Source: Sulfitobacter sp. HNIBRBA3233 | Lineage (GTDB): Bacteria; Pseudomonadota; Alphaproteobacteria; Rhodobacterales; Rhodobacteraceae | Assembly (NCBI RefSeq): GCF_040149665.1 | Contig: NZ_JBEFLP010000001.1 | Location: forward strand, 2,046,001 to 2,110,000 | DNA: 64,000 bases | Direction: 5' to 3' | Shown: piece after piece, positions 1 through 64,000 of the stretch | How positions within the stretch are numbered: the stretch's first letter is position 1 | Layout: every line of letters starts with the position of its first letter | The notes under the pieces: generated by a model | The model's database searches: none | What the model was told of the DNA's origin: nothing | What the model saw: the letters and a program-made list of their open reading frames with translations, nothing else | Position numbers and translations under genes: made by a program

Positions 1-139
1 ATACCTGCCGCCCCGCCCGAAGGACACGCTGTCGCAGACGGCGGAGGAGATCGACATCCTCGCGCCCTTCCTCGAGCCCGTGGCGCAGGACACAAAGGGC
101 TTTCTGGGCTGGCTCGACAAGACGCTGGAGAAACTCTGA
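1..139 (+). CDS. 4Fe-4S ferredoxin subunit of a molybdopterin oxidoreductase (C-terminal end only)
   Basis: Only the last 45 codons are inside the window, in the frame that stops with TGA at 137-139. The tail (ends GWLDKTLEKL) has no iron-sulfur cysteines left, so the call rests mostly on context: the stop overlaps by one base the start of a DmsC/SoeC-type membrane anchor. In this enzyme family the order is catalytic molybdopterin subunit, FeS subunit, anchor. The protein would carry electrons between the molybdenum subunit and the membrane subunit. Catalytic and FeS parts lie upstream of the window, so the substrate cannot be judged here. Confidence 0.6.
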   Translation, partial: YLPPRPKDTLSQTAEEIDILAPFLEPVAQDTKGFLGWLDKTLEKL

Positions 140-1011
140 TGCATCCCGCGCCTTCCGTCATCATCTTCTCCACCTTCTCGGGGCTCGGCTTCGGTCTGCT
201 GGTGTTCCTCGGTCTTGGGATGCCCGGCGCCACCGGCTGGACCGCTTTCGCGTTTTTCACGATCGCCTATCTTCTCGCGGTGGGCGGGCTTGTTTCCTCC
301 ACCTTCCATCTCGGCCATCCGGAACGCGCGCTGAAGGCCTTCACACAGTGGCGGACAAGCTGGCTCAGCCGCGAGGCATGGTGCGCCGTCGTGGCGCTGC
401 TGGTGATGGCAGTCTACGGGGCGGGGCTGGTCTTTTTCGGCCAACGCTGGACGATCGTCGGGCTGATCGGGGCGGCGGCATCACTTGCGACTGTCTTCAC
501 GACCTCGATGATCTACGGGCAACTGCGCACCGTGCCGCGCTGGCACACCCCGCTGACGCCCGCGAATTTCCTGTCCCTGTGCCTTGCCGGCGGGGCGCTT
601 CTGTCGGGGCAGGTTGTCTGGGCGGTGCTGCTGCTGGTTCTGGCGGCTGCGGTACAGGCGTTCACGTGGATCCGCGGCGACGGCGCTTTGGCCGCAAGCG
701 GCACCGATATGGACAGTGCGACGCGGCTGGGCCAGATGGGCCGCGTGCGCGCCTTCGAGCCTCCGCATACGGGCACCAATTACCTGCTGCGCGAATTCGT
801 CTTTGTCATTGGCCGCAAGCACAGCCGCAAGCTCAGGCTCATCGCGCTTGTCCTGATGGCCGGCGCGCCCATCGTTCTGCTGATGCTGCCTTTCAACCAT
901 TTCATGGCGCTTCTGGCCGTCGTCGCGCATATCGCGGGCGTGCTCTGCGCGCGCTGGCTGTTCTTTGCGGAAGCCGAACATGTGGTTGGGCTCTACTACG
1001 GTAAAAGATGA
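139..1011 (+). CDS. DmsC/SoeC-family membrane anchor subunit
   Basis: 290 residues, almost entirely hydrophobic, with about eight predicted membrane helices and no soluble domain. The stretch FHLGHPERALKAF near residue 60 followed by SWLSREAW is typical of the DmsC anchor family, which holds a molybdopterin/FeS dimer at the inner membrane and exchanges electrons with quinone. Start ATG at 139 overlaps the upstream stop. In Roseobacter-type bacteria relatives of this family serve as SoeC of the sulfite-oxidising SoeABC complex; DMSO reductase is the other option. Family assignment is firm, substrate is inference. The 3' end overlaps the next gene by four bases (ATGA). Confidence 0.85.
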   Translation: MHPAPSVIIFSTFSGLGFGLLVFLGLGMPGATGWTAFAFFTIAYLLAVGGLVSSTFHLGHPERALKAFTQWRTSWLSREAWCAVVALLVMAVYGAGLVFFGQRWTIVGLIGAAASLATVFTTSMIYGQLRTVPRWHTPLTPANFLSLCLAGGALLSGQVVWAVLLLVLAAAVQAFTWIRGDGALAASGTDMDSATRLGQMGRVRAFEPPHTGTNYLLREFVFVIGRKHSRKLRLIALVLMAGAPIVLLMLPFNHFMALLAVVAHIAGVLCARWLFFAEAEHVVGLYYGKR

Positions 1012-1478
1012 TCCTTCCCGACATCATCCTGCGGCCCGCAGATCCTGCGGATGCAGCGGCGCTGACGCGGCTTGTCTACCGGTCCAAGCGGTCCAACGGC
1101 TACGACGACGCCTTCATGGCGGCCTGCGCCGAGGAATTGCGCATCCGCCCGGGCGATGTCCTGACAATGCGCTTCTGGCTGACGGAACGCGCGGGCGTGC
1201 CGCTGGGCTGCGCGGCGCTGCGCAGACGCGACAAGGTGACCGGCACAGTGCACGCATTCTTCATCGATCCGGATCACAAACGGATGGGGCTTGGCAGGAT
1301 GCTCTGGCGCCGCCTGCACCGCGAGGCGCTGGGCATGGGGCTGGCGCGGCTCACGCTCGATGCCGATCCGGCGGCGGTGCCATTCTACATGTCGCTGGGA
1401 TTCAACTGGATCGCCGATGTCCCTTCGGGCTCTGTGCCCGGACGCCACCTGCCGCGCCTTGCGCGCAACCTGCCCTGA
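1008..1478 (+). CDS. GNAT family N-acetyltransferase
   Basis: 156 residues with a recognisable GNAT fold: the acetyl-CoA binding loop is HKRMGLGRMLWRRL around residues 87-100, followed by the C-terminal strand LDADPAAVPFYMSLGF seen when GNAT enzymes bind the acyl donor. The substrate is unknown. Start ATG at 1008 overlaps the stop of the DmsC/SoeC-like gene by four bases, so it is probably translated from the same message. No functional link with the oxidoreductase is evident. Confidence 0.85.
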   Translation: MILPDIILRPADPADAAALTRLVYRSKRSNGYDDAFMAACAEELRIRPGDVLTMRFWLTERAGVPLGCAALRRRDKVTGTVHAFFIDPDHKRMGLGRMLWRRLHREALGMGLARLTLDADPAAVPFYMSLGFNWIADVPSGSVPGRHLPRLARNLP

Positions 1479-1574
1479 GCTGTCGCGCGAAAGGCTCTCT
1501 TCCGGCCCCGTAGCCCGCCCGAAACCCGCGCGGGAGGAGGCTGCCCCCCACCCGCAGGTTCCCGCGATAAGGCG
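1479..1574. other. Convergent intergenic spacer, no feature
   Basis: About 95 bases separate the acetyltransferase from the end of dapA on the opposite strand. I see no convincing hairpin with a T-tract and no reading frame with a ribosome binding site. Confidence 0.5.
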
Positions 1575-2447
1575 CTAGATCAGCCCCGCGTGGCGCAGAC
1601 CTGCGTCCACCAGCGCGCGGGTGCTGTCGCTGAGACCGGTCAGGGGCAGACGCACCTCTTCCGAACACAGCCCCAGACGCGACATCGCGTATTTCACACC
1701 GACAAGACCCGGCTCGGCAAAGATCGCCTTGTGCAGCGGCATCAGCAGGTCCTGAATGTTCAGCGCCGTTGCGTAGTCGCCCTTGGCGCAGGCTGCCTGC
1801 ATCTCTGCCAGCAGCTTCGGTGCGACATTCGCCGTCACCGAGATGCAGCCGACCCCGCCCTGCGCGTTGAAGCCGTGGGCTGTCGCATCCTCGCCCGACA
1901 GCTGGATGAAATCGCGCCCGCAGGTCAGGCGTGTGTCACAGACGCGCGCCAGATCGCCTGTCGCGTCCTTGACGCCGACGATCCGCTCCAGCTTGGCCAG
2001 TTCGCCCATTGTTTCGGGCGTCATGTCGATCACCGACCGGCCCGGAATGTTGTAGATGATGATCGGCAGCGAGCAGCTGTCGTGGACAGCGGTGAAATGC
2101 GCGATCAGGCCGCGCTGGGTCGGCTTGTTGTAATAGGGCGTGACGACAAGGATGCCGTCAGCGCCGACCTTCTCCGCGTGCTGGGCAAAGCGGATGGCTT
2201 CAAGCGTGTTGTTGCTGCCCGCGCCCGCGATCACGGGAACGCGTCCGGCTGCCGCTTTGACGACTTCTTCGACCACGCGTTCGTGTTCTTCGTGGGTCAG
2301 GGTCGGCGATTCGCCGGTAGTGCCTACCGGGACGAACCCGTTGGTTCCCTCGCCGATGTGCCATTCGATGAGTTTTTTCAGCGTTTCGATATCCAGCTCG
2401 CCGCCTTGAAACGGCGTGACGAGGGCAGGCATGGAACCTGTGAACAT
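1575..2447 (-). CDS. dapA: 4-hydroxy-tetrahydrodipicolinate synthase
   Basis: Condenses pyruvate with aspartate semialdehyde, the first step specific to lysine and meso-diaminopimelate synthesis, in the cytoplasm. 290 residues, the normal length. Visible are the GTTGESPTL substrate loop (about residues 43-51), the catalytic tyrosine in [11 protein letters not shown], and the Schiff-base lysine in [10 protein letters not shown]. The reading frame is open 20 codons further upstream, but the ATG at 2447 is preceded by AAAGGAG at good spacing and matches the family start. Divergent from the lytic transglycosylase gene, so cell-wall precursor synthesis and cell-wall turnover share an intergenic region. 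Confidence 0.95.
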
Positions 2448-2599
2448 GTGCACGCTCCTTTGTTGTGCTGGAGACCGAAAGGGCCACCGTGAAAAGACTG
2501 GGGACAAGACATCAAGACCCCGTGAAAAGAAACGCCCCCCGTTTGAACCCTTCGGGCGATGCGCTATGGTCTATCGCTCTACCTTTAGCGAGATAGGAA

Positions 2600-4576
2600 A
2601 TGCAAGCCATGACGCGTCTGCTGACGGCCCTTCTGTTGATCTGTGCACTGGGTTCACCGGCCGTATCGGAGCAACGCCCCCGCCCTCTGGGCTGGGCCAT
2701 GGATGCCCTGCGCACCGGTGATTTCGACGCCGCACTGCGCATCGCGGAACGCGACGGTGCCGCCGCGCGCGACGTCATCTTGTGGCACAAGCTGCGCGCC
2801 GCCGCTGGCAGTTATGCCGAAGTCATCGATTTCCTGTCGCGCCGCCCCGACTGGCCCAGCGAGGATTACCTGCGCCGCCGGTCCGAGCCCGTGGTGATCG
2901 CCGAAGGCGACGCCGCCATCCTGTCGTTTTTCGAGACCTACGAAGCGCAGACACCCCGCGGCGTGCTGGCCCATGCAGCCGCCCTGACACGCGCCGACAA
3001 ACTGGGCCTTGCGCAGGCCAACGTGGTTCTGGCATGGCGCACCTTGCCGATGGACGCGGGCGAGCAGGAAGCGTTCTTGCAAAGCTACGGCACGTTGCTG
3101 CAGCCCCACCATGACGCCCGCCTCGATGCGATGATCTGGCAGCGCGAATACGACGAGGCGCGGCAGATGTACGATCTGGTCAGCGATGATGCCCGCATGG
3201 CCGCAGAAGTGCGTATCGCGCTCAACCGGCGGCTCGGCAATGCAGCCAGCCTGTTCGAGGACCTGCCAGAAGCGATCCAGAACACCGGCGGCCTGAACCA
3301 CGCACGTTTCGAATGGCGCATCCGCGAAGGCCGCGTCGAAGATGCCAAGGACCTGATGCTCGCCGCTTCGACCAGCGCCGAGGCGCTCGGCAATCCGGCG
3401 GCATGGGGCAACCGCAGACGCGCACTGGCGCGCGGCGAAATGCGGTCGGGCGATCCTGAGCGCGCCTACGCGATGGCCTCGCGTCATTTTCTGACGGAAG
3501 GGTCGGACTACGCCGATTTGGAATGGCTGTCGGGCTATATCGCGCTGCGGTTCCTGAAAGATCCCCGCCGCGCGCTGGCCCATTTCCAGAACCACGATTC
3601 CGTTGTTGAATCCCCCATCAGCCAGGGCCGCGCGGGATACTGGCAGGGCCGCGCGCTCGAAGTCGCGGGCGACACGGAGGGCGCGATGGCGGCCTACCGC
3701 GCCGGTGCGGATTTCCAGACCTCTTTCTACGGCCTGCTGGCCGCCGAACGCGCGGGCGTGCCTTTCCCCGACAAACTCAAAGGCCTGCCGCCGGAGCAGG
3801 ACTGGCGCAGCAGCCCTCTGGCACGCGCGCCGCTGTTCGAGGCGGGGTTGCTGTTGCAGGCCTCCGGCGAGCTGGACCTTGCAGAACGCTTCTGGACCCA
3901 CCTGGCGGGACAGTTGATGGAGGACGACCTGCATCTTCTGGGACAGGCCGCGATTGACGCCGGGCAGCCGCATATCGCGGTGATGATCGGCAAGCGGGCG
4001 GCCCAGCGCGGGCTGGAGATCGCAGCACCCTATTACGCGCTGCATCCGCTCAAGGATGCGGACCTGCCCATGGCCCCCGAGATGAGCCTTGCCATCGCCC
4101 GCCGCGAGAGCGAATTCGATCCCGACGTGCAATCCTCCGTCGGCGCGCGCGGCCTGATGCAACTGATGCCCGCGACCGCGCGGGAAGTGGCGCAAGGGCT
4201 CGGGATCCTGCCCCAGCACACCACCGACCGCCTGACCGCCGATCCGGTCTATAACGCGCGGCTGGGGTCGCAATACCTCAGCGAACTGGCAGGGCGGTTC
4301 AACGGCAACGTGGTGATGATGTCGGCGGGGTATAACGCGGGGCCCAGCCGCCCGATCAGATGGATGGAAGACTACGGCGATCCCCGCGACGGGGATATCG
4401 ATATCGTCGACTGGATCGAGATGATCCCGTTTCGCGAGACGCAGAACTACGTCATGCGGGTGACCGAGAGCCTGCCCATCTACCGGGCACGGCTGGGGCG
4501 CGAGGCGCTGCCGATCCCCTTCTACGAAGAGCTCATCGGCTCAACCCTGAACGCGTTCGCGCCAGAAGGTGAATAG
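2600..4576 (+). CDS. slt: Soluble lytic murein transglycosylase (Slt70-like)
   Basis: Cleaves the glycan strand of peptidoglycan with formation of 1,6-anhydro-muramic acid, in the periplasm. 658 residues: a signal peptide (MTRLLTALLLICALGSPAVS), a long helical superhelix like the U-domain of Slt70, then the SLT catalytic domain. The catalytic glutamate is E503 in ARRESEFDP, followed by GARGLMQLMPATA and the motif AGYNAGPSRPIRW. Start may be ATG 2600 or ATG 2609; the second places the signal peptide directly at the start. The last 36 bases overlap the convergent EamA gene. Confidence 0.93.
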   Translation: MQAMTRLLTALLLICALGSPAVSEQRPRPLGWAMDALRTGDFDAALRIAERDGAAARDVILWHKLRAAAGSYAEVIDFLSRRPDWPSEDYLRRRSEPVVIAEGDAAILSFFETYEAQTPRGVLAHAAALTRADKLGLAQANVVLAWRTLPMDAGEQEAFLQSYGTLLQPHHDARLDAMIWQREYDEARQMYDLVSDDARMAAEVRIALNRRLGNAASLFEDLPEAIQNTGGLNHARFEWRIREGRVEDAKDLMLAASTSAEALGNPAAWGNRRRALARGEMRSGDPERAYAMASRHFLTEGSDYADLEWLSGYIALRFLKDPRRALAHFQNHDSVVESPISQGRAGYWQGRALEVAGDTEGAMAAYRAGADFQTSFYGLLAAERAGVPFPDKLKGLPPEQDWRSSPLARAPLFEAGLLLQASGELDLAERFWTHLAGQLMEDDLHLLGQAAIDAGQPHIAVMIGKRAAQRGLEIAAPYYALHPLKDADLPMAPEMSLAIARRESEFDPDVQSSVGARGLMQLMPATAREVAQGLGILPQHTTDRLTADPVYNARLGSQYLSELAGRFNGNVVMMSAGYNAGPSRPIRWMEDYGDPRDGDIDIVDWIEMIPFRETQNYVMRVTESLPIYRARLGREALPIPFYEELIGSTLNAFAPEGE

Positions 4577-5410
4577 CCCAGCGGCCACGATAATTGTCGC
4601 GCCGATGGCGACGTTCGTGCTGACCGTTTCGCCAAAGATCGAGATGCCGATCAGGCTGGCAAAGACCAGTTGCAGGTAGGCAAAGGGCTGCACCGCGCTG
4701 GCCTCTGCGACCTCGTAGCAGCGGATCAGCAGCCAGTGGCCCGTGACGCCGGTGAAACACAGGCAGATCATCCAGCCCCAGTCAGGGCGGGTCATCGGCT
4801 CCCAGAAGGCAGCGCCGATCGCGGTCATCGCGACGGCCCCCACCACACCTGTCCAGAAGAAGCTGGTCGCGGTCTTGTCGCGGCGCCCCGCGTAGCGTGT
4901 CAGCAGGCCGTAAACCGCGAACATCGCCGCCGCCAGCAGCGGGATCAGGGCCGCCGGGTCGAACACCGCCGCACCGGGGCGCAGGATGATCAGCACCCCG
5001 ACAAAACCCACCCCGATTGCCGCCCAGCGCCGCCACCCGACACGTTCGCCCAGCACCGGCCCCGACAGCGCGGCGATCAGCAACGGATAGCAGGTAAAGA
5101 CCGCGTGGCTTTCGACCAGACCCAGCACCGTGAACGCGGCGACCATCACGCAAATCTCGGTCGACAGCAGAAGGCCGCGGGTGATCTGCAGAACCGGCTG
5201 CGAGGTTTTCGCCGCCGCACGGATACCGCCCGCACGGCGTTTCGCGATCGCAATCACGAAAGCCGCGAAGAACCAGTAGCGGATCATCACGATCATCAGC
5301 ACGTTGTATTCCGCCGCCAGATGGCGCGATATGCCGTCCTGCACCGCGAAGATGAAGGTCGTGACGATCATCAGCAGGATACCGAGAGGCACATTGTTGC
5401 TTTGGGTCAT
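4541..5410 (-). CDS. EamA/DMT family transporter
   Basis: 289 residues with ten predicted membrane helices arranged as two EamA repeats of five, the standard layout of drug/metabolite transporters at the inner membrane. Substrate unknown; members export amino acids, nucleosides or other small metabolites. ATG 5410 overlaps the stop of mnmD (ATGA), so it is the second gene of an mnmD operon. The 3' end overlaps slt by 36 bases, an ordinary tail-to-tail overlap in a compact genome. Confidence 0.88.
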   Translation of the reverse strand: MTQSNNVPLGILLMIVTTFIFAVQDGISRHLAAEYNVLMIVMIRYWFFAAFVIAIAKRRAGGIRAAAKTSQPVLQITRGLLLSTEICVMVAAFTVLGLVESHAVFTCYPLLIAALSGPVLGERVGWRRWAAIGVGFVGVLIILRPGAAVFDPAALIPLLAAAMFAVYGLLTRYAGRRDKTATSFFWTGVVGAVAMTAIGAAFWEPMTRPDWGWMICLCFTGVTGHWLLIRCYEVAEASAVQPFAYLQLVFASLIGISIFGETVSTNVAIGATIIVAAGLFTFWRERVQG

Positions 5411-6069
5411 GTCATCCGCGCCTTCGTCATATGTCGCTTGCGGCCAAATCCGGGCACCCGCTCCACGGCAAATCCTGCCTCCTCCAGCCCGCGCCGGACG
5501 AAACCGGCGGCGGTGTAGGTAGCAGCCGTGCCACCCGCCGCCGTGTGGCGCGCCACCTGCGCCATGAGTTCAGCAGACCACAGTTCGGGGTTCTTGGCGG
5601 GGGAGAACCCGTCGAGAAACCACGCGTCCGCCCTGCCCTCCCACCAGGGCAGGGTGCCGCGCGCATCGCCATGGATGACCTCGAGCACGAAATCCGCGCC
5701 CTCGACACGGCGGGGAAATGTTTCGAGATCGCACAGTACGGACACCGGCAGGGTCTCCCAGACCGACAGCGCCTGCCGCAGGTCCGGCATGGACATCGCG
5801 AAGGCCTCGAAGCTGGTGAAGCGCAGCCTGCCCGCGCAGCCTGCGTTGCGGAAAGCTTGCAGCGCCACGAGGAAATTCAGGCCGGTCCCGAACCCCAGTT
5901 CGGCGATGTGAAACCCGTCGCGGAACCGCGCGGGCAGGCCGTTGCCCTCCAGAAAGACGTGCCGCGTCTCTGCCGCGCCGTTGTCGAGGCTGAAATACGG
6001 GTCATCGAATCGGGTCGAAACCGGCACACCGCCCTCGCGCCACTCAAGTTCTGCGGTCTGGTCCTGCAC
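5407..6069 (-). CDS. mnmD: tRNA (5-methylaminomethyl-2-thiouridine) methyltransferase, stand-alone MnmD
   Basis: SAM-dependent methylation of nm5s2U to mnm5s2U at the wobble position of certain tRNAs. 220 residues correspond to only the N-terminal half of E. coli MnmC. The start of the SAM domain is IAELGFGTGLNFL (about residues 54-66), the DGFSPAKNPELW motif follows near residue 154, and the frame opens with the family's DDPYFSLDNGAAET signature. It begins with GTG at 6069 after an AGGG-rich ribosome binding site. The other half of MnmC appears to be the divergent FAD gene at 6129. Confidence 0.85.
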   Translation of the reverse strand: MQDQTAELEWREGGVPVSTRFDDPYFSLDNGAAETRHVFLEGNGLPARFRDGFHIAELGFGTGLNFLVALQAFRNAGCAGRLRFTSFEAFAMSMPDLRQALSVWETLPVSVLCDLETFPRRVEGADFVLEVIHGDARGTLPWWEGRADAWFLDGFSPAKNPELWSAELMAQVARHTAAGGTAATYTAAGFVRRGLEEAGFAVERVPGFGRKRHMTKARMT

Positions 6070-6128
6070 GGCCCTGCCCTATATCACCGAAGTCAGGCGC
6101 AATCTGCGCCCAAACCGAAGGGGTGGCA

Positions 6129-7157
6129 ATGACCGATCTGACGATTCGAGGCGCGGGAATCTTCGGCCTGTCGATCGCCTGGGCCGCGGTGCAGCGCGGC
6201 GCGCGGGTGCGCGTGATCGATCCCTTTGGGCCGGGCGCCGGGTCGAGCGGCGGCATCGTCGGTGCCCTCGCCCCGCATGTGCCGGAAAACTGGAACCCCA
6301 AGAAGGCGTTCCAGCTCGACAGTTTGCTGATGGCCGAACGGTTCTGGGCCGAGGTGGCAGAGGCTGGCGGCACCGATCCCGGTTACACGCGCAGCGGCAG
6401 GTTGCAGCCCATCGCCGATGACGCGGCACTGGCGCTGGCGCGCAGCCGCGAAGGGACTGCCCGCACGCTCTGGCAGGGCCATGCGATCTGGGAGGTGACA
6501 GACCGCCCCGCAGACGGCTGGGCCCCCGATAGCGCCACGGGCAAGCTGGTTCGCGATACGCTCAGCGCGCATCTGCACCCGCGCCGCGCCTGCGACGCGC
6601 TTGTGGCCGCGCTGACCGCACGCGGCGCCGATATCGTCCGCGATGGCCCCGACGAGGGGCCCGTTGTCTGGGCGACCGGCATCGCGGGGCTTGAGGCGCT
6701 TAACGCCGGACATCCCCGCCTTGTCGGCGCGGGCGTGAAAGGGCAGGCCGCTCTTCTGGAGTATGACGCGGCAGGCAAGCCGCAGCTTTTCGCCGATACC
6801 ATCCACATTATCCCGCATCTCGACGGGACGGTGGCAATCGGCTCCACCTCGGAACGCGAGTATGACGATCTGTCGACCGACGCGCAGCTGGACGCGGTGA
6901 TCGCCCGCGCCCGCGCTGCCGTGCCCGCGCTGTCCAGCGCTCCCGTCGTGGCCCGCTGGGCTGGCATCCGCCCGCGCGCGCGCAGCCGTGCGCCGATGCT
7001 GGGCCCCTGGCCGGGGCGGCCGGGGCATTTCATCGCCAACGGGGGGTTCAAGATCGGCTTTGGCATGGCGCCCAAGGTCGCGCAGGTCATGGCCGACCTC
7101 GTTCTGGACGGGCGCGACACGATCCCCGAGGGGTTTCGCGTGGAGGACAACCTGTGA
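6129..7157 (+). CDS. FAD-dependent oxidoreductase, MnmC C-terminal-like
   Basis: 342 residues of the DAO/glycine-oxidase fold. The N-terminal dinucleotide motif is GAGIFGLSIAWAAVQRGARV, then SSGGIVGALAPHVP, which resembles the FAD domain of MnmC (oxidative removal of the carboxymethyl group from cmnm5s2U). Near the C-terminus WAGIRPRARSRAPMLG and the GFKIGFGMAP segment fit the FAD binding of this family. Start ATG 6129 follows GAAGGGG. Being back to back with mnmD, it is the natural candidate for the missing MnmC half; a free amino-acid oxidase is the alternative. Confidence 0.8.
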   Translation: MTDLTIRGAGIFGLSIAWAAVQRGARVRVIDPFGPGAGSSGGIVGALAPHVPENWNPKKAFQLDSLLMAERFWAEVAEAGGTDPGYTRSGRLQPIADDAALALARSREGTARTLWQGHAIWEVTDRPADGWAPDSATGKLVRDTLSAHLHPRRACDALVAALTARGADIVRDGPDEGPVVWATGIAGLEALNAGHPRLVGAGVKGQAALLEYDAAGKPQLFADTIHIIPHLDGTVAIGSTSEREYDDLSTDAQLDAVIARARAAVPALSSAPVVARWAGIRPRARSRAPMLGPWPGRPGHFIANGGFKIGFGMAPKVAQVMADLVLDGRDTIPEGFRVEDNL

Positions 7158-7552
7158 AACCCGCCCTCGATTCGCTCGACCATCTGGTTCTGACCGTGGC
7201 GGATATCGACACCACATGCGCCTTCTACCGCGATGTGCTGGGCATGACCGCGCAGGTGTTCACCGTGGCCGATGGCACGACCCGCCACGCGCTGCGCTTT
7301 GGCGCGATGAAGATCAACCTGCACCTGCACGGCGCCGAGTTTGAGCCCAAGGCGGCACAGGTCCAGCCCGGATCGGCGGATCTGTGTTTCCTGTCCTCGG
7401 CCCCCCTGTCCGACTGGCTGTCGCATCTGCGCGAAACAGGGATCACCGTCGAAGAAGGCCCGGTGCCCCGCACGGGGGCCACCGGGCCGCTGGTGTCGAT
7501 CTATTTGCGCGATCCCGACGGAAACCTGATCGAGATCGCCAATCGGGTCTAG
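7154..7552 (+). CDS. VOC (glyoxalase/dioxygenase superfamily) protein
   Basis: 132 residues with the paired beta-alpha-beta-beta-beta modules of the vicinal oxygen chelate fold: LDHLVLTVADIDTTCAFYRD at the start and the metal-binding type end YLRDPDGNLIEIAN. The metal ligands H9 and E in LIEIA are present. GTG 7154 overlaps the stop of the FAD oxidoreductase (GTGA), so the two are co-translated. Specific substrate unknown; glyoxalase-like or fosfomycin-resistance-like names would be guesses. Confidence 0.85.
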   Translation: MKPALDSLDHLVLTVADIDTTCAFYRDVLGMTAQVFTVADGTTRHALRFGAMKINLHLHGAEFEPKAAQVQPGSADLCFLSSAPLSDWLSHLRETGITVEEGPVPRTGATGPLVSIYLRDPDGNLIEIANRV

Positions 7553-8088
7553 CCGTCGACGCGGGCCTTCAGCGCTTCCATCAGCTCGGTCAGCTCCTTG
7601 ACGTAGATTTCGCCCTTGAGATGACCGTTGTCGTCGAACTGGTCGCTGCAGTTGGCCAGATGGATCTCGGGTCCCTGCAGGATTTTGGGGCGGAAGGGCA
7701 CCATAAAGCTGCGCAGGATTAGCTGCGCGCGTTCGCCGCCAGCACGCCCCGCTGCCGCCGACATCACCGCCAGCGGCTTGCCGCCCCACGGCTTGATGTC
7801 CGACCGGCTGATCCAGTCGAGCGCATTTTTCAGCGCGCCGGAGGGGCCCTTGTTGTACTCTGTCGTGGAAATCAGCACGGCATCGGCATCCGCCAGTTGC
7901 TGTGCCACCGCATCCACCGCCGCAGGGACGCCGTGGGCGGCTTCGTCGTCTTCGTTGAACAGCGGGAAATTGATATCCGCGAGCGTCAATTCCGCGTCCC
8001 CGTACAGGCGCGCGGCCTCGCGCAAAAGCTTGGTGTTGAAGCTTTCGGCGCGTAGCGAACCGGAAATGCCGATTAGTTTATGGGTCAT
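7549..8088 (-). CDS. NADPH-dependent FMN reductase
   Basis: 179 residues with the flavodoxin-like fold of the SsuE/chromate reductase/ArsH-related family. The FMN phosphate loop is GISGSLRAESFNTKLL at residues 5-20, and the isoalloxazine loop is TTEYNKGPSGALKNALDW near residue 75. Reduces FMN, quinones or similar acceptors with NAD(P)H. ATG 8088 is preceded by GAGGAA; the frame upstream is open but has no ribosome binding site. Ends four bases inside the convergent VOC gene. Confidence 0.88.
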   Translation of the reverse strand: MTHKLIGISGSLRAESFNTKLLREAARLYGDAELTLADINFPLFNEDDEAAHGVPAAVDAVAQQLADADAVLISTTEYNKGPSGALKNALDWISRSDIKPWGGKPLAVMSAAAGRAGGERAQLILRSFMVPFRPKILQGPEIHLANCSDQFDDNGHLKGEIYVKELTELMEALKARVDG

Positions 8089-8185
8089 GGTGCGTTCCTC
8101 GTTCAATCCGTTTGACCCAATGGTGTTCCGGCGAACGGGAATCTCAAGCAACGGCACCGAACAACCTTTGTGCATCCACGCATTA

Positions 8186-8215
8186 AAAAACCCCCGGTGC
8201 AGTCGCACCGGGGGT
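8186..8215 (-). terminator. Rho-independent terminator of the OmpA lipoprotein gene
   Basis: Perfect 10-bp stem (CCCCCGGTGC at 8192-8201 with GCACCGGGGG at 8206-8215) and a four-base loop. Six A residues at 8186-8191 give the T-tract on the minus strand. It lies 25 bases after the stop of the minus-strand OmpA gene. Confidence 0.9.
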
Positions 8216-8239
8216 TCTGTCTGTCGGGTCTGGCTGCGA

Positions 8240-8914
8240 TCAGGCCGGGTTTGGCAGGATCACGATTTCCACGCGGCGGTTCTGGCGCTTGCCTTCGGGC
8301 GTCAGATTGGACGCGACCGGCTGGCTTTCGCCGCGACCGAAGGTCTGGATCCGGCTGCCGGGAACGCCGTTCGATGTCAGCACGGCGGCAACCGCGCGGG
8401 CGCGGCTTTCGGACAGCTGCTGGTTATACGCCGCCTCTCCGTCGCTGTCGGTGTGACCGATGATCTGCAACGTCGAGTTCTTGTAGACCTGCACGTTCTG
8501 CGCGAGCGCTGCGAGATCGCCCTGAATACCGGGGCTGACGGCCGCGCTGTCGGTGTTGAACGTGATGTCCTGTGGCAAGGTCACGATCAGACGGTCGCCG
8601 GTGTTGGTGATGACCACGCGCGCGTCCATCTGGCGGCGCAGTTCGGCCTCTTGCCGGTCGAGGGAGTACCCAACGCCCGCGCCCAATGCGCCGCCGATGA
8701 TCGCGCCCTGAAGCGCGCCCTGATCGCGGTTGCCGTCGCCTTTGCTGAGCGCGCCGATCACGGCACCGGAGGCCGCGCCGATCAGCGCGCCGTTCTTGGC
8801 TTTCTGGTTCGGATCGCCCGGCTGCGCCAGAATAGACCCGTTCGGATCGGTACAGCCCGCAAGGGCAACGATGCCCGCCATTGAAGCGGCCAGGGTGGAT
8901 TTCGTAAACGTCAT
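8240..8914 (-). CDS. OmpA-family outer membrane lipoprotein (YiaD-like)
   Basis: 224 residues. The lipobox is LAGC with the lipidated cysteine at C21, so the protein should be anchored in the outer membrane. Residues 40-80 form a glycine-rich hydrophobic segment (GALIGAASGAVIGAL and GAIIGGALGAGVGYSLD), as in YiaD/Pal-like proteins. The C-terminal OmpA domain binds peptidoglycan; the signature IIGHTDSDG and the end TPEGKRQNRRVEIVI are intact. Single-gene unit with its own terminator. Role: tethering the outer membrane to the cell wall. Confidence 0.92.
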   Translation of the reverse strand: MTFTKSTLAASMAGIVALAGCTDPNGSILAQPGDPNQKAKNGALIGAASGAVIGALSKGDGNRDQGALQGAIIGGALGAGVGYSLDRQEAELRRQMDARVVITNTGDRLIVTLPQDITFNTDSAAVSPGIQGDLAALAQNVQVYKNSTLQIIGHTDSDGEAAYNQQLSESRARAVAAVLTSNGVPGSRIQTFGRGESQPVASNLTPEGKRQNRRVEIVILPNPA

Positions 8915-9047
8915 AGTCTTACTGCCTTACTGTTGCGGCCTCGTTCGGGCGAAGCGTCTTGGGATACCCCTTAACATAAGCCTTCCGGCGGCAGGACAAA
9001 ACGTCACTCTGCGCGAAATCGGCGACATCCCGCCCATGACCATGCAA

Positions 9048-9920
9048 TCAGCGGCTGTCGGCGCGCGCACCTTCGTAGGCGAGCATGGCGCGTTTCATCG
9101 GCAGACCCCAGTGATAGCCGCCCAGCCCGCCGGTAGAGCGCAGAACCCGGTGGCAGGGGATGAGATAGCCGATCGGATTGCGCCCCACCGCGGTGCCTAC
9201 CGCACGCACCGCTTTCGGGGCGCCGATGGCCTCGGCGATTGTGCCGTAGGTCGTGACCTGCCCCTCCGGCAGACGCAGCAGCGCCTCCCACACCTTGATC
9301 TGGAACGGCGCGCCGATCAGGTAGAGTGGCACCTTTTCCAGCGAGCTGTCCAACCCGAAGGCGCTGCGAACCCAAGGGCGCAGACGCGCGGGATCTTCGG
9401 TAAACCGCGCCGCAGGCCAACGGCCCCGCAGATCCTCCATCGCGGCAGGCTTGCCCACTTCCGCAGCCAGCGACAGACCGCAGATGCCCCTGTCGGTCCC
9501 CATGACCAGCGCTGGGCCGAACGGGCTGTCAAACCAGCCCCAGAAAATCTCGAGCGTGGCACCGCCCTTGGCGTAGTCACCGGGGCTCATCGCCTCCCAC
9601 CGCAAAAACAGGTCATGCAGGCGGCCAGTGCCCGACAGGCCCAGCGAGGTCGCGGCATCCAGTGTGGTGAACCTGTCGCGCAGAAGTGCCTTTGCGTGGC
9701 CCAGCATCAGGTATTGCTGGAACCGCTTGGGCGAAACCCCCGCCCATGCGCTGAAAACGCGCTGGAAGTGCGCGGCGCTCATCCCCATGTCGTCGGCCAG
9801 CCTGTCCAGCGTCACCGGCTCTGGCGCGGCGTCGATCAATTCGATCGCGCGGCGGATCACACCGTAGTGATAGGCCATCTCGGAGGTGCCGGGGCTGTGA
9901 GGGGGGCTGATATCGTTCAT
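9048..9920 (-). CDS. Ada-like fusion: AraC-type HTH plus O6-alkylguanine-DNA methyltransferase
   Basis: 290 residues. Residues about 20-100 form an AraC-type helix-turn-helix domain (DRLADDMGMSAAHFQRVFSAW). The rest is a methylated-DNA-protein-cysteine methyltransferase with the acceptor cysteine C256 in PCHRV. The Ada N-terminal zinc domain that senses methylphosphotriesters is missing, so autoinduction by that route is not expected. It transfers alkyl groups from O6-alkylguanine to itself. Start ATG 9920 is the most family-like; no strong ribosome binding site. Divergent from nth, 61 bases start to start. Confidence 0.9.
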   Translation of the reverse strand: MNDISPPHSPGTSEMAYHYGVIRRAIELIDAAPEPVTLDRLADDMGMSAAHFQRVFSAWAGVSPKRFQQYLMLGHAKALLRDRFTTLDAATSLGLSGTGRLHDLFLRWEAMSPGDYAKGGATLEIFWGWFDSPFGPALVMGTDRGICGLSLAAEVGKPAAMEDLRGRWPAARFTEDPARLRPWVRSAFGLDSSLEKVPLYLIGAPFQIKVWEALLRLPEGQVTTYGTIAEAIGAPKAVRAVGTAVGRNPIGYLIPCHRVLRSTGGLGGYHWGLPMKRAMLAYEGARADSR

Positions 9921-9981
9921 GGCGCCAGAATATGCCACGCCCGCCTTGCACGCGACCCGAAACCTGCGCATACCAACGCCC

Positions 9982-10635
9982 ATGGAAAAGCCGTCCAAAC
10001 AGCTCGATTATCACACCATCCGCGCCATTATGGAGCGGTTTCGCACGGCTGAACCCGAACCAAAGGGCGAGCTGGAGCATGTGAATGTCTACACGCTGGT
10101 CGTTGCGGTCGCGCTGTCCGCGCAGGCAACGGACGCGGGGGTGAACAAGGCGACGCGCAGCTTGTTCAAGATCGCCGATACACCCCAGAAAATGCTCGAC
10201 CTCGGTCTCGAAGGGCTTACCGAGCATATCAAGACCATCGGGCTGTTCCGCCAGAAGGCGAAGAACGTCATCAAGCTGAGCCAGATCCTCGTCGATGACT
10301 ACGGCGGGGAAGTGCCCAGTTCGCGCGCGGCCCTGCAATCGCTGCCGGGCGTGGGGCGCAAGACCGCGAATGTGGTGCTGAACATGTGGTGGCATCACCC
10401 GTCGCAGGCTGTCGATACGCATATTTTCCGCGTCGGCAACCGCACCGGCATCGCTCCGGGCAAGACCGTGGAAACTGTCGAACGCGCGATCGAGGATCAC
10501 ATCCCGGCTGAGTACCAGCTGCACGCGCATCACTGGTTGATTTTGCACGGACGCTATCATTGCAAGGCGCGCAAACCGCTGTGCCGGACCTGCCTGATCA
10601 ACGATCTCTGCCAATTCAAGGAAAAGACCGAATGA
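9982..10635 (+). CDS. nth: Endonuclease III (DNA glycosylase/AP lyase)
   Basis: 217 residues, normal length. Removes oxidised pyrimidines and nicks the resulting abasic site. The helix-hairpin-helix is LPGVGRKTANVV with the catalytic lysine, the catalytic aspartate is in AVDTHIFRV, and the C-terminal [4Fe-4S] loop has the exact spacing C-X6-C-X2-C-X5-C. Start ATG 9982 gives the family N-terminus. The last four bases overlap the adenosine kinase start (ATGA). Back to back with the alkyltransferase, forming a DNA repair pair. Confidence 0.96.
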   Translation: MEKPSKQLDYHTIRAIMERFRTAEPEPKGELEHVNVYTLVVAVALSAQATDAGVNKATRSLFKIADTPQKMLDLGLEGLTEHIKTIGLFRQKAKNVIKLSQILVDDYGGEVPSSRAALQSLPGVGRKTANVVLNMWWHHPSQAVDTHIFRVGNRTGIAPGKTVETVERAIEDHIPAEYQLHAHHWLILHGRYHCKARKPLCRTCLINDLCQFKEKTE

Positions 10636-11621
10636 AGACTTACGACATCGTCGGCATCGGCAACGCCGTGGTCGATGTGATTACCCATGCCGATAACGCC
10701 TTTCTCGATAACATGGGGATCGAGAAGGGGATCATGCAGCTGATCGAACAGGACCGCGCCGAAATCCTGTACGGTGCCATGGGCGAGCGTATCGAAACCC
10801 CCGGCGGCGCGGCTGCCAACACCATCGCCGGTGCCGGTGCGCTGGGGATGCAGGCCGCGTTCATCGGGCGCGTGCGCGACGACGGGCTGGGCCGGTTCTA
10901 TGCCAGCGCGATGACCGACCACGGGATCGACTTCGTCAATCCGCCGGTGGCGGACGGCGATGCGCCGACCTCGCGCAGCATGATCTTCGTCACGCCCGAC
11001 GGCGAGCGGTCGATGAACACCTATCTGGGCATCTCGACCGGGCTGAGTTCGGCGGATGTGCCGCAGAACGTGACCGGCAATGCCAAGATCATGTTCCTCG
11101 AAGGATATCTGTTCGACCGCGACGAGGGCAAGACCGCCTTCCGTCAGGCCGCGCGCAGCGCGAAAGCGGGCGGCGGCAAGGCCGGTATCGCCATATCCGA
11201 TCCTTTTTGCGTCGAGCGCCACCGCTCGGATTTCCTGCATATGATCGAAAACGACCTCGACTTTGTCATCGGCAACGAGGCCGAGATCAAATCCCTGTTC
11301 GAGACCGAAGACCTCGAAGAGGCGCTGTCGCGCACCACCGAGATCTGCAAAACCGTGGTCTGTACCCGCTCGGGCGACGGGGTGACGGCCATCGAAGGGT
11401 TCAAACGTGTCGACGTGCCCGTGACCCGGGTTGTCCCCGTGGACGCCACAGGCGCGGGCGACCAGTTCGCGGCGGGGTTCCTCTTTGGCATGGCACAGGG
11501 GCGCGATCTGGAAGTCTGCGCGCGTATGGGCAACCTCTGCGCCGCCGAGGTCATTTCGCACGTGGGCCCGCGCCCGGAACGCGACATGCTCGCAGAGTTC
11601 CGTACCGCCGGCCTGATCTGA
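10632..11621 (+). CDS. PfkB-family kinase, probable adenosine kinase
   Basis: 329 residues of the ribokinase/PfkB fold. The N-terminus YDIVGIGNAVVDVI and GGAAANTIAG match the adenosine-kinase branch common in alphaproteobacteria. The C-terminal signature VDATGAGDQFAAGFL carries the catalytic aspartate and anion hole. It would phosphorylate adenosine or a related nucleoside/sugar with ATP. ATG overlaps the nth stop, and its own stop overlaps the next ATG, so nth, this kinase and the acetyltransferase form one translational chain. Confidence 0.87.
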   Translation: MKTYDIVGIGNAVVDVITHADNAFLDNMGIEKGIMQLIEQDRAEILYGAMGERIETPGGAAANTIAGAGALGMQAAFIGRVRDDGLGRFYASAMTDHGIDFVNPPVADGDAPTSRSMIFVTPDGERSMNTYLGISTGLSSADVPQNVTGNAKIMFLEGYLFDRDEGKTAFRQAARSAKAGGGKAGIAISDPFCVERHRSDFLHMIENDLDFVIGNEAEIKSLFETEDLEEALSRTTEICKTVVCTRSGDGVTAIEGFKRVDVPVTRVVPVDATGAGDQFAAGFLFGMAQGRDLEVCARMGNLCAAEVISHVGPRPERDMLAEFRTAGLI

Positions 11622-12214
11622 TGCTGACAGACGGCTTTCACGACGTTGCCGAAGGGCACGTCGCGGTGATCGTAACGCATCTGGAGATGCACGCGCTGCC
11701 GGACCTGCCCGATGCCACACTGCCCGATGACATTGCCTTTCGACGTATCGAGCGGCCCACACCGGAATGGTACAGGGATGTCTTCTTTCGCGTGGGATCG
11801 CAGGACTGGCTCTGGAACGAGCGGTTGCGCATGTCGGACAAGGCCCTGCGCGACGTGATCCAGGACGCGAATGTGCAGGTCTTCACCCTCGAAAAGGATG
11901 GGCAGGCCGAGGCGCTGCTGGAGCTCGACTTTCGCAAACCGCCGGAATGCGAGCTGGCCTATTTCGGCCTGACCCCGGCGCTGATCGGGAAGGGAGCGGG
12001 CCGCTACCTGATGAACAAGGCGCTCAGCCTCGCCTGGGCGCGGCCGATCTCGCGGCTGACTGTGCATACCTGCACGGCGGACAGCCCGCAGGCGCTGGAT
12101 TTCTACCAGCGCAGCGGCTTTACGGCTTTCAGGCGGCAGGTTGAAATCGCACCCGATCCACGGCTCGACGGGACATTGCCCCGGGACGCCGCGCGCTGGT
12201 TTCCGGCTATCTGA
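11621..12214 (+). CDS. GNAT family N-acetyltransferase
   Basis: 197 residues. GNAT core in the C-terminal half: ELAYFGLTPALIGKGAGRYLMNKAL (acetyl-CoA loop) and ALDFYQRSGFTAFRRQ. The first 70 residues are a less typical extension. The ATG at 11621 shares its A with the TGA of the upstream kinase. Substrate unknown. Its last eight bases run into the convergent small secreted protein gene. Confidence 0.85.
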   Translation: MLTDGFHDVAEGHVAVIVTHLEMHALPDLPDATLPDDIAFRRIERPTPEWYRDVFFRVGSQDWLWNERLRMSDKALRDVIQDANVQVFTLEKDGQAEALLELDFRKPPECELAYFGLTPALIGKGAGRYLMNKALSLAWARPISRLTVHTCTADSPQALDFYQRSGFTAFRRQVEIAPDPRLDGTLPRDAARWFPAI

Positions 12215-12695
12215 CCGGCACGCAGGACTTGCCTGCGGCGCAGTCCTTGACCGCGCGGATCATGCGCGGCTTGGGCGATCCGAAGAGATAGCCGCCGCAT
12301 GGGTTCGTCGCGATCACGTCCGGCCCGTCCTCGCGCAATTCGACGAAGGCCAGCACATCGACCCCTTCGGGCGCCGAGGCGCACCACGGGCCGATACATT
12401 CGACCCGCAGCGTGACCGCGCGTTCGAACGGCAGGCGGAATTCACCGCCCGACAGCGACTTGCCCAGAAAATCGGCAGAGATTTCCGTCACCGGCGGCGT
12501 GTTCTGCTGGTTGTCCCAATCGACCTTCGGCATCGCCCTGCGGTCGAAATCAAGCCGTCCGCGCACGATGATGAACCGCGCGTCCGAAGCGTCGGCTTCC
12601 AGATAGGCCGCCTCGACCGAATGGGGCAGGCAGGATAGGGCCTGCGCCGCTGCGGGCGACAGGATCACAAGAGCGGCTGCAAGGGCACGGATCAT
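12207..12695 (-). CDS. Small secreted protein of unknown function
   Basis: 162 residues after choosing ATG 12695, which opens a clear signal peptide ([20 protein letters not shown]). The mature part has six cysteines, including [12 protein letters not shown] and a C-terminal pair DCAAGKSC, suggesting disulfides in the periplasm. I recognise no domain. The ATG overlaps the rppH stop by four bases, so it is the last gene of a GNAT-rppH-secreted protein chain. Confidence 0.8.
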
Positions 12696-13174
12696 AGATG
12701 CTTCCTGAAACGGGCAACGACACGTTCGTAGACGTCGCGTTTGAAAGGGACGATACCGGCCAGCATGTCGTCTGCGTCGATCCAGCGCCATGCCGCAAAT
12801 TCGGGATGCTCGGTCTGGATGTCGATCCGGTCGTCCGTACCCATGAAACGCAGCAGGAACCATTTCTGTTCCTGCCCGCGATAGCGGCCTTTCCAGATGT
12901 TGGGCACCAGTTCGTGCGGCAGATCGTAAGGCAGCCAGTCTTCGGTCTCTGCCTCTACCTTTACCAGATCGCGGGTGATCCCTGTCTCTTCCTCCAGTTC
13001 GCGCAGGGCAGCGGCGCGCGCGTCCTCACCGGGATCGACACCGCCTTGCGGCATCTGCCACGCGTCCTGATCCCGGTCGATCCGCTGGCCAACGAAAATG
13101 CCGCCGTCGCGGTTGACGATCATCACGCCCACACAGGGCCGGTAGGGCAGTTTTGCAATCTCTTCTGGTGTCAT
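12692..13174 (-). CDS. rppH: RNA pyrophosphohydrolase
   Basis: 160 residues. Nudix hydrolase that removes pyrophosphate from the 5' end of triphosphorylated RNA and so opens messages to RNase E decay. The Nudix box is complete: [20 protein letters not shown] at about residues 44-63, with the preceding WQMPQGG typical of RppH. The N-terminal [14 protein letters not shown] is also standard. Its start overlaps the upstream acetyltransferase stop. Confidence 0.94.
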
Positions 13175-13626
13175 TTCAGAACCTTCTCCATCTCGGCGCG
13201 CCGCAGCCTCTGCGTGCCGCGGGCCACGGTTTCGTGCCGGATAACATGAAACCCCTGCGCCTCAAACGCAGGCTGCGCGGCGAGGCTGGCAAAGGTACGC
13301 AGGCGCGTCCCCTCCGCGAAATCTTCGAGCTTCGCGTAAAGCGCCGAAAACACGCCTTGTCCCTGCACCCGCGGGGCGACAAAGGCAAGATCGATCAGAT
13401 CACGCTCAAGCGAGATAAAGCCAGCGATCCGGTCGTCCATATCCGCCACCAGCACCCGTTGCCCCTCCAGACGCGCGGACCATGCGGGCCCCGCGTTGGG
13501 TGCCGGCAGCCACGCGGTACGCTCGGCCCGGGTATAATGCGGATTGCCGATGTGTATCGCATCATACATCACCTGCCCGAGCGCGTCATCATGCGCAGCA
13601 TCGCCCGGCCGCCAGTAGATCCGCAT
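13171..13626 (-). CDS. GNAT family N-acetyltransferase
   Basis: 151 residues. Acetyl-CoA loop [20 protein letters not shown] and the family end [14 protein letters not shown]. Start ATG 13626, stop four bases into rppH. Substrate unknown. It heads the three-gene minus-strand unit that continues with rppH. Confidence 0.83.
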
Positions 13627-13685
13627 ACCACCCCATGAAGTTGCATCAGATGTCCGCGTGCAGCGTGACGCGGCGTTTGGAGTGA

Positions 13686-15776
<2,091 letters not shown>

Positions 15777-15909
15777 CGCGCGGCGGGGATCCTCTGGCCT
15801 CGCCTATTCGGGAGGTCCCTGCGTAGGGAGCCGGATGCCGCGTCCTACGGCTTGCGGCGGGCGTTGCGGGGGTGGTTAATACGCAAACAGCACCAGCGAG
15901 GACAGACCG

Positions 15910-16851
15910 ATGCCCATCTGCGTATTCGATATCGCCGCCGACGGCACGACAACCGTCCCCTCGGACGACGCGCCCTGCGGGGCGCAGGGATACCGCTGGT
16001 GGCATTTCGACCTCTCCGACCCCGAGCTTGAGCCATGGGTGCGCCGCCATCTGCACGCGATCCCGGCGGGATCGCTGGTGCAGGGCCAGACACGACCACG
16101 TTGCGACCGGTTCGAAAACGGGCTGATTCTGAACCTGCGGGGCATCAACCTGAATGAAGGGATGCACGCGGACGAGATGATCTCGATCCGCATGTGGGTG
16201 GCGGACAACCTGCTGGTGACCGTCCGGCGCAACAAGGTGTTCGCCATCAACGACATCCGCGAGGCGGCGGAGGCGCACCGCGCGCCGCCCACCCCCGGCG
16301 CGTTCCTGACCCTTCTTGTTGAAAAACTGACAGAGCGGGTACACGAACACGTGGAAGGCATCGACCGGCTCGCCGAGTTTTTCGAGCATGATCTCGAGGA
16401 CAAGGATACCCCGATGCCGCGCGAGCTGCCGGAAATCCGCCGCGCGGTGATCCGACTGCGCCGGTATCTGGATCCGCAGCGTGTCGCGCTGGCGAGGCTG
16501 GCGGCGATCGAGATGCCGCTGATCCCCAGCCACACGGCGCTGGAACTGCGCGAACTGGCCAACCGTGCCATCATCGCGGTGGAAGAGCTGGACGAATTGC
16601 AAGGCAGGCTGATCTCGGTTCAGGACGAACACGACGCGAATATCGCGCAGCGGCAAGCGCGGCACGGATACGTTCTGTCGGTCGCCGCAGCGGTGTTTCT
16701 GCCGCTGGGATTTCTGACCGGACTTTTCGGTGTCAACGTCGCGGGAATGCCCGGTGTGGAAGATCCGCAGGCCTTTGCCATCCTGTGTCTGGCCATGCTG
16801 GCATTGGGTGTCGTGATGATCGCAATCCTCAAATTCGTGCGATGGTTGTAG
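15910..16851 (+). CDS. zntB: CorA-family metal transporter, ZntB-like
   Basis: 313 residues: a large cytoplasmic funnel with long alpha helices, then two C-terminal membrane helices. The pore signature at the end of the first helix is GLFGVNVAGMPG, i.e. the GxN motif (GVN) followed by the loop found in ZntB rather than the MPEL of Mg-type CorA. That points to zinc, but metal choice is inference. ATG 15910 has GAGGA upstream. The 130 bases before it show nothing else. Confidence 0.88.
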   Translation: MPICVFDIAADGTTTVPSDDAPCGAQGYRWWHFDLSDPELEPWVRRHLHAIPAGSLVQGQTRPRCDRFENGLILNLRGINLNEGMHADEMISIRMWVADNLLVTVRRNKVFAINDIREAAEAHRAPPTPGAFLTLLVEKLTERVHEHVEGIDRLAEFFEHDLEDKDTPMPRELPEIRRAVIRLRRYLDPQRVALARLAAIEMPLIPSHTALELRELANRAIIAVEELDELQGRLISVQDEHDANIAQRQARHGYVLSVAAAVFLPLGFLTGLFGVNVAGMPGVEDPQAFAILCLAMLALGVVMIAILKFVRWL

Positions 16852-16879
16852 CGGAAACACAGCGTTCTCGCGTTTCCGC
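16851..16879. repeat. Inverted repeat after the zntB-like gene
   Basis: GCGGAAAC at 16851-16858 pairs with GTTTCCGC at 16872-16879 around a 13-base loop, starting on the last base of the stop codon. There is no T-tract, so an intrinsic terminator is doubtful; a Rho-dependent or mRNA-stabilising hairpin is possible. Confidence 0.4.
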
Positions 16880-16989
16880 ACGCAAAACGATCCGGCAATT
16901 ACCTCGCAACTGTCTCACCCCTGCCTCCTTCCTGCCCGAATTGACCGCGATACCTCCCTTCAACAGAAGTTACGTGAAGGGGACGGTAC

Positions 16990-17898
16990 ATGGACCGCCT
17001 GACAGAAATGGAAGCTTTCGCCACAGTCGTGGATCAGGGCGGCTTCACCGATGCCGCGAAGAAGATGGGGATTTCCAAATCCGCCGTGTCCAAACACGTC
17101 TCTTCGCTGGAGGCGCGACTGGGTGCGCGGCTGCTGAACCGGACCACGCGCCGCGTCAGCCCGACCGAAATCGGCCTGGCCTATTACGACCGCGCCCGCC
17201 GCGTTCTGAACGACGCAGGCGAGGCCGATGCGCTGGTCACATCCATGCAATCCGCGCCCTCGGGCCTGCTGCGTATCTCTGTTGCGACGGATTTCGGCGT
17301 GAACCACCTGTCACCCGTCCTGTCAGAATTCCTGTCGGATTTCCCGGATATCACCGTGAACATGGTGCTCAACAACCGCTACGTCGAACTGATTTCCGAA
17401 GGCTTCGACATGGCCGTGCGCATCGGAGAGCTTGAGGACAGTACCCTGCGCGCGCGCAAGCTGACCGAAACAACCAAGCGCATGATCGCCTCGCCTGCCT
17501 ATTTCGCCAAATATGGCCGCCCCGAAAAGATCGACGATCTGAACGAACACAAGCTGCTGCACTACTCCAACCAATCCTCCGGCAACGTCTGGAAGCTGAC
17601 CGCCCCCTCGGGCGAGAAGCGTCAGGTGCGCACGGCGGGCTGGCTGTCGGTGAATGACGGTCAATCGCTTCTCAATGCCGCGATCTCTGGGCTCGGCATC
17701 GCCTATCTGCCCAGCTTTCTCTATGCCGATGCCATGTCGCAGGGCCTGATCGAGGACGCGATCCCCGACCTGCCACTGGAAACCCAAGGCATCTACGCGG
17801 TCTACCCGCCCGGCCGCTTCACGCAGCCCAAGGTCCGCGCCTTCATCGATTTTCTGGTCCACGCCTTTGCCGAAAAAGGCCCAAGCGACTGGACATAA
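16990..17898 (+). CDS. LysR-type transcriptional regulator
   Basis: 302 residues. N-terminal winged helix-turn-helix (GGFTDAAKKMGISKSAVSKH, residues 18-37), then the periplasmic-binding-like effector domain. The SKSAVSKH and TRRVSPTEIG elements place it in the CrgA/AaeR-like subgroup. Effector and target unknown; the neighbour upstream is on the same strand and there is no divergent gene, so no obvious regulated partner. ATG 16990 follows GAAGGGG. Confidence 0.9.
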   Translation: MDRLTEMEAFATVVDQGGFTDAAKKMGISKSAVSKHVSSLEARLGARLLNRTTRRVSPTEIGLAYYDRARRVLNDAGEADALVTSMQSAPSGLLRISVATDFGVNHLSPVLSEFLSDFPDITVNMVLNNRYVELISEGFDMAVRIGELEDSTLRARKLTETTKRMIASPAYFAKYGRPEKIDDLNEHKLLHYSNQSSGNVWKLTAPSGEKRQVRTAGWLSVNDGQSLLNAAISGLGIAYLPSFLYADAMSQGLIEDAIPDLPLETQGIYAVYPPGRFTQPKVRAFIDFLVHAFAEKGPSDWT

Positions 17899-17927
17899 CC
17901 CACACCATCTCCCCTCGGTGAACCTTG

Positions 17928-17965
17928 CCCCGGCCAATCCCATAAGGGTTGCCCGGGGTATTTTT
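17928..17965 (+). terminator. Intrinsic terminator of the LysR gene
   Basis: CCCCGG-C-CAA-T-CCC at 17928-17941 folds on GGG-TTG-C-CCGGGG at 17946-17958 with one mismatch and one bulge, followed by TATTTTT. Located 30 bases after the stop. Confidence 0.8.
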
Positions 17966-17988
17966 CTTGCGGCAAGGATGGGGCGCGC

Positions 17989-18927
17989 TCAGCCGCCCAG
18001 CGCGACCGCTTCGACGCGCCTGTTCGCCTCGCGGCCCTCGGCCGTGTCGTTGCTGCTGATCGGCGACAGATATCCCATGCCTTCGGCATCCAGACGCGCG
18101 GGATCGATTCCATAGGCCGAGATCAGGCGCGCGCGCACCGCGCGGGCCCGCTCGCGCGAGAGGGCGATGTTCGTCTCCAACGCGCCGACAGAATCGGTAT
18201 GGCCCACAAGCGCCAGCCGCAGGTCGGGCGCGTCGCGAAGAATGCGGGCAAGCTCCCGCAGGGACGCGAAAGGCCCCTCCCCCAGCGAGGAGGTACCGGT
18301 GTCGAATTCCAGATCGCGAAGGACCGCGTGCCCCTGCCCGCGCAGAACCTGCTCCAAGGCGTCGGGCTCCGGCACCGGCTGTCCGGTGGCGATCGGAGCC
18401 TCGGCGGGGTCATTCGCGTTCTCGCCCGCGGTGATGATCTGCACGAAAGCCGCTGCATCGCGGCGGCTTGCGATCACGTTGACCGCAGCCTCCGGCTTGT
18501 CCGGCGGACCTTTCAGCCCTGTAATCACGTGATAATCGCGCAGCCCCACGGACATGGCGGGTGCCGGCAACACATCGACCGCGAACCGGAAATCGAACCC
18601 CCCGCAGGTCTGCGCGGGGCAGTCGAGAACGATACGGTATCCCGCATCCTCAAGTTGCTGGCGAAGCGGCACGACGAGTTGCAGCGGCGTCAGGGCAACC
18701 CCGTCGATCCGCCACGCCGTCCGCGATACCGCTCCTTCGACAGTCGCGCGCGGGACCTCGCTTCCGTCCCACGGGGCAACCGGCGCGGCGTAGCGGTCCA
18801 GCTCAGAAGATCGCTGCACCGTCACGCGCGCACTCGCGGGCAGTGTCAGGTCAACCGCCGCGGCACCACTTGCCGTCAGCGCAAGCGACAGCGCTGCGGC
18901 GGGAAACGCCGCGCGGATCTGCGTCAT
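17989..18927 (-). CDS. OmpA-family periplasmic/outer-membrane protein
   Basis: 312 residues. Signal peptide (ends ASGAAA near residue 24), about 170 residues without a domain I recognise (two cysteines in LDCPAQTCGG), then a C-terminal OmpA peptidoglycan-binding domain from about residue 200 with VGHTDSVGALETN and the NRRVEAV end. Start ATG 18927 overlaps the stop of the AhpD-like gene by four bases. Confidence 0.88.
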   Translation of the reverse strand: MTQIRAAFPAAALSLALTASGAAAVDLTLPASARVTVQRSSELDRYAAPVAPWDGSEVPRATVEGAVSRTAWRIDGVALTPLQLVVPLRQQLEDAGYRIVLDCPAQTCGGFDFRFAVDVLPAPAMSVGLRDYHVITGLKGPPDKPEAAVNVIASRRDAAAFVQIITAGENANDPAEAPIATGQPVPEPDALEQVLRGQGHAVLRDLEFDTGTSSLGEGPFASLRELARILRDAPDLRLALVGHTDSVGALETNIALSRERARAVRARLISAYGIDPARLDAEGMGYLSPISSNDTAEGREANRRVEAVALGG

Positions 18928-19493
18928 CGTGACTGGGCGTGGTAGGCGTCGTTGGGGCGCATGTCCGACGCGGCGGCAACGCGGTTGGTCATATTGAAGA
19001 ACCCGGCAACGCTGGCGATGTCCCAGATATCGCGATCGTCGAACCCCGCATCGCGCAGCGCCTGCCGGTCGTCTTCGAGGATACGCTCGGGTGCTTCGGT
19101 CAGCTTGACCGCGAAATCCAGCATGGCGCGTGTCTTGGGGTCCAGATCGGCAACGCGGTAATTCATCACCATCAACTCGCCCAGCTTGGGATCACCCGAC
19201 AGTTCGCGCACCGCCGCCCCGTGGGCCGTCAGGCAATAGAAACAGCGGTTTACCGAGGACACGACAACCGCGATCATCTCGCGCTCCAGCTTGCTGAGCT
19301 TGCTGTCACCGAGCATCAGGTCGTTATACATCGCCGTGAACGTATTCAGCTTGTCGATATCGAAGGCATAGGCCCGCAACACATTGGGGACCATTCCCAG
19401 CTTTTCGGTGCAGATGTCGAAATACTTCTGCGTCGCAGGCGGCAGCGGGTCGACCATCGGCAGGTCAAGGGCGGTGGGCGCATCGTCGGCCAT
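18924..19493 (-). CDS. AhpD-like / carboxymuconolactone decarboxylase family peroxidase
   Basis: 189 residues, all helical. The redox pair is in NRCFYCLTAHG (CxxC plus histidine), followed by AVRELSGDPKLGELM, characteristic of the peroxidase-related AhpD group. It would reduce peroxides or act as a disulfide reductase partner; physiological donor unknown. Co-translated with the downstream OmpA protein. Confidence 0.87.
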   Translation of the reverse strand: MADDAPTALDLPMVDPLPPATQKYFDICTEKLGMVPNVLRAYAFDIDKLNTFTAMYNDLMLGDSKLSKLEREMIAVVVSSVNRCFYCLTAHGAAVRELSGDPKLGELMVMNYRVADLDPKTRAMLDFAVKLTEAPERILEDDRQALRDAGFDDRDIWDIASVAGFFNMTNRVAAASDMRPNDAYHAQSR

Positions 19494-19504
19494 CGAAATC
19501 TCCT

Positions 19505-20224
19505 CTATTCAGGTGATTGACGGTAATGGTATCGCCCTGCCTCCGCAAACCCCAGCTTGCGATAAAGCGCGTTTGCCGCGCCGTTTTCCGCCACGCAGAG
19601 CACGGCGATATGGCTGGCCCCCTCGCCGCGCGCCCAGAAGGCGGCGGCGCGCATGATCCATTCCGCGACCCCCTGCCTGCGCTGGTGTTTCAGCACCTCG
19701 ACCGCATGTACCATGGCGACACCCTCGTGAACGGCGACAAAGGCGACGCCGCCGGGTTTCTCGTTCCACCGGGCGAGGATGCCCGTCCGGGTTTTCGCGC
19801 GGTCCATGACGGCGATCCGCGCAGGCCCCACACCGCCTGCGGCCCATATTTCGCGCATGATCGCCAGCGGCTCCCAAATGGTGAAACAGGTGACGCGGGG
19901 CATGGCAACATCGGTCAACAGATCAATGGGCGCGCTATAGACCACGACTTCGTCGATGGCGGCATAGCCACGGTCGGCGAGCGCGGCATCCAATGCCGCA
20001 TCCTGCGCGCGCAGCATGAACAGCGGGCGCTGACCCATCATCCGCATGGCATCCTCGGCGCGGGTGATGTCGCTGTCGGTCGCCTGCGCACGCGCCGAGG
20101 CGGCAGATACGCGTTTGCCACCACCGGCCCCGTCGCGCAGCGTCCACGGCCCCTCCTCCCAGCTGCGCGCGGGGGGCCAGGTGCCCTCGATCGCCTCGAA
20201 GAGCTGCGGCAGGGACGGGCTCAC
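19505..20224 (-). CDS. GNAT family N-acetyltransferase
   Basis: 239 residues. The N-terminal third is variable; GNAT motifs appear late: VLKHQRRQGVAEWIMRAAAF (acetyl-CoA loop) and LCVAENGAANALYRKLGFAE. Start is GTG 20224, overlapping the cinA-like stop as GTGA. Substrate unknown. Confidence 0.84.
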   Translation of the reverse strand: MSPSLPQLFEAIEGTWPPARSWEEGPWTLRDGAGGGKRVSAASARAQATDSDITRAEDAMRMMGQRPLFMLRAQDAALDAALADRGYAAIDEVVVYSAPIDLLTDVAMPRVTCFTIWEPLAIMREIWAAGGVGPARIAVMDRAKTRTGILARWNEKPGGVAFVAVHEGVAMVHAVEVLKHQRRQGVAEWIMRAAAFWARGEGASHIAVLCVAENGAANALYRKLGFAEAGRYHYRQSPE

Positions 20225-20940
20225 GCGAAAGCCTCCGCCAACTGGTCCAGCGCGTCATCCAGAAGTTTGCTGTCGTGCCCGCGCAGTACGATCTGTGCGC
20301 CAAAACGGCCTTCGCGCTGGAAGGGGTAGCTGCCGATCGACAGAGCGGGATAGGCTTTGGCCAGATCACCCAGCGGGCCTGCGATGTCGCCCTCGCCGCG
20401 AAAGACGGTGTAGCTTTTGCTGATGAGGGGCGTTCCGCCGGTCAGGGTCGGCAGGACGCTTGCCACCATGGCCTGAAACACGGACGGCACACCGGCCATC
20501 ACATGCACGTTCTTGATGGTGAAACCGGGCGCGGCGGAGACCGGATTGTCGATCAGCGTGGCGTCCTGCGGAATGCGCGCCATGCGCAGCCGCGCGGCGT
20601 TCAGCTCGATCCCCGACTTGTCGTAATGCGCCTGAAGCAGCGCGCGGGCGTCATCGCGCACATCAATGCTCTGGCCGAAGGCCTGCGCCATGCAGTCGGC
20701 GGTGATGTCATCGTGGGTGGGCCCGATCCCGCCCGACGTGAACACCGTGTCATAGCGGTCCGACAGCGCGCGCACGGCTTCGATGATCGTTGCAGCCTCG
20801 TCTCCGACAATACGGACTTCGGCGAGTGTCACGCCGATCTCGCTCAACTGGCCCGCCAGATGGTGCATGTTCGCATCCCGCGTCCGCCCCGAAAGAATTT
20901 CATCCCCGATCACCAGCATCGCTGCCGTTGGGTTCGCCAT
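20221..20940 (-). CDS. CinA-like molybdopterin-binding domain protein
   Basis: 239 residues covering only the MoCF-type domain of CinA (IGDEILSGRTRDAN, TSGGIGPTHDDITADC). The C-terminal nicotinamide-nucleotide amidase domain of full CinA is absent, as in many alphaproteobacteria. Members hydrolyse ADP-ribose or FAD-like compounds; the activity here is not determined. ATG 20940 has AAGGAG upstream. Divergent from sfsA, with 46 bases between the starts. Confidence 0.88.
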   Translation of the reverse strand: MANPTAAMLVIGDEILSGRTRDANMHHLAGQLSEIGVTLAEVRIVGDEAATIIEAVRALSDRYDTVFTSGGIGPTHDDITADCMAQAFGQSIDVRDDARALLQAHYDKSGIELNAARLRMARIPQDATLIDNPVSAAPGFTIKNVHVMAGVPSVFQAMVASVLPTLTGGTPLISKSYTVFRGEGDIAGPLGDLAKAYPALSIGSYPFQREGRFGAQIVLRGHDSKLLDDALDQLAEAFA

Positions 20941-20986
20941 GTTGCCACTCCTTGAGCCTGTTTGCAGATCGGTATAGCCCCATGCC

Positions 20987-21700
20987 ATGCGCTTTCAAAC
21001 CGAACTTGTCCCCGCGCGGCTGATCCGCCGATACAAACGCTTCCTTGCCGATTGCAGGCTGGAAGACGGGCAAGAGGTGACGGCCCATTGCGCCAACCCC
21101 GGGTCGATGATGGGGCTGGCGGAACCGGAAACGAAAGTCTGGCTGGAGCCGAACGACGATCCGAAGAAAAAGCTGAAGTACGGCTGGCGTCTGGTGGATC
21201 ACGAGAATGGCCATTTTACCGGTGTGGACACGTCACTGCCCAACCGCGTCCTGCGCGCGGCGCTGCAAGACCGGCGTATCGAGGCCCTTGCCGCCTATAC
21301 GACCGTACGACCGGAGGTGAAATACGGGCAGAATTCGCGCATCGATTTCCTGTTGCAGGCGAACGGCTTTCCAGACGCCTATGTCGAGGTGAAATCGGTC
21401 ACCCTTTGCCGCACCCCCGGTTTGGCGGAGTTTCCCGACTCGGTCACGGCCCGCGGTGCCAAACACATGGCCGATCTCGCACAGGTCACCCGCGAGGGGC
21501 ACCGCGCGGTGCTACTGTATCTTGTGCAGCGGACCGACTGCACCCATGTGGATATCGCGCGCGATATAGATCCGGCCTATGCCACAGCCCATGCCGAAGC
21601 AACCGCCGCCGGGGTCGAGACACTGTGCATCGGAACGCAGATTTCTCCCGCAAAAGTAGAAATTTACGCTCCTCTGGCCCTTGGCCGTCCTGCGCGCTAA
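20987..21700 (+). CDS. sfsA: DNA/RNA nuclease SfsA
   Basis: 237 residues, full length. N-terminal OB-like part with RFQTELVPARLIRRYKRFLAD, the HCANPGSMMGL loop, and a restriction-enzyme-like core: RIDFLL, then YVEVKSVTLC, which supplies acidic and lysine residues of a PD-(D/E)xK site. Called sugar fermentation stimulation protein in the older literature. Followed by map after 17 bases, probably the same transcript. Confidence 0.93.
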   Translation: MRFQTELVPARLIRRYKRFLADCRLEDGQEVTAHCANPGSMMGLAEPETKVWLEPNDDPKKKLKYGWRLVDHENGHFTGVDTSLPNRVLRAALQDRRIEALAAYTTVRPEVKYGQNSRIDFLLQANGFPDAYVEVKSVTLCRTPGLAEFPDSVTARGAKHMADLAQVTREGHRAVLLYLVQRTDCTHVDIARDIDPAYATAHAEATAAGVETLCIGTQISPAKVEIYAPLALGRPAR

Positions 21701-21717
21701 ATAGCGGCTGAAGAGAG

Positions 21718-22542
21718 ATGGAGAGATCGGTGACAGAGCCACACAACGGTCGCACGACAAAAGACGGTATACGCGTGCACGAGCGCGGCGATTTCGCAGG
21801 AATGCATGCGGCGGGCAAGCTGGCCGCGACCATTCTCGACGAAATCGCCGAGCATATCTTTGTCGGGCAGACCACCGGCGAGATCGACCGGTTGATCGAA
21901 GAACGTGTCGAGGCCGCAGGCGCAAAATCAGCGACCATCGGCTACAAGGGGTACAAACACGCCTCGTGTATTTCGGTGAACCACGTGGTCTGTCACGGCA
22001 TCCCCGGCGACAAGAAGCTCAAGGACGGGGATATCCTGAACATCGATGTCACCGTGATCGTGGATGGCTGGTTCGGCGATACGTCGCGGATGTATGTCGC
22101 AGGCAAGCTGCCGCGCAAGGCCGAAAGGCTGATCAACGTGACCCATGATGCGCTGATGCTGGGCATCGAAGCGGTGAAGCCCGGCAACACTTTCGGCGAT
22201 ATCGGCCACGCGATCCAGACCTTCGTCGAAGGCCACCGCATGTCGGTTGTGACGGATTTCTGCGGTCACGGTCTGGGCCGCGTGTTTCACGCCCCGCCGA
22301 ATGTCCTGCACTACGGGCGCGCGGGAACCGGTCCGGTGCTCGAGGCCGGCATGTTTTTCACCATCGAGCCTATGGTCAACCTCGGTCGCGCAGAAACCAA
22401 GACGCTGGCCGATGACTGGACGGCGGTGACGCGCGACAAATCCCTGTCGGCGCAGTTCGAACATTCCATCGGCGTGACCGAGGATGGATGCGAGATCTTC
22501 ACGTTGTCGCCTGCTGGAAAATTCCACCCGACTTACGGCTGA
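21718..22542 (+). CDS. map: Methionine aminopeptidase, type I
   Basis: 274 residues. Removes the initiator methionine from new proteins. The metal ligands are in place: D in LNIDVTVIVDGWFGDTS (two aspartates), H in CGHGLGRVFH, E in TIEPMVN and the last E in SAQFEHSIGVTEDG; the substrate histidine lies in VVCHGIPG. Two starts are possible: ATG 21718, or GTG 21730, which has GGAGA at good spacing and would shorten the protein by four residues. Confidence 0.94.
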   Translation: MERSVTEPHNGRTTKDGIRVHERGDFAGMHAAGKLAATILDEIAEHIFVGQTTGEIDRLIEERVEAAGAKSATIGYKGYKHASCISVNHVVCHGIPGDKKLKDGDILNIDVTVIVDGWFGDTSRMYVAGKLPRKAERLINVTHDALMLGIEAVKPGNTFGDIGHAIQTFVEGHRMSVVTDFCGHGLGRVFHAPPNVLHYGRAGTGPVLEAGMFFTIEPMVNLGRAETKTLADDWTAVTRDKSLSAQFEHSIGVTEDGCEIFTLSPAGKFHPTYG

Positions 22543-22566
22543 TCGGCAATCTGGCCGCCGCGCGCT

Positions 22567-22767
22567 TCAGGCGTCGGGGTCGTCACAGTCGCGCATCATC
22601 TGTTTCATCAACAGGCCAAGGACCGTGTGACCTGCCAGCGGGGTGACGCAATCCGTGATCAGCCCGGGCGCGCCGAAGGGCTGTGGCTTGGGCAACGGCA
22701 CGCTGTCTGCTGCTTTGCCGCGCCCTGTCAGCACGCGCGGCGTATCGGAGGCTGTCCAGTCTGTCAT
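22567..22767 (-). CDS. Small conserved-looking protein, 66 residues
   Basis: The frame shows the strong G/C third-position bias of real genes here and fills the gap between map and rsmD. The product starts MTDWTASDTPRVLTGRG, is rich in proline in the middle (PLPKPQPFGAPG) and ends with DCDDPDA. A start four codons upstream (22779) is equally possible. No signal peptide, membrane segment or known domain. Function unknown. Confidence 0.6.
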   Translation of the reverse strand: MTDWTASDTPRVLTGRGKAADSVPLPKPQPFGAPGLITDCVTPLAGHTVLGLLMKQMMRDCDDPDA

Positions 22768-22827
22768 GGGCGGGATCATACCCCAAATGCCCGCAATCCC
22801 CAAACCGGCAGAACCGTCAGCGGCGCT

Positions 22828-23379
22828 TCAGTCCGCGGTCAGGAACGTCACGTGGGTATCGCCAAAGCGGCGCGCATCGGTGCGGGTAAACCCGTCGGGT
22901 GCATCCATGGCGGCGCTTTCCTCCCAGACGACAAGCGCACCGGGCAACAGCCAGCCGCCCGCACGCACGGCCTCCAGCGCGCGCTGTCCCATGCCCTTGC
23001 CGTAAGGTGGATCCAGAAACACCAGATCGAACCGCCCCCCGGGCCAGGCCACCAGACTGGTGGCATCATTGCGCATGAGCCGTGCGCGATCCTCGACCCG
23101 CAACCGAGCGATATTCTCGCGAACCAGCCGCTGGCCCACGCGCCCGTTCTCGACAAAGAGCGCCTCCTGCGCGCCGCGTGAAAGCGCCTCGAGTCCCAGC
23201 GCGCCGGTGCCTGCGAACAGATCCAGCACCCGCGCCCCCGAGATCGCATCGCGCGAGACAAGCATCGAGAACAGGCTTTCGCGGACGCGATCGGAGGTGG
23301 GCCGCAAATGCGCACCCGCATCGCCCTTTCCCAGCGGTGTCAGCGGCACACCGCGGTGGGTTCCGGCGATGATCCTCAT
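22828..23379 (-). CDS. rsmD: 16S rRNA (guanine966-N2)-methyltransferase
   Basis: 183 residues. SAM-binding motif LDLFAGTGALGLEALSRGA (residues 52-70) and the N-methyltransferase catalytic motif DPPYGKG. The N-terminus MRIIAGTHRG and RPTSDRVRESLF are diagnostic of RsmD. Methylates G966 of 16S rRNA in the assembling 30S subunit. Start overlaps the stop of the ferredoxin reductase gene. Confidence 0.94.
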   Translation of the reverse strand: MRIIAGTHRGVPLTPLGKGDAGAHLRPTSDRVRESLFSMLVSRDAISGARVLDLFAGTGALGLEALSRGAQEALFVENGRVGQRLVRENIARLRVEDRARLMRNDATSLVAWPGGRFDLVFLDPPYGKGMGQRALEAVRAGGWLLPGALVVWEESAAMDAPDGFTRTDARRFGDTHVTFLTAD

Positions 23380-24581
23380 TGTTTGAGCAGTGCCTTCAGG
23401 TCGGCCTGCGGATCGGCCACCATGTCGGGCGCCGGGGATTTGCCGCTTTCGATCAGGCGCTTGCCGATCATGTAGCCGCGCGGATCATTGGCCGCATCAA
23501 CGGCCAGCAGTTCCGTGCCACGGTAGTACCAGAACGAGGTTCCGGTCGCCCCCGCGCGCGTGACAACGCGGTCATATCCCGCGTTCAGCCCCGCGATCTG
23601 AAGCTTTACGTCATATTGATCAGACCAGAACCACGGCGTCGCGACATAGTCCTTCTCCGCGCCCAGAAGGTTTTCGGCCACCACTTCGGCCTGGTCGATG
23701 GCGTTCGGCACGCTTTCCAGCCGGATCCGCCCGCCACGATAGGGAAAGGAGGTACAATCCCCCGCCGCCCAGACGTGCGGGACCGACGTGCGCCCCTGCG
23801 CGTCAACCGCGATGCCGTTGTCGATGTCGATGCCCGCGCCCACGGCAAGCTGCGTCGCGGGGGCCACCCCAACGCCCACGATCACGAAATCCACGTCGAG
23901 TGTCGTGCCGTCCGCCAGGACAGCGCCGGTCACCTTGCCCTCGCCCGTCAGCCGCGCCAGCCCCACGCCCTCGCGCAGGTCGACCCCATGCGCGCGGTGC
24001 AGGCTACGGAAGAAATCGGATGTTTCGGGCGATGCCACGCGCTGGAGGATCCGGTCCGCCGTTTCCACCAGCGTCACGCGCAGGCCCATCTTGGACGCGA
24101 CGCTCGCGGCCTCAAGCCCGATATAGCCGCCGCCGACGATCAGCACCCGCGCCCCTTCGGCAAAACGGGGGGCCTGTGCGTCCACATCCGCCAGCGTTCG
24201 CACGACATACACGCCTTCGAGGTCACCACCGATCGACGGGGGCAGCCGGTGCGGCACCGATCCAGTCGCCAGCACGAGATCGTCGTAGTCCAGCGCCTCG
24301 CCACCGATCGTCACGCGCTGCGCGGCGGTATCTATGGCCTCCACAGTCTGCCCAAGCCGCAGATCGATCGCGTGCTCGGCGTAGAAACTCGCCGGCCGCA
24401 GATAGAGCCGTTCGCGCGCCATATCCCCCATCAGGTACGACTTGGACAAAGGCGGCCGCTGATAGGGCGGCTCAGGCTCGGCGCCGATCAGGGTAAGTCT
24501 GCCGTCGAAACCGAGATTGCGTAATTTTGCGACGCATGACGCTCCGGCCTGACCTGCCCCTATGACAATGATGTGGCGCAT
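23376..24581 (-). CDS. NAD(P)H-dependent ferredoxin/rubredoxin reductase-type FAD enzyme
   Basis: 401 residues. FAD motif IVIGAGQAGASCVAKLRNLG at the N-terminus, YQRPPLSKSYL, the NAD(P)H motif VLIVGGGYIGLEAASVASKM, and the second FAD motif VWAAGDCTSFPYRGG. This is the putidaredoxin-reductase/CamA pattern, passing electrons to a ferredoxin that is not nearby. I chose ATG 24581 because GGAG sits seven bases before it; the ATG two codons earlier is too close to it. Co-translated with rsmD. Confidence 0.88.
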   Translation of the reverse strand: MRHIIVIGAGQAGASCVAKLRNLGFDGRLTLIGAEPEPPYQRPPLSKSYLMGDMARERLYLRPASFYAEHAIDLRLGQTVEAIDTAAQRVTIGGEALDYDDLVLATGSVPHRLPPSIGGDLEGVYVVRTLADVDAQAPRFAEGARVLIVGGGYIGLEAASVASKMGLRVTLVETADRILQRVASPETSDFFRSLHRAHGVDLREGVGLARLTGEGKVTGAVLADGTTLDVDFVIVGVGVAPATQLAVGAGIDIDNGIAVDAQGRTSVPHVWAAGDCTSFPYRGGRIRLESVPNAIDQAEVVAENLLGAEKDYVATPWFWSDQYDVKLQIAGLNAGYDRVVTRAGATGTSFWYYRGTELLAVDAANDPRGYMIGKRLIESGKSPAPDMVADPQADLKALLKQ

Positions 24582-24669
24582 GGTCATTCTCCTCTTTAGG
24601 CTGGCCGCGTTGCCGCCCCGACCCTATATCCGCGGCAGACAGAAACGCAATCAGACGGAAGGTCCAACT

Positions 24670-25158
24670 ATGGCGATTTCACAAGGCGATATGCTGCCCG
24701 ATGCAACACTGGTGGCGATGGGCGAAGACGGCCCTTCCCCCGTTTCCCTCAAAGAAAAGACCGCCGGTCGCAAGGTAGTGATCTTTGCCGTACCCGGAGC
24801 GTTCACACCAACCTGCCATTCGGCCCATGTGCCCAGCTTTATCCGCACGAAAGACCAGTTCGACGCCAAGGGCGTGGACGAGATCATCTGCCTTGCCTGC
24901 AACGATCCCTTCGTGATGCAGGCATGGGGCGAAGCGACCGGCGCGAAAGCTGCCGGCATCACGATGCTGTCGGATCCGTCCTCGGAATTCACCAAGAGCA
25001 TCGGCATGGACTTCGACGCGCCGCCTGTGGGCTTCAACTCGCGGTCCAAGCGGTACGCGATGTTGGTCGAAGACGGAAAAGTGACACTGTTCCAGCCCGA
25101 AGTAGGCACCGGCGTCTGTGATCTGTCGGGCGGCGAAGCGCTGCTTGATAATATGTAA
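24670..25158 (+). CDS. Peroxiredoxin, Prx5 type
   Basis: 162 residues. The peroxidatic cysteine lies in VPGAFTPTCHSAHVPSF, the exact Prx5 environment. A further cysteine pair is in EIICLACNDPF and one in VGTGVCDLSGG. Reduces hydrogen peroxide and alkyl peroxides in the cytoplasm, probably with glutathione/glutaredoxin. ATG 24670 follows GGAAGG. Divergent from the ferredoxin reductase. Confidence 0.93.
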   Translation: MAISQGDMLPDATLVAMGEDGPSPVSLKEKTAGRKVVIFAVPGAFTPTCHSAHVPSFIRTKDQFDAKGVDEIICLACNDPFVMQAWGEATGAKAAGITMLSDPSSEFTKSIGMDFDAPPVGFNSRSKRYAMLVEDGKVTLFQPEVGTGVCDLSGGEALLDNM

Positions 25159-25160
25159 GG

Positions 25161-25190
25161 AAAATCCCCGTGGCGCGTGGCGCCACGGGG
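25161..25190. terminator. Shared hairpin terminator between peroxiredoxin and mscS
   Basis: CCCCGTGGCG (25166-25175) and CGCCACGGGG (25181-25190) form a perfect 10-bp stem with a five-base loop. The AAAAT at 25161-25165 provides a short T-tract only for the minus strand, so it best terminates the MscS gene; it may also slow the plus-strand message. Confidence 0.7.
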
Positions 25191-25199
25191 GCCATCCTG

Positions 25200-26138
25200 T
25201 CAGCCGCGCCCGGCGGTTTCGTCGGTATCGCGGCGGGCATCGCCCTTCGAGGCGCCGCCATTCATCCGCGACGCTTTTTCATCGTCGCCATCGTCGCTTT
25301 TCTCGAACACGACAGTGCGCGTGGGGAACGGAATGTTAACGCCGCCTGCGTCCAGCGCTTCCTTGACCGCGCGGGTCATATCCGCCTTGAAGACGAAATA
25401 GTCGCCGGCATCGCACCAGACACGCACCAGAAAATCGACCGAGCTGCCGCCAAGGTTGGTCACCTGCACGAAAGGGGCGGGATCGGATTTCGCGCGGCTG
25501 TCGGCCATGATCGTGTCGCGAATGATGTCTTCCGCGTTCTGAAGGTTGGCACCGTAGCCCACGCCGAAGGTCCATTCCGCGCGCCGTGTTTCGTTCACCG
25601 AATAGTTCGTGATCGTGTTGCCCCAGACTTCCGAGTTCGGGATGATCACCTGAAGGTTCGACAGGTCGGCCAGTTCGGTGAAGTTCAGGTTCACGTTCTT
25701 GACCGTCCCCATCTTCCCGTTCACCTCGACGAAATCGCCGGTCTTGATCGGCCGGAAGAAGATCAGCATGACCCCTGCGGCCACGTTCGACAGCGTTCCC
25801 TGCAAGGCAAGACCGATGGCCAGACCGGCGGCACCCAGTAGCGCCACCACCGATGTCGTCTGAACCCCGAAGGTGTTAAGAACGAAAAGGCCCGTGAAGG
25901 CCAGAACGGTATACCGCGCGATCGAGGCAAGAAACTCGAACAGCATGTCGTCGAGACGTTTGTGCTTCTTGCTGAGATTGATGATCCTGTTCTGGACCCA
26001 CCGCGAGATGATCCAGCCCAGGAGCAGGATCGCAATGGCCGCCAGCACGGAGCCTACGATCGAGCTCAGGAATTCGAGCGTGAAAACATCTCCGACAGTT
26101 TTTCCCTGCCAGATTTCGAAGTTCAGGATTTCATTCAT
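25200..26138 (-). CDS. mscS: Small-conductance mechanosensitive channel (MscS family)
   Basis: 312 residues. Three N-terminal membrane helices; the pore helix is the alanine/glycine-rich LLGAAGLAIGLALQGTLSNV, followed by FRPIKTGDFVEVNGKMGTV (beta domain) and the alpha/beta vestibule. Releases solutes on osmotic down-shock. The C-terminal 30 residues are a charged, disordered tail (DDGDDEKASRMNGGASKG). ATG 26138 preceded by AGGA. Confidence 0.93.
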   Translation of the reverse strand: MNEILNFEIWQGKTVGDVFTLEFLSSIVGSVLAAIAILLLGWIISRWVQNRIINLSKKHKRLDDMLFEFLASIARYTVLAFTGLFVLNTFGVQTTSVVALLGAAGLAIGLALQGTLSNVAAGVMLIFFRPIKTGDFVEVNGKMGTVKNVNLNFTELADLSNLQVIIPNSEVWGNTITNYSVNETRRAEWTFGVGYGANLQNAEDIIRDTIMADSRAKSDPAPFVQVTNLGGSSVDFLVRVWCDAGDYFVFKADMTRAVKEALDAGGVNIPFPTRTVVFEKSDDGDDEKASRMNGGASKGDARRDTDETAGRG

Positions 26139-26147
26139 CGTGCCGTC

Positions 26148-26444
26148 CTACTCGTACAATCCGTCCATTTTGCGGGCCAGTTTCGCGTCCAGCGTGCTCA
26201 ACCCGTCGACATCATGCGTCGTTAGCGTAACGGTTACCCGATTGTAAACATTTTCCCATTCCGGATGGTGATCCCATTTGTCGGCCCAGATCGCCGCGCG
26301 GGCCATCCACCCGAACGCATCGGCAAAATCGTCGAACTTGTATTCCTTGCGGATCGCATCGCGACCCTCGGTCAGGCTCCAGCCGTTTTCCAGAAGCGGG
26401 TCCAGCAGAGGTCCGCGTGTTTCGGCGCTCAATTTCTCGGTCAT
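26148..26444 (-). CDS. phhB: Pterin-4a-carbinolamine dehydratase
   Basis: 98 residues, the full family length. The motif around the active site is [20 protein letters not shown], containing the paired histidines and the PEW triad of PCD/DCoH. Dehydrates 4a-hydroxytetrahydrobiopterin after aromatic amino acid hydroxylation, or acts in pterin/molybdopterin metabolism. No hydroxylase is nearby. Start overlaps the stop of the FemAB-like gene. Confidence 0.93.
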
Positions 26445-27628
26445 TCCTGTTCCTCAATCTCGGTTTTCCTGAAGGGACCGTATTCGGTCAGCACTTCAAT
26501 TTCCTCGTCGACCGCGCGACGCTCGGCCAAAAGATACTCTCCGACAGCGCGGGCAAAGCCCGGATCGCGCATCCAGTGCAGCGACCACGTCGGCGTGGGC
26601 AGATAGCCGCGCGCGAGCTTGTGTTCGCCCTGCGCGCCTGCCTCGACCGTGGCCAGCCCCATCTCGATCGCAATGTCGATGGCGCGATAGTAGCACAGTT
26701 CGAAGTGCAGACACGAATGGTGCTCCACACAGCCCCAGTATCGTCCGAACAACGCGTCGCGACCGATAAAGTTCAATGCACCGGCGATCCAGCGGCCATC
26801 CCTTTCGGCCAGCACCAGTGCGATGTCGTCGCGCAGCGTCTCGTGCGCGATGTCGAAAAACGCGCGGGTCAGATAGGGCGTTCCCCATTTGCGCGCACCG
26901 GTGTCCTGATAGAACTGCCAGAAGGCGTCCCAATGATCGCGGGTGATCGCGTCGCCCGTGAAGGTATGGATCGTGCCGCCGAAGTCCTGCGCGGTGCGGC
27001 GCTCCTTGCGCAGGGTCTTGCGTTTGCGCGAGTTCAGGCTGCTGAGAAAGTCGTCGAAGGTCGCGTAGCCGTCGTTTCGCCAGTGGTATTGCTGGCTTTT
27101 GCGCACCATCAGGCCCAGATCCTCGGCGCGGGCGGCCTCGTCCCCGGTGCAGAAGGTCACGTTGACCGAACTGAGGCGATTGTTCTCCGTCAACTGCACC
27201 GCGCCCTGCACAAGCGCCGCGAAACCGGTGTCTTCGAACCCCGGCCGTGTCAGGAACCGCCGGCCCGTGGCCGGTGTATGGGGCACCGCGATCTGCAATT
27301 TCGGGTAGTACCGCCCGCCCGCACGTTCATAGGCATGGGCCCACGAGTGGTCGAAAATGTATTCGCCCTGGCTGTGGGATTTGGCATAGAGCGGGGCAAC
27401 CGCGATCACCTGATCGTCGATGCGCGCGACAAGGTATTGCGGCTGCCAGCCGGTGCCGGGCCCGACGCTGCCGCTGTCTTCTAGCGCGCGCAGGAACCGG
27501 TAGGTCGTGAAGGGATCGACGGCACGTCCGCCCTCTGCCGCTTCCGGACAGGCGCAGGCATCCCACGTCTGCGCGTCGATTTCATCGAGCGATGAAAGTA
27601 CCGTGATTTCAACCGCGCGTTCGGTCAT
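26441..27628 (-). CDS. FemAB/GNAT-like acyltransferase (COG3146-type)
   Basis: 395 residues. Pattern of the peptidogalycan biosynthesis/recognition family: [20 protein letters not shown] near the start, [26 protein letters not shown] in the middle, [17 protein letters not shown] and a late [18 protein letters not shown]. These proteins have a double GNAT fold like Fem transferases; the acceptor is not known. Start ATG 27628 chosen by homology-like N-terminus. Overlaps the pterin dehydratase start by four bases. Confidence 0.82.
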
Positions 27629-27678
27629 GTGCTGCCCTCTGATACCTGCTGTGCTAGGTGGGCCTCGGACGTCCGAGT

Positions 27679-28449
27679 TCAAGCGCGGATTGGCGCTGCG
27701 TAGCCCTCAAAGGTGATTGTATCAGCCACCTTGCGCGCCTGCGCCTCTTCCGCGGGGCTGCGGACCGTCCAGCAGGCAATGACCGCGCCCGCCTCTTTCA
27801 GCGCCGCGACCCGGGGCCGGTCGAGATCGGACAGCTCATGGCTGATGAAACCCGCGCCGACAGTGTCGTAATCGGGTATCTCGCGCAGGCGGTCGCAAAC
27901 CGTAACGGGCAAGGGCCACTCGGACGGGACGTAGGCCGAGGTGGTCAGCCCCCTTGGAACGGTCGGGCACAGGCGCTGCATCTCGGCGACGGAATGGGGA
28001 TTGAACGACATCACCGCCACATCGCCCGCGTAGCCCTCCAGCGCCTCAGCGACTGCGGCCTCCAGTGGTCCGACCTTGGGGCCCATCGCGCCGTCCTGAT
28101 CCTTCAGTTCGATCAGCAGCGGCACGCGGCCTGCTATGGTTGCCAGCACCTCGGGCAGATCGGGGATGCCTTCCTGCCCGCCGCGCAGCGCAATGGCCTT
28201 CAGCTCTGCCGCGCTCAGCAGCTGCACTGCGCCCTGCGCATCGGTCAGCCGTTCGAGATGATAGTCGTGAAAGACCATCGCAGCGCCATCGGCGCTGAGC
28301 TGCACGTCGATCTCGATGCCATATCCTGCATCGACTGCCGCCAGAATGGCCGCACGGGAGTTTTCCGGGCGGCCATCGTGGATATCATGCAGCGCGCGAT
28401 GCGCCAAAGGAACTTGGGTGAAACTGTCTGGTAGTGCCGGTCGGGTCAT
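27679..28449 (-). CDS. Glycerophosphodiester phosphodiesterase
   Basis: 256 residues, GDPD TIM barrel. HRALHDIHDGRPENS carries the first catalytic histidine and the PENS metal site, GIEIDVQLSADGAAMVFHD carries the acidic ligands and second histidine, and LLIELKDQ the late glutamate/lysine. Hydrolyses deacylated phospholipids to glycerol-3-phosphate. No signal peptide, so cytoplasmic. ATG 28449 overlaps the RidA stop. Confidence 0.92.
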   Translation of the reverse strand: MTRPALPDSFTQVPLAHRALHDIHDGRPENSRAAILAAVDAGYGIEIDVQLSADGAAMVFHDYHLERLTDAQGAVQLLSAAELKAIALRGGQEGIPDLPEVLATIAGRVPLLIELKDQDGAMGPKVGPLEAAVAEALEGYAGDVAVMSFNPHSVAEMQRLCPTVPRGLTTSAYVPSEWPLPVTVCDRLREIPDYDTVGAGFISHELSDLDRPRVAALKEAGAVIACWTVRSPAEEAQARKVADTITFEGYAAPIRA

Positions 28450-28904
28450 TCGATCTCGAAAATGCCTTCGATTTCGACGGCCACGCCCAGCGGCAATGCG
28501 CCTGCCGACACGGCAGAGCGCGCGTGACGCCCCGCATCCCCCAGAGCCTCTACGAGGAAATCCGAGCACCCGTTCACAACCTTCGGCTGGTCGGCAAAAT
28601 CCTTGGTCGAGTTCACGAAGCCGGTCAGCTTCACCACGCGCTTGAGCTTGTCGATGTCGCCGTCACAGGCCGCTTTCACCTGCGCAAGCAGTTGCAGGGC
28701 GCAGGTCTTGGCAGCCGCCGCACCTTCCTCGACGCTCATGTTGTCGCCCAGCACGCCGAGGATCAGACCATCATCGGTGCGCGAAATCTGTCCCGACACA
28801 TAAAGCGTATTGCCCACCCGCACGAACGGCACATAGTTGGCTGCCGGGGCGGAGGCGTCGGGCAGCGTGATGCCCATATCGGAGAGACGTTTTGCGATGC
28901 TCAT
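28446..28904 (-). CDS. RidA family protein
   Basis: 152 residues, YjgF/YER057c/UK114 fold. Contains VGNTLYVSGQISR and, near the end, RSAVSAGALPLGVAVEIEGI with the arginine that in RidA binds the carboxylate of 2-aminoacrylate-type imines. This is the longer family branch (about 150 residues) rather than the 130-residue E. coli form. Hydrolyses reactive enamines/imines in the cytoplasm. Confidence 0.9.
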   Translation of the reverse strand: MSIAKRLSDMGITLPDASAPAANYVPFVRVGNTLYVSGQISRTDDGLILGVLGDNMSVEEGAAAAKTCALQLLAQVKAACDGDIDKLKRVVKLTGFVNSTKDFADQPKVVNGCSDFLVEALGDAGRHARSAVSAGALPLGVAVEIEGIFEIE

Positions 28905-28978
28905 GGCAGCGTTCCTTCTGTTTCATTGATCGTTTGGCAGAGGCTACCCTTCCGCAGGCGAACGCGAAAGGGCCACGA

Positions 28979-30283
28979 TCAACTTTCGCGCCAAGACCGT
29001 TTGAAATAATCCGCCATCGGTTTCACAAGATAGGCGAGCGGTGTCCGGTCGCCGGTCTTGATGAAGGCGTCCACAGGCATACCGGGCACAAGAACTGTCC
29101 CGTCCGGCAGCCGCTCCATCTGGCCCGCCTGAAGGATGATTTCGGCGCGGAAATAGCTCACGCCGGTCGCCTCGTCGTCAATGGCGTCCGCCGAAATCAG
29201 CGTCACGACACCGGTCAGTTCCGGCGTGGTGCGCTGGTCCAGCGAGGACAGCATAAGCTTCACTTCCTGACCGACAGAGATTTCATCGATGTTCGTCGGC
29301 ATCACCCGCGCCGCGATCACCAGCGGCCTGTCCTGCGGCACCAGATACATGACCGGCTGCGCAGGCTGGATCACCGAGCGGGGCGTGGTGATCTGCATCG
29401 AATAAACGATGCCGGACACCGGCGCCCGAATATCAAGCCTTTCGATCTGGGCCTTCAGCGCGCGGCGCTGCTCAACGAGCGAGAGCTCGCGGTAGCGGAT
29501 CTCGCGCAACTCCGAGATCGCCTCCTCGCGGGCGCGGGTGCCAAGCTTTAGCACTTCGATCTCGATCGTGGTGACCTGCCCTTCGGCCTGCGCACGGGTG
29601 GCGGCAAGCTCTCCGATCTCGCCGATCAGGCGCGCCTGTTCACGCTTGAGCCCCAGAACAGTCGCCGCCTGGCTGAGGCCCTGATCCAGCAGGGTCTGCT
29701 GGCTGGCCAACTGTTCCTGTATCAGGCTCAGCTGCGTGGCGAGGGATTCCTCCTGCGCGCCGATGCCGACGATCTGGTCCTCGATCTGGTTGCGCCGTTT
29801 GCCAAGCTGTTCGATCTCGCGCGCGATGCTTTCGCTGCGCGCCTCGAAGAGGTTTCGCTGCCCCTTCATCAACTCGGCTGCATCCGCGTTGACAGCGGCC
29901 ATGGCGACAAGCTCCGGATCGAAATCGACCGTATCGCGTTCGTCGCGCTGTGCTTCCAGACGCCCGCGACGGGCCATCAATTCGAAAAGCTGCCCTTCGA
30001 TCAGCGCCAGTTCGGATTCGTACTGCGTGGGGTCAAGACGGATCAGCTGCTCGCCCGCCGTGACAAGATCGCCTTCGCTGACAAATATTTCTGCCACCGT
30101 GCCGCCGGTATCGTGCTGGACGACCTGGCGGTTGCTCTCCACCTCGATGCGGCCAGAGGCGACGACAGCCCCCGCGATGTTCGACAGCACCGCCCATGAT
30201 CCGAAACCGCCGAAAAGTACGAGAATGCCCAGAAACCCGATGACAAGGGGCTGCCATGCGGACCATTTGTTCTTCTCGGTCAT
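28979..30283 (-). CDS. prsE: HlyD-family adaptor of a type I secretion system
   Basis: 434 residues. One N-terminal membrane helix (about residues 12-34), a lipoyl half ([20 protein letters not shown]), a long coiled coil (residues about 85-280, repeated leucine/glutamine heptads), then the beta-barrel with [20 protein letters not shown]. It bridges the inner-membrane ABC transporter and an outer-membrane TolC. ATG 30283 overlaps the transporter stop. No TolC and no RTX-type substrate gene is in the window. Confidence 0.92.
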
Positions 30284-32016
30284 ACCACGCCCCCAGACCC
30301 GGCTGGTGCCTTCGACAGCTGCTTGTGGTTGGCCACCATCCCCTTGAGCACTTCATCCTTGGGGCCGAAGGCCATGCGCATCCCGCTGTCGAGAACCAGA
30401 AGCGTGTCGCATTCCTGAATGGCCGCCGGACGGTGCGCCATGATCAGAACCGAACGGCCCGAGTCCTTCAGTTCGCGGATCGCGCGGTTCAATGCCTGAC
30501 TGCCCACATTGTCGAGGTTCGAATTCGGCTCGTCCAGAACAAGGATCACCGGCTCCCCGTACAAAGCGCGTGCAAGACCGATCCGCTGCATCTGCCCGCC
30601 GGACAGGCGGACCTGCCCCGCCTGCACCAGCGTGTCATATCCCTGCGGCAGCTCCAGGATCATCTCGTGCGCGGCAGCAAGCTTTGCCGCCTCGACCACC
30701 TTCGCGTCGTCCGGCACATCCGCAAGCCGCGCGATGTTCTGCGCGATCGTTCCGTCGAAAAGCGTCACGCGCTGCGGCAGATAGCCGATGTGCAGGCCCA
30801 GCGTTTCGGTGCCGTAGTGTTCAAGCGCCGCACCGTCGAGCCTCACAGAGCCACCCGCGGGACGCCAGACACCTGTCAGGGTCCGCGCCAATGTCGTCTT
30901 GCCAGCGCCCGACGGGCCGATCACGCCAACCGCCTGCCCCGGCTCCACGCTGAAGTTGATTGACTTGAGCGAGGCCTGCTTTTCGCCCGGCGGCACCACG
31001 GTCAGGTTCTTTGCGACCAGCTTGGCCTTGGGGCGCGGCAGCGCGGTGCGCGCACCTTCGGGCGGAACGGTGCCCAGCAGCACCGCGAGGTTGTTCCAGC
31101 CGGCAATGCCCCGCTGCACGACAGGCCACTGGTTCAGCCCCATCTCGACCGGCGCAAGCGCGCGGCCCAACAGGATGGAACCGGCGATCATCGCACCGGG
31201 GGTCAGCTCATTGCGCAGCACCAGATAGGCACCAAGACCCAGCATCGCGGATTGCAGGAACAGGCGCAGCGTTTTGGTCATCGAGGTGAATGTGCCACCG
31301 ACATCCGTGGCGCGCACATGATCGCTCAACGCCTGGCTGCGGGCCTTTTGCCAGCGGGTGAAAGCGGCGTCACGCATGCCCATGGCCTGCACCATTTCCG
31401 CTTCGGTGCGGATCTGGTCGGCCATCGCGGTGGCCTGCTGGCCCGCAACGCCCGCGCGCGCCTGCGCACCGCGCGAGAGCAACTGGTTGGCGATGGTGAT
31501 GGCGATCAGAATAGCCGCCCCCACCAAGGCAAGATAACCGAGGAAGGGATGGAACAGGAAAATCCCCGCAAAGAAGATCGGCGTCCACGGCAGATCGAAC
31601 GCGGCGGTCAGCACCGGTGAGGTAATCAGCCGCTGCACCGCTTCGAGATCCCCGAGGCTGGCGCTGGTTTTCACATCGGGTGCGATAGCGGACTTGCGCA
31701 CCACCGCATCGAACACCCTGCGGTCCAGATCGTCCTGAAACCGCGCCCCGACACGGGCCATGATCCGGCCCCGCGTATAGTCCAGAATCCCCATCACCGC
31801 ATAGAGAAAGACCACCAGCAGCGACAGCGCGACAAGGGTTTCCTGACTGCCGGAGCCGAGCACCCTGTCGTAGACCTGAAGCATGTACATCGGGCCGGTC
31901 AGCATCAACAGGTTGGCAAAGGCCGAAAACAGCCCGACAGACCAGTATAGCCCCCGGCTGCGCTTGCGCACCTGGCGCAGTTCCTCGCGCCCGCGTTTGA
32001 TCGTATCGCTCTGCAT
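30280..32016 (-). CDS. prsD: Type I secretion ABC transporter (permease-ATPase, PrsD/AprD type)
   Basis: 578 residues: an ABC membrane domain (residues about 15-310), then the ATPase with Walker [14 protein letters not shown], signature [15 protein letters not shown], Walker [14 protein letters not shown] and the H-loop histidine in IMAHRP. There is no N-terminal C39 peptidase, matching exporters of unprocessed RTX proteins. ATG 32016 follows GAAGGG; the frame is open upstream without a ribosome binding site. First gene of a run prsD-prsE-ridA-gdpd-femAB-like-pcd-mscS on the minus strand. Confidence 0.92.
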
Positions 32017-32192
32017 GCGTCCCTTCCAGAAACTACGGCGTATGCCGTCCCGATCAATTTCCGGGTGCGATCCGCCGTATCGGCCCAATACGGCCCGTAG
32101 GCCCACAGGTTAGACAGGCCACAGTATGTTTAACAAGAGCTTTCCGAAACCGTCAAAAACGCCGTGTCCGATTTGACTCAGGCCGCGCGGCG

Positions 32193-34439
32193 CTAGCGGT
32201 CGCCAGCCGAGGGGCTGGCGGCGCCGGAGCCGCCACCGCCACCGGAGCTGCCGAAAATATCCTGCAGGACCTGATCGATGACATTTGCAGGGCTCGGCGC
32301 GCGCTGGGTGTCGGCCGGGATCGGCGATGTCGCGTTTACCTCTCCTTCAAAGATCACCTGCGGCGGGCGGGGCTGCGCCATGGGCAGCGGGTTGACCGGC
32401 AGGCCCTCGTGCACGCGGCTCATGGTTTCGCGCCAGATTTCGGCCGGCAGACCGCCGCCGGTGACACCCTTCAGCGGTGTGTTGTCGTCATACCCCATCC
32501 AGACACCCGCAACATAGTCGGCGGAAAAACCGATGAACCACGCATCCTTGGCCGCCGAGGTCGTTCCGGTCTTGCCGGCAAGCTCGCGCCCCCCGAACTG
32601 CGCCCGTTGCCCGGTCCCTTCGGAAACGACTTTCTCCATCATATAGATCAGCTGGCGCGCGGCATCTTCCTGAATGACGCGCTCTCCGATGCCGCCACCG
32701 GTGCCCATCAAGGGCTCGCTGTCGCCACGCAGGCGCAGGTCGATCAGCCCGTAGGGTTCCACCGACGAGCCGCCATTGAGGATACCCGCGAACGCGCCGG
32801 TCATCTCGATCAGCGTGCTTTCGGACGCGCCCAGCGCCAGCGCCGGCCCCGCGGCGAGATCGCTGTCGATGCCGAACTGCTCGGCCACGGCGGTGACCGT
32901 CTCGCGGCCCACGGATTCCGAAATCTTGACCGCCGGAATGTTCAGCGACTGCGCCAGCGCATTCGTCATCGTCGTCTGGCCGACAAAGCGGTTGGTGTAG
33001 TTCTTGGGGCACCACTCACCCGATCCGGGGATGTTCAGGCAATAGGGACTATCGTCCACCAGATCGTTGGGCGAATAGCCCAGATCCAGCGCCGCCGCGT
33101 AGACGAAGGGCTTGAACGCCGATCCGGTCTGGCGCAGCGCCTGCGTGGCGCGGTTGAACGCACCCGAAACCTTGGTTTTGCGACCACCGACCATGGCGCG
33201 CACCGCGCCATCCGCGCTCATCACGACGATGGCCGCCTGCGCTTCGGATCCTTCGCTTACCTTGTTCTCGAACACCCAGTTCAGCCCGTCCACCGCCGCG
33301 CGCTGCATCCGCTGGTCAAGCGTGGTGCGGATGATCACGTCTTCGGTCGTCTTGCGGGTGAAGAATTCGGGGCCCGTGGACATCACCCAATCGGCGAAAT
33401 AGCCCCCCGCCCGCGCCTCGGCGGCCTCGGACAGCTGTGCGGGGCTGGCCTGCGCGACGGCTGCCTGTTCGTCGCTCAGGTAGCCCTGTTCGTTCATCAG
33501 CCGGATCACGGTTGCCGCGCGGTTGCGGGACCTTTCGAGGTTCGATGTCGGCGACAAGGTGGACGGCGCGGTCAGAAGTCCGGCCAGCATCGCGGCCTCT
33601 GCGGGATCGACGGTCGCGGCACTCTTGCCGAAGAACCGCTGCGCCGCGGCCTCTGCCCCGTAGGCACCGCCGCCCATATAGGCGCGGTTGAGGTAGATCG
33701 ACAGGATTTCATCCTTGGAATATTTCGCCTCCATGGCCAGCGCATAGACCGCTTCCTTGGCCTTGCGCTTGAGCGAGCCGCGACGGCAATCCGCCTCGTA
33801 CTCGGCCTCTGTCATGCCCGACGCCGGATCATAGGGTTCGCCCAGGCAGAGCAGCTTGGCCGTCTGCTGGGTGATGGTGGAGCCCCCGTGCCCTTCGAGC
33901 GGCCCGCGCCCTTCGGACATGTTGATGCGGATGGCAGACGCGATCCCGCGCGGACTGAGACCGAAATGCTGGTAGAAGCGCTTGTCTTCGGTCGCGATCA
34001 CCGCGTTCTTGAGGTGCGGTGAGACCGTGCTGGCCGTGACGACCCCGCCGAACTGGTCCCCCCGCCAGGCAAAGACCTCTCCCTCGTGGTCGAGCATTGT
34101 CACCGACCCGCGCGCACGGCCGTCCAGCAGGTCTTCGACCGGGGGGAGGGTGGTGTAGAAGTAGCCGACGATCAGCGCCAGTATCGTGATGCCGACAAGC
34201 GCCGTGCGCGAGAAGACGATCCAGATCAGCCGCATGATCCAGCGCGCGAGCCGCGAAAAGAAACCCAGAACGCCACCGCGTGACGGCTTTTGCGGCCTGC
34301 CCCTGCGACGTGCAGCGGCCTTCGGCTTTGCCTTGGCGCCGCTCGCCTCCTTGGAGGTCGCGGGCGCCTTGCGCTTGGACTTCGCGCCGTAGCGATTGTC
34401 CGCGATCAGCGGGCGCCCGCGCTTGGGTGAATCACTCAT
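32193..34439 (-). CDS. Class A penicillin-binding protein (PBP1A family)
   Basis: 748 residues. A basic alanine/lysine-rich cytoplasmic head (1-60), one membrane helix (about 72-94), glycosyltransferase GT51 with catalytic E151 in ATEDKRFYQHFG and GGSTITQQTAKLL, then the transpeptidase with S440xxK443 (GSAFKPF), SLN (498-500) and KTGTTSAAKDAWF near residue 632. Builds and crosslinks peptidoglycan at the inner membrane. The extreme C-terminus is glycine/serine-rich. The head is unusually long and lysine-rich. Confidence 0.93.
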   Translation of the reverse strand: MSDSPKRGRPLIADNRYGAKSKRKAPATSKEASGAKAKPKAAARRRGRPQKPSRGGVLGFFSRLARWIMRLIWIVFSRTALVGITILALIVGYFYTTLPPVEDLLDGRARGSVTMLDHEGEVFAWRGDQFGGVVTASTVSPHLKNAVIATEDKRFYQHFGLSPRGIASAIRINMSEGRGPLEGHGGSTITQQTAKLLCLGEPYDPASGMTEAEYEADCRRGSLKRKAKEAVYALAMEAKYSKDEILSIYLNRAYMGGGAYGAEAAAQRFFGKSAATVDPAEAAMLAGLLTAPSTLSPTSNLERSRNRAATVIRLMNEQGYLSDEQAAVAQASPAQLSEAAEARAGGYFADWVMSTGPEFFTRKTTEDVIIRTTLDQRMQRAAVDGLNWVFENKVSEGSEAQAAIVVMSADGAVRAMVGGRKTKVSGAFNRATQALRQTGSAFKPFVYAAALDLGYSPNDLVDDSPYCLNIPGSGEWCPKNYTNRFVGQTTMTNALAQSLNIPAVKISESVGRETVTAVAEQFGIDSDLAAGPALALGASESTLIEMTGAFAGILNGGSSVEPYGLIDLRLRGDSEPLMGTGGGIGERVIQEDAARQLIYMMEKVVSEGTGQRAQFGGRELAGKTGTTSAAKDAWFIGFSADYVAGVWMGYDDNTPLKGVTGGGLPAEIWRETMSRVHEGLPVNPLPMAQPRPPQVIFEGEVNATSPIPADTQRAPSPANVIDQVLQDIFGSSGGGGGSGAASPSAGDR

Positions 34440-35033
<594 letters not shown>

Positions 35034-35045
35034 CTCAAGGACGAA

Positions 35046-36371
35046 ATGATGAATAAGAAGCTTCTCATTCCACTTACAGCCGGTGCGGCACTGCTGCCGT
35101 CGCTCGCGCTGGCGCAGGATGCAGCCGCGGTCACCGCCGAAATGGTCTGGATCATGAACACACTGCTGTTCCTTATCGGCGGTTTCCTCGTGTTCTTCAT
35201 GGCCGCTGGTTTTGCCATGCTCGAAGGCGGTCTGGTGCGTTCCAAGAACGTGACCATGCAGATGACCAAGAACGTCGCACTTTTCTCTCTGGCCACCATC
35301 GCCTACTGGGCGTTCGGCTATAACCTGATGTACCCGCTGGGCACATGGTCCATCGAGGGGGTCGTATCGGGCGTCTTCGGGCCCGGTGTACTCGAAGCGG
35401 TCGGCATCGACCTTGCAGGTGCCGATGACGGCGAATATGCCTCCACCGGTTCCGACTTCTTCTTCCAGCTGATGTTCTGTGCGGCGACGGCGTCGATCGT
35501 ATCCGGCGCATTGGCCGAGCGGATCAAGCTGTGGCCCTTCCTGATCTTCGTGATCATCCTGACCGGCATCATCTATCCGCTTCAGGCCTCCTGGAAATGG
35601 GGCGGCGGCTTCCTTGACGAAATGGGCTTCCTCGACTTTGCGGGTTCGACCGTTGTGCACTCCGTGGGTGGCTGGGCCGCTCTGGCAGGTGCGCTGATCC
35701 TCGGGCCACGTATCGGCAAGTACAAGGACGGCAAGGTGAACCCGATGCCCGGCTCCAACCTCGCTCTTGCGACACTGGGTATGTTCATCCTGTGGCTCGG
35801 CTGGTTCGGCTTCAACGGCGGTTCGCAGCTTGCGATGGGTTCCGTGGGTGATATCGCCGACGTCAGCCGTATCTTCGCCAACACCAACGCAGCCGCCGCC
35901 GGTGGCGCCGTTGCCGCCCTCGTGCTGACACAGGTTCTGTTCAAGAAGGCCGACCTGACGATGATCCTGAACGGCGCACTTGCCGGTCTTGTCTCCATCA
36001 CAGCCGAGCCGCTGACCCCGACACTGGGCGCAGCAACTCTGATCGGTGCCGTGGGTGGTGTGATCGTGGTCTTCGCCGTGCCGTTCCTCGACAAGCTGAA
36101 GATCGACGATGTTGTCGGTGCGATCCCTGTCCACCTGTTCGCAGGCATCTGGGGCACGATCGCCGTGGTCTTCACCAACGGTGACGCGTCTCTGGGCACG
36201 CAGCTCTACTCGATCCTCGTTGTGGGTATCTTCACCTTCGTCGTCTCCGGCGTGGTGTGGCTGATCCTCAAGGCCGTCGTCGGCATCCGCGTCAGCGAAG
36301 AAGCCGAGATCAACGGTCTCGATACAACCGAGCTGGGGATGGAAGCCTACCCCGAATTCTCCCGCGGATAA
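35046..36371 (+). CDS. amtB: Ammonium transporter
   Basis: 441 residues. Signal-peptide-like start (ends LPSLALAQ near residue 23), then eleven predicted membrane helices. Typical segments are FFMAAGFAMLEGGLVRSKN, FDFAGSTVVHSVGG-type with the first pore histidine (here LDFAGSTVVHSVGGW), and AIPVHLFAGIWG with the second. Conducts ammonia/ammonium across the inner membrane. Codon use is very biased to C-ending codons, suggesting high expression. Operon with glnK and its own terminator. Confidence 0.95.
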   Translation: MMNKKLLIPLTAGAALLPSLALAQDAAAVTAEMVWIMNTLLFLIGGFLVFFMAAGFAMLEGGLVRSKNVTMQMTKNVALFSLATIAYWAFGYNLMYPLGTWSIEGVVSGVFGPGVLEAVGIDLAGADDGEYASTGSDFFFQLMFCAATASIVSGALAERIKLWPFLIFVIILTGIIYPLQASWKWGGGFLDEMGFLDFAGSTVVHSVGGWAALAGALILGPRIGKYKDGKVNPMPGSNLALATLGMFILWLGWFGFNGGSQLAMGSVGDIADVSRIFANTNAAAAGGAVAALVLTQVLFKKADLTMILNGALAGLVSITAEPLTPTLGAATLIGAVGGVIVVFAVPFLDKLKIDDVVGAIPVHLFAGIWGTIAVVFTNGDASLGTQLYSILVVGIFTFVVSGVVWLILKAVVGIRVSEEAEINGLDTTELGMEAYPEFSRG

Positions 36372-36425
36372 CCCTTCGGACCTCCGACCTCCTCCCCGGG
36401 GGTCCGAAATCCACGGTAGAAACCG

Positions 36426-36454
36426 AAAGCCCCGCCCAAAAGGCGGGGCTTTTT
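36426..36454 (+). terminator. Terminator of glnK-amtB
   Basis: AAAGCCCCGCC (36427-36437) pairs with GGCGGGGCTTTT (36442-36453) around CAAAA, a perfect stem with a T-tract. Found 55 bases after the amtB stop. Confidence 0.92.
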
Positions 36455-36525
36455 CGTTGCCGGATCCCGCAGCTGGGCGACAAGTCCACGCGATCCGGAG
36501 CCCGCATAGAAGGCGCGCGCGCACG

Positions 36526-36557
36526 AAAAAGGCCGCCACGCGCAAAGCATGGCGGCC
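36526..36557 (-). terminator. Terminator of the aminotransferase gene
   Basis: GGCCGCCA (36531-36538) pairs with TGGCGGCC (36550-36557); AAAAA at 36526-36530 is the T-tract of the minus strand. Placed 20 bases after the minus-strand stop. Confidence 0.85.
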
Positions 36558-36577
36558 TGTACATGAAAAGCTGGCGT

Positions 36578-37765
36578 TCAGATGCCGGCGTCGACGATCG
36601 CCTTGGCGAGGATCGGCACGGTCTGGGCGTTCAATCCCGCGATGTTCATGCGGCTGTCCCCGACCATATAGATCCCGTGATCGGCCCGCAGTTTTTCAAC
36701 CATCTCGGGCGTCGTTCCCAGGCGCGAGAACATGCCGCGGTGCTGGGCAAGAAACCCGAAGCGGTCAGAGCCCGACAGCTTCTGAAGCTCGGCGGCCAGT
36801 TGCTCGCGCAGACCGAGCATCGACAGGCGCACATCCTCAAGCTCGGCCTGCCAATCGGCGCGCAGCGCCTCGTCCGTCAGGATCATCGTCACCAGCCGCG
36901 CGCCGTGGTCGGGCGGAAAGCTGAAGTTCTGGCGGTTGAGAAAGGCCAGCGTATCCTGATGGAGCTTTCGCGTCTGCGGATCCTGCGCGACCATCATCAG
37001 AATGCCCGTCCGTTCGCGGTAGATGCCGAAGTTCTTCGAACAGCTGGCCGCGATCAGGCATTCGGGCAGCGCCCCTGCCACCTTGCGGGTCGCAGCGGCA
37101 TCGGCGTCCAGCCCGTCGCCAAAGCCCTGATAGGCGATGTCGATCATCGGCACCGCACCCGTCTTTTGCAGGACCGCGATCACCGCGTCCCATTCCGCCG
37201 CGTTCAGGTTCGCGCCGGTCGGGTTGTGGCAACAACCGTGCAGGAGGACCACGTCGCCCTTCCGCGCAGTTTCGAGATCGGCAATCATCGCGTCGAAGGC
37301 CACGCCGCGTGTTTCGTCATCGAAGTAGCGGTAGGGTACAATCTCCATCCCGAGGTAATTCAGGATCGAGATGTGGTTCGGCCATGTCGGATCGGACACG
37401 AAAATCCGCGCATCCGGGCGGGCCATGCGGATCAGTTCGAACGCCTGACGCACCGCACCGGTGCCGCCGGGAGTGGCGGCGGCGGCCACGTGATCGCGAG
37501 GCACCGCATCGCCCAGCACGAGATCGACCATCGCATCCGCAAAGGCGGGATCGCCTGCCAGTCCGGTGTAGACCTTGCTGTCCTGCTGCTCCCACAGGGT
37601 GTGTTCGGCGGCTTTGACCGCACGCATCACCGGTGTCAGCCCCGATGCGTCCTTGTAGACACCGACACCGAGGTCGATCTTGGTATCGCGCGGGTCTTCG
37701 CGGTAGGCCTGCACCAGCGCAAGGATTTTATCGGCGGGTTGTGCCTTGAGCGTCTCGAACATCAT
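36578..37765 (-). CDS. Aromatic/aspartate aminotransferase (class I, TyrB/AspC type)
   Basis: 395 residues, the exact AspC size. PLP enzyme: the Schiff-base lysine is in IAASCSKNFGIYRERTG, WPNHISILNYLG and LLHGCCHNPTGANL carry other cofactor contacts, and the early DLGVGVYKDASGLTP is the substrate region. Transfers amino groups between aspartate or aromatic amino acids and 2-oxoglutarate; AspC-type enzymes also transaminate cysteine. ATG 37765 overlaps the sseA stop by four bases (ATGATG; the second ATG is an alternative). Confidence 0.93.
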   Translation of the reverse strand: MMFETLKAQPADKILALVQAYREDPRDTKIDLGVGVYKDASGLTPVMRAVKAAEHTLWEQQDSKVYTGLAGDPAFADAMVDLVLGDAVPRDHVAAAATPGGTGAVRQAFELIRMARPDARIFVSDPTWPNHISILNYLGMEIVPYRYFDDETRGVAFDAMIADLETARKGDVVLLHGCCHNPTGANLNAAEWDAVIAVLQKTGAVPMIDIAYQGFGDGLDADAAATRKVAGALPECLIAASCSKNFGIYRERTGILMMVAQDPQTRKLHQDTLAFLNRQNFSFPPDHGARLVTMILTDEALRADWQAELEDVRLSMLGLREQLAAELQKLSGSDRFGFLAQHRGMFSRLGTTPEMVEKLRADHGIYMVGDSRMNIAGLNAQTVPILAKAIVDAGI

Positions 37766-38616
37766 GCGTCTCCGGTTGCGACGGGCACTGTGGGGAACAT
37801 TCCCCATTCGGCCCATGATCCATCGTAAAGCGACCAGTCGGTATGGCCCTGACGCTCAAGCGCCAGCGCAAGCACCGCAGCGGTCACGCCCGACCCGCAG
37901 GAGGTAATCACCGGCTGGCTAAGATCGACGCCGGCGGCCTTAAATATCTCTGCGGTTTCCTGCGGCGATTTCATCGTCTTGTCGTCGTTCAGCAAGGTGG
38001 CATAGGGCACGTTGCGCGACTTCGGAATGTGACCGGCGCGCAGACCCTCGCGCGGCTCGGGCGCCTCGCCGCGGAACCGGTCGGCGGCGCGGGCATCGAC
38101 GATCTGCGGGCTTCCCAGCTTTGACGCATGGCTGACCTGTGTCACGTCGCGCACAAGGCTGTTCTGGAACCGGACCGTCATGTGGCGGTCACGGGGGATG
38201 GGGGGCATGTCCTCGGTCGGGCGGCCCTCGGCGATCCATTTGGGAAAGCCACCGTCCAGCACCGCGACATTTTCCTGCCCCATCAGGCGGAACAGCCACC
38301 ACACGCGCGGGGCCGACATGATCCCTGCCCCGTCGTAGACCACGACCTGATGGCCGTCACCGACGCCCATCGCGCGCATCCGCGACATGAACTTCTCGAC
38401 CGGCGGTGCCATATGCGGAAGTTCGGACCGAGCGTCCGAAATCTCGTCTATGTCGAAGAAACGCGCGCCCGGAATATGGGCGGCATCGTATTCCGCCTTG
38501 GGGTCACGGCCTTCGGCAGGAAGGTACCACGAGGCATCGAGAATCCGCAGATCGGGATCTTTCAGGTGCTTCGCCAGCCAGTCGGTCGATACAAGGGTGT
38601 TGGGGTCGTCTGTCAT
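37762..38616 (-). CDS. sseA: 3-mercaptopyruvate sulfurtransferase
   Basis: 284 residues, two rhodanese domains. The active cysteine of the second domain lies in the loop CGSGVTA, the sequence that marks mercaptopyruvate rather than thiosulfate users. The first domain (VSTDWLAKHLKDPDLRILDA, VVVYDGAG) has lost its cysteine, as usual. ATG 38616 follows AAAGGG. Translationally coupled to an AspC-type aminotransferase that could produce its substrate from cysteine. Confidence 0.92.
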   Translation of the reverse strand: MTDDPNTLVSTDWLAKHLKDPDLRILDASWYLPAEGRDPKAEYDAAHIPGARFFDIDEISDARSELPHMAPPVEKFMSRMRAMGVGDGHQVVVYDGAGIMSAPRVWWLFRLMGQENVAVLDGGFPKWIAEGRPTEDMPPIPRDRHMTVRFQNSLVRDVTQVSHASKLGSPQIVDARAADRFRGEAPEPREGLRAGHIPKSRNVPYATLLNDDKTMKSPQETAEIFKAAGVDLSQPVITSCGSGVTAAVLALALERQGHTDWSLYDGSWAEWGMFPTVPVATGDA

Positions 38617-38687
38617 GCCATTCCCTTTGAGATGTTTACGCAATCTTGCGTACCCGTGCGCGGGCGTGCTGGCAAGTGTGCAGGCCT

Positions 38688-39326
38688 TCAGCCCTTCCCG
38701 AACGGATCGGTTGCAACGAGTGACGGGCGAGCACACCTCCGCTGCCAGTATCGTGCCAGTGCGGGATAGTTCTGCACTGCCGCGTACCCTTCGGGCGCGG
38801 CGGTGAAACAGGCGAGCATCGGCAGTAGGTACATATCGGCAAGGGTCATCCGCCCCGTCAGCACCAGACCCTCTGCGGTGATGGCCTCCAAAACCTCCAG
38901 CACGGGGGCAGCCGCCGCGCATCCTTCGGCGATGCGCTGGGGATCGGATGCACGCCCCTCGAAGGCGGCAAAAACGGCGGCATCGAACACCTCGCGCACC
39001 ATGGGCAGGTAGCCGGATGTATCCAGCAGGCCAATCACCTGATCCATCCGTGCCTGCGCGCGCGCACCGTCCGGGACCACCGGCGCACCGCTGATCCGCT
39101 GCAAATGGCGCAGGATCGCAGCGGTCTGCGTGAGTACAAACTCTCCGTCACGCAGAACCGGCACCTGCGCCATGGGATTAAGCGCAAGCAACCGCGGATC
39201 TGGCGGATCGGTGAAAGGGTCGACCTCGGCATAGGTGGCAGACAGCCCCATCTCGATCAGGGCGATGCGGACAATGCGGGTGTAGACCGAGTAGCGATAG
39301 CCCGTGAGCGTGAGCCGCTCAGCCAT
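38688..39326 (-). CDS. Glutathione S-transferase family protein
   Basis: 212 residues. N-terminal thioredoxin-like domain with [19 protein letters not shown] (serine/tyrosine region that binds glutathione), the cis-proline in [10 protein letters not shown] and the [10 protein letters not shown] helix, then an all-helical C-terminal domain. Reaction unknown. Start overlaps the smpB end by eight bases, so it is translated from the same message after smpB. Confidence 0.87.
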
Positions 39327-39807
39327 GATCCTTCAGCAGGCGCTGCTTTTGGCGGTTCCAGTCCCGCTTGGCAGCGGTTTCGCGTTTGTCGTGGTTCTTC
39401 TTGCCCTTGGCGACGCCGATCTTGATCTTCGCAATGCCACGGTGGTTGAAGTACATCACGAGCGGCACGAGCGTCATGCCCTTGCGCTGTGTGGCGTTCC
39501 ACAAATCCGCCATTTGCTTGCGTGAGATCAGCAGCTTGCGGCGGCGGCGCTCTTCGTGGCCGAATGTCTTGGCCTGTTTGTAGGGCGCGATGTAGGAGTT
39601 CACGAGCCACAGCTCGCCATCCTCGACCGCGGCATAGCTTTCCGCGATGTTGCTGCCGCCCATGCGCAGGCTCTTTACCTCGGATCCTTCAAGGATGATT
39701 CCGCATTCGATATCTTCCTCGATCGCGTAATCGAACCGCGCGCGACGGTTTTCGGCGATCACCTTGTAATTCGGATCGGATTTGGAGGATGTCTTTACCT
39801 GAGCCAT
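39319..39807 (-). CDS. smpB: SsrA-binding protein SmpB
   Basis: 162 residues. Partner of tmRNA in ribosome rescue (trans-translation). Begins [19 protein letters not shown], includes the family sequences [19 protein letters not shown] and [12 protein letters not shown], and ends with the basic tail [17 protein letters not shown] that enters the mRNA channel. ATG 39807 fits the family N-terminus. The tmRNA gene itself is not in the window. Confidence 0.95.
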
Positions 39808-39900
39808 AGGGGTGGATGTAGAGCCTGCATCGCCGCCCCGCAAGGGGACGGCCCCATGTCATGGCTCAGGCCGCGCGAAAACCAGGCGTGTCCCCGTTGC

Positions 39901-40458
39901 TCAGCGCAGCCCGTTCTCAGCGATGTATTTCGTCACATCAAGCACCAGCTGGCCCCGCGCGCGGGCAATCGCAGCCGGTCCGCCCTTGGGGTCGTAGGGC
40001 ACGCTGAGGTCGAACAGGCCCGAGCGTTCGCGCGCCTGGTACACCCCGACGAAATACTGCCCCGTTGCGCGGTAGATCCCGTCCGTTCCGGCCACCAGAT
40101 CCGCAAACCGGATATCGAGCGATGCGGCGGCTTCTTCCTCGAAGGGCCAAGGCTCGGACGCGACGCGACGGCCGGTCAGGCGTGCCAGATTGCGGCTGAT
40201 CTCGAGCCCGATTGCACGTTCCGGTGCATCCGCCCAAAGCACGTCCGAGGTGATCACGGTGCCATCCGGCGCCTGCTGGGCGATTTCGTCGGCAGCCGCG
40301 TAGCTGGGCAGCGAGACATCCCGCACCTCGACCGATGCAAACCCGATGCGGATCGTCTCTGCGATCGCGGGGCTCTGGACGGCGACACGGTCCGGTGTGC
40401 CGCAGGCCGCAAGGCCCGCCAGCGCCGTCACGAGAGCGAAGGTCTTGAAAAAGGTCAT
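39901..40458 (-). CDS. pqiC: PqiC-type outer membrane lipoprotein
   Basis: 185 residues. Lipobox LAAC with C19; then a PqiC/YmbA-like domain (IGLEISRNLARLTGRRVASEPW, GTDGIYRATGQYFVG). The partner of PqiB in carrying phospholipid between the membranes. Starts one base after the pqiB stop and is last in the operon. Confidence 0.85.
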   Translation of the reverse strand: MTFFKTFALVTALAGLAACGTPDRVAVQSPAIAETIRIGFASVEVRDVSLPSYAAADEIAQQAPDGTVITSDVLWADAPERAIGLEISRNLARLTGRRVASEPWPFEEEAAASLDIRFADLVAGTDGIYRATGQYFVGVYQARERSGLFDLSVPYDPKGGPAAIARARGQLVLDVTKYIAENGLR

Positions 40459-40459
40459 A

Positions 40460-42913
40460 TCATCTTCCCAGCAGCAGAGAGTTCGGATTGCGTTCGATGG
40501 TGCGCGCCAGTTTGGTCAGCGCATCCGCCGCCTCCTGGATGTCGCGCAGGGTGGATTGTGCCTCGCGGCTCAGTTCGTCGCCGCGGTTGTAGCCTTCGAT
40601 GGTACGGCCCGCGCGTGCGAAGAGGGCGTTCAGCCGCTCGATCACCTGCGGCAGATCCGCGGCAGAGGTCGAGATACTGTCGGCGGCATTGCGTGCCGAG
40701 GCCAGCGTCTGGTTGACGTTCTCGACCGCGCCACCGCGCCGCAGTTCAGCAAGGGTCGCATTGATTTCATCCAGCGCGCCCGCCAGCGCCGCCGGCAGTT
40801 CGGCAGTATCGGGGCTGCTGACCAGCGCATCGGCAGATCGCGTCAGGGTCGTCAGCTCGTCCAGCAGGGCGTTCAGCTCAAGAGAGTCCGCCTTGGCCGC
40901 CACGGCGCTGATCTGGTCCACCAGTTCCGGCACCCCGTCCACCGAAGAAATCACGCTGTTCGCCGCCTCGGAGGCGGAATCGAGCGTTGCTGACAGCTGC
41001 TGCACGATCTGTTGCTCTTCCAGTTCCGCAGCCAGCCCTTCGAAACGGCGCAGCGCCGCGTTGACCGCTGCCGGAATATCCTGCACCTCCTGCGAGGAGA
41101 CGAGGCCCGACACGTCGTTCAGCAATGTCCGCAAATCCGCCAGCGCGGTCGTCAGCTCGGCGGGCAATTGCGCGGCTTCGGGTGTGCCAATCAGCGCCTC
41201 GGCAGATCGTGTGAGGGCTCTCACCTCGGCCAGCAGCCCGTCCAGATCAAGGGAATCCGCCTTCGCCGCGACGGCCTGGATATCGTCGATCAGCGCCGGA
41301 ACATCCTCGACCGAGGTGGAAACCGCATTGGCGGCTTCCGAAGCGGCATTGAGCGTATCGGTCAGCGTCTGGGCGATCTGTTGTTCTTCCAGATCGCTGA
41401 CCAGCGTCTCGATCCGTTGCAGTGTCGCGTTGAGCGAACGCGGAATGCCCTGAACATCTTCGGACGTGACCAGCCCAGAAAGATCGGTCAGCAATGTGCG
41501 TATGTCTTGCGGCGTTTCCTGCAAATCACGGTTTGAAATCAGCGCATCGGCAGAATTCATCACGTTGATCGCCGCGTTCAGCAGCTCTTCGATCGGCAGC
41601 TGGTTGATGCGGTTGAACACGCCCTCGACCGTGGCGGCCGTATCCGACACGCTGCTGTTCGTGGTGGGCATCACGGGCATGCCGAAGCCTGTTGTCACCA
41701 GCTGCGCCGGTTCTGGATCTTCCAGATCTACCAACTCGACCTTCATCCCGCCGGTCAGCAGGCTCGCAGAGGCCAGCCGCGCCCGAAGGCCGGTGCTGAC
41801 CCGTTCGCTAAGGAAGGCAAGCGCCGCATCCGCAGTCACCTCGCCCGGCAGACCGAGGCGGGCAGGCTGTATCGAAAGGACCACGTTCAGCCGCACGCGG
41901 CTGTCGCCGAACTGGTTATAGTCGACAAGGCCGGACAGGCTGTCGACGACACCGATCTTCAGGCCGCTCAGCTCGACCGGCGCACCGACGGCAAGGCCGG
42001 ATACGTTTTCCTCGAACAGGACGCTGATCTGGAGCGGATCGACCTCGGACGCGGAAAACAGGCTGTTACGCGCGGTTTCCCTGTCTGCATAGACCTCGAA
42101 AACCTCGCCATCCTGAACCGGCTCTCCACCGGACACGAAGGTGTCAAAGGTGATCCCGCCGCCCACCAGCGTGGCGAGCGAGGAAAAGTCGATCTCGGCC
42201 CCCGCCGCACCGATGGATACGCTGAAACCGGAGGTATCCCAGAAACGGGTCGAAGAATTGATCAGGCTGCGGTGCTCTTCGTAGATCAGCCCCTCGACGA
42301 TGGCGAAGGCTCCGCCACGGGCGATCTGGGCACGACCCAGTTGACCGACCTCGATTCCGCGGAACATGATCGGGGCGTTATCCGTCAGATTCCCGTTCGA
42401 TGTGGTGCGGAAGGCGATCTGCAACCCACGCTCGCCGGGCTTGATGAGCGGTGACTTGGTCGCGCCAGTGAATTCGGACTGCGGCTGCCCGATCTCGTCG
42501 TCCCACGATCCTTCGATGTAGACACCGCTCAGAACCGTCGACAGCCCGCTGACGCCCTGCGCGCTGACCTCGGGCTCGACGATCCAGAAGACCGAACTGG
42601 CATCGACGTAGGGCGCGATGTCCTTGTCCAGCCGGATCTCGGCAGCAACACTGGCGAGCCCGGCGCTGAAGCCGATGGACTCCACCCTGCCGACGGTAAT
42701 TTGGCGGTACTTGAGCTCTGTCTCACCGGCAGAGATCCCTGCCCCGTCCTCGAACAGCACGGTGATCAGCGGCCCGCGCGAATTATAGGACTGCCATGCG
42801 ACGCCCAGCGCGACGATCAGGGCGAGGATCGGAATGATCCACACGAAGGACGCGCCGGAAAACCTGCGCCGGCTGGCTGGCTTGATGGACATGCTAGGGG
42901 GGGTATCAGACAT
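40460..42913 (-). CDS. pqiB: PqiB: intermembrane MCE-domain protein with extended repeat tail
   Basis: 817 residues, about 270 longer than E. coli PqiB. One N-terminal membrane helix (FVWIIPILALIVALGVAW), then three MCE domains over roughly residues 45-390 (for example GDNAPIMFRGIEVGQLGR-like stretches). From about 444 to the end the sequence is built from three related segments of 116-135 residues (444-559, 560-682, 683-817), rich in leucine and alanine and predicted helical. PqiB forms a syringe-like tunnel for lipid across the periplasm; the tail should lengthen or line the needle. Overlaps pqiA by eight bases. Confidence 0.88.
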   Translation of the reverse strand: MSDTPPSMSIKPASRRRFSGASFVWIIPILALIVALGVAWQSYNSRGPLITVLFEDGAGISAGETELKYRQITVGRVESIGFSAGLASVAAEIRLDKDIAPYVDASSVFWIVEPEVSAQGVSGLSTVLSGVYIEGSWDDEIGQPQSEFTGATKSPLIKPGERGLQIAFRTTSNGNLTDNAPIMFRGIEVGQLGRAQIARGGAFAIVEGLIYEEHRSLINSSTRFWDTSGFSVSIGAAGAEIDFSSLATLVGGGITFDTFVSGGEPVQDGEVFEVYADRETARNSLFSASEVDPLQISVLFEENVSGLAVGAPVELSGLKIGVVDSLSGLVDYNQFGDSRVRLNVVLSIQPARLGLPGEVTADAALAFLSERVSTGLRARLASASLLTGGMKVELVDLEDPEPAQLVTTGFGMPVMPTTNSSVSDTAATVEGVFNRINQLPIEELLNAAINVMNSADALISNRDLQETPQDIRTLLTDLSGLVTSEDVQGIPRSLNATLQRIETLVSDLEEQQIAQTLTDTLNAASEAANAVSTSVEDVPALIDDIQAVAAKADSLDLDGLLAEVRALTRSAEALIGTPEAAQLPAELTTALADLRTLLNDVSGLVSSQEVQDIPAAVNAALRRFEGLAAELEEQQIVQQLSATLDSASEAANSVISSVDGVPELVDQISAVAAKADSLELNALLDELTTLTRSADALVSSPDTAELPAALAGALDEINATLAELRRGGAVENVNQTLASARNAADSISTSAADLPQVIERLNALFARAGRTIEGYNRGDELSREAQSTLRDIQEAADALTKLARTIERNPNSLLLGR
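40868..41584 (-). repeat. Two tandem protein-coding repeats inside pqiB
   Basis: Residues 444-559 (41237-41584) and 560-682 (40868-41236) align over their whole length. Shared landmarks are SADALIS / SAEALIG, DLSGLVTSEDVQGIP / DVSGLVSSQEVQDIP, LEEQQIAQTLTDTLNAASEA / LEEQQIVQQLSATLDSASEA, and AVAAKADSLDL / AVAAKADSLEL. A third, more divergent copy follows. Confidence 0.85.
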
Positions 42914-43568
42914 TTTCGGGAGCCTCGTCGTCGCTCGCCTGGGCATCCCAGATCATCCGGGGATCGAAAGCTTGCGCCGACAACATCGTGAAAATTACGG
43001 AAAGCGCAAAGAAAAATGCGGCCGGTCCAGGTGTGATCGTTGCCAGCCCCTTGAGTTGCACAAGGGCCGACAGGATAGCAACAACAAAGATGTCGACCAT
43101 CGACCAGCGGCCAATGAACTCGACCACTTCGTAAATCCACATCTTGCGGTGTTTGGACGCACCCATGTGCCTGCGCCCGACGTGCACGGCCAGATAGGCG
43201 ACGGCCCAGAACTTGCCCAACGGGATCAGGACCGAGGCGATCAGGATGATCGCCGCAATTCCCCACGACCCGTAGTGGGCCAACTCGACCGCGCCGCCGA
43301 TGATCGTGCTTTCCTGCGTCTCGAACAGCTGCCGGGTGCGCAGCATGGGGTCGGTGTTTGCCGGAATGTAGCACATGAACCCGACGATCCAGAACGCCCA
43401 GACGCGTTGCAGGCTCTTTCTATCACGCGACACCAGCCGCTTGCCGCAGCGCCCGCAGGTCTGCGTGCCCAGCGGCCACGCACGCGAACACCGCGTACAG
43501 GCCACCAGCCCGACACTGCGAGCGGTCAGGACTTTTGGGGATGTTCCAGAGAGTTCCATACAGACCAT
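42906..43568 (-). CDS. pqiA: PqiA domain protein, second half
   Basis: 220 residues. A rubredoxin-like zinc ribbon (CTRC...CGRC at about residues 24-41) then four membrane helices, equal to the C-terminal half of E. coli PqiA (417 residues). ATG 43568 lies 43 bases inside the preceding gene; a start at 43559 is also possible, and no good ribosome binding site is visible, so translation is probably coupled. Inner-membrane partner of PqiB. Confidence 0.85.
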   Translation of the reverse strand: MVCMELSGTSPKVLTARSVGLVACTRCSRAWPLGTQTCGRCGKRLVSRDRKSLQRVWAFWIVGFMCYIPANTDPMLRTRQLFETQESTIIGGAVELAHYGSWGIAAIILIASVLIPLGKFWAVAYLAVHVGRRHMGASKHRKMWIYEVVEFIGRWSMVDIFVVAILSALVQLKGLATITPGPAAFFFALSVIFTMLSAQAFDPRMIWDAQASDDEAPENV

Positions 43569-44173
43569 TTACACATGATGCCGTCCTGCGCGATGACGAG
43601 GACGACAAGAATACCAAACATCCAGAACGCAGGACCGAAGGTCACCGTCGCCAGATCGGCGACCTTTACCAGCGCGACCGCGCATCCCAAAACAAAGATT
43701 TCCGCCATCGACCACGGGCGCATCGCCTCGGAAATGCGGAACGCGCCCATGGCGTGGCGCGCGGGCGGACGGTCGAGCACAACGGGCACGAGGACATAGA
43801 GGTTGAGCAGCATCCGCAGCAGCGGCACGAAAAAGATGAAGCCCGCTGTCAGCAGTGCGATCACCAAAAGCGGCCCTTCGGTGAACGACAGCGCCGCATC
43901 GAGAACGGAAACAGCGTTGCTCCGCCCCGCGACCGAGATCGACAGGAACGGAAAGACACTGGCCGCGACGATCAGGATAACGACGGCGATAGACACCGCG
44001 ATGATATGCTTTCCTGCCTTGTGGCGCGGCGCGATCAGCACCTTGTGGCAGCGCCCGCAGACCGCCTTCTGATCGTTTTCCGGATGCTCAAGCACATAGG
44101 CGGCATCGCAGACCGGACAGACGATGATCTGGTCCAGCGGCACGCTGTCAAAAGGGGCGGAAACGGTGCTCAT
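43526..44173 (-). CDS. pqiA: PqiA domain protein, first half
   Basis: 215 residues. Zinc ribbon CPVC...CGRC (about residues 19-42) then four membrane helices (IAVSIAVVILIVAASVFPFL is the first). Equal to the N-terminal half of PqiA. ATG 44173 chosen because it directly precedes the soluble zinc-ribbon part. First gene of the pqi operon. Confidence 0.85.
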   Translation of the reverse strand: MSTVSAPFDSVPLDQIIVCPVCDAAYVLEHPENDQKAVCGRCHKVLIAPRHKAGKHIIAVSIAVVILIVAASVFPFLSISVAGRSNAVSVLDAALSFTEGPLLVIALLTAGFIFFVPLLRMLLNLYVLVPVVLDRPPARHAMGAFRISEAMRPWSMAEIFVLGCAVALVKVADLATVTFGPAFWMFGILVVLVIAQDGIMCKWSVWNSLEHPQKS

Positions 44174-44255
44174 CGGGGGACCATAGTACGAAAAGACGCA
44201 AAGGTGTACACCCTTCGCACCGCCGATGACCGATGGTCGCAGGGGCCGACCCAAG

Positions 44256-44297
44256 GGAACAATTTCGGGCAGGAACGTGTTTTTCCGGTGAAGCGTC
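44256..44297 (+). promoter_or_regulatory. Candidate EcfG-type promoters of the PfpI gene
   Basis: Two overlapping near-matches to GGAAC-N17-CGTT: GGAAC at 44256-44260 with TGTT at 44278-44281, and GGAAC at 44272-44276 with CGTC at 44294-44297. Each misses one base of the -10 element. The first leaves a leader of about 30 bases with AAAGGAG before ATG 44319. Inference from motif only. Confidence 0.4.
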
Positions 44298-44318
44298 TAA
44301 CGCACAAAGGAGAACACA

Positions 44319-44879
44319 ATGACCAAGATTACCGAGAGCAAGATCCTTATCATCGCCGCCAACGGCTTCGAGCAATCCGAACTTGAGCATCCACGCGACG
44401 CATTGCGCGAGCGCGGCGCCACGGTGCATATCGCCTCGCCCGACGGCAAGGCCGTGAAAGGCTGGGACGAAGACGACTGGGGCCGCGAGGCGCAGGTCGA
44501 TCTGAAGATCGCAGATGCCGACATCTCGGACTACGATGCGCTGGTCCTGCCAGGCGGCCAGATCAATCCGGATCTTTTGCGCGTCAACGACGACGCGGTG
44601 AACCTGATCCGGCATTTCGGCGAGCAGGCCAAGCCGATTGCCGCCATTTGCCACGCACCATGGTTGCTGATCGAAGCGGGTCTCGTGCGGGGGCGCAAGG
44701 CAACATCCTTCCACTCCATCCGCACGGATATGGAAAACGCCGGTGCCTTCTGGGAAGACAGCGCAGTCGTGGTGGACAAGGGCATCGTGACCAGCCGGTC
44801 GCCCGAAGATCTGGAAGTGTTCGTCAACGCACTTGTCGAAGAGATCGAGAACGGATCCTTCGGCCGCGCCGCTGCCTGA
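44319..44879 (+). CDS. DJ-1/PfpI family protein
   Basis: 186 residues. Class I glutamine-amidotransferase-like fold with the nucleophile elbow AAICHAPWLL (cysteine near residue 108) and the glutamate in NGFEQSELEHP. The SFHSIRTDMENAGAFW segment is typical of the YhbO/PfpI stress branch, linked to repair of glycated proteins or general stress. ATG 44319 with AAAGGAG. Monocistronic, with its own terminator. Confidence 0.92.
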   Translation: MTKITESKILIIAANGFEQSELEHPRDALRERGATVHIASPDGKAVKGWDEDDWGREAQVDLKIADADISDYDALVLPGGQINPDLLRVNDDAVNLIRHFGEQAKPIAAICHAPWLLIEAGLVRGRKATSFHSIRTDMENAGAFWEDSAVVVDKGIVTSRSPEDLEVFVNALVEEIENGSFGRAAA

Positions 44880-44902
44880 TAGCTGCCAGACACTGTGAAA
44901 TC

Positions 44903-44928
44903 GGCCCGCCCCGCTGGCGGGCCTTTTT
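44903..44928 (+). terminator. Terminator of the PfpI gene
   Basis: GGCCCGCC (44903-44910), loop CCGCT, GGCGGGCC (44916-44923), then TTTTT to 44928. The last bases reach the end of the convergent CoA-transferase gene. Confidence 0.92.
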
Positions 44929-46049
44929 CATGCGATGCTGCCGTTTTTGCGCAAATCGGCGATCCGCGCGTGGCCATAGCCCAGTTCGGCCAGCACAGCG
45001 TCGGTATCCGCCCCCGGCGCAGAGGGCGCGCGCGGCGTGTCCGCAGAAGTGCGGCTGAACCGTGGCGCCGGTGCTGCCTGCGCGACGCCGCCCGGCGCGA
45101 TGAACGTGCCCCGCTGGGCCAGATGCGGGTGATCGGCGGCTTCGGAAAACCGCAAGACCGGCGCGACACAGGCGTCCGAGCCCGCGAAGATGTCCGACCA
45201 CTCGTCGCGTGTGCGCTGCGCGAAGGCGGCCGCGTAGGCCGCGCGCCGTTCGGCCCACTGCGCAGTGTCGTTCTGATCGTCCTGATGATCGAGCGGCAGG
45301 CCCGCTTTTTCCAGCAACAGCGCGTGAAACTGCGGCTCGAGCGCACCTACGGAGACGAATCCGCCGCATTTGCACATGTAGCAGCGGTAGAACGGCGCAC
45401 CGCCGTCCAGCCAGTTGGCCTGCCTGTCCTCGCTCCAGCTACCGCGGGCGAGCATGCTGTGGATCAAGCCCATCATCGCGCTGACACCGTCGACCATGGC
45501 GGCGTCCACAACCTGCCCTTTGCCCGACACACCACGTTCGATCAGTGCCGACAGGATGCCGAACAGCAGGAACATCGTCCCGCCGCCGTAATCCGCGACA
45601 AGGTTCAGGGGCGGCGCGGGCGGGCGGTCTGCGTCACCCATGGCAAAAAGCGCACCGGTCAGCCCCAGATAGTTGATGTCATGCCCCGCGACCTGCGCCC
45701 CGGGGCCGTCCTGCCCCCATCCCGTCATCCGCGCGTAAACAAGTGTGTCGGGGCAGTCCTCAGGCCCGAGGCCAAGCCGTTCCATCACGCCCGGACGGAA
45801 CCCTTCGATCAGCACATCGGCGGAGGCGACCAGATCATGGGCCGCCGCAACGCCCTCCCCGGATTTGAGGTTCAGAACCACCGAGCGTTTTCCGCGGCGG
45901 TTGATATCGGTGGGATCGGCCTTGGCGGTTGCGCGATCCACGGCGATCACGGTCGCCCCCAGATCGGCCAGCAGCTGCCCCGCCAGCGGCGCGGGGCCGA
46001 GACCGGAAAATTCGATGATGCGCAGCGACGACAGCGGCCCCGCCATCAT
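44928..46049 (-). CDS. CaiB/BaiF CoA-transferase family protein, alpha-methylacyl-CoA racemase type
   Basis: 373 residues. Begins PLSSLRIIEFSGLGPAPLAG. Residues used by methylacyl-CoA racemases are visible: R85 in EGFRPG, H123 in AGHDINYLGL and D153 in ADYGGGTM. This suggests racemisation of a 2-methylacyl-CoA rather than CoA transfer, though the family is hard to split by eye. ATG 46049 overlaps the C45 enzyme stop by four bases. Last gene of the seven-gene minus-strand run. Confidence 0.85.
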   Translation of the reverse strand: MMAGPLSSLRIIEFSGLGPAPLAGQLLADLGATVIAVDRATAKADPTDINRRGKRSVVLNLKSGEGVAAAHDLVASADVLIEGFRPGVMERLGLGPEDCPDTLVYARMTGWGQDGPGAQVAGHDINYLGLTGALFAMGDADRPPAPPLNLVADYGGGTMFLLFGILSALIERGVSGKGQVVDAAMVDGVSAMMGLIHSMLARGSWSEDRQANWLDGGAPFYRCYMCKCGGFVSVGALEPQFHALLLEKAGLPLDHQDDQNDTAQWAERRAAYAAAFAQRTRDEWSDIFAGSDACVAPVLRFSEAADHPHLAQRGTFIAPGGVAQAAPAPRFSRTSADTPRAPSAPGADTDAVLAELGYGHARIADLRKNGSIA

Positions 46050-47017
46050 GCCGCCCCCGGCAACAGGACTTCGCGCGCGCCTTCGGCGAAATCCTTCAAC
46101 GACAGGGGCCAGACAACGCCGGGCCAGCGCAGCTCCATCTCCTGTTTGCGGGGCCTGTAGACAGCGGTGTAAAGCGTGCCGAAGCCCTGATTGAATGCTG
46201 TGGAGTAAAGCGGCGGCTTCAGAAATGCCCCTATGAACTTTTCTTCCGGGTCACGGTGCAGTCGCAGCCGCTGGAGCAGGAAGCGCTCACGCTCGACCGT
46301 TGAGGTGAACCGCGCGTGGCTGATCCATTCGACGTTCTCCTGATGGTTTGTCGCCACAGCCGCGCGGGTCACGACCGCAGGGCGGTCCGGCGCCATCATC
46401 ACCGTCAGGTAACTGCGATTCTTGTCCAGCACCGTGACGTTATAGCTCATATGCGTGGGCACGCGGGCCAGCACCTCGGCCGCCTCTTCGGAAGTTGTGC
46501 AGGTCTGCAATGCGTAGCGCAGGATCAGCGGCACGCCAAAACCTTCGCCCACGACCCGCCGCCCACCGAAGGTCAGCGAGATCGAAAGCCCCTTGTCATT
46601 CACCCCGTCGACAAGGCCCCAGAGCCCGTCTGACACGCCCATCACGCGCCGCCCCTGCCAGCGCGTGCGCAGCACGAGGCTGTCGAATGCCTTGGGGTTA
46701 TAGTCGTAATTGCGGACCATGACGGGCTGCTTTCCGGCCCAGATCGCCTGGCTACAGGCCGCGAGATAGGCCGGTGGCGTGTAGAAACTGAGGAACCGCG
46801 CGGCGTGGTCCCCGCCCCCCGCAAGCTCGCACAGCTCTTCGTAGAGCGGCACGAGTTCGGGCATATGGGTCTGCATCTGCCGGAGGCCTTCGGCATAGGT
46901 CGGGCGCGACGTCTCGCCCTCCCGCAGCCACCAGGCGCGGTAGTCGGACCAGTATTCACGGAAAAGCCCGGCCCACTTTGGACCGGGCAGATCTTCGGAT
47001 ATCGCGCGCCAGTACAT
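46046..47017 (-). CDS. C45 family autoproteolytic acyltransferase/hydrolase
   Basis: 323 residues. N-terminal-nucleophile fold of the acyl-CoA:6-aminopenicillanate acyltransferase family: an 87-residue propeptide, the nucleophile C88 in AACSQAIW, then VMVRNYDYNP and MGVSDGLWGLVDGVNDKGL, both typical of the family. It is expected to cut itself before C88 and then hydrolyse or transfer an amide-linked acyl group. No signal peptide, so cytoplasmic. Natural substrates of bacterial members are mostly unknown. Coupled to the racemase-like gene. Confidence 0.88.
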   Translation of the reverse strand: MYWRAISEDLPGPKWAGLFREYWSDYRAWWLREGETSRPTYAEGLRQMQTHMPELVPLYEELCELAGGGDHAARFLSFYTPPAYLAACSQAIWAGKQPVMVRNYDYNPKAFDSLVLRTRWQGRRVMGVSDGLWGLVDGVNDKGLSISLTFGGRRVVGEGFGVPLILRYALQTCTTSEEAAEVLARVPTHMSYNVTVLDKNRSYLTVMMAPDRPAVVTRAAVATNHQENVEWISHARFTSTVERERFLLQRLRLHRDPEEKFIGAFLKPPLYSTAFNQGFGTLYTAVYRPRKQEMELRWPGVVWPLSLKDFAEGAREVLLPGAA

Positions 47018-47041
47018 GGGCGGCCTTTCCCAGAACAGGGG

Positions 47042-48499
47042 TTACATGATCTTGAACGCCGGATCGGCGAGGTCGGGTGCCGCTTGTGCCACCGGCAGCG
47101 GCTTGCCGTCAACGGCGCGTTTGATCCCGTGGATCCATTTCTTCGCACGCTCGTTCAACTGGAAGCTTTTGGTCATCGACCGCCCCCGTGTCACGAGGAT
47201 ACCGATGTCGGCGCCTTCGTAGCGATAGTCGCCCGGTTGCAGGATCCGCAGGAAGAAGGCTTCGTTCTCGCTCTCTACCGCGCGGCGGTGATAATCGAAG
47301 CGGTCGAACACGACCGAACCGTCCTCTTTCATCTTGTAGATGCCGGTTTCGGGGGCCTGCGTGCAGATATCGACACTGTCCTGCGTGTGCTTGATGACCA
47401 TCTGGCTCCAGCCGTCGATGTTGGCCGGATCGGCCCAGCGCGCATTCAGCTCGTCCACGTCGAGGTTGAATTTCTTTTTCGAGAATTCAAGCAGGTGGAA
47501 AAGGAATAGGGGCGCGTCCGCATGGGCAAACGCGGCGTGGTTGGTCATCGAAGACGCACCGGTGATGCGCGGGTTCAGCTCGCCCAGCCACAGATCGCCC
47601 GTCTTCTTGTCGATCAGGAAATCGAGCTCGAAATACCCGCGGTATCCTTCCTTGCGCAGCTGTTCACCGAACTTGAAAGTCATGTCGCGGGCCTGCTGGC
47701 GGACCTTCGGCGGGAAGGCGGTGGCAAGCATCTCGTTGCCGCACCAGCCGCCCCGGTAGGGCGTCAGCTCCTTGAAACCGACGAGCTCGGTCATCAGCGG
47801 ACCGACGATCGTGCCTTCCTTGGTGGCGCAGGCCTCGATCGCCGCGCCGCGGCAGTTGATCCGCTTCATGATCTTGATCTCGCCCTCTCCGATGATCTCG
47901 GACTCGTGGCGACGGAAGTCTGCCTCGTTCTTGATGAAGAAGGTCGTGTGGCCACTGTCGCCAAAAGCAGATTGCAGCACCAGATCGTGACCGAGGTTCT
48001 CTTTCTCGCAGACCTCGCGCAACTGTTCGTAGGACGTGACCTCGGCCAGAGCGTTCGGCACGGAGGGCACGCCGGCCTTGTTGCCGATGCGGACGGTTTC
48101 GATCTTGTTGTCCATCGACTGGCGCAGCTTGGCCTTCGGGAACCAGACATCGGCGCCCAGTTCCTTGGACAGGCGTTCTGTTTCCTCGTCGAACATCAGG
48201 AAGACGAACTTGGGCTTGCCGCCACGCTTCTTGATGTAGTCGATGACTTCCTTGTGCTGGAGCAGGTAGTTGTTGATGTCCTCGATGGACTGGAACTCTG
48301 CGTGCGGCTGCTCGGACGGGACGAAGGTGTTCGGGTGCTTGCCGCTATAGCAATCGATATAGCAGATGTATTTGAAATTCTTACACCATTCGTCGAGGCC
48401 CAGCAGGTTGAAGTTTGTGGCCGAGATAAAATAGACGGGGTCTTCGTTGCGGTGAAAGAACCGGCGGATTTCCGAGATATTCTTTAGTACGGTCGCCAT
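47042..48499 (-). CDS. ATP-grasp ligase of unknown substrate
   Basis: 485 residues. ATP-grasp core in the middle: lysines around DNKIETVRIGNKAG, the glycine-rich loop FGDSGHTTFF (about 179-188), and the metal-binding GELNPRITGASS with E307 and N309. Such enzymes join a carboxylate, through an acyl phosphate, to an amine. Databases tend to label relatives biotin carboxylase, but no carboxyltransferase or biotin carrier is near. The C-terminal 120 residues (QAPETGIYKMKEDGSVVFDR) are unlike classical ATP-grasp enzymes. 24 bases before the C45 gene. Confidence 0.82.
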   Translation of the reverse strand: MATVLKNISEIRRFFHRNEDPVYFISATNFNLLGLDEWCKNFKYICYIDCYSGKHPNTFVPSEQPHAEFQSIEDINNYLLQHKEVIDYIKKRGGKPKFVFLMFDEETERLSKELGADVWFPKAKLRQSMDNKIETVRIGNKAGVPSVPNALAEVTSYEQLREVCEKENLGHDLVLQSAFGDSGHTTFFIKNEADFRRHESEIIGEGEIKIMKRINCRGAAIEACATKEGTIVGPLMTELVGFKELTPYRGGWCGNEMLATAFPPKVRQQARDMTFKFGEQLRKEGYRGYFELDFLIDKKTGDLWLGELNPRITGASSMTNHAAFAHADAPLFLFHLLEFSKKKFNLDVDELNARWADPANIDGWSQMVIKHTQDSVDICTQAPETGIYKMKEDGSVVFDRFDYHRRAVESENEAFFLRILQPGDYRYEGADIGILVTRGRSMTKSFQLNERAKKWIHGIKRAVDGKPLPVAQAAPDLADPAFKIM

Positions 48500-48539
48500 G
48501 GTGATACTCCTTGTCGGTATTCGTGGGCATTTGCCCTAT

Positions 48540-51272
48540 TTATTCTGCGGCCTTGAGCTTGGGGCTGACCCCGTCCAATGCCTCTTTGGTGAAGACCCTG
48601 AGCCCTAGATCGGGCCGGTATCCGTGAATTTCGCTCACATCCAGCGCCCGCATAAAGCTGAGAATTTCCTTGCTGATGACCTGGCCGGGCACGAGGATTG
48701 GAAATCCGGGCGGATAGGGGATGATGAATGACGCCGATACGATCTCTTCGCCCCGCTCCATCGCCTCTTTCAGCGATCCGTCGAGTTCCAGATAGTCACA
48801 GTTGCGGTCGTCATAGGCGAGGAAGAACGCCGTGCGGATATCCCCTTCCCGGCTGTTGCCGTGGGACAGGAACGCGCGGTGGAAGCGGCTGAAATCGGGC
48901 AGCGGCGGGCAGTTTTCCAGCAGGTTGTGGACCCTGCGGTCGAAGGCCATCTTTTCCATCCCGCTCGCGTCGTCGTTCAGATCGTCCAGCGATTTGGCGA
49001 TCTCGACCAGCACCTCGATCAGGTAGGCAACGGACGACCGTGTGGTGCCGATATTGGTCATGAACAACACGGTATTGCGCGACGTCTTGTTGATCTGGAT
49101 GCCGTATTTATCCATCAACACCTTGTTCTTGAACGTATCCCCGTCCCAGCCGGTCCCACCGACCAGCAGCGTGACCCGAGAGGCATCGAGGACGAATTCG
49201 TCCCGCTCCCAGCACTCCCACAGATCGGTCCAGCCCTGTTCGGTATCGTAGTAGCTGGTCACGCCGCTCTCGCGGTGCTCTTCCGGGATCATATCGCCGG
49301 CGGTGAGAACCTTGAAATACTTGCGCAACAGCGGGTGGTCGCTGATCGCGCGGCGCATCGACATCGCCGCCTCGATCTGGCGCTGGACGAACTCGAACCC
49401 TTCCAGTTCGACCTGCCGGCGGCCCACATCAAGCGACGCGATGATCTGGTAGTTTGGCGAGGTCGACGTGTGGGTCATGTAGGCTTCGTGGAAGGATTGC
49501 TCCACCTCGCCTTTGAAGTCCTGATCGTTGACGTGGATCATCGACCCCTGCCGCAGGGACGTCAGCGTCTTGTGCGTGGATTGCGTCGAATAGGCCCTTA
49601 CCCGTGCAGTCGGCGGCGGGATCAGACGGGTTTTGATAAGGGTCTCGTGGTCCGCATCCTTCAGCTTTTTCTGCTGCTTCTCGTAGGCCTTGGCATGTGC
49701 TTCCGACCGGAACCGGGTGCGCAGAGTGTTGGCCGCGTCCATCGCCGTGCGCTGGCGGTAGGTCGGGCTGAACCGGGCAAAGGCGAACCATGCCTCGTCC
49801 CACAGGAAGATCAGGTCCGGCTTGATCGCCAGACACTCCTCCATCACGCGCTGAACGTTATAGACCAGACCGTCAAAGGTGCAGTTTGTCAGCAGCAGCA
49901 TCCGGACACGGTCCAGCTTGCCTTGGTCTTTCAGCTCCAGCAGGCGCTCTTTGATCTCGCTGAGCGGCACCGCGCCATACATCGAATATTTGCTGAGCGG
50001 ATAGCTGTCGAGATAGCTGACCTGCGCGCCCGCCAGCACCATGCCGTAGTGGTGCGACTTGTGGCAGTCGCGATCGACCAGCACGATGTCGCCGGGTTTC
50101 AGCAGGGCCTGCACGACGATCTTGTTACAGGTCGACGTGCCATTGGTGGCAAAGAAGGTCTGCTTTGACCCGAAGGCACGCGCCGCAAGCTCCTGCGCCT
50201 CTTTGATGGGGCCGTGCGGCTCAAGCAAACTGTCCAGCCCGCCGGAGGTGGCCGATGTTTCGGCAAGGAAGATATTCGGCCCGTAAAACGCGCCCATATC
50301 CTGAATCCAGTGCGAGCGCGTGATGGATTTGCCGCGGCTGATCGGCATGGCGTGGAACACGCCCGTGGGCTGCTTGGAATACTCGACCAAGGCGGTGAAG
50401 AAGGGCGATTTGTTGCGCGCCTGCACACCGCGCAGGATGTTGAGGTGAAGCTCCATGAAGTCTTCGGAATTGTAGAAAACCCGCCGGCAAATCCCCAGAT
50501 CGAGGCCCGCGATCTCTTCGACCGAACGCTCGGTCACAAGATAGGCGTCGAGTTCGGGACGCACTTTCGCGATCATTCGGCACAGCTCGGGGCCGTAGTT
50601 TTCCGGTTGCAGCGCGTCGATCTCGTCCTGCCCCCCTGCGCGAGCCAGATAGCGGGTCAGGATCTCTTCGACCTTTTCGGAATGCAGGGTCAGGCCCGGG
50701 CGGACGACAATCGCCTGGATGTTATGGTTGAACATCACCGCGATCAGCGCGTCCTCGATCGACGGCACCACGACCGCCTCGTAGACAAACGGATCTTCGG
50801 GGCGGCGCATCGAGGTCACGTTGGATTTCAGCCAACGCTCCTGATGCTCGTTCACACTGTCGACCACCAGCACTTCGAAATAGGGCTTCGACAGGGCGCG
50901 CATTTCGGGCGAGTGATGTGCCTCGTCGTCCTGCTCTTCCTGATCGACACTGTCGCGTTCCAGCGGAATGGACCGGCGGCGATAGGCACCCGTGGTCAGC
51001 GCGCGGGTGACGCGGTTAACGGCAAAGCTGACATCGTCGAGCTTGCCCTGATCGAAATGCCGCCGCATCTGGTTGAAGGACGAAACACCGGGAAACGCCC
51101 AGTAGTGCTCCATCATCGAAAGCGATTCGAAAAGATCGGTCACCGTGGAGCGCAGGTGCGCGCTTTCTGCGGCGCTGGGGTTGCGGGTCAGGGCGGCGGT
51201 CGCCTCGCGCAGCGCGCTCCACCGGTCGGAGCGCAGCTGGATCGCTGACGAATATTCTCTCATAGACTGCAT
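48540..51272 (-). CDS. Orn/Lys/Arg-type PLP decarboxylase, long form
   Basis: 910 residues, against roughly 710-760 for enterobacterial family members. About 310 N-terminal residues include a receiver-like domain (YFEVLVVDSVNEHQERW), then the fold-type-I PLP domain: FFATNGTSTCNKIVVQALL, DRDCHKSHHYGM, the aspartate in IFLWDEAWFAF (about 492) and the PLP lysine K568 in STQSTHKTL. The spacing between this aspartate and lysine is long (76 residues, including a charged helix). Ends IHGYRPDLGLRVF. Decarboxylates a basic amino acid to an amine. ATG 51272 follows GGAG. Confidence 0.88.
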   Translation of the reverse strand: MQSMREYSSAIQLRSDRWSALREATAALTRNPSAAESAHLRSTVTDLFESLSMMEHYWAFPGVSSFNQMRRHFDQGKLDDVSFAVNRVTRALTTGAYRRRSIPLERDSVDQEEQDDEAHHSPEMRALSKPYFEVLVVDSVNEHQERWLKSNVTSMRRPEDPFVYEAVVVPSIEDALIAVMFNHNIQAIVVRPGLTLHSEKVEEILTRYLARAGGQDEIDALQPENYGPELCRMIAKVRPELDAYLVTERSVEEIAGLDLGICRRVFYNSEDFMELHLNILRGVQARNKSPFFTALVEYSKQPTGVFHAMPISRGKSITRSHWIQDMGAFYGPNIFLAETSATSGGLDSLLEPHGPIKEAQELAARAFGSKQTFFATNGTSTCNKIVVQALLKPGDIVLVDRDCHKSHHYGMVLAGAQVSYLDSYPLSKYSMYGAVPLSEIKERLLELKDQGKLDRVRMLLLTNCTFDGLVYNVQRVMEECLAIKPDLIFLWDEAWFAFARFSPTYRQRTAMDAANTLRTRFRSEAHAKAYEKQQKKLKDADHETLIKTRLIPPPTARVRAYSTQSTHKTLTSLRQGSMIHVNDQDFKGEVEQSFHEAYMTHTSTSPNYQIIASLDVGRRQVELEGFEFVQRQIEAAMSMRRAISDHPLLRKYFKVLTAGDMIPEEHRESGVTSYYDTEQGWTDLWECWERDEFVLDASRVTLLVGGTGWDGDTFKNKVLMDKYGIQINKTSRNTVLFMTNIGTTRSSVAYLIEVLVEIAKSLDDLNDDASGMEKMAFDRRVHNLLENCPPLPDFSRFHRAFLSHGNSREGDIRTAFFLAYDDRNCDYLELDGSLKEAMERGEEIVSASFIIPYPPGFPILVPGQVISKEILSFMRALDVSEIHGYRPDLGLRVFTKEALDGVSPKLKAAE

Positions 51273-51357
51273 CGGTCGTTCTCCGCGTGTTTTGCGGCTG
51301 GCCTGATGCACCTTGCGATTCGGGGGCAGCGAAACCGCGGCCCCCGATAGGTACGGC

Positions 51358-52479
51358 CTAGCCGCTTGATGTTGGCTCGTTATGCGCGGAGCCTGTCAGG
51401 ACACCGGGCTTCACGGGTGGGTTTGGCGTTCCCGGGGTGGGAACAGCAGCTGTTTCTTGTGTGGCCGGTGCGGCGGTTCCTGCCGTCGGGTTCGGCAAGG
51501 GTTCGGGCGCGAAGGCAGGCGGCACCTTGTGGGCAAAGCCCGGCAGGCTGTCCTGTCCGGCAAAGGACGGTGCCTGCGGGACACGCATCGCCGGTTCGGA
51601 GGCGTCCAGCCCCGCCAATGTGCCCTGATGCGGCACTTCGAGCGGGCCAAGGGTGCGCAGATATTCATCTGTACCGCTGGTCCGGTCGTAGACCGAGAAA
51701 TCGGTGGCGCGGTCGCGGAAGGATTTCAGAACCTGCCCGAGGCCCTTCATGCCGGTTTCACGCTGGCGGCGCACCAGATCGAGATCGACTTCGATCGGGA
51801 ACATATCTTCCTGACCGGCGGACTGGTGCAGCACCATGGATGTCGGATCCACGACGCAGGATTTGCCCACGCCACCGGCACCGAGCCCGTTCACATCAAT
51901 GACATAGCACTGGAACTGCGCCGCGGTTGCGCGGGCAATGGCCAGTTCGGCATCGCGGTCCGTGGTACCGGTCAGAACCGGGTGCAACAGCACCTCGACC
52001 CCCTGGCTGGTCAACTGGCGCGTGGTTTCGGGGAACCACATGTCATAGCAGATCGACAGTCCGAAACGGCCCACTTCGGGCACGTCGAAGACGCAGAAAT
52101 CTGTCCCGGCGGCGATCCCGCTCTCGTAGGGGCGGAAGGGAAACATTTTCGCGTAGCGGCGAATGATCTCGCCCTCGGGGTTGATCACGAAAGACGTGTT
52201 GTAGATGCGGCCGTCTTCGGGATCGGTGATGAACATCGACCCGGGGATCAACCAGACACGGTGCTTGGCGGCCGCGGCCTGGAACTTCTCAAGCTCTTCG
52301 TTTTCGGGCGGCAGCGAATAGCGGTCCAGCGGGCCCAGCGGCGCCAGTTCCGAGAACAGCACCATCTGCGTCCACGGGAATCGTGCCATAAGGATATCCA
52401 GCCGCTGGATCATACCATCGACGTTCGATTGCAGCGCATTTACGTACATCTGTACGCCCGCGATTGCGAAAGGTGTCAT
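51358..52479 (-). CDS. Carbon-nitrogen hydrolase (nitrilase superfamily) with Pro/Ala-rich tail
   Basis: 373 residues. The catalytic triad is complete: E44 in FSELAPLG, K111 in YAKMFPF and C144 in LSICYDMWFPE. This is an amidase-type hydrolase (aliphatic amides, N-carbamoyl amines or nitriles). After about residue 290 the protein changes to a low-complexity proline/alanine/threonine tail (PLPNPTAGTAAPATQ, TPGTPNPPVKP) of about 80 residues. ATG 52479 with GGAG upstream. 85 bases before the decarboxylase gene. Confidence 0.88.
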   Translation of the reverse strand: MTPFAIAGVQMYVNALQSNVDGMIQRLDILMARFPWTQMVLFSELAPLGPLDRYSLPPENEELEKFQAAAAKHRVWLIPGSMFITDPEDGRIYNTSFVINPEGEIIRRYAKMFPFRPYESGIAAGTDFCVFDVPEVGRFGLSICYDMWFPETTRQLTSQGVEVLLHPVLTGTTDRDAELAIARATAAQFQCYVIDVNGLGAGGVGKSCVVDPTSMVLHQSAGQEDMFPIEVDLDLVRRQRETGMKGLGQVLKSFRDRATDFSVYDRTSGTDEYLRTLGPLEVPHQGTLAGLDASEPAMRVPQAPSFAGQDSLPGFAHKVPPAFAPEPLPNPTAGTAAPATQETAAVPTPGTPNPPVKPGVLTGSAHNEPTSSG

Positions 52480-52618
52480 AACTCTTCACTCCGTGAATCC
52501 GGGACAATCCCGTTTGGACCTGTCCATACGCCTTTTGGAGGGGCGATGAAACAGGCCAAGCGGGGAAGTGCCGTAACGAAGTTGCAGGTCAGGTATGTCA
52601 TTTTGGCGCCGGTGATCC

Positions 52619-55390
52619 CTACGCCGTGGCCCGACGCCCGGCGGCGCGGCTGTTGCGGCCGCGCTGCAGCATCACAACAGCGGCCAGCAACAGAAGGGCC
52701 GGAATGAACATCAGGTACTTGCTGGGCTGCGATTGGGGCTGCAACACGCGCAGCACTTCCTGATCCCAGTCAAGCCCCGCGTTCTGTGCAGGCGAATTGA
52801 AGGCAACATCGTCAATGATCATGCTGTCCCCATCCTGACGGAAGACCAGCCCGGCCTCTTCCAGACGCTCTTCGCCGCTGCCTGCGGCCCCCATTTCCAC
52901 AAGCGCCACGAATTCGATGGGATCACCGAAACTGTCGCGCCCCGCCACACGGATGCGCAACGGCTCACCCACGGGGGTCGCCTCGGCGGCGGCAGCGATC
53001 TCGGTCGGCTCCGCCTCGATATAGGGAGGCGATACCATATCCATCCAGAACCCGGGACGGAACAGCGTGAACGCGATCAGCAGCAGCGCGATCGTCTCGT
53101 AGAAACGGTTCTTGGCAAGGAACCAGCCCTGGGTGGCGGCGGCGAACAGCAGCATCGCCACCGTCGCGATGATGAAGACGAATATACCCTGCGCCCAGGT
53201 CACATCGATCAGAAGCAGTTCGGTATTGAAGATGAACAGGAACGGCAGCGCGGCTGTCCGCAGGCTGTAGAAGAAGGCGACAAAGCCCGTCTTGATCGGG
53301 TCGCCGCCGGACACGGCAGCGGCGGCAAAGCTTGCCAGTCCGACAGGCGGCGTCACATCGGCCATGATGCCGAAGTAGAACACGAAGAGGTGCACCGCGA
53401 TCAGCGGCACGATAAGCCCGTTCTGCTGTCCCAGCGTCACGATCACGGGCGCAAGCAGCGCCGAAACGACGATATAGTTCGCCGTTGTCGGCAGCCCCAT
53501 CCCGAGGATCAGCGACAGCACGGCGGTCAGCGCAAGGATCGCGAGGATATAGCCCCCCGACAGAACCTCGACCACATCGGCCAGTGCGGCACCCACGCCA
53601 GTCTGGCTGACCACACCCACGATGATGCCCGCGGTCGCTGTGGCAATGCCGATGCCGATCATGTTGCGCGCGCCCGTCACCAGACCGTCGATCAGGTCAA
53701 GAAAGCCGTTCTTGACATCGGTGGCGAACTGGCTTTCGCCGCGGAACATCGCCATCAGCGGACGCTGCGTCAGCAGGATGAAGACCATGTAAGCCGTCGC
53801 CCAGAAGGCCGACAGGCCGGGCGACAGACGGTCCACCATCAGCGCCCAGACCAGCACCACCACCGGCAGGATATAGTAGAGGCCCGAACGGATCGTGGGG
53901 CCGGGCAGCGGCAGTTTCGTGACCGGCGCATTGGGATCGTCCAGCTTCAGCGGCGGCTCTTTCGATGCGACGCGCAGAAGCAGCACATAGACGAGGGTCA
54001 GGAAGGCAAAGATGATATAGCCAGCGGTTTCGGGGAAGGCAGGGCGGATCCAGCCCATGCCATAGTAGACCGCAAAGCTCAGCGCGCAGATGACCGCGAT
54101 GGTGAAGGCAAGCGACATCAGCCACGCGACCCACGGCTTGGGCTCAACCGGACGCGGCAGCCCTTCCATCCCCGCCTTCAGCGCTTCGAGGTGCACGATG
54201 TAGACCAGCGCGATGTACGAGATAACGGCGGGCAGGAAGGCGTGTTTGACCACGTCGAAATAGGCGATGCCGACGTATTCGACCATCAGGAAGGCGGCTG
54301 CACCCATCACCGGTGGCATGATCTGCCCGTTGACCGAGGACGCGACCTCGACCGCGCCGGCCTTTTCCGAGGAAAAGCCGACTTTTTTCATCAGCGGAAT
54401 GGTGAACGTCCCCGTGGTGACCACGTTAGCGATGGAGGAGCCCGAGATCAGACCGGTCATCGCCGAGGAAACCACCGCGGCCTTCGCAGGGCCGCCCTTC
54501 ATGTGGCCCATCAGGCTGAATGCGACCTGGATGAAGTAGTTACCCGCGCCAGCACGGTCCAGAAGCGATCCGAACAGGACGAAAAGAAAGACGAAGCTTG
54601 TCGAGACACCCAGCGCGATGCCGAAAACACCCTCGGTGGTGATCCACTGGTGGTTTACGATCTCGCTCAGGCTGTTGCCCTTGTGGGCGATGATGCTGGG
54701 CATCTGCGGGCCAAGGACGGTGTACATCAGAAAGACGCTCGCCACGATCATCAGCGCGGGACCAAGCGCGCGGCGGGTTGCTTCGAGCAGGATGATGATA
54801 CCGACGACGGCAACCACGTAATCCTGTGTGATCGGCGCACCGACACGGCCCGCAATGTCGCGGTAGAACATGAACAGATAGAGCGCGGCACCGGCACCGG
54901 CGAGGGCAAGCACCCACTCCCAGATCGGCACGCGATCCTTCGGAGAGCCGAGGACCACTGTTGCCGCAACGGCCAGCGCGGGGATCGGAATCCACCATGT
55001 CGCGGTGCCGTCCTTGGCGCTGATCATGAACAGGGCCGCCAGCGCCAGCGGGACAATCACCCCAAGCGCAAGCTGGAATTTGGTACGCGCCGCCGGAAAC
55101 ACCATGATGCCAAGGAACACGGCAAACCCGAGGTGGATGGAGCGTGCGAGCGTGTCGTTGAAAAGCCCGAAGGGCGACGCGATGTAGAGCTGGAACAGCG
55201 ACCAGGCGAGCGCGACGAGAAGCAGAAGGATGCCGACCGGTCCGGAAACGGAACGCCCACCGGTATCGGAAGAGGCAACCAGTTCGTCCAGTTCATCCTG
55301 GCTTAGGCCACCACGGCTGCCCGTCGCTTCGGTTTCGACCCTTGCAGCCTGCTGCTGGTACTTCTGGTTGTCGTTTTCCTGATCGGTCAT
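52619..55390 (-). CDS. TRAP transporter fused 4TM/12TM permease (TAXI type)
   Basis: 923 residues. The small and large membrane subunits are fused, as is normal for TAXI systems, giving roughly 18-20 helices. The large-subunit signature GLISGSSIANVVTTGTFTIP and LGMGLPTTANYIVVSALL are clear. The N-terminal 45 residues are hydrophilic. After about residue 770 a non-membrane DUF3394/PDZ-like part follows (DDVAFNSPAQNAGLDWDQEV) and a final helix. Sodium- or proton-coupled uptake at the inner membrane, with the receptor encoded just upstream. Confidence 0.93.
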   Translation of the reverse strand: MTDQENDNQKYQQQAARVETEATGSRGGLSQDELDELVASSDTGGRSVSGPVGILLLLVALAWSLFQLYIASPFGLFNDTLARSIHLGFAVFLGIMVFPAARTKFQLALGVIVPLALAALFMISAKDGTATWWIPIPALAVAATVVLGSPKDRVPIWEWVLALAGAGAALYLFMFYRDIAGRVGAPITQDYVVAVVGIIILLEATRRALGPALMIVASVFLMYTVLGPQMPSIIAHKGNSLSEIVNHQWITTEGVFGIALGVSTSFVFLFVLFGSLLDRAGAGNYFIQVAFSLMGHMKGGPAKAAVVSSAMTGLISGSSIANVVTTGTFTIPLMKKVGFSSEKAGAVEVASSVNGQIMPPVMGAAAFLMVEYVGIAYFDVVKHAFLPAVISYIALVYIVHLEALKAGMEGLPRPVEPKPWVAWLMSLAFTIAVICALSFAVYYGMGWIRPAFPETAGYIIFAFLTLVYVLLLRVASKEPPLKLDDPNAPVTKLPLPGPTIRSGLYYILPVVVLVWALMVDRLSPGLSAFWATAYMVFILLTQRPLMAMFRGESQFATDVKNGFLDLIDGLVTGARNMIGIGIATATAGIIVGVVSQTGVGAALADVVEVLSGGYILAILALTAVLSLILGMGLPTTANYIVVSALLAPVIVTLGQQNGLIVPLIAVHLFVFYFGIMADVTPPVGLASFAAAAVSGGDPIKTGFVAFFYSLRTAALPFLFIFNTELLLIDVTWAQGIFVFIIATVAMLLFAAATQGWFLAKNRFYETIALLLIAFTLFRPGFWMDMVSPPYIEAEPTEIAAAAEATPVGEPLRIRVAGRDSFGDPIEFVALVEMGAAGSGEERLEEAGLVFRQDGDSMIIDDVAFNSPAQNAGLDWDQEVLRVLQPQSQPSKYLMFIPALLLLAAVVMLQRGRNSRAAGRRATA

Positions 55391-55466
55391 CGCTTTTTCC
55401 CCTGCGTGAGCCAGGGACGCCTGATGCGCCCGGGCCCCTAGATGTGCCGCTTTGTGCGGTCACAGC

Positions 55467-55497
55467 CTGCGGCCGGCCCCCTGAGGGCCGCCCGCAG
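55467..55497. other. Hairpin between the TAXI receptor gene and the permease gene
   Basis: CTGCGG(C)CGGCCC at 55467-55479 folds on GGGCCG(C)CCGCAG at 55485-55497 with a short loop. No T-tract. It lies 24 bases after the receptor stop, so it may stabilise the receptor message or attenuate read-through into the permease. Confidence 0.6.
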
Positions 55498-55520
55498 AAT
55501 TCGCTTTGACAGGTAGCGGC

Positions 55521-56480
55521 TTATTCGATCCAGCCACGTTCTTTGTAGTACTGCGCGGCACCGTCATGCAGTGGTGCGGACAAACCGGCCGAGATCATGT
55601 CTTCTTCGGTCAGGTTCTCGAACGCAGGGTGCAGGCGCTTGAAGCGGTCGAAGTTGTCAAAAACCGCTTTCACGACTTCATAAACCACTTCATCCGCGAC
55701 ATCGGCGGAGGTGACGAAGGTCGCCTTCACACCGAAGGTGTTCACGTCGCTGTCGGTGCCTTTATACATGCCACCCGGAATTGTCGCGGCAGCATAGTAG
55801 GGGTTGTTGTCGATCAGGCCCTGAATCGCGTCACCCTCTACCGGGATCAGCTTGGCATCGATGGTCGATACGGCTTCCTGAATGGAACCGTTGGGGTGAC
55901 CCACGGTGTAGATGATCGCGTCGACCTTGTTATCACCCAGTGCCGCAGCCTGCTCGGCCGGCTTCAGCTCGGATGCGAGGGCGAAATCGTCCAGCGTCCA
56001 GCCCTTGGCATCCATGACGACTTCCATCGTGGCGCGCTGGCCGGAACCGGGGTTGCCGATGTTGACACGCTTGCCCTTGAGGTCGTCAAAGCTTTCGATG
56101 CCGCTGTCGGCGCGGGCGATGACGTTGAACGGTTCACCATGGACGGAGAACACGGCGCGCAGCTTGTCGAACTTGTCACCCTCGAACTGCGAGGTGCCAT
56201 TGTAGGCATGGTACTGCCAGTCGGACTGGGCCACGCCCATGTCCATGTCGCCGGCCTTGATCGCGTTGATGTTCGCAATCGATCCACCGGTCGAAGGCGC
56301 CGTGCATTTCAGACCGGATGTATCAGAGTTGCGGTTCACCAGACGGCAGATCGACTGACCGACGACGAAGTACACGCCGGTTTGCCCGCCGGTACCGATT
56401 GTAATGAACTTTTCCTGCGCTGTTGCGGCAGTACCGGCAACCATTGCGCCAGCAAATGCCAGTGTCTTGAGCATCTTCAT
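55521..56480 (-). CDS. TAXI-family TRAP transporter solute-binding protein
   Basis: 319 residues. Signal peptide (ends GTAATAQE near residue 22), then the TAXI family start FITIGTGGQTGVYFVVGQSI. Other typical parts are STGGSIANINAIKAGDMDMG and NIGNPGSGQRATMEVVM. A periplasmic receptor delivering a small molecule (members bind glutamate, other organic acids or unknown compounds) to the fused permease. ATG 56480 with AGGGGAG. First gene of the seven-gene run. Confidence 0.94.
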   Translation of the reverse strand: MKMLKTLAFAGAMVAGTAATAQEKFITIGTGGQTGVYFVVGQSICRLVNRNSDTSGLKCTAPSTGGSIANINAIKAGDMDMGVAQSDWQYHAYNGTSQFEGDKFDKLRAVFSVHGEPFNVIARADSGIESFDDLKGKRVNIGNPGSGQRATMEVVMDAKGWTLDDFALASELKPAEQAAALGDNKVDAIIYTVGHPNGSIQEAVSTIDAKLIPVEGDAIQGLIDNNPYYAAATIPGGMYKGTDSDVNTFGVKATFVTSADVADEVVYEVVKAVFDNFDRFKRLHPAFENLTEEDMISAGLSAPLHDGAAQYYKERGWIE

Positions 56481-56851
56481 AGATGTAACTCCCCTTTTTG
56501 TTCGGGTCCCGCGAGATTGCGTTTCCCGTTATGCGGAGAAAGAACCGCCACACCCTCCTTGCGGGAATTTACCGGCGACAGGTGGTCCTCTCCTTCCACC
56601 CGCAAGCCTGTTTTGTGGCTCGTGAAGTGAAATCTAAGAGAAAGCCTAGGCAGCTTTGCGCGGATGAGCAAGGACTCTCTTATTTTGATCAAAACCGCGA
56701 AAAAATCCAACGCCTGAAGGGACCTGGACGCGGCCCGGGCGGTCGGCGGACCTGCCGCGCAGCTGATCCAAAGCGGACGCAGGGTTGCCAAACGCCCGTC
56801 CGGTACGCTCTAGATTGGCCAATCATCCGAGCTTTCCAAAGAGGGGCGAAA
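56481..56851. promoter_or_regulatory. Divergent promoter region, 370 bases
   Basis: Contains the promoters of the TAXI cluster (minus) and the FMN glutamate-synthase-like gene (plus). GAGGGGC at 56840-56846 is the plus-strand ribosome binding site. The middle (56620-56710) is AT-richer. I see no clear operator palindrome and no small gene. Confidence 0.5.
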
Positions 56852-58480
56852 ATGCGCGATTTATCCAATCTCACCCGCTTCAGCACCTTTGCGGCGGTTG
56901 TCGCGCTCAGCGTGCTCAGCCTGCTGGCGGCGGCGATCTGGTCCGCGTGGTTCCTGCTGCCCTTCGCGATATTCTTTGCACTGTCGCTTCTGGGGCTGGT
57001 CGATATCAGGCAACCGCACCATTCGATCCTGCGGAACTATCCTGTTCTGGGGCACATGCGCTTCCTTTTTGAGGGGATCCGCCCGGAAATCAGGCAGTAT
57101 CTGATCGAAAGCGATCAGGACGAGGAACCGTTCAGCCGCGATGCCCGCAGTCTGGTGTACCAGCGCGCCAAGGGACAGGAAGACGCCCGCCCCTTCGGCA
57201 CCCGGATGCGGGTCTACGATGGCGGCTACAGCTGGGTCACCCATTCGGTGCAGCCCAAACACATCGAAAACACCGATTTTCGGATCACCATCGGCAACAG
57301 CGCGTGCAAGCAGCCCTATAATGCGTCGATCTACAATATCTCTGCGATGAGCTTTGGCTCTCTTTCCGCCAACGCCATCTCGGCGCTCAACCGCGGTGCG
57401 GCGGCGGGCGGCTTTGCCCATGACACGGGCGAAGGCGGCATCAGCCGCTACCACCGCGAAGGGGGCGGAGACCTGATCTATGAAATCGGGTCGGGCTATT
57501 TCGGCTGCCGCAAGGATGACGGCAGTTTCAGCCCCGAAAAATTCGCCGAACAGGCCGCGCGCGATCAGGTCAAGATGATCGAACTCAAGCTCAGCCAAGG
57601 CGCCAAGCCGGGCCATGGCGGGATGCTGCCCGCCGCCAAGATCACGCCGGAGATCGCGGAAGCGCGCGGTGTGCCGATGGGAAAGGATTGCATTTCACCG
57701 GCGTCCCATTCGGCGTTTTCCACCCCTGTCGAGATGATGGAGTTTCTGGGCGAACTGCGCAGGCTGTCCGGTGGCAAACCGGTCGGTTTCAAGCTGTGTA
57801 TCGGCCACCAGCGGGAATTCATGTGCATGGTCAAGGCGATGCTCAAAACGGGGATTGTGCCGGATTTCATCGTTGTTGACGGGACCGAGGGCGGGACCGG
57901 CGCCGCACCGCTGGAGTTTGCCAATCACGTCGGCATGCCGATGGTCGAGGGGCTTACCTTTGTTCACAACACCCTGCGCGGTGCAGGCATCCGCAACCGG
58001 GTCAAGATCGGCGCGGCGGGCAAGATTGTGTCGGCCTTCGACATCGCGCGCGCGCTCGCGCTTGGCGCGGACTGGTGCAATTCCGCCCGCGGTTTCATGT
58101 TCGCGGTTGGCTGCATTCAGGCGCAGGCCTGCCACACCAACCATTGCCCTGTCGGCGTCGCAACGCAGGATCCGCTGCGTGCCCGCGCGCTTGATCCGGT
58201 TCACAAATCCGTCCGCGTGGCGCGGTTCCACCGCGAGACAATGATCGCACTGGGCGAGATGACCGGCGCTGCGGGCCTGTCGCAACCCTGCGAGTTTCTG
58301 CCCCACCACCTGATGATGCGGCAGTCAGATCGTTCGATGGTTCAGGGCAACCACGCCTATCCCTACCTGCCCGAAGGCTTTCTCGTCGATCCGGACGCAG
58401 CCGACCACATGGGATACAAGGAACGCTGGTCGCGCGCGAATGCGGAATCGTTTCAACCGCCCGAAACCGCCGCGGTCTGA
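56852..58480 (+). CDS. Membrane-anchored FMN-binding glutamate synthase-like protein
   Basis: 542 residues. Two hydrophobic N-terminal segments (about residues 10-50), then the FMN-binding TIM barrel of glutamate synthase: SAMSFGSLSANAISALNRGA, LKLSQGAKPGHGGMLPAAKI, VDGTEGGTGAAPLEF and ALGADWCNSARGFMFA. The cysteines of a 3Fe-4S cluster are in CIQAQACHTNHCPVG. The glutaminase domain of GltB is absent, so ammonia from glutamine is not expected; such stand-alone proteins include methylamine-glutamate synthase-like and uncharacterised enzymes. Start ATG 56852. Confidence 0.88.
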   Translation: MRDLSNLTRFSTFAAVVALSVLSLLAAAIWSAWFLLPFAIFFALSLLGLVDIRQPHHSILRNYPVLGHMRFLFEGIRPEIRQYLIESDQDEEPFSRDARSLVYQRAKGQEDARPFGTRMRVYDGGYSWVTHSVQPKHIENTDFRITIGNSACKQPYNASIYNISAMSFGSLSANAISALNRGAAAGGFAHDTGEGGISRYHREGGGDLIYEIGSGYFGCRKDDGSFSPEKFAEQAARDQVKMIELKLSQGAKPGHGGMLPAAKITPEIAEARGVPMGKDCISPASHSAFSTPVEMMEFLGELRRLSGGKPVGFKLCIGHQREFMCMVKAMLKTGIVPDFIVVDGTEGGTGAAPLEFANHVGMPMVEGLTFVHNTLRGAGIRNRVKIGAAGKIVSAFDIARALALGADWCNSARGFMFAVGCIQAQACHTNHCPVGVATQDPLRARALDPVHKSVRVARFHRETMIALGEMTGAAGLSQPCEFLPHHLMMRQSDRSMVQGNHAYPYLPEGFLVDPDAADHMGYKERWSRANAESFQPPETAAV

Positions 58481-59331
58481 GCACAGCCCAGCGCGCCGAA
58501 CGCGGCGGTCAGGTCTTCTGGAGCGTCCATCGGCGGTGCGCGCAGTACCCTAGCGGCGCGGGCGCAGACCCGCAGAAGCGTACCTGCCTGCGGCATCTGC
58601 GCTTCGCGGTCGTAGCCCAGCACCGGGGTTCCGGACAGGGCCCATGTTTCGGACGCGACCGGCCCCGACGCGTAGCCCTCCCATATCTCGAGGTCCACAG
58701 GGCCACCGAAGATTCCCCGGCTCATCAGTTGCACGCGCAGCCCCTCGCCCGCCGGTGTGCCTGTGACCAGCCAGACGTCCGCACCCGTGTCATCGTCGGG
58801 CAGGGTCGCACCGATGATGGTACTGCCCCCGATAACCGGAAGTCCGGCTTCCCCAATGTCGGCGAAAACACCCGTGAGCATCGCGATGCCATTCGCATCA
58901 AGCGGGGTCAGACGTGTCGTGATGACCTTTCCGCCACTCCAGAGCCCGCTGAAGGCAGCCCATGTGCCATCGTCAACCCTGCCACTCGGGGGGATATGGA
59001 CGCGCGTGCCCATCACCCGGGCCTCTTCCGTGCCGGTTTTCTCAACCGGTCCGGCCACGGCGAAAACCGCCAGTATCCGTTGCGCGTGCAGCAACCCGTT
59101 TTCGAGCGTTGCCCGGATCGCCAGCGTATCGCCCACGGCAATCCGGTGATCGGGGCCAAGCGGGCTGAGCGGCTTTACCGCTTCGGGATTGGCAATGGCC
59201 CGGCCCGCCACGACCAACGGATCGGTCCGTTCGACCACGCCAAATATCCCCACGGCGAGCGGCGTCTCGTCGGCCCTCGCACCTGAGCCGCCGATAAGAA
59301 GGACAACAAGGAGTGCTGCGCGTAGCATCAT
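58453..59331 (-). CDS. Secreted protein of unknown function
   Basis: 292 residues. Signal peptide MMLRAALLVVLLIGGSGARA. The mature part is beta-rich and begins TPLAVGIFGVVERTDPLV; later TRLTPLDANGIAMLTG and VLGYDREAQMPQAG. Two cysteines, one near the C-terminus (ALGCAQT). I recognise no family. The last 28 bases overlap the convergent FMN gene. Third-position G/C bias supports that it is real. Confidence 0.75.
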   Translation of the reverse strand: MMLRAALLVVLLIGGSGARADETPLAVGIFGVVERTDPLVVAGRAIANPEAVKPLSPLGPDHRIAVGDTLAIRATLENGLLHAQRILAVFAVAGPVEKTGTEEARVMGTRVHIPPSGRVDDGTWAAFSGLWSGGKVITTRLTPLDANGIAMLTGVFADIGEAGLPVIGGSTIIGATLPDDDTGADVWLVTGTPAGEGLRVQLMSRGIFGGPVDLEIWEGYASGPVASETWALSGTPVLGYDREAQMPQAGTLLRVCARAARVLRAPPMDAPEDLTAAFGALGCAQTAAVSGG

Positions 59332-59366
59332 GGCAATATCCGCCGAACCCGCCCCCAGAAAAGAGA

Positions 59367-59399
59367 AAAGCGCGCGCAGGTCAGTCCCGCACGCGCTTT
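59367..59399 (-). terminator. Terminator of gabT
   Basis: AAAGCGCG (59367-59374) pairs with CGCGCTTT (59392-59399), with extra partial pairing inside; on the minus strand the stem runs into TTTTCTCTTTTC. Located 27 bases after the gabT stop. Confidence 0.75.
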
Positions 59400-59425
59400 C
59401 CTCGATCGTATCGTCGCCGTCTATC

Positions 59426-60811
59426 TTACAGAACGCCGTCCGCGACTGCGGCTTTCAGCGCCTCTTCAAAGATCGCCAGACCTTCGTCGATGATCTCGTC
59501 CTCGGCGGTCAGCGGCACCATCACGCGCACTGCGTTGCTATGCATGCCGCAGCTCAGCAGCAGCAGACCACGCTCGAGCGCGTGCGCGATCAGCCGTTTG
59601 GTCAGCGCGGCATCGGGTGCGCCGCTTTCGAAATCCGTCACGAATTCGACCGCGACCATCGCGCCAATCCCGCGAATGTCCCACATCCGGAACGGAGCGG
59701 CGCGCGCGCCGATCTCGGCAAAGCGCGCTTTCAGCTTGTCACCCATCGCGGTGGAGCGTTCGAGAAGCTCTTCCTGCTCGAGCGCGTCGATGGCGGCCAG
59801 CGCCGCCGCACAGGCAACGGGGTTGCCGCCGTATGTGCCGCCCAGACCGCCGGGATCCATCGCATCCATCACTTCGGACCGGCCGATAACACCCGCCAGC
59901 GGGTATCCACCCGCCATGGATTTCGCCACGGTGATAAGGTCAGGCTCGACCCCTGTGTGTTCGATCGCGAACCAGGTGCCGGTCCGGCCAAAGCCCGCCT
60001 GCACCTCGTCGGCGATCAACAGGATACCGTGCTGGTCGCAAATCTCGCGCAGGGCGACCATCATCTCTGTCGGCACGGGGATGTAACCGCCTTCGCCCAG
60101 AACAGGTTCGATGATGATCGCGGCAACGCGATCCGGCTGTGCATCGGTCAGGAAGAGGTTCTTCAGACCTGTCAGCGCGTCCTCGACGGTGATGCCGTCA
60201 CGCAGGGACGGGAACGGCGCGCGGAACACATCCGCAGGGAAAGGACCGACGTTCTTCTTGTAGGGGGTGACCTTGCCCGTCAGGCCCAGCGTCAGCAGGG
60301 TACGGCCATGGTAGCTGCCGGTGAAAGCGATCACGCCCGGCCGGCCCGTTGCCGCGCGCGCGATCTTGACCGCGTTCTCGACGGCTTCGGCGCCTGTGGT
60401 GACCAGAAGGGTCTTCTTGGGGCTGTCGCCGGGGGCCAGTGCGTTCAGACGCTCTGCCAGTTCGATGTAGGGAGCGTAGGGAACGACCTGAAAGGATGTG
60501 TGCGTAAACAGGTCTTCCTGCGCCTTCGCCGCTGCGATGACGGAGGCGTGACGGTGACCAGTGTTGAGAACCCCGATACCGCCGACGAAATCGATGTAGC
60601 GGTTCCCTTCGACATCCCAAAGCTCGGCGTTTTCGGCGCGCGCAGCATAGACACCGGGCGCAGCGGACGCGACACCGCGCGGCACGGCAGCGTCGCGGCG
60701 GGCCACAAGATCAGCGTTGGTATAGGTCTTTGGGGCCGCTGTTTCCACGATCGAGATATTCGGCTGTTTTTTCGCGCCTTTGCGGGTCGCACGCTTTGCA
60801 GTACTGGCCAT
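59426..60811 (-). CDS. gabT: 4-aminobutyrate aminotransferase (class III)
   Basis: 461 residues. PLP enzyme: NTGAEAVENAVKIAR-type segment (here TTGAEAVENAVKIAR), FTGSYHGRTLLTLGLTGK, the aspartate in LLIADEVQAGFGRTG, and the Schiff-base lysine in ITVAKSMAGG. Converts GABA and 2-oxoglutarate to succinate semialdehyde and glutamate; close relatives use other omega-amino acids. The family start NADLVARRDAAVPRGV is preceded by about 32 extra residues, lysine/arginine-rich (ASTAKRATRKGAKK). Divergent from a PuuR-like regulator. Confidence 0.9.
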   Translation of the reverse strand: MASTAKRATRKGAKKQPNISIVETAAPKTYTNADLVARRDAAVPRGVASAAPGVYAARAENAELWDVEGNRYIDFVGGIGVLNTGHRHASVIAAAKAQEDLFTHTSFQVVPYAPYIELAERLNALAPGDSPKKTLLVTTGAEAVENAVKIARAATGRPGVIAFTGSYHGRTLLTLGLTGKVTPYKKNVGPFPADVFRAPFPSLRDGITVEDALTGLKNLFLTDAQPDRVAAIIIEPVLGEGGYIPVPTEMMVALREICDQHGILLIADEVQAGFGRTGTWFAIEHTGVEPDLITVAKSMAGGYPLAGVIGRSEVMDAMDPGGLGGTYGGNPVACAAALAAIDALEQEELLERSTAMGDKLKARFAEIGARAAPFRMWDIRGIGAMVAVEFVTDFESGAPDAALTKRLIAHALERGLLLLSCGMHSNAVRVMVPLTAEDEIIDEGLAIFEEALKAAVADGVL

Positions 60812-60850
60812 TGCGGTATCCTAGAATCAAGAGAAATCGGACGCGGCACT

Positions 60851-60884
60851 TTGCGCGTTTAAAAAATCCTTCGCGCCGTTTAAA
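60851..60884. promoter_or_regulatory. Direct repeat, candidate operator of the PuuR-like regulator
   Basis: TTGCGCGTTTAAA (60851-60863) and TTCGCGCCGTTTAAA (60870-60884) are related copies with starts 19 bases apart, between gabT and the regulator gene. Position and repetition fit a binding site for the divergent HTH protein; no footprint evidence. Confidence 0.4.
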
Positions 60885-60985
60885 TTAATTGTCAATCGGG
60901 AAGATCTGGCGTCTTGCGTTTTTCCGCCGGCAGTGGTGATCTCTGCAAAAGCGCGCCGCTTGAGGCGCTGTATTTCCGACGAAGG

Positions 60986-61546
60986 ATGCCTCTCTTGGAC
61001 ATTGGTCAGCGACTTCGGGAAATCCGCATTCAGCGGGGTTTGTCCCAACGCGAGCTAGCTTCCCGCGCGGGTCTGACCAACGGGACGATCTCCTTGATCG
61101 AGACCGATAAAACCAGCCCGTCGGTCGCCTCTCTCAAGAGCCTTCTGGATGCGATACCGATCTCGATGGCCGAATTCTTCGGATCCATCGAGGATCCTGA
61201 TCTGCCAAAGGTATTCTACAGGGCGAACGAGTTCACCGATCTTGCGCCCGACGGTCCGGGCCAGGTGTCCCTGCGTCAATTGGGCAACGCCCGGGAGCAT
61301 CTTTTGCAGGTGCTCCACGAGACATACCCGCCCGGCGCCGACACCGGACCGGAATTCCTGTCGCATGACGGTGAAGAAGCGGGAATCGTGACGCGGGGCC
61401 AGATCGAAGTGACCGTGGGCGATGCGGTCGCGATCCTGGAAACGGGGGATGGCTATCTCTTCGACAGCCGCCTGCCGCACCGGTTTCGCAACGTCTCGAC
61501 GTCTCCCTGCGAGATCGTCAGCGCCCTTACTCCGCCCGTATTCTGA
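60986..61546 (+). CDS. PuuR-like regulator (XRE HTH plus cupin)
   Basis: 186 residues. Helix-turn-helix LSQRELASRAGLTNGTISLI near residues 20-40 and a C-terminal cupin with EAGIVTRGQIEVTVGDA and FDSRLPHRFRNVS. The layout and many positions match E. coli PuuR, repressor of putrescine use; the divergent gabT supports a GABA or polyamine ligand. The start may be ATG 60986 or, better spaced from GAAGG, TTG 60995 (protein beginning MDIGQRLREIR). Confidence 0.88.
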   Translation: MPLLDIGQRLREIRIQRGLSQRELASRAGLTNGTISLIETDKTSPSVASLKSLLDAIPISMAEFFGSIEDPDLPKVFYRANEFTDLAPDGPGQVSLRQLGNAREHLLQVLHETYPPGADTGPEFLSHDGEEAGIVTRGQIEVTVGDAVAILETGDGYLFDSRLPHRFRNVSTSPCEIVSALTPPVF

Positions 61547-61558
61547 ACGCAGCGCACG

Positions 61559-61587
61559 AAAAATCCCACGGATTGCTCCGTGGGATT
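61559..61587 (-). terminator. Terminator of the 52-residue membrane protein gene
   Basis: AATCCCACGGA (61562-61572), loop TTGC, TCCGTGGGATT (61577-61587): a perfect 11-bp stem, with AAAAA at 61559-61563 giving the minus-strand T-tract. Twenty bases after the minus-strand stop; may also end the regulator message. Confidence 0.88.
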
Positions 61588-61606
61588 CAAATCGTTGGCA
61601 GTGACG

Positions 61607-61765
61607 TCAGCGTTTTGACTGGCTACGGGATCCACCGTTCGCGTTGGGGCTGTAGCTGTCGTCGAGCCGGCGATCCGTTGAGTTTCGCGTGTTGGTCATT
61701 GCGATCACAACACCGGCCACTAGCGTCAGGACCATGAGGCCGCCTAGGAACATTTCAGTCGTCAT
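61607..61765 (-). CDS. Small membrane protein, probable general stress response target
   Basis: 52 residues starting at ATG 61765, after a strong AAAGGAGG. One membrane helix (MFLGGLMVLTLVAGVVIAM, residues 5-23) then a charged, serine/asparagine-rich tail (RRLDDSYSPNANGG). No known domain. Has its own EcfG-type promoter and its own terminator. Function unknown. Confidence 0.75.
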   Translation of the reverse strand: MTTEMFLGGLMVLTLVAGVVIAMTNTRNSTDRRLDDSYSPNANGGSRSQSKR

Positions 61766-61797
61766 AGCATCCTCCTTTCCTGAACGTTCAAAGATAC

Positions 61798-61823
61798 AAC
61801 GAGCCGTTTCTGAGCTTGGTTCC
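61798..61823 (-). promoter_or_regulatory. EcfG-type promoter
   Basis: On the minus strand GGAAC (61823-61819), 17 bases, CGTT (61801-61798): an exact match to the alphaproteobacterial EcfG consensus GGAAC-N16/17-CGTT. It is 33 bases before the ATG of the 52-residue membrane protein. Confidence 0.8.
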
Positions 61824-61834
61824 ACGAAACCCAC

Positions 61835-62002
61835 AGAATTCGACGTGAATGTTGCGCGTTTGCAAAACTTGGCTCCGCACCTTCATACAACCCAAAGGTT
61901 AAGGTGCAGTAATTTCAAGGCGTTGAAGGGGTGCGGATTGCGCCTCCACACCTTTCACGGGAGTAAAAAAATCTTACTCCGCCGGGCAAAAAACCGGTGA
62001 AA
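61835..62002. other. Intergenic region with a short inverted repeat
   Basis: Contains GGAGTAA (61960-61966) and TTACTCC (61974-61980) around AAAAATC, just after the end of the kinase gene on the minus strand; a weak terminator is possible. No gene seen. Confidence 0.35.
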
Positions 62003-63724
62003 TTAATAGTCGTACACAATCTTATCCTTAAGCGGGACGGGGAAGTTCAATTCAAGCGTGTAGGTCTCACCCTCTTCAATGATTTCCAGCTCCCCGTTGA
62101 GCTGGCGGGCGAAGGCGTGGATCAGCCGCGACCCCAGTCCGGTGCCCCGATCGTCGACTGTGCCGCCGGTCGTATTGAGCACGCGAAGCTGCGCACGTTC
62201 GCTGGCGATGTATTTCAACCCGATCTCGATCCGGCAGTCGCCGGGGCGATCCTGCGGCGCGTATTTCAGTGCGTTCGTGACCGCTTCGGACACCAGTAGC
62301 GTGAGCGGCGCGGCGTCATCGGGACCGATCATGATGTTATCGTAATCCTGCACGACAGAGATCCCGGCAGAGCTGGACAGACCCACAGCCAGATTGCGGC
62401 TTACAATCTCGCGGATCAGGTGCCCGCCGTCGACGCGGGTCATCTCGTCGCCCTGATAGAGGTTCTTGTGCACGGTGGCGAGGCTGAGGATACGGTCCTG
62501 CAACCGCTGGAGGACAAAGCGGTTCTCGTCGGTCGGGGCCTGCCGGATCTGCATGTTCATGATCGAGGAGATCAGCTGAAGGTTGTTCTTCACGCGGTGG
62601 TGGACTTCCTTGAGCAGAATGTTCTTGGCGCGCAGGCTGTCCTCAAGCTTGGCCTCGTCCTGCAGAATGGAATTTGCCATGCCCAAAAAGGCGGACTCCA
62701 TCGCAAAGATCTCGTGCGGAACGTTTTCGCCCAGTACCTTGCGCGGCAAGGTCCGGTTCAGGGCGAAGTGGCGCATTTGGCGGCCAAGCTTGCGGATGTG
62801 TTTGATGGCGAGCCGGTTGAGCGCCCAGAATGCCACGATCAGGCTGGATGCCCACATCGCGAAAGGCAGCAAAGCCGACAGGCGACCGGAGAAATCGGTC
62901 TGAAGCAGCGGTGTGTTGGGGGACCAGCTGCTCAGGGCAAAGACCGATCCCGAGACGAGCGGCACCACGGCATAGATGCGCTCTGCACCCGCCGTGCTTG
63001 TCCCGCTGAATACCTGGCGTTTGTTGGCGGTCAGCTGGGCAAGCTCGTAACCGGTGGGGAGCTCTTTTTTCGCAACCGTGCGATCCTGCTCGGACGTCAG
63101 GATATCGCCCCTTGCGTTGAACGTGATCAGCGAAAGCGGTCCGGCGGAAGCTATTTCGTCCACCGGTTGTTCCAGCTCGTTCCGGCTGAGCGAGATGGCG
63201 ACAAGCCCGATCAACGTGCCGTCGTCGAACACCGGCACGTTCACCAGAACCACCGGAATGCCTGTCACCGCGCCCACCTCGACCGTCGAGATCGAGCGCT
63301 GGCCGCTCTCCAGAGCTTCTGCCAGAGTTTCACTTTCAGACAGATCCATCGGCTTGAACGTCGACGAGCATTCCATCATCCCGTTGACTTCGATAAATCC
63401 CACGAACCGGTACAGGCTGGATCCACCCTTGTAGGAGTTCAGGAATTTCGAACATTCCTCGGGATCATCGCGCACCAGCTTGATGATCGAGGCGAGCGCT
63501 TCCGCGGCCCCTACCGCTTCCTGCATCGCCGTCCGTTCGGTCGCGCTTGCCTGTTCCGTGACAGCAATGAGCGACAGTTCGGCCGCGTCGCGGCTGCGGT
63601 CCGCAATTTCGCGGTTCTGAAGCACGGCAATCAACCCCAAGGGAAGAAGCGCGAGCGACAGAAAAAGGAGGACCCGAAATGCGAGCCCTCCGAAGAAACC
63701 GGAATTCAGAAATCCGGATGTCAT
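62003..63724 (-). CDS. HisKA_2-type sensor histidine kinase of the general stress response
   Basis: 573 residues. Membrane helices at about 15-37 and 283-303 enclose a periplasmic sensor domain (CHASE/Cache-like, with GFIEVNGMMECSS). The cytoplasmic part has the HisKA_2 box LKEVHHRVKNNLQLISS with the phospho-accepting histidine at about H376, then the ATPase (VSEAVTNALKYA, DDRGTGLGSRLI). Starts one base after the ecfG stop. By position it is the PhyK-type kinase that phosphorylates PhyR and so frees EcfG; PhyR is outside the window. Confidence 0.88.
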   Translation of the reverse strand: MTSGFLNSGFFGGLAFRVLLFLSLALLPLGLIAVLQNREIADRSRDAAELSLIAVTEQASATERTAMQEAVGAAEALASIIKLVRDDPEECSKFLNSYKGGSSLYRFVGFIEVNGMMECSSTFKPMDLSESETLAEALESGQRSISTVEVGAVTGIPVVLVNVPVFDDGTLIGLVAISLSRNELEQPVDEIASAGPLSLITFNARGDILTSEQDRTVAKKELPTGYELAQLTANKRQVFSGTSTAGAERIYAVVPLVSGSVFALSSWSPNTPLLQTDFSGRLSALLPFAMWASSLIVAFWALNRLAIKHIRKLGRQMRHFALNRTLPRKVLGENVPHEIFAMESAFLGMANSILQDEAKLEDSLRAKNILLKEVHHRVKNNLQLISSIMNMQIRQAPTDENRFVLQRLQDRILSLATVHKNLYQGDEMTRVDGGHLIREIVSRNLAVGLSSSAGISVVQDYDNIMIGPDDAAPLTLLVSEAVTNALKYAPQDRPGDCRIEIGLKYIASERAQLRVLNTTGGTVDDRGTGLGSRLIHAFARQLNGELEIIEEGETYTLELNFPVPLKDKIVYDY

Positions 63725-63725
63725 C

Positions 63726-64000
63726 TTAGAAGCTTGAGACTTTCGACGCCGAAATCACCGACATCGTTGCATCGTCGGTCATTTCCATCGCTTCATCCTC
63801 GCTCAGACCCATCAGCTGCGCGAGCTGCTGGCGGGCACGGTTGGTCCGGCTTTTGATTGTTCCGACAGCCACGCCGCACATCTCGGCTGCTTCTTCATAG
63901 GAAAAACCGGACGCACCGATCAACAGCAGCGCCTCGCGTTGCTCAACCTTCAGCTTGGCCAGCGCGGCGCGAAAGTCCTGCATCTGCAGGTGGCCGTCAT
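63726..64000 (-). CDS. ecfG: EcfG-type RNA polymerase sigma factor (C-terminal part)
   Basis: The frame runs off the end of the window (D-G-H-L-Q before the internal methionine at 63983), so the N-terminal region 2 is missing here. What remains is sigma region 4: MQDFRAALAKLKVEQREALL, GFSYEEAAEMCGVAVGTIKS with the promoter-recognising helix, then an acidic tail. Directs transcription of general stress genes from GGAAC/CGTT promoters. Coupled to the kinase gene. Confidence 0.88.
   Translation of the reverse strand, partial: DGHLQMQDFRAALAKLKVEQREALLLIGASGFSYEEAAEMCGVAVGTIKSRTNRARQQLAQLMGLSEDEAMEMTDDATMSVISASKVSSF

Follow-up and report, generated by a model that had tools for sequence, protein, structure and literature searches.

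A conserved four-gene core of nitrilase-superfamily, decarboxylase, ATP-grasp and C45 enzymes in Sulfitobacter and other bacteria: a candidate unit for making and breaking amide bonds

The Puu pathway of E. coli K-12, which runs through gamma-glutamylated putrescine, includes an importer, an ATP-dependent ligase, an aldehyde dehydrogenase, an amide hydrolase, a GABA transaminase and a cupin-HTH regulator. In the insect black-ebony-tan cycle, as presented in the portion of PMC5085778 available, Black is an aspartate decarboxylase, Ebony is an ATP-dependent beta-alanyl-amine synthetase, and Tan resembles isopenicillin-N acyltransferase and cleaves itself before a cysteine. ATP-grasp ligases phosphorylate a carboxylate and then condense it with an amine, and for gene clusters of the E-64 type it was reasoned that a dedicated PLP decarboxylase might be encoded (PMC12568646, available portion). 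Glu526 has been proposed as a substrate-binding residue of lysine decarboxylases (PMC5607190, in part), and the activity of Rv2531c, a probable amino-acid decarboxylase, is given as not known in the corresponding part of a 2026 review (PMC12910592). Here, an array of seven genes in a stretch of 64,000 nucleotides from Sulfitobacter sp. HNIBRBA3233 (the window) is compared with these systems. Four of its genes, named NIT, DC, GRASP and C45 in Table 1, almost certainly represent a real co-inherited unit.

The seven-gene array and its enzymes

Table 1. Genes of the array and two recurrent neighbours, with positions in the window and the profile matches.
Feature	Position	Strand	Profile match
TAXI-type TRAP receptor (periplasmic binding protein)	55521..56480	-	TIGR02122 (TRAP_TAXI) 359.5 bits (cut-off 84.35), PF16868 (NMT1_3)
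Fused TRAP permease, DctM + DUF3394	52619..55390	-	TIGR02123 (TRAP_fused) 653.9 bits (cut-off 320.65), PF06808, PF11874
NIT, nitrilase-superfamily C-N hydrolase, core gene	51358..52479	-	PF00795 (CN_hydrolase) 102.8 bits
DC, long OKR-fold PLP decarboxylase, core gene	48540..51272	-	PF01276 (OKR_DC_1) 247.4 bits
GRASP, ATP-grasp ligase-like enzyme, core gene	47042..48499	-	NF005096 (PRK06524) 753.8 bits (cut-off 684)
C45, Ntn-hydrolase acylase/acyltransferase, core gene	46046..47017	-	PF03417 (AAT) 109.3 bits, NF040521 (C45_proenzyme) 181.9 bits (cut-off 85)
CaiB-type CoA-transferase family III gene, accessory	44928..46049	-	PF02515 (CoA_transf_3) 244.7 bits
gabT-type GABA transaminase (PuuE-like), recurrent neighbour	59426..60811	-	TIGR00700 533.8 bits (cut-off 506.65)
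PuuR-like HTH-cupin regulator, recurrent neighbour	60983..61546	+	PRK09943 144.3 bits (below cut-off 211)

The open reading frames of the window were assigned with Pfam and NCBIfam profiles. All seven minus-strand genes of a preliminary description were recovered at the coordinates given there, and its domain calls were correct except for one overstatement, an acyl-CoA racemase. That protein belongs to CoA-transferase family III, but the name racemase goes beyond what the profiles support, as the match is to the general family, transferase and isomerase models scored only below cut-off, and no equivalog cut-off was reached. The small gaps or overlaps also described there fit best from DC onwards (gaps of 40 and 24 nt, with C45 and the CaiB-type gene overlapping by 4 nt), whereas the gaps from the receptor down to DC were wider, at 130, 139 and about 85 nt. 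The DC reading frame opens at 51311, and the ATG at 51272, which lies behind a GGAG, is the more likely start. No terminator-like site was present in the gaps between the seven genes. The scan showed no excess of terminator-like sites (11 against a mean of 10.0 in shuffled sequences) or of promoter-like sites (0 against 2.3). Receptor and fused permease both scored above their cut-offs and were assigned to the TAXI-TRAP type.

The catalytic residues of NIT, C45 and DC were found to be conserved. NIT is a member of the nitrilase superfamily, with the triad E44-K111-C144 kept in all 79 rows aligned, while its tail beyond about residue 325 had no match in 20 of 32 genomes. Its best models were formamidase and deaminated-glutathione amidase, and no NCBIfam equivalog cut-off was reached (66.5 bits to formamidase, cut-off 406). 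C45 is a C45/AAT-type acylase, and its putative nucleophile, Cys88, was present in 98 of 98 rows. DC belongs to the Orn/Lys/Arg (OKR) PLP decarboxylases, by its OKR_DC_1 match and a PLP lysine in an S-x-HK motif. This lysine (K581, numbered from the opening of the reading frame) was kept in 34 of 34 rows. The motifs STHK and WDEAW are also kept. At the site of Glu526, DC has an asparagine (N741, same numbering); asparagine was found in 42 of 42 rows of the DC family and glutamate in the one canonical OKR row. In this proposed substrate-binding residue DC departs from the lysine decarboxylases.

GRASP had no Pfam match at E 0.01, and the NCBIfam model that it matches carries the name 'biotin carboxylase'. 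Its structure model (pLDDT 89) has an ATP-grasp fold with 583 PDB matches at E <= 0.001. The 50 matches listed of these were all biotin carboxylases or carboxylases containing one, at TM scores by query length of about 0.5-0.6 and identities of 11-15%. The motifs GGW..G and GE.NPR were invariant in GRASP. All 124 rows had GE(L/I/V)NPR(I/V/L)(S/T)G where a biotin-carboxylase-type reading frame of the same genome, assigned by eye (L190), has EMNTRIQVEH, and the QVEH signature was missing from every one of them. EMNTR.QVEH is the substrate signature of biotin carboxylases. GRASP is probably an amide ligase.

Distribution of the conserved core

In one sample of the order, NIT, DC, GRASP and C45 were each found in exactly the same 32 of 148 genomes. 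Because the sets are identical, the co-occurrence goes beyond chance, and the four genes have been gained and lost together in the sampled order. The distribution is patchy, and a hand count by genus code placed genomes with and without the core inside each of 10 genera. The genes were contiguous and in the same order in 31 of the 32 genomes. In the fetched relatives the core was contiguous on a single strand in 29 of 31; of the two others, one is a cut stretch only, with NIT just upstream of DC, and in the other DC lies two genes away.

Only these four of the seven genes form the conserved unit. In 4 of the 31 related loci, each belonging to the genus of the window, C45 is directly followed by a CaiB-type gene; this gene is a genus-level accessory rather than the integral member it was first taken to be. 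An importer as a fixed part of the unit did not hold up either: the TAXI receptor with fused permease was present in 18 of the 31 loci, and DctPQM, a dipeptide ABC transporter or an amino-acid permease was found at others.

Co-occurrence of the four families had also been predicted for other bacteria, and this was borne out by the order and by partial sets on plasmids. Thirty-two plasmid records were matched by GRASP and 11 of these were examined. C45 lay after GRASP in all 11, one copy being a broken fragment, with DC nearby in seven and NIT in six; DC-GRASP-C45 was found on nif-bearing Rhizobium plasmids. Assemblies of Gammaproteobacteria carried the same families with an amidase instead of NIT. 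In a distant GRASP clade (about 45% identity), C45 was present in 56 of 80 loci, no C45 being found within 6 kb in the other 24, and NIT or an amidase was present in 63. Over the whole GRASP tree, C45 was absent within 7 kb in 12 of the 112 rows with enough flank. Where NIT and amidase were scored near GRASP (n=87), 61 loci had NIT only, 14 amidase only, one both and 11 neither. The two are thus nearly mutually exclusive, as expected of one interchangeable step. The association of DC with GRASP changes at least three times on the GRASP tree, and operons of the Shinella type have no DC beside GRASP. Searches of the open full-text literature with family terms returned no paper on a NIT-DC-GRASP-C45 cluster and no pathway name.

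Neighbouring genes and the reactions they suggest

The gabT-type transaminase of the window is 51.8% identical to E. coli PuuE and the PuuR-like regulator 40% identical to PuuR. A homologue of the transaminase was found in 22 of the 31 related loci (16 at >=50% identity) against one of 16 control loci; it was not found in the fetched stretch of the remaining nine. The regulator gene was present in 17 of the 31, within 11 kb of GRASP in 12 of them, against none of the 16 controls. Elsewhere, the neighbours of the core handle GABA, 5-aminovalerate or glutarate, arginine or guanidinobutyrate, and ectoine. Loci L083, L084 and L095 combine the transaminase with a CaiB-type gene, which in L083 is glutarate-CoA-transferase-like. 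In L181 and L186, genes for AruI, an agmatinase-family enzyme, an aldehyde dehydrogenase, a D-amino-acid dehydrogenase and a racemase-like protein surround GRASP-C45 (profile models were run on L181). In L069, genes of ectoine catabolism, DoeA (670.2, cut-off 613) and DoeB (491.4, cut-off 402.7), are followed by a regulator and then by NIT-GRASP-C45-DC. The idea that an acylated amine or polyamine derivative is imported and rebuilt fits the GABA transaminase, PuuR-like, aldehyde dehydrogenase, agmatinase-family, ectoine and arginine genes; the fixed importer and the CaiB-type gene that went with it are not supported.

With varying importers and GABA-type genes alongside, the core could plausibly be a single metabolic unit in the catabolism of nitrogen-rich amino acids or amines, in which an amide bond is first formed and afterwards broken. 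It would follow a Puu-like sequence of ligation, oxidation and hydrolysis, carried out by enzymes unrelated to those of the Puu pathway. The order of steps in such a transient acylation is more tentative. An importer would bring the substrate in, and DC would decarboxylate an amino acid at its alpha-carbon, yielding an amine or omega-amino acid; plain lysine and ornithine are improbable substrates. GRASP could then activate a carboxylate with ATP as an acyl phosphate and link it to the resulting amine, the usual chemistry of ATP-grasp ligases. Once the free end has been oxidised or transaminated, C45, whose cysteine is the N-terminal nucleophile, would hydrolyse the amide bonds together with NIT or its substitute, an amidase-signature enzyme. 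What is released may be an omega-amino acid, for example GABA or 5-aminovalerate, which GabT- and GabD-type enzymes would pass to the citric-acid cycle. PuuB (gamma-glutamylputrescine oxidase)-like matches occurred in eight of the loci searched and are not constant in the cluster, so a Puu-type oxidation is either missing or performed by different neighbours. Homologues of PuuA, a glutamine-synthetase-like protein, were found in 147 of 148 genomes, and nothing therefore shows that GRASP replaces PuuA. As the neighbouring pathways point to different carbon skeletons, the common substrate may also be something else.

The core could instead be a pathway from arginine to GABA, in which DC forms agmatine, the guanidino or amide group is taken off by NIT together with an agmatinase-family enzyme, and GabT follows. 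On Shinella-type plasmids GRASP-C45 is flanked by genes for AruI, agmatinase-family enzymes and dehydrogenases, which is consistent with this, as are members of the agmatinase-family cluster in the stretches of 7 of the 129 sources clustered (two of the seven scored with models). It is nevertheless unlikely: this cluster was found neither in the other stretches of the 129 nor in that of the window, DC lacks the proposed lysine-binding Glu, GRASP and C45 are left without a role, and the Shinella-type operon, having no DC, uses another arginine route.

A black-ebony-tan cycle of bacteria, parallel to that of insects, also appears improbable. In it, DC would convert an acidic amino acid into beta-alanine or GABA, GRASP would couple this product to an amine or amino acid, the Tan-related C45 would split the conjugate, and the gabT-type transaminase would remove surplus beta-alanine or GABA. 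The isopenicillin-N acyltransferase-like fold and invariant Cys88 of C45 agree with this, and so does the asparagine in all 42 DC rows where Glu is proposed to hold the amine of lysine. Eight loci with DC (46-56% identity) and no GRASP were read, and in six of them genes for AspT-type aspartate-alanine antiporters lie beside DC. However, the two without such a gene (L191 and L195) include the closest DC of the eight (L191, 55.7%), and the AspT-linked enzymes share only about half of their residues with the GRASP-linked DCs and could act on another substrate. Ebony is NRPS-like and not an ATP-grasp enzyme, position 87 of C45 is a glycine in 57 of 98 rows and an alanine in the window's protein, and the arginine, ectoine and glutarate neighbours are left unexplained.

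The glutaminase partner of an ATP-dependent amidating enzyme can belong to the nitrilase or the amidase family. GRASP could accordingly form a glutamine-dependent amidating pair, in which ammonia is freed from glutamine by NIT, much as by the NAD synthetase glutaminase domain, or by the amidase, as by GatA, and GRASP with ATP turns a carboxylate into an amide. The families that swap next to GRASP are precisely such partner families, and some loci with full flanks (L111, L114, L133) have GRASP and NIT without C45. This reading is still quite doubtful: NIT reaches only 34 bits to NAD synthase and is closer to the models for formamidase and deaminated-glutathione amidase, in the distant clade it frequently lies kilobases from GRASP or on the other strand, and C45 and DC are unexplained.

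A carboxylation pathway with GRASP as a true biotin carboxylase, as the database name says, agrees with the NF005096 score and the listed fold matches, but is already disfavoured by sequence and seems very improbable: fold likeness indicates ATP-grasp superfamily membership only, GE.NPR..G replaces the substrate signature in every GRASP row, and families of biotin carriers and carboxyltransferases were not found among the neighbour representatives scanned. Chance adjacency, or hitchhiking on mobile replicons without joint function, would suit the patchy distribution and the plasmid locations, including nif-bearing Rhizobium plasmids, but is already disfavoured and hardly credible given the identical distribution, the constant gene order and the renewed association of the same families in the distant clade.

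The core is a unit common to many marine bacteria and recurs elsewhere. Solving it would correct the misleading name 'biotin carboxylase' of GRASP, could for the first time link decarboxylases of the Rv2531c type to a substrate, and might reveal a further way in which dissolved organic nitrogen is used by bacteria of the sea. It is a bold and improbable proposal that the core is a widespread bacterial conjugation cycle: amino acids that are acidic or conjugated would be the substrates of an Rv2531c-type decarboxylase, omega-aminoacyl amides would be formed by an ATP-grasp ligase, and a nitrilase together with a Tan-like C45 hydrolase would undo them. If true, the cycle would work like that of insects, would occur within catabolic operons for ectoine and arginine and on certain nif-bearing plasmids of rhizobia as well, and would give functions to three enzyme families at once. 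As far as literature searches show, its parts have not previously been put together.

Comparison with described systems

The ATP-grasp superfamily fold is common to GRASP and biotin carboxylase, which differs in having the QVEH signature. C45 shares the Pfam AAT family, the fold and an invariant Cys with the Ntn hydrolases of the isopenicillin-N acyltransferase, insect Tan and acid ceramidase type, but is only about 13% identical in the best fold match (isopenicillin-N acyltransferase, 2x1c). The best PDB match of DC was Rv2531c of Mycobacterium tuberculosis (9n0n, 816 bits), a member of the same long OKR family that aligns with DC along almost its entire length and likewise has Asn at the Glu526 site. 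E-64 biosynthesis uses an amide bond synthetase and an ATP-grasp ligase, the latter acting on compounds with amines derived by decarboxylation (for example agmatine, putrescine and cadaverine); it is fungal and biosynthetic, and no importer, C45 or nitrilase is seen in the available portion of the account (PMC12568646).

The Puu pathway has its logic in common with the proposed transient acylation, and its PuuR and PuuE are 40% and 52% identical to the regulator and transaminase of the window, although the regulator falls short of the PuuR model cut-off (144.3 against 211). The cluster was rejected as the Puu pathway proper, as the window has no homologue of PuuA, PuuB or PuuD, nor of PuuC (E 1e-12). 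Here the ligase would be an ATP-grasp enzyme, the hydrolases would be C45 and a nitrilase, and a decarboxylase is built in.

Four co-inherited genes

The preliminary description had placed seven minus-strand open reading frames here, and all of them were found where it had put them. They encode a TAXI receptor, a fused TRAP permease, a nitrilase-superfamily hydrolase (NIT), a long OKR-type PLP decarboxylase (DC), an ATP-grasp enzyme (GRASP), an Ntn acylase (C45) and a CoA-transferase family III protein (CaiB), separated in gene order by 130, 139, about 85, 40 and 24 nt and then a 4-nt overlap. Pfam and NCBIfam backed the original domain calls with two refinements, the family of GRASP and the identity of CaiB, which had been called an acyl-CoA racemase; a racemase identity is not demonstrable. 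The ATG listed in the Table is the more likely start of DC. On the downstream side, a terminator-like hairpin and a DJ-1/PfpI gene in convergent orientation mark the limit of the cluster. Promoter and terminator scans gave no excess over shuffled sequence, and Rfam at gathering thresholds gave no match at 44000-62000 of the window.

Table. Positions of features in the window and in one related locus
Feature	Source	Position	Strand	Remark
828-aa protein; two membrane proteins carrying Cys-rich motifs	window	40460-44254	-	in tandem; PqiB/PqiA-like by eye
Terminator-like hairpin	window	44903-44923		downstream boundary
DC start, favoured	window	51272	-	ATG
DC start, mechanical ORF	window	51311	-	
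FMN-binding glutamate-synthase-like gene	window	56834-58480	+	divergent from TAXI; near NIT, DC, GRASP and C45 in 8/31 related loci; name from Roseobacter ponti record
Small protein, cluster 5	L078, distant GRASP clade	12020-12397		example

GRASP, DC, NIT and C45 were each searched against one set of 148 genomes of the Rhodobacterales. Each was found in 32 genomes, at identities of at least 80%, 71%, 69% and 62%, respectively, and the 32 genomes, including that of the window, were identical for all four. The searches gave weaker matches as well: a GRASP of 46% identity in genome G109, two DCs (49-50%), one NIT (55%) and 15 C45 places (42-46%); GRASP matches below 30% identity were set aside. 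Two independent sets of 32 genomes would be identical by chance about once in 10^32 (binomial coefficient), a figure that kinship voids as a probability. More telling are the 10 genera (counted by hand from genus codes) that hold both positive and negative species, so the four genes changed together at least 10 times. Relatives were sampled at one genome per species.

NIT, DC, GRASP and C45 were adjacent on a single strand in 29 of 31 fetched relatives. In L034 (genome G088) NIT lies just beyond the fetched stretch, so only L051, with DC two genes away from the rest, truly departs from this order. TAXI and TRAP genes were present in 18/31, where missing TAXI or other genes may reflect the edges of fetched stretches. 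CaiB was ruled out as a pathway member, being directly 3' of C45 in just four of the 31 loci, all from the genus of the window. The co-occurrence proposed for the cluster thus held for the four enzymes, in the same 32 of 148 genomes, and the cluster was trimmed from seven genes to this core of four. That the four genes form a unit is robust.

Properties of the four enzymes

After removal of incomplete, short or stop-containing reading frames, as also for the GE.NPR..G and PLP-lysine counts below, the NIT triad E44-K111-C144 was kept in 79 of 79 rows, and Cys88, Arg102 and Asp105 of C45 in 98 of 98 rows each. The nearest fold to the C45 model (pLDDT 94) was isopenicillin-N acyltransferase, followed by NAAA and acid ceramidase. 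Standalone C45 genes (about 37-46% identity) have different neighbours from the core C45. A second C45 type (about 37-44%) adjoins a protein of ~360 aa in seven loci (L167, L169, L171, L174, L175, L176 and L178), all with no GRASP nearby; three of them also hold a protein of ~140 aa, and the pair in L169 belongs to the Esterase_PHB and RHH_8 families.

GRASP scores 753.8 bits against NF005096 ('biotin carboxylase'), above the cut-off of 684, which makes it a member of that family. Biotin carboxylases were also the folds nearest to its model (pLDDT 89), with TM scores by query length of about 0.5-0.6. The motif GE.NPR..G was present in 124/124 rows, at a position where a biotin-carboxylase-type reading frame of the same genome has EMNTRIQVEH. 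A biotin carboxylase was rejected on the absent QVEH signature; the natural alternative is an ATP-grasp amide ligase, a group described in PMC12568646 as phosphorylating a carboxylate and then condensing it with an amine. At E <= 1e-30, GRASP was found in 11 of 385 genomes class-wide and 11 of 398 phylum-wide, near relatives of the window included.

A second GRASP clade exists at about 45% identity. In a non-random sample from genome contigs (the best 80 of 551 relatives, ranked by a distant-clade query), C45 was found within 6 kb of GRASP in 56/80 loci, NIT in 43/80, an amidase-signature gene in 20/80, either of the latter two in 63/80, and C45 plus either in 48/80. DC of the same family recurs in this clade (L115, L116, L119, L122, L125, L127 and L129), and its presence switches at least three times over the GRASP tree. 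Greedy choice of reading frames overlooked GRASP in L038 and L046, both detected by tblastn. A conserved small protein of about 115-155 aa (cluster 5, 40/129 sources) lies beside C45 in the distant clade; it carries the motifs WTVYFLVDGQW and LRREWSSLDRLEKWLR and had no Pfam match in the two members scanned.

The PLP lysine of DC was retained in 34/34 rows. Among relatives with a solved structure, the nearest to DC is Rv2531c (816 bits), whose activity is given as not known in a 2026 review (PMC12910592). Asn741 of DC aligns with Glu526 of the inducible lysine decarboxylase; all 42 of 42 DC-family rows have Asn at this site, and L166, the canonical OKR row, has Glu. Plain lysine or ornithine may therefore not be the substrate, a hint and not proof, because the substrate-binding role of Glu526, as put forward in PMC5607190, is based on docking and an older proposal. 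Eight loci were read with DC (46-56% identity) but without GRASP. One or two AspT-type antiporters adjoin DC in six (L163, L164, L192, L193, L194 and L196), with no AspT-type gene beside DC in L191 and L195; these neighbours suggest an acidic amino acid, for the AspT-linked branch only. The six AspT-linked decarboxylases are of Rv2531c type (46-50% identity), and the Rhizobium locus L194 also holds AspD and an HdeA/HdeB-type chaperone. Such loci look like an acid-stress decarboxylase-antiporter system.

Neighbouring genes and plasmid-borne copies

Neighbours were clustered from 129 sources, L052 being omitted as a duplicate of L070; family models were run on cluster representatives, and the remaining members were named by their BLAST clusters. 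A gabT-type GABA transaminase (GABT) homologue was found near the core in 22/31 loci at any identity, a count that takes in a 34%-identical aminotransferase type, and in 16/31 at 50% identity or more, compared to 1/16 controls. A PuuR-like HTH-cupin regulator was present anywhere in the fetched stretch in 17/31 loci and within 11 kb of GRASP in 12/31, compared to 0/16 controls. The controls were centred on other C45 (14) or DC (2) genes, partly from the same genomes. Shimia and Aliiroseovarius loci (L083, L084 and L095) hold GABT plus a CaiB-type gene, which in L083 is glutarate-CoA-transferase-like (531.5 bits, cut-off 750); acyl-CoA and aldehyde dehydrogenase cluster members are present in L083 and L084. 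In L069, DoeA and DoeB (both above cut-off) and an AsnC-type regulator precede NIT-GRASP-C45-DC. The end-products common to these neighbours would mostly be omega-amino acids. Homarine and lysine breakdown of the DavBA type were also considered; lysine breakdown was retained solely as a clue from the glutarate gene.

Eleven of 32 GRASP-matched plasmid records were fetched; all 11 carry GRASP and at least a C45 fragment, seven DC and six NIT. In Shinella-type plasmids (L181 and L186) GRASP-C45 lies in one run with AruI (737 bits in L181, cut-off 500), agmatinase-family and racemase-like genes, aldehyde dehydrogenase, D-amino-acid dehydrogenase and RidA, with no DC beside it; AruI, the agmatinase-family and racemase-like genes, D-amino-acid dehydrogenase and RidA form an arginine-to-guanidinobutyrate set. 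The R. leguminosarum plasmid L189 has DC-GRASP-C45 beside nifHDKEN, with a dipeptide-type ABC transporter and an amidase. The DC-GRASP-C45 run of the R. leguminosarum plasmid L179 has a fragmentary DC and C45 and is followed by transposase genes, with fix genes and nifA some kilobases further on.

Possible role and comparison with known pathways

No publication on the cluster was found by family-term searches of open PMC full texts; the component families are already known, and the pathway is without a name in those sources. The preferred, tentative reading is that the core is a catabolic unit that forms and cleaves an amide bond. The boldest alternative, an unlikely one, is a cycle like black-ebony-tan, the beta-alanyl-amine cycle of insects; kinship of C45 with Tan (PMC5085778) is in its favour, and the AspT antiporters beside some decarboxylases are a hint in the same direction. 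A glutaminase-synthetase pair of GRASP with NIT or amidase is a further, likewise unlikely, reading, suggested by the alternation of the two hydrolase families (n=87, absences lacking a 5 kb flank on both sides dropped: NIT only 61, amidase only 14, both 1, neither 11).

Replacement of PuuA by GRASP was also considered for the proposed amide-forming catabolic unit; presence and absence are uninformative here, PuuA-like genes occurring in 147/148 genomes. Set against the gamma-glutamylated putrescine (Puu) pathway of E. coli, the core has no homologue of PuuA, PuuB or PuuD with it in the window and is therefore not a member of that pathway; in its logic, Puu is the system nearest to the core.
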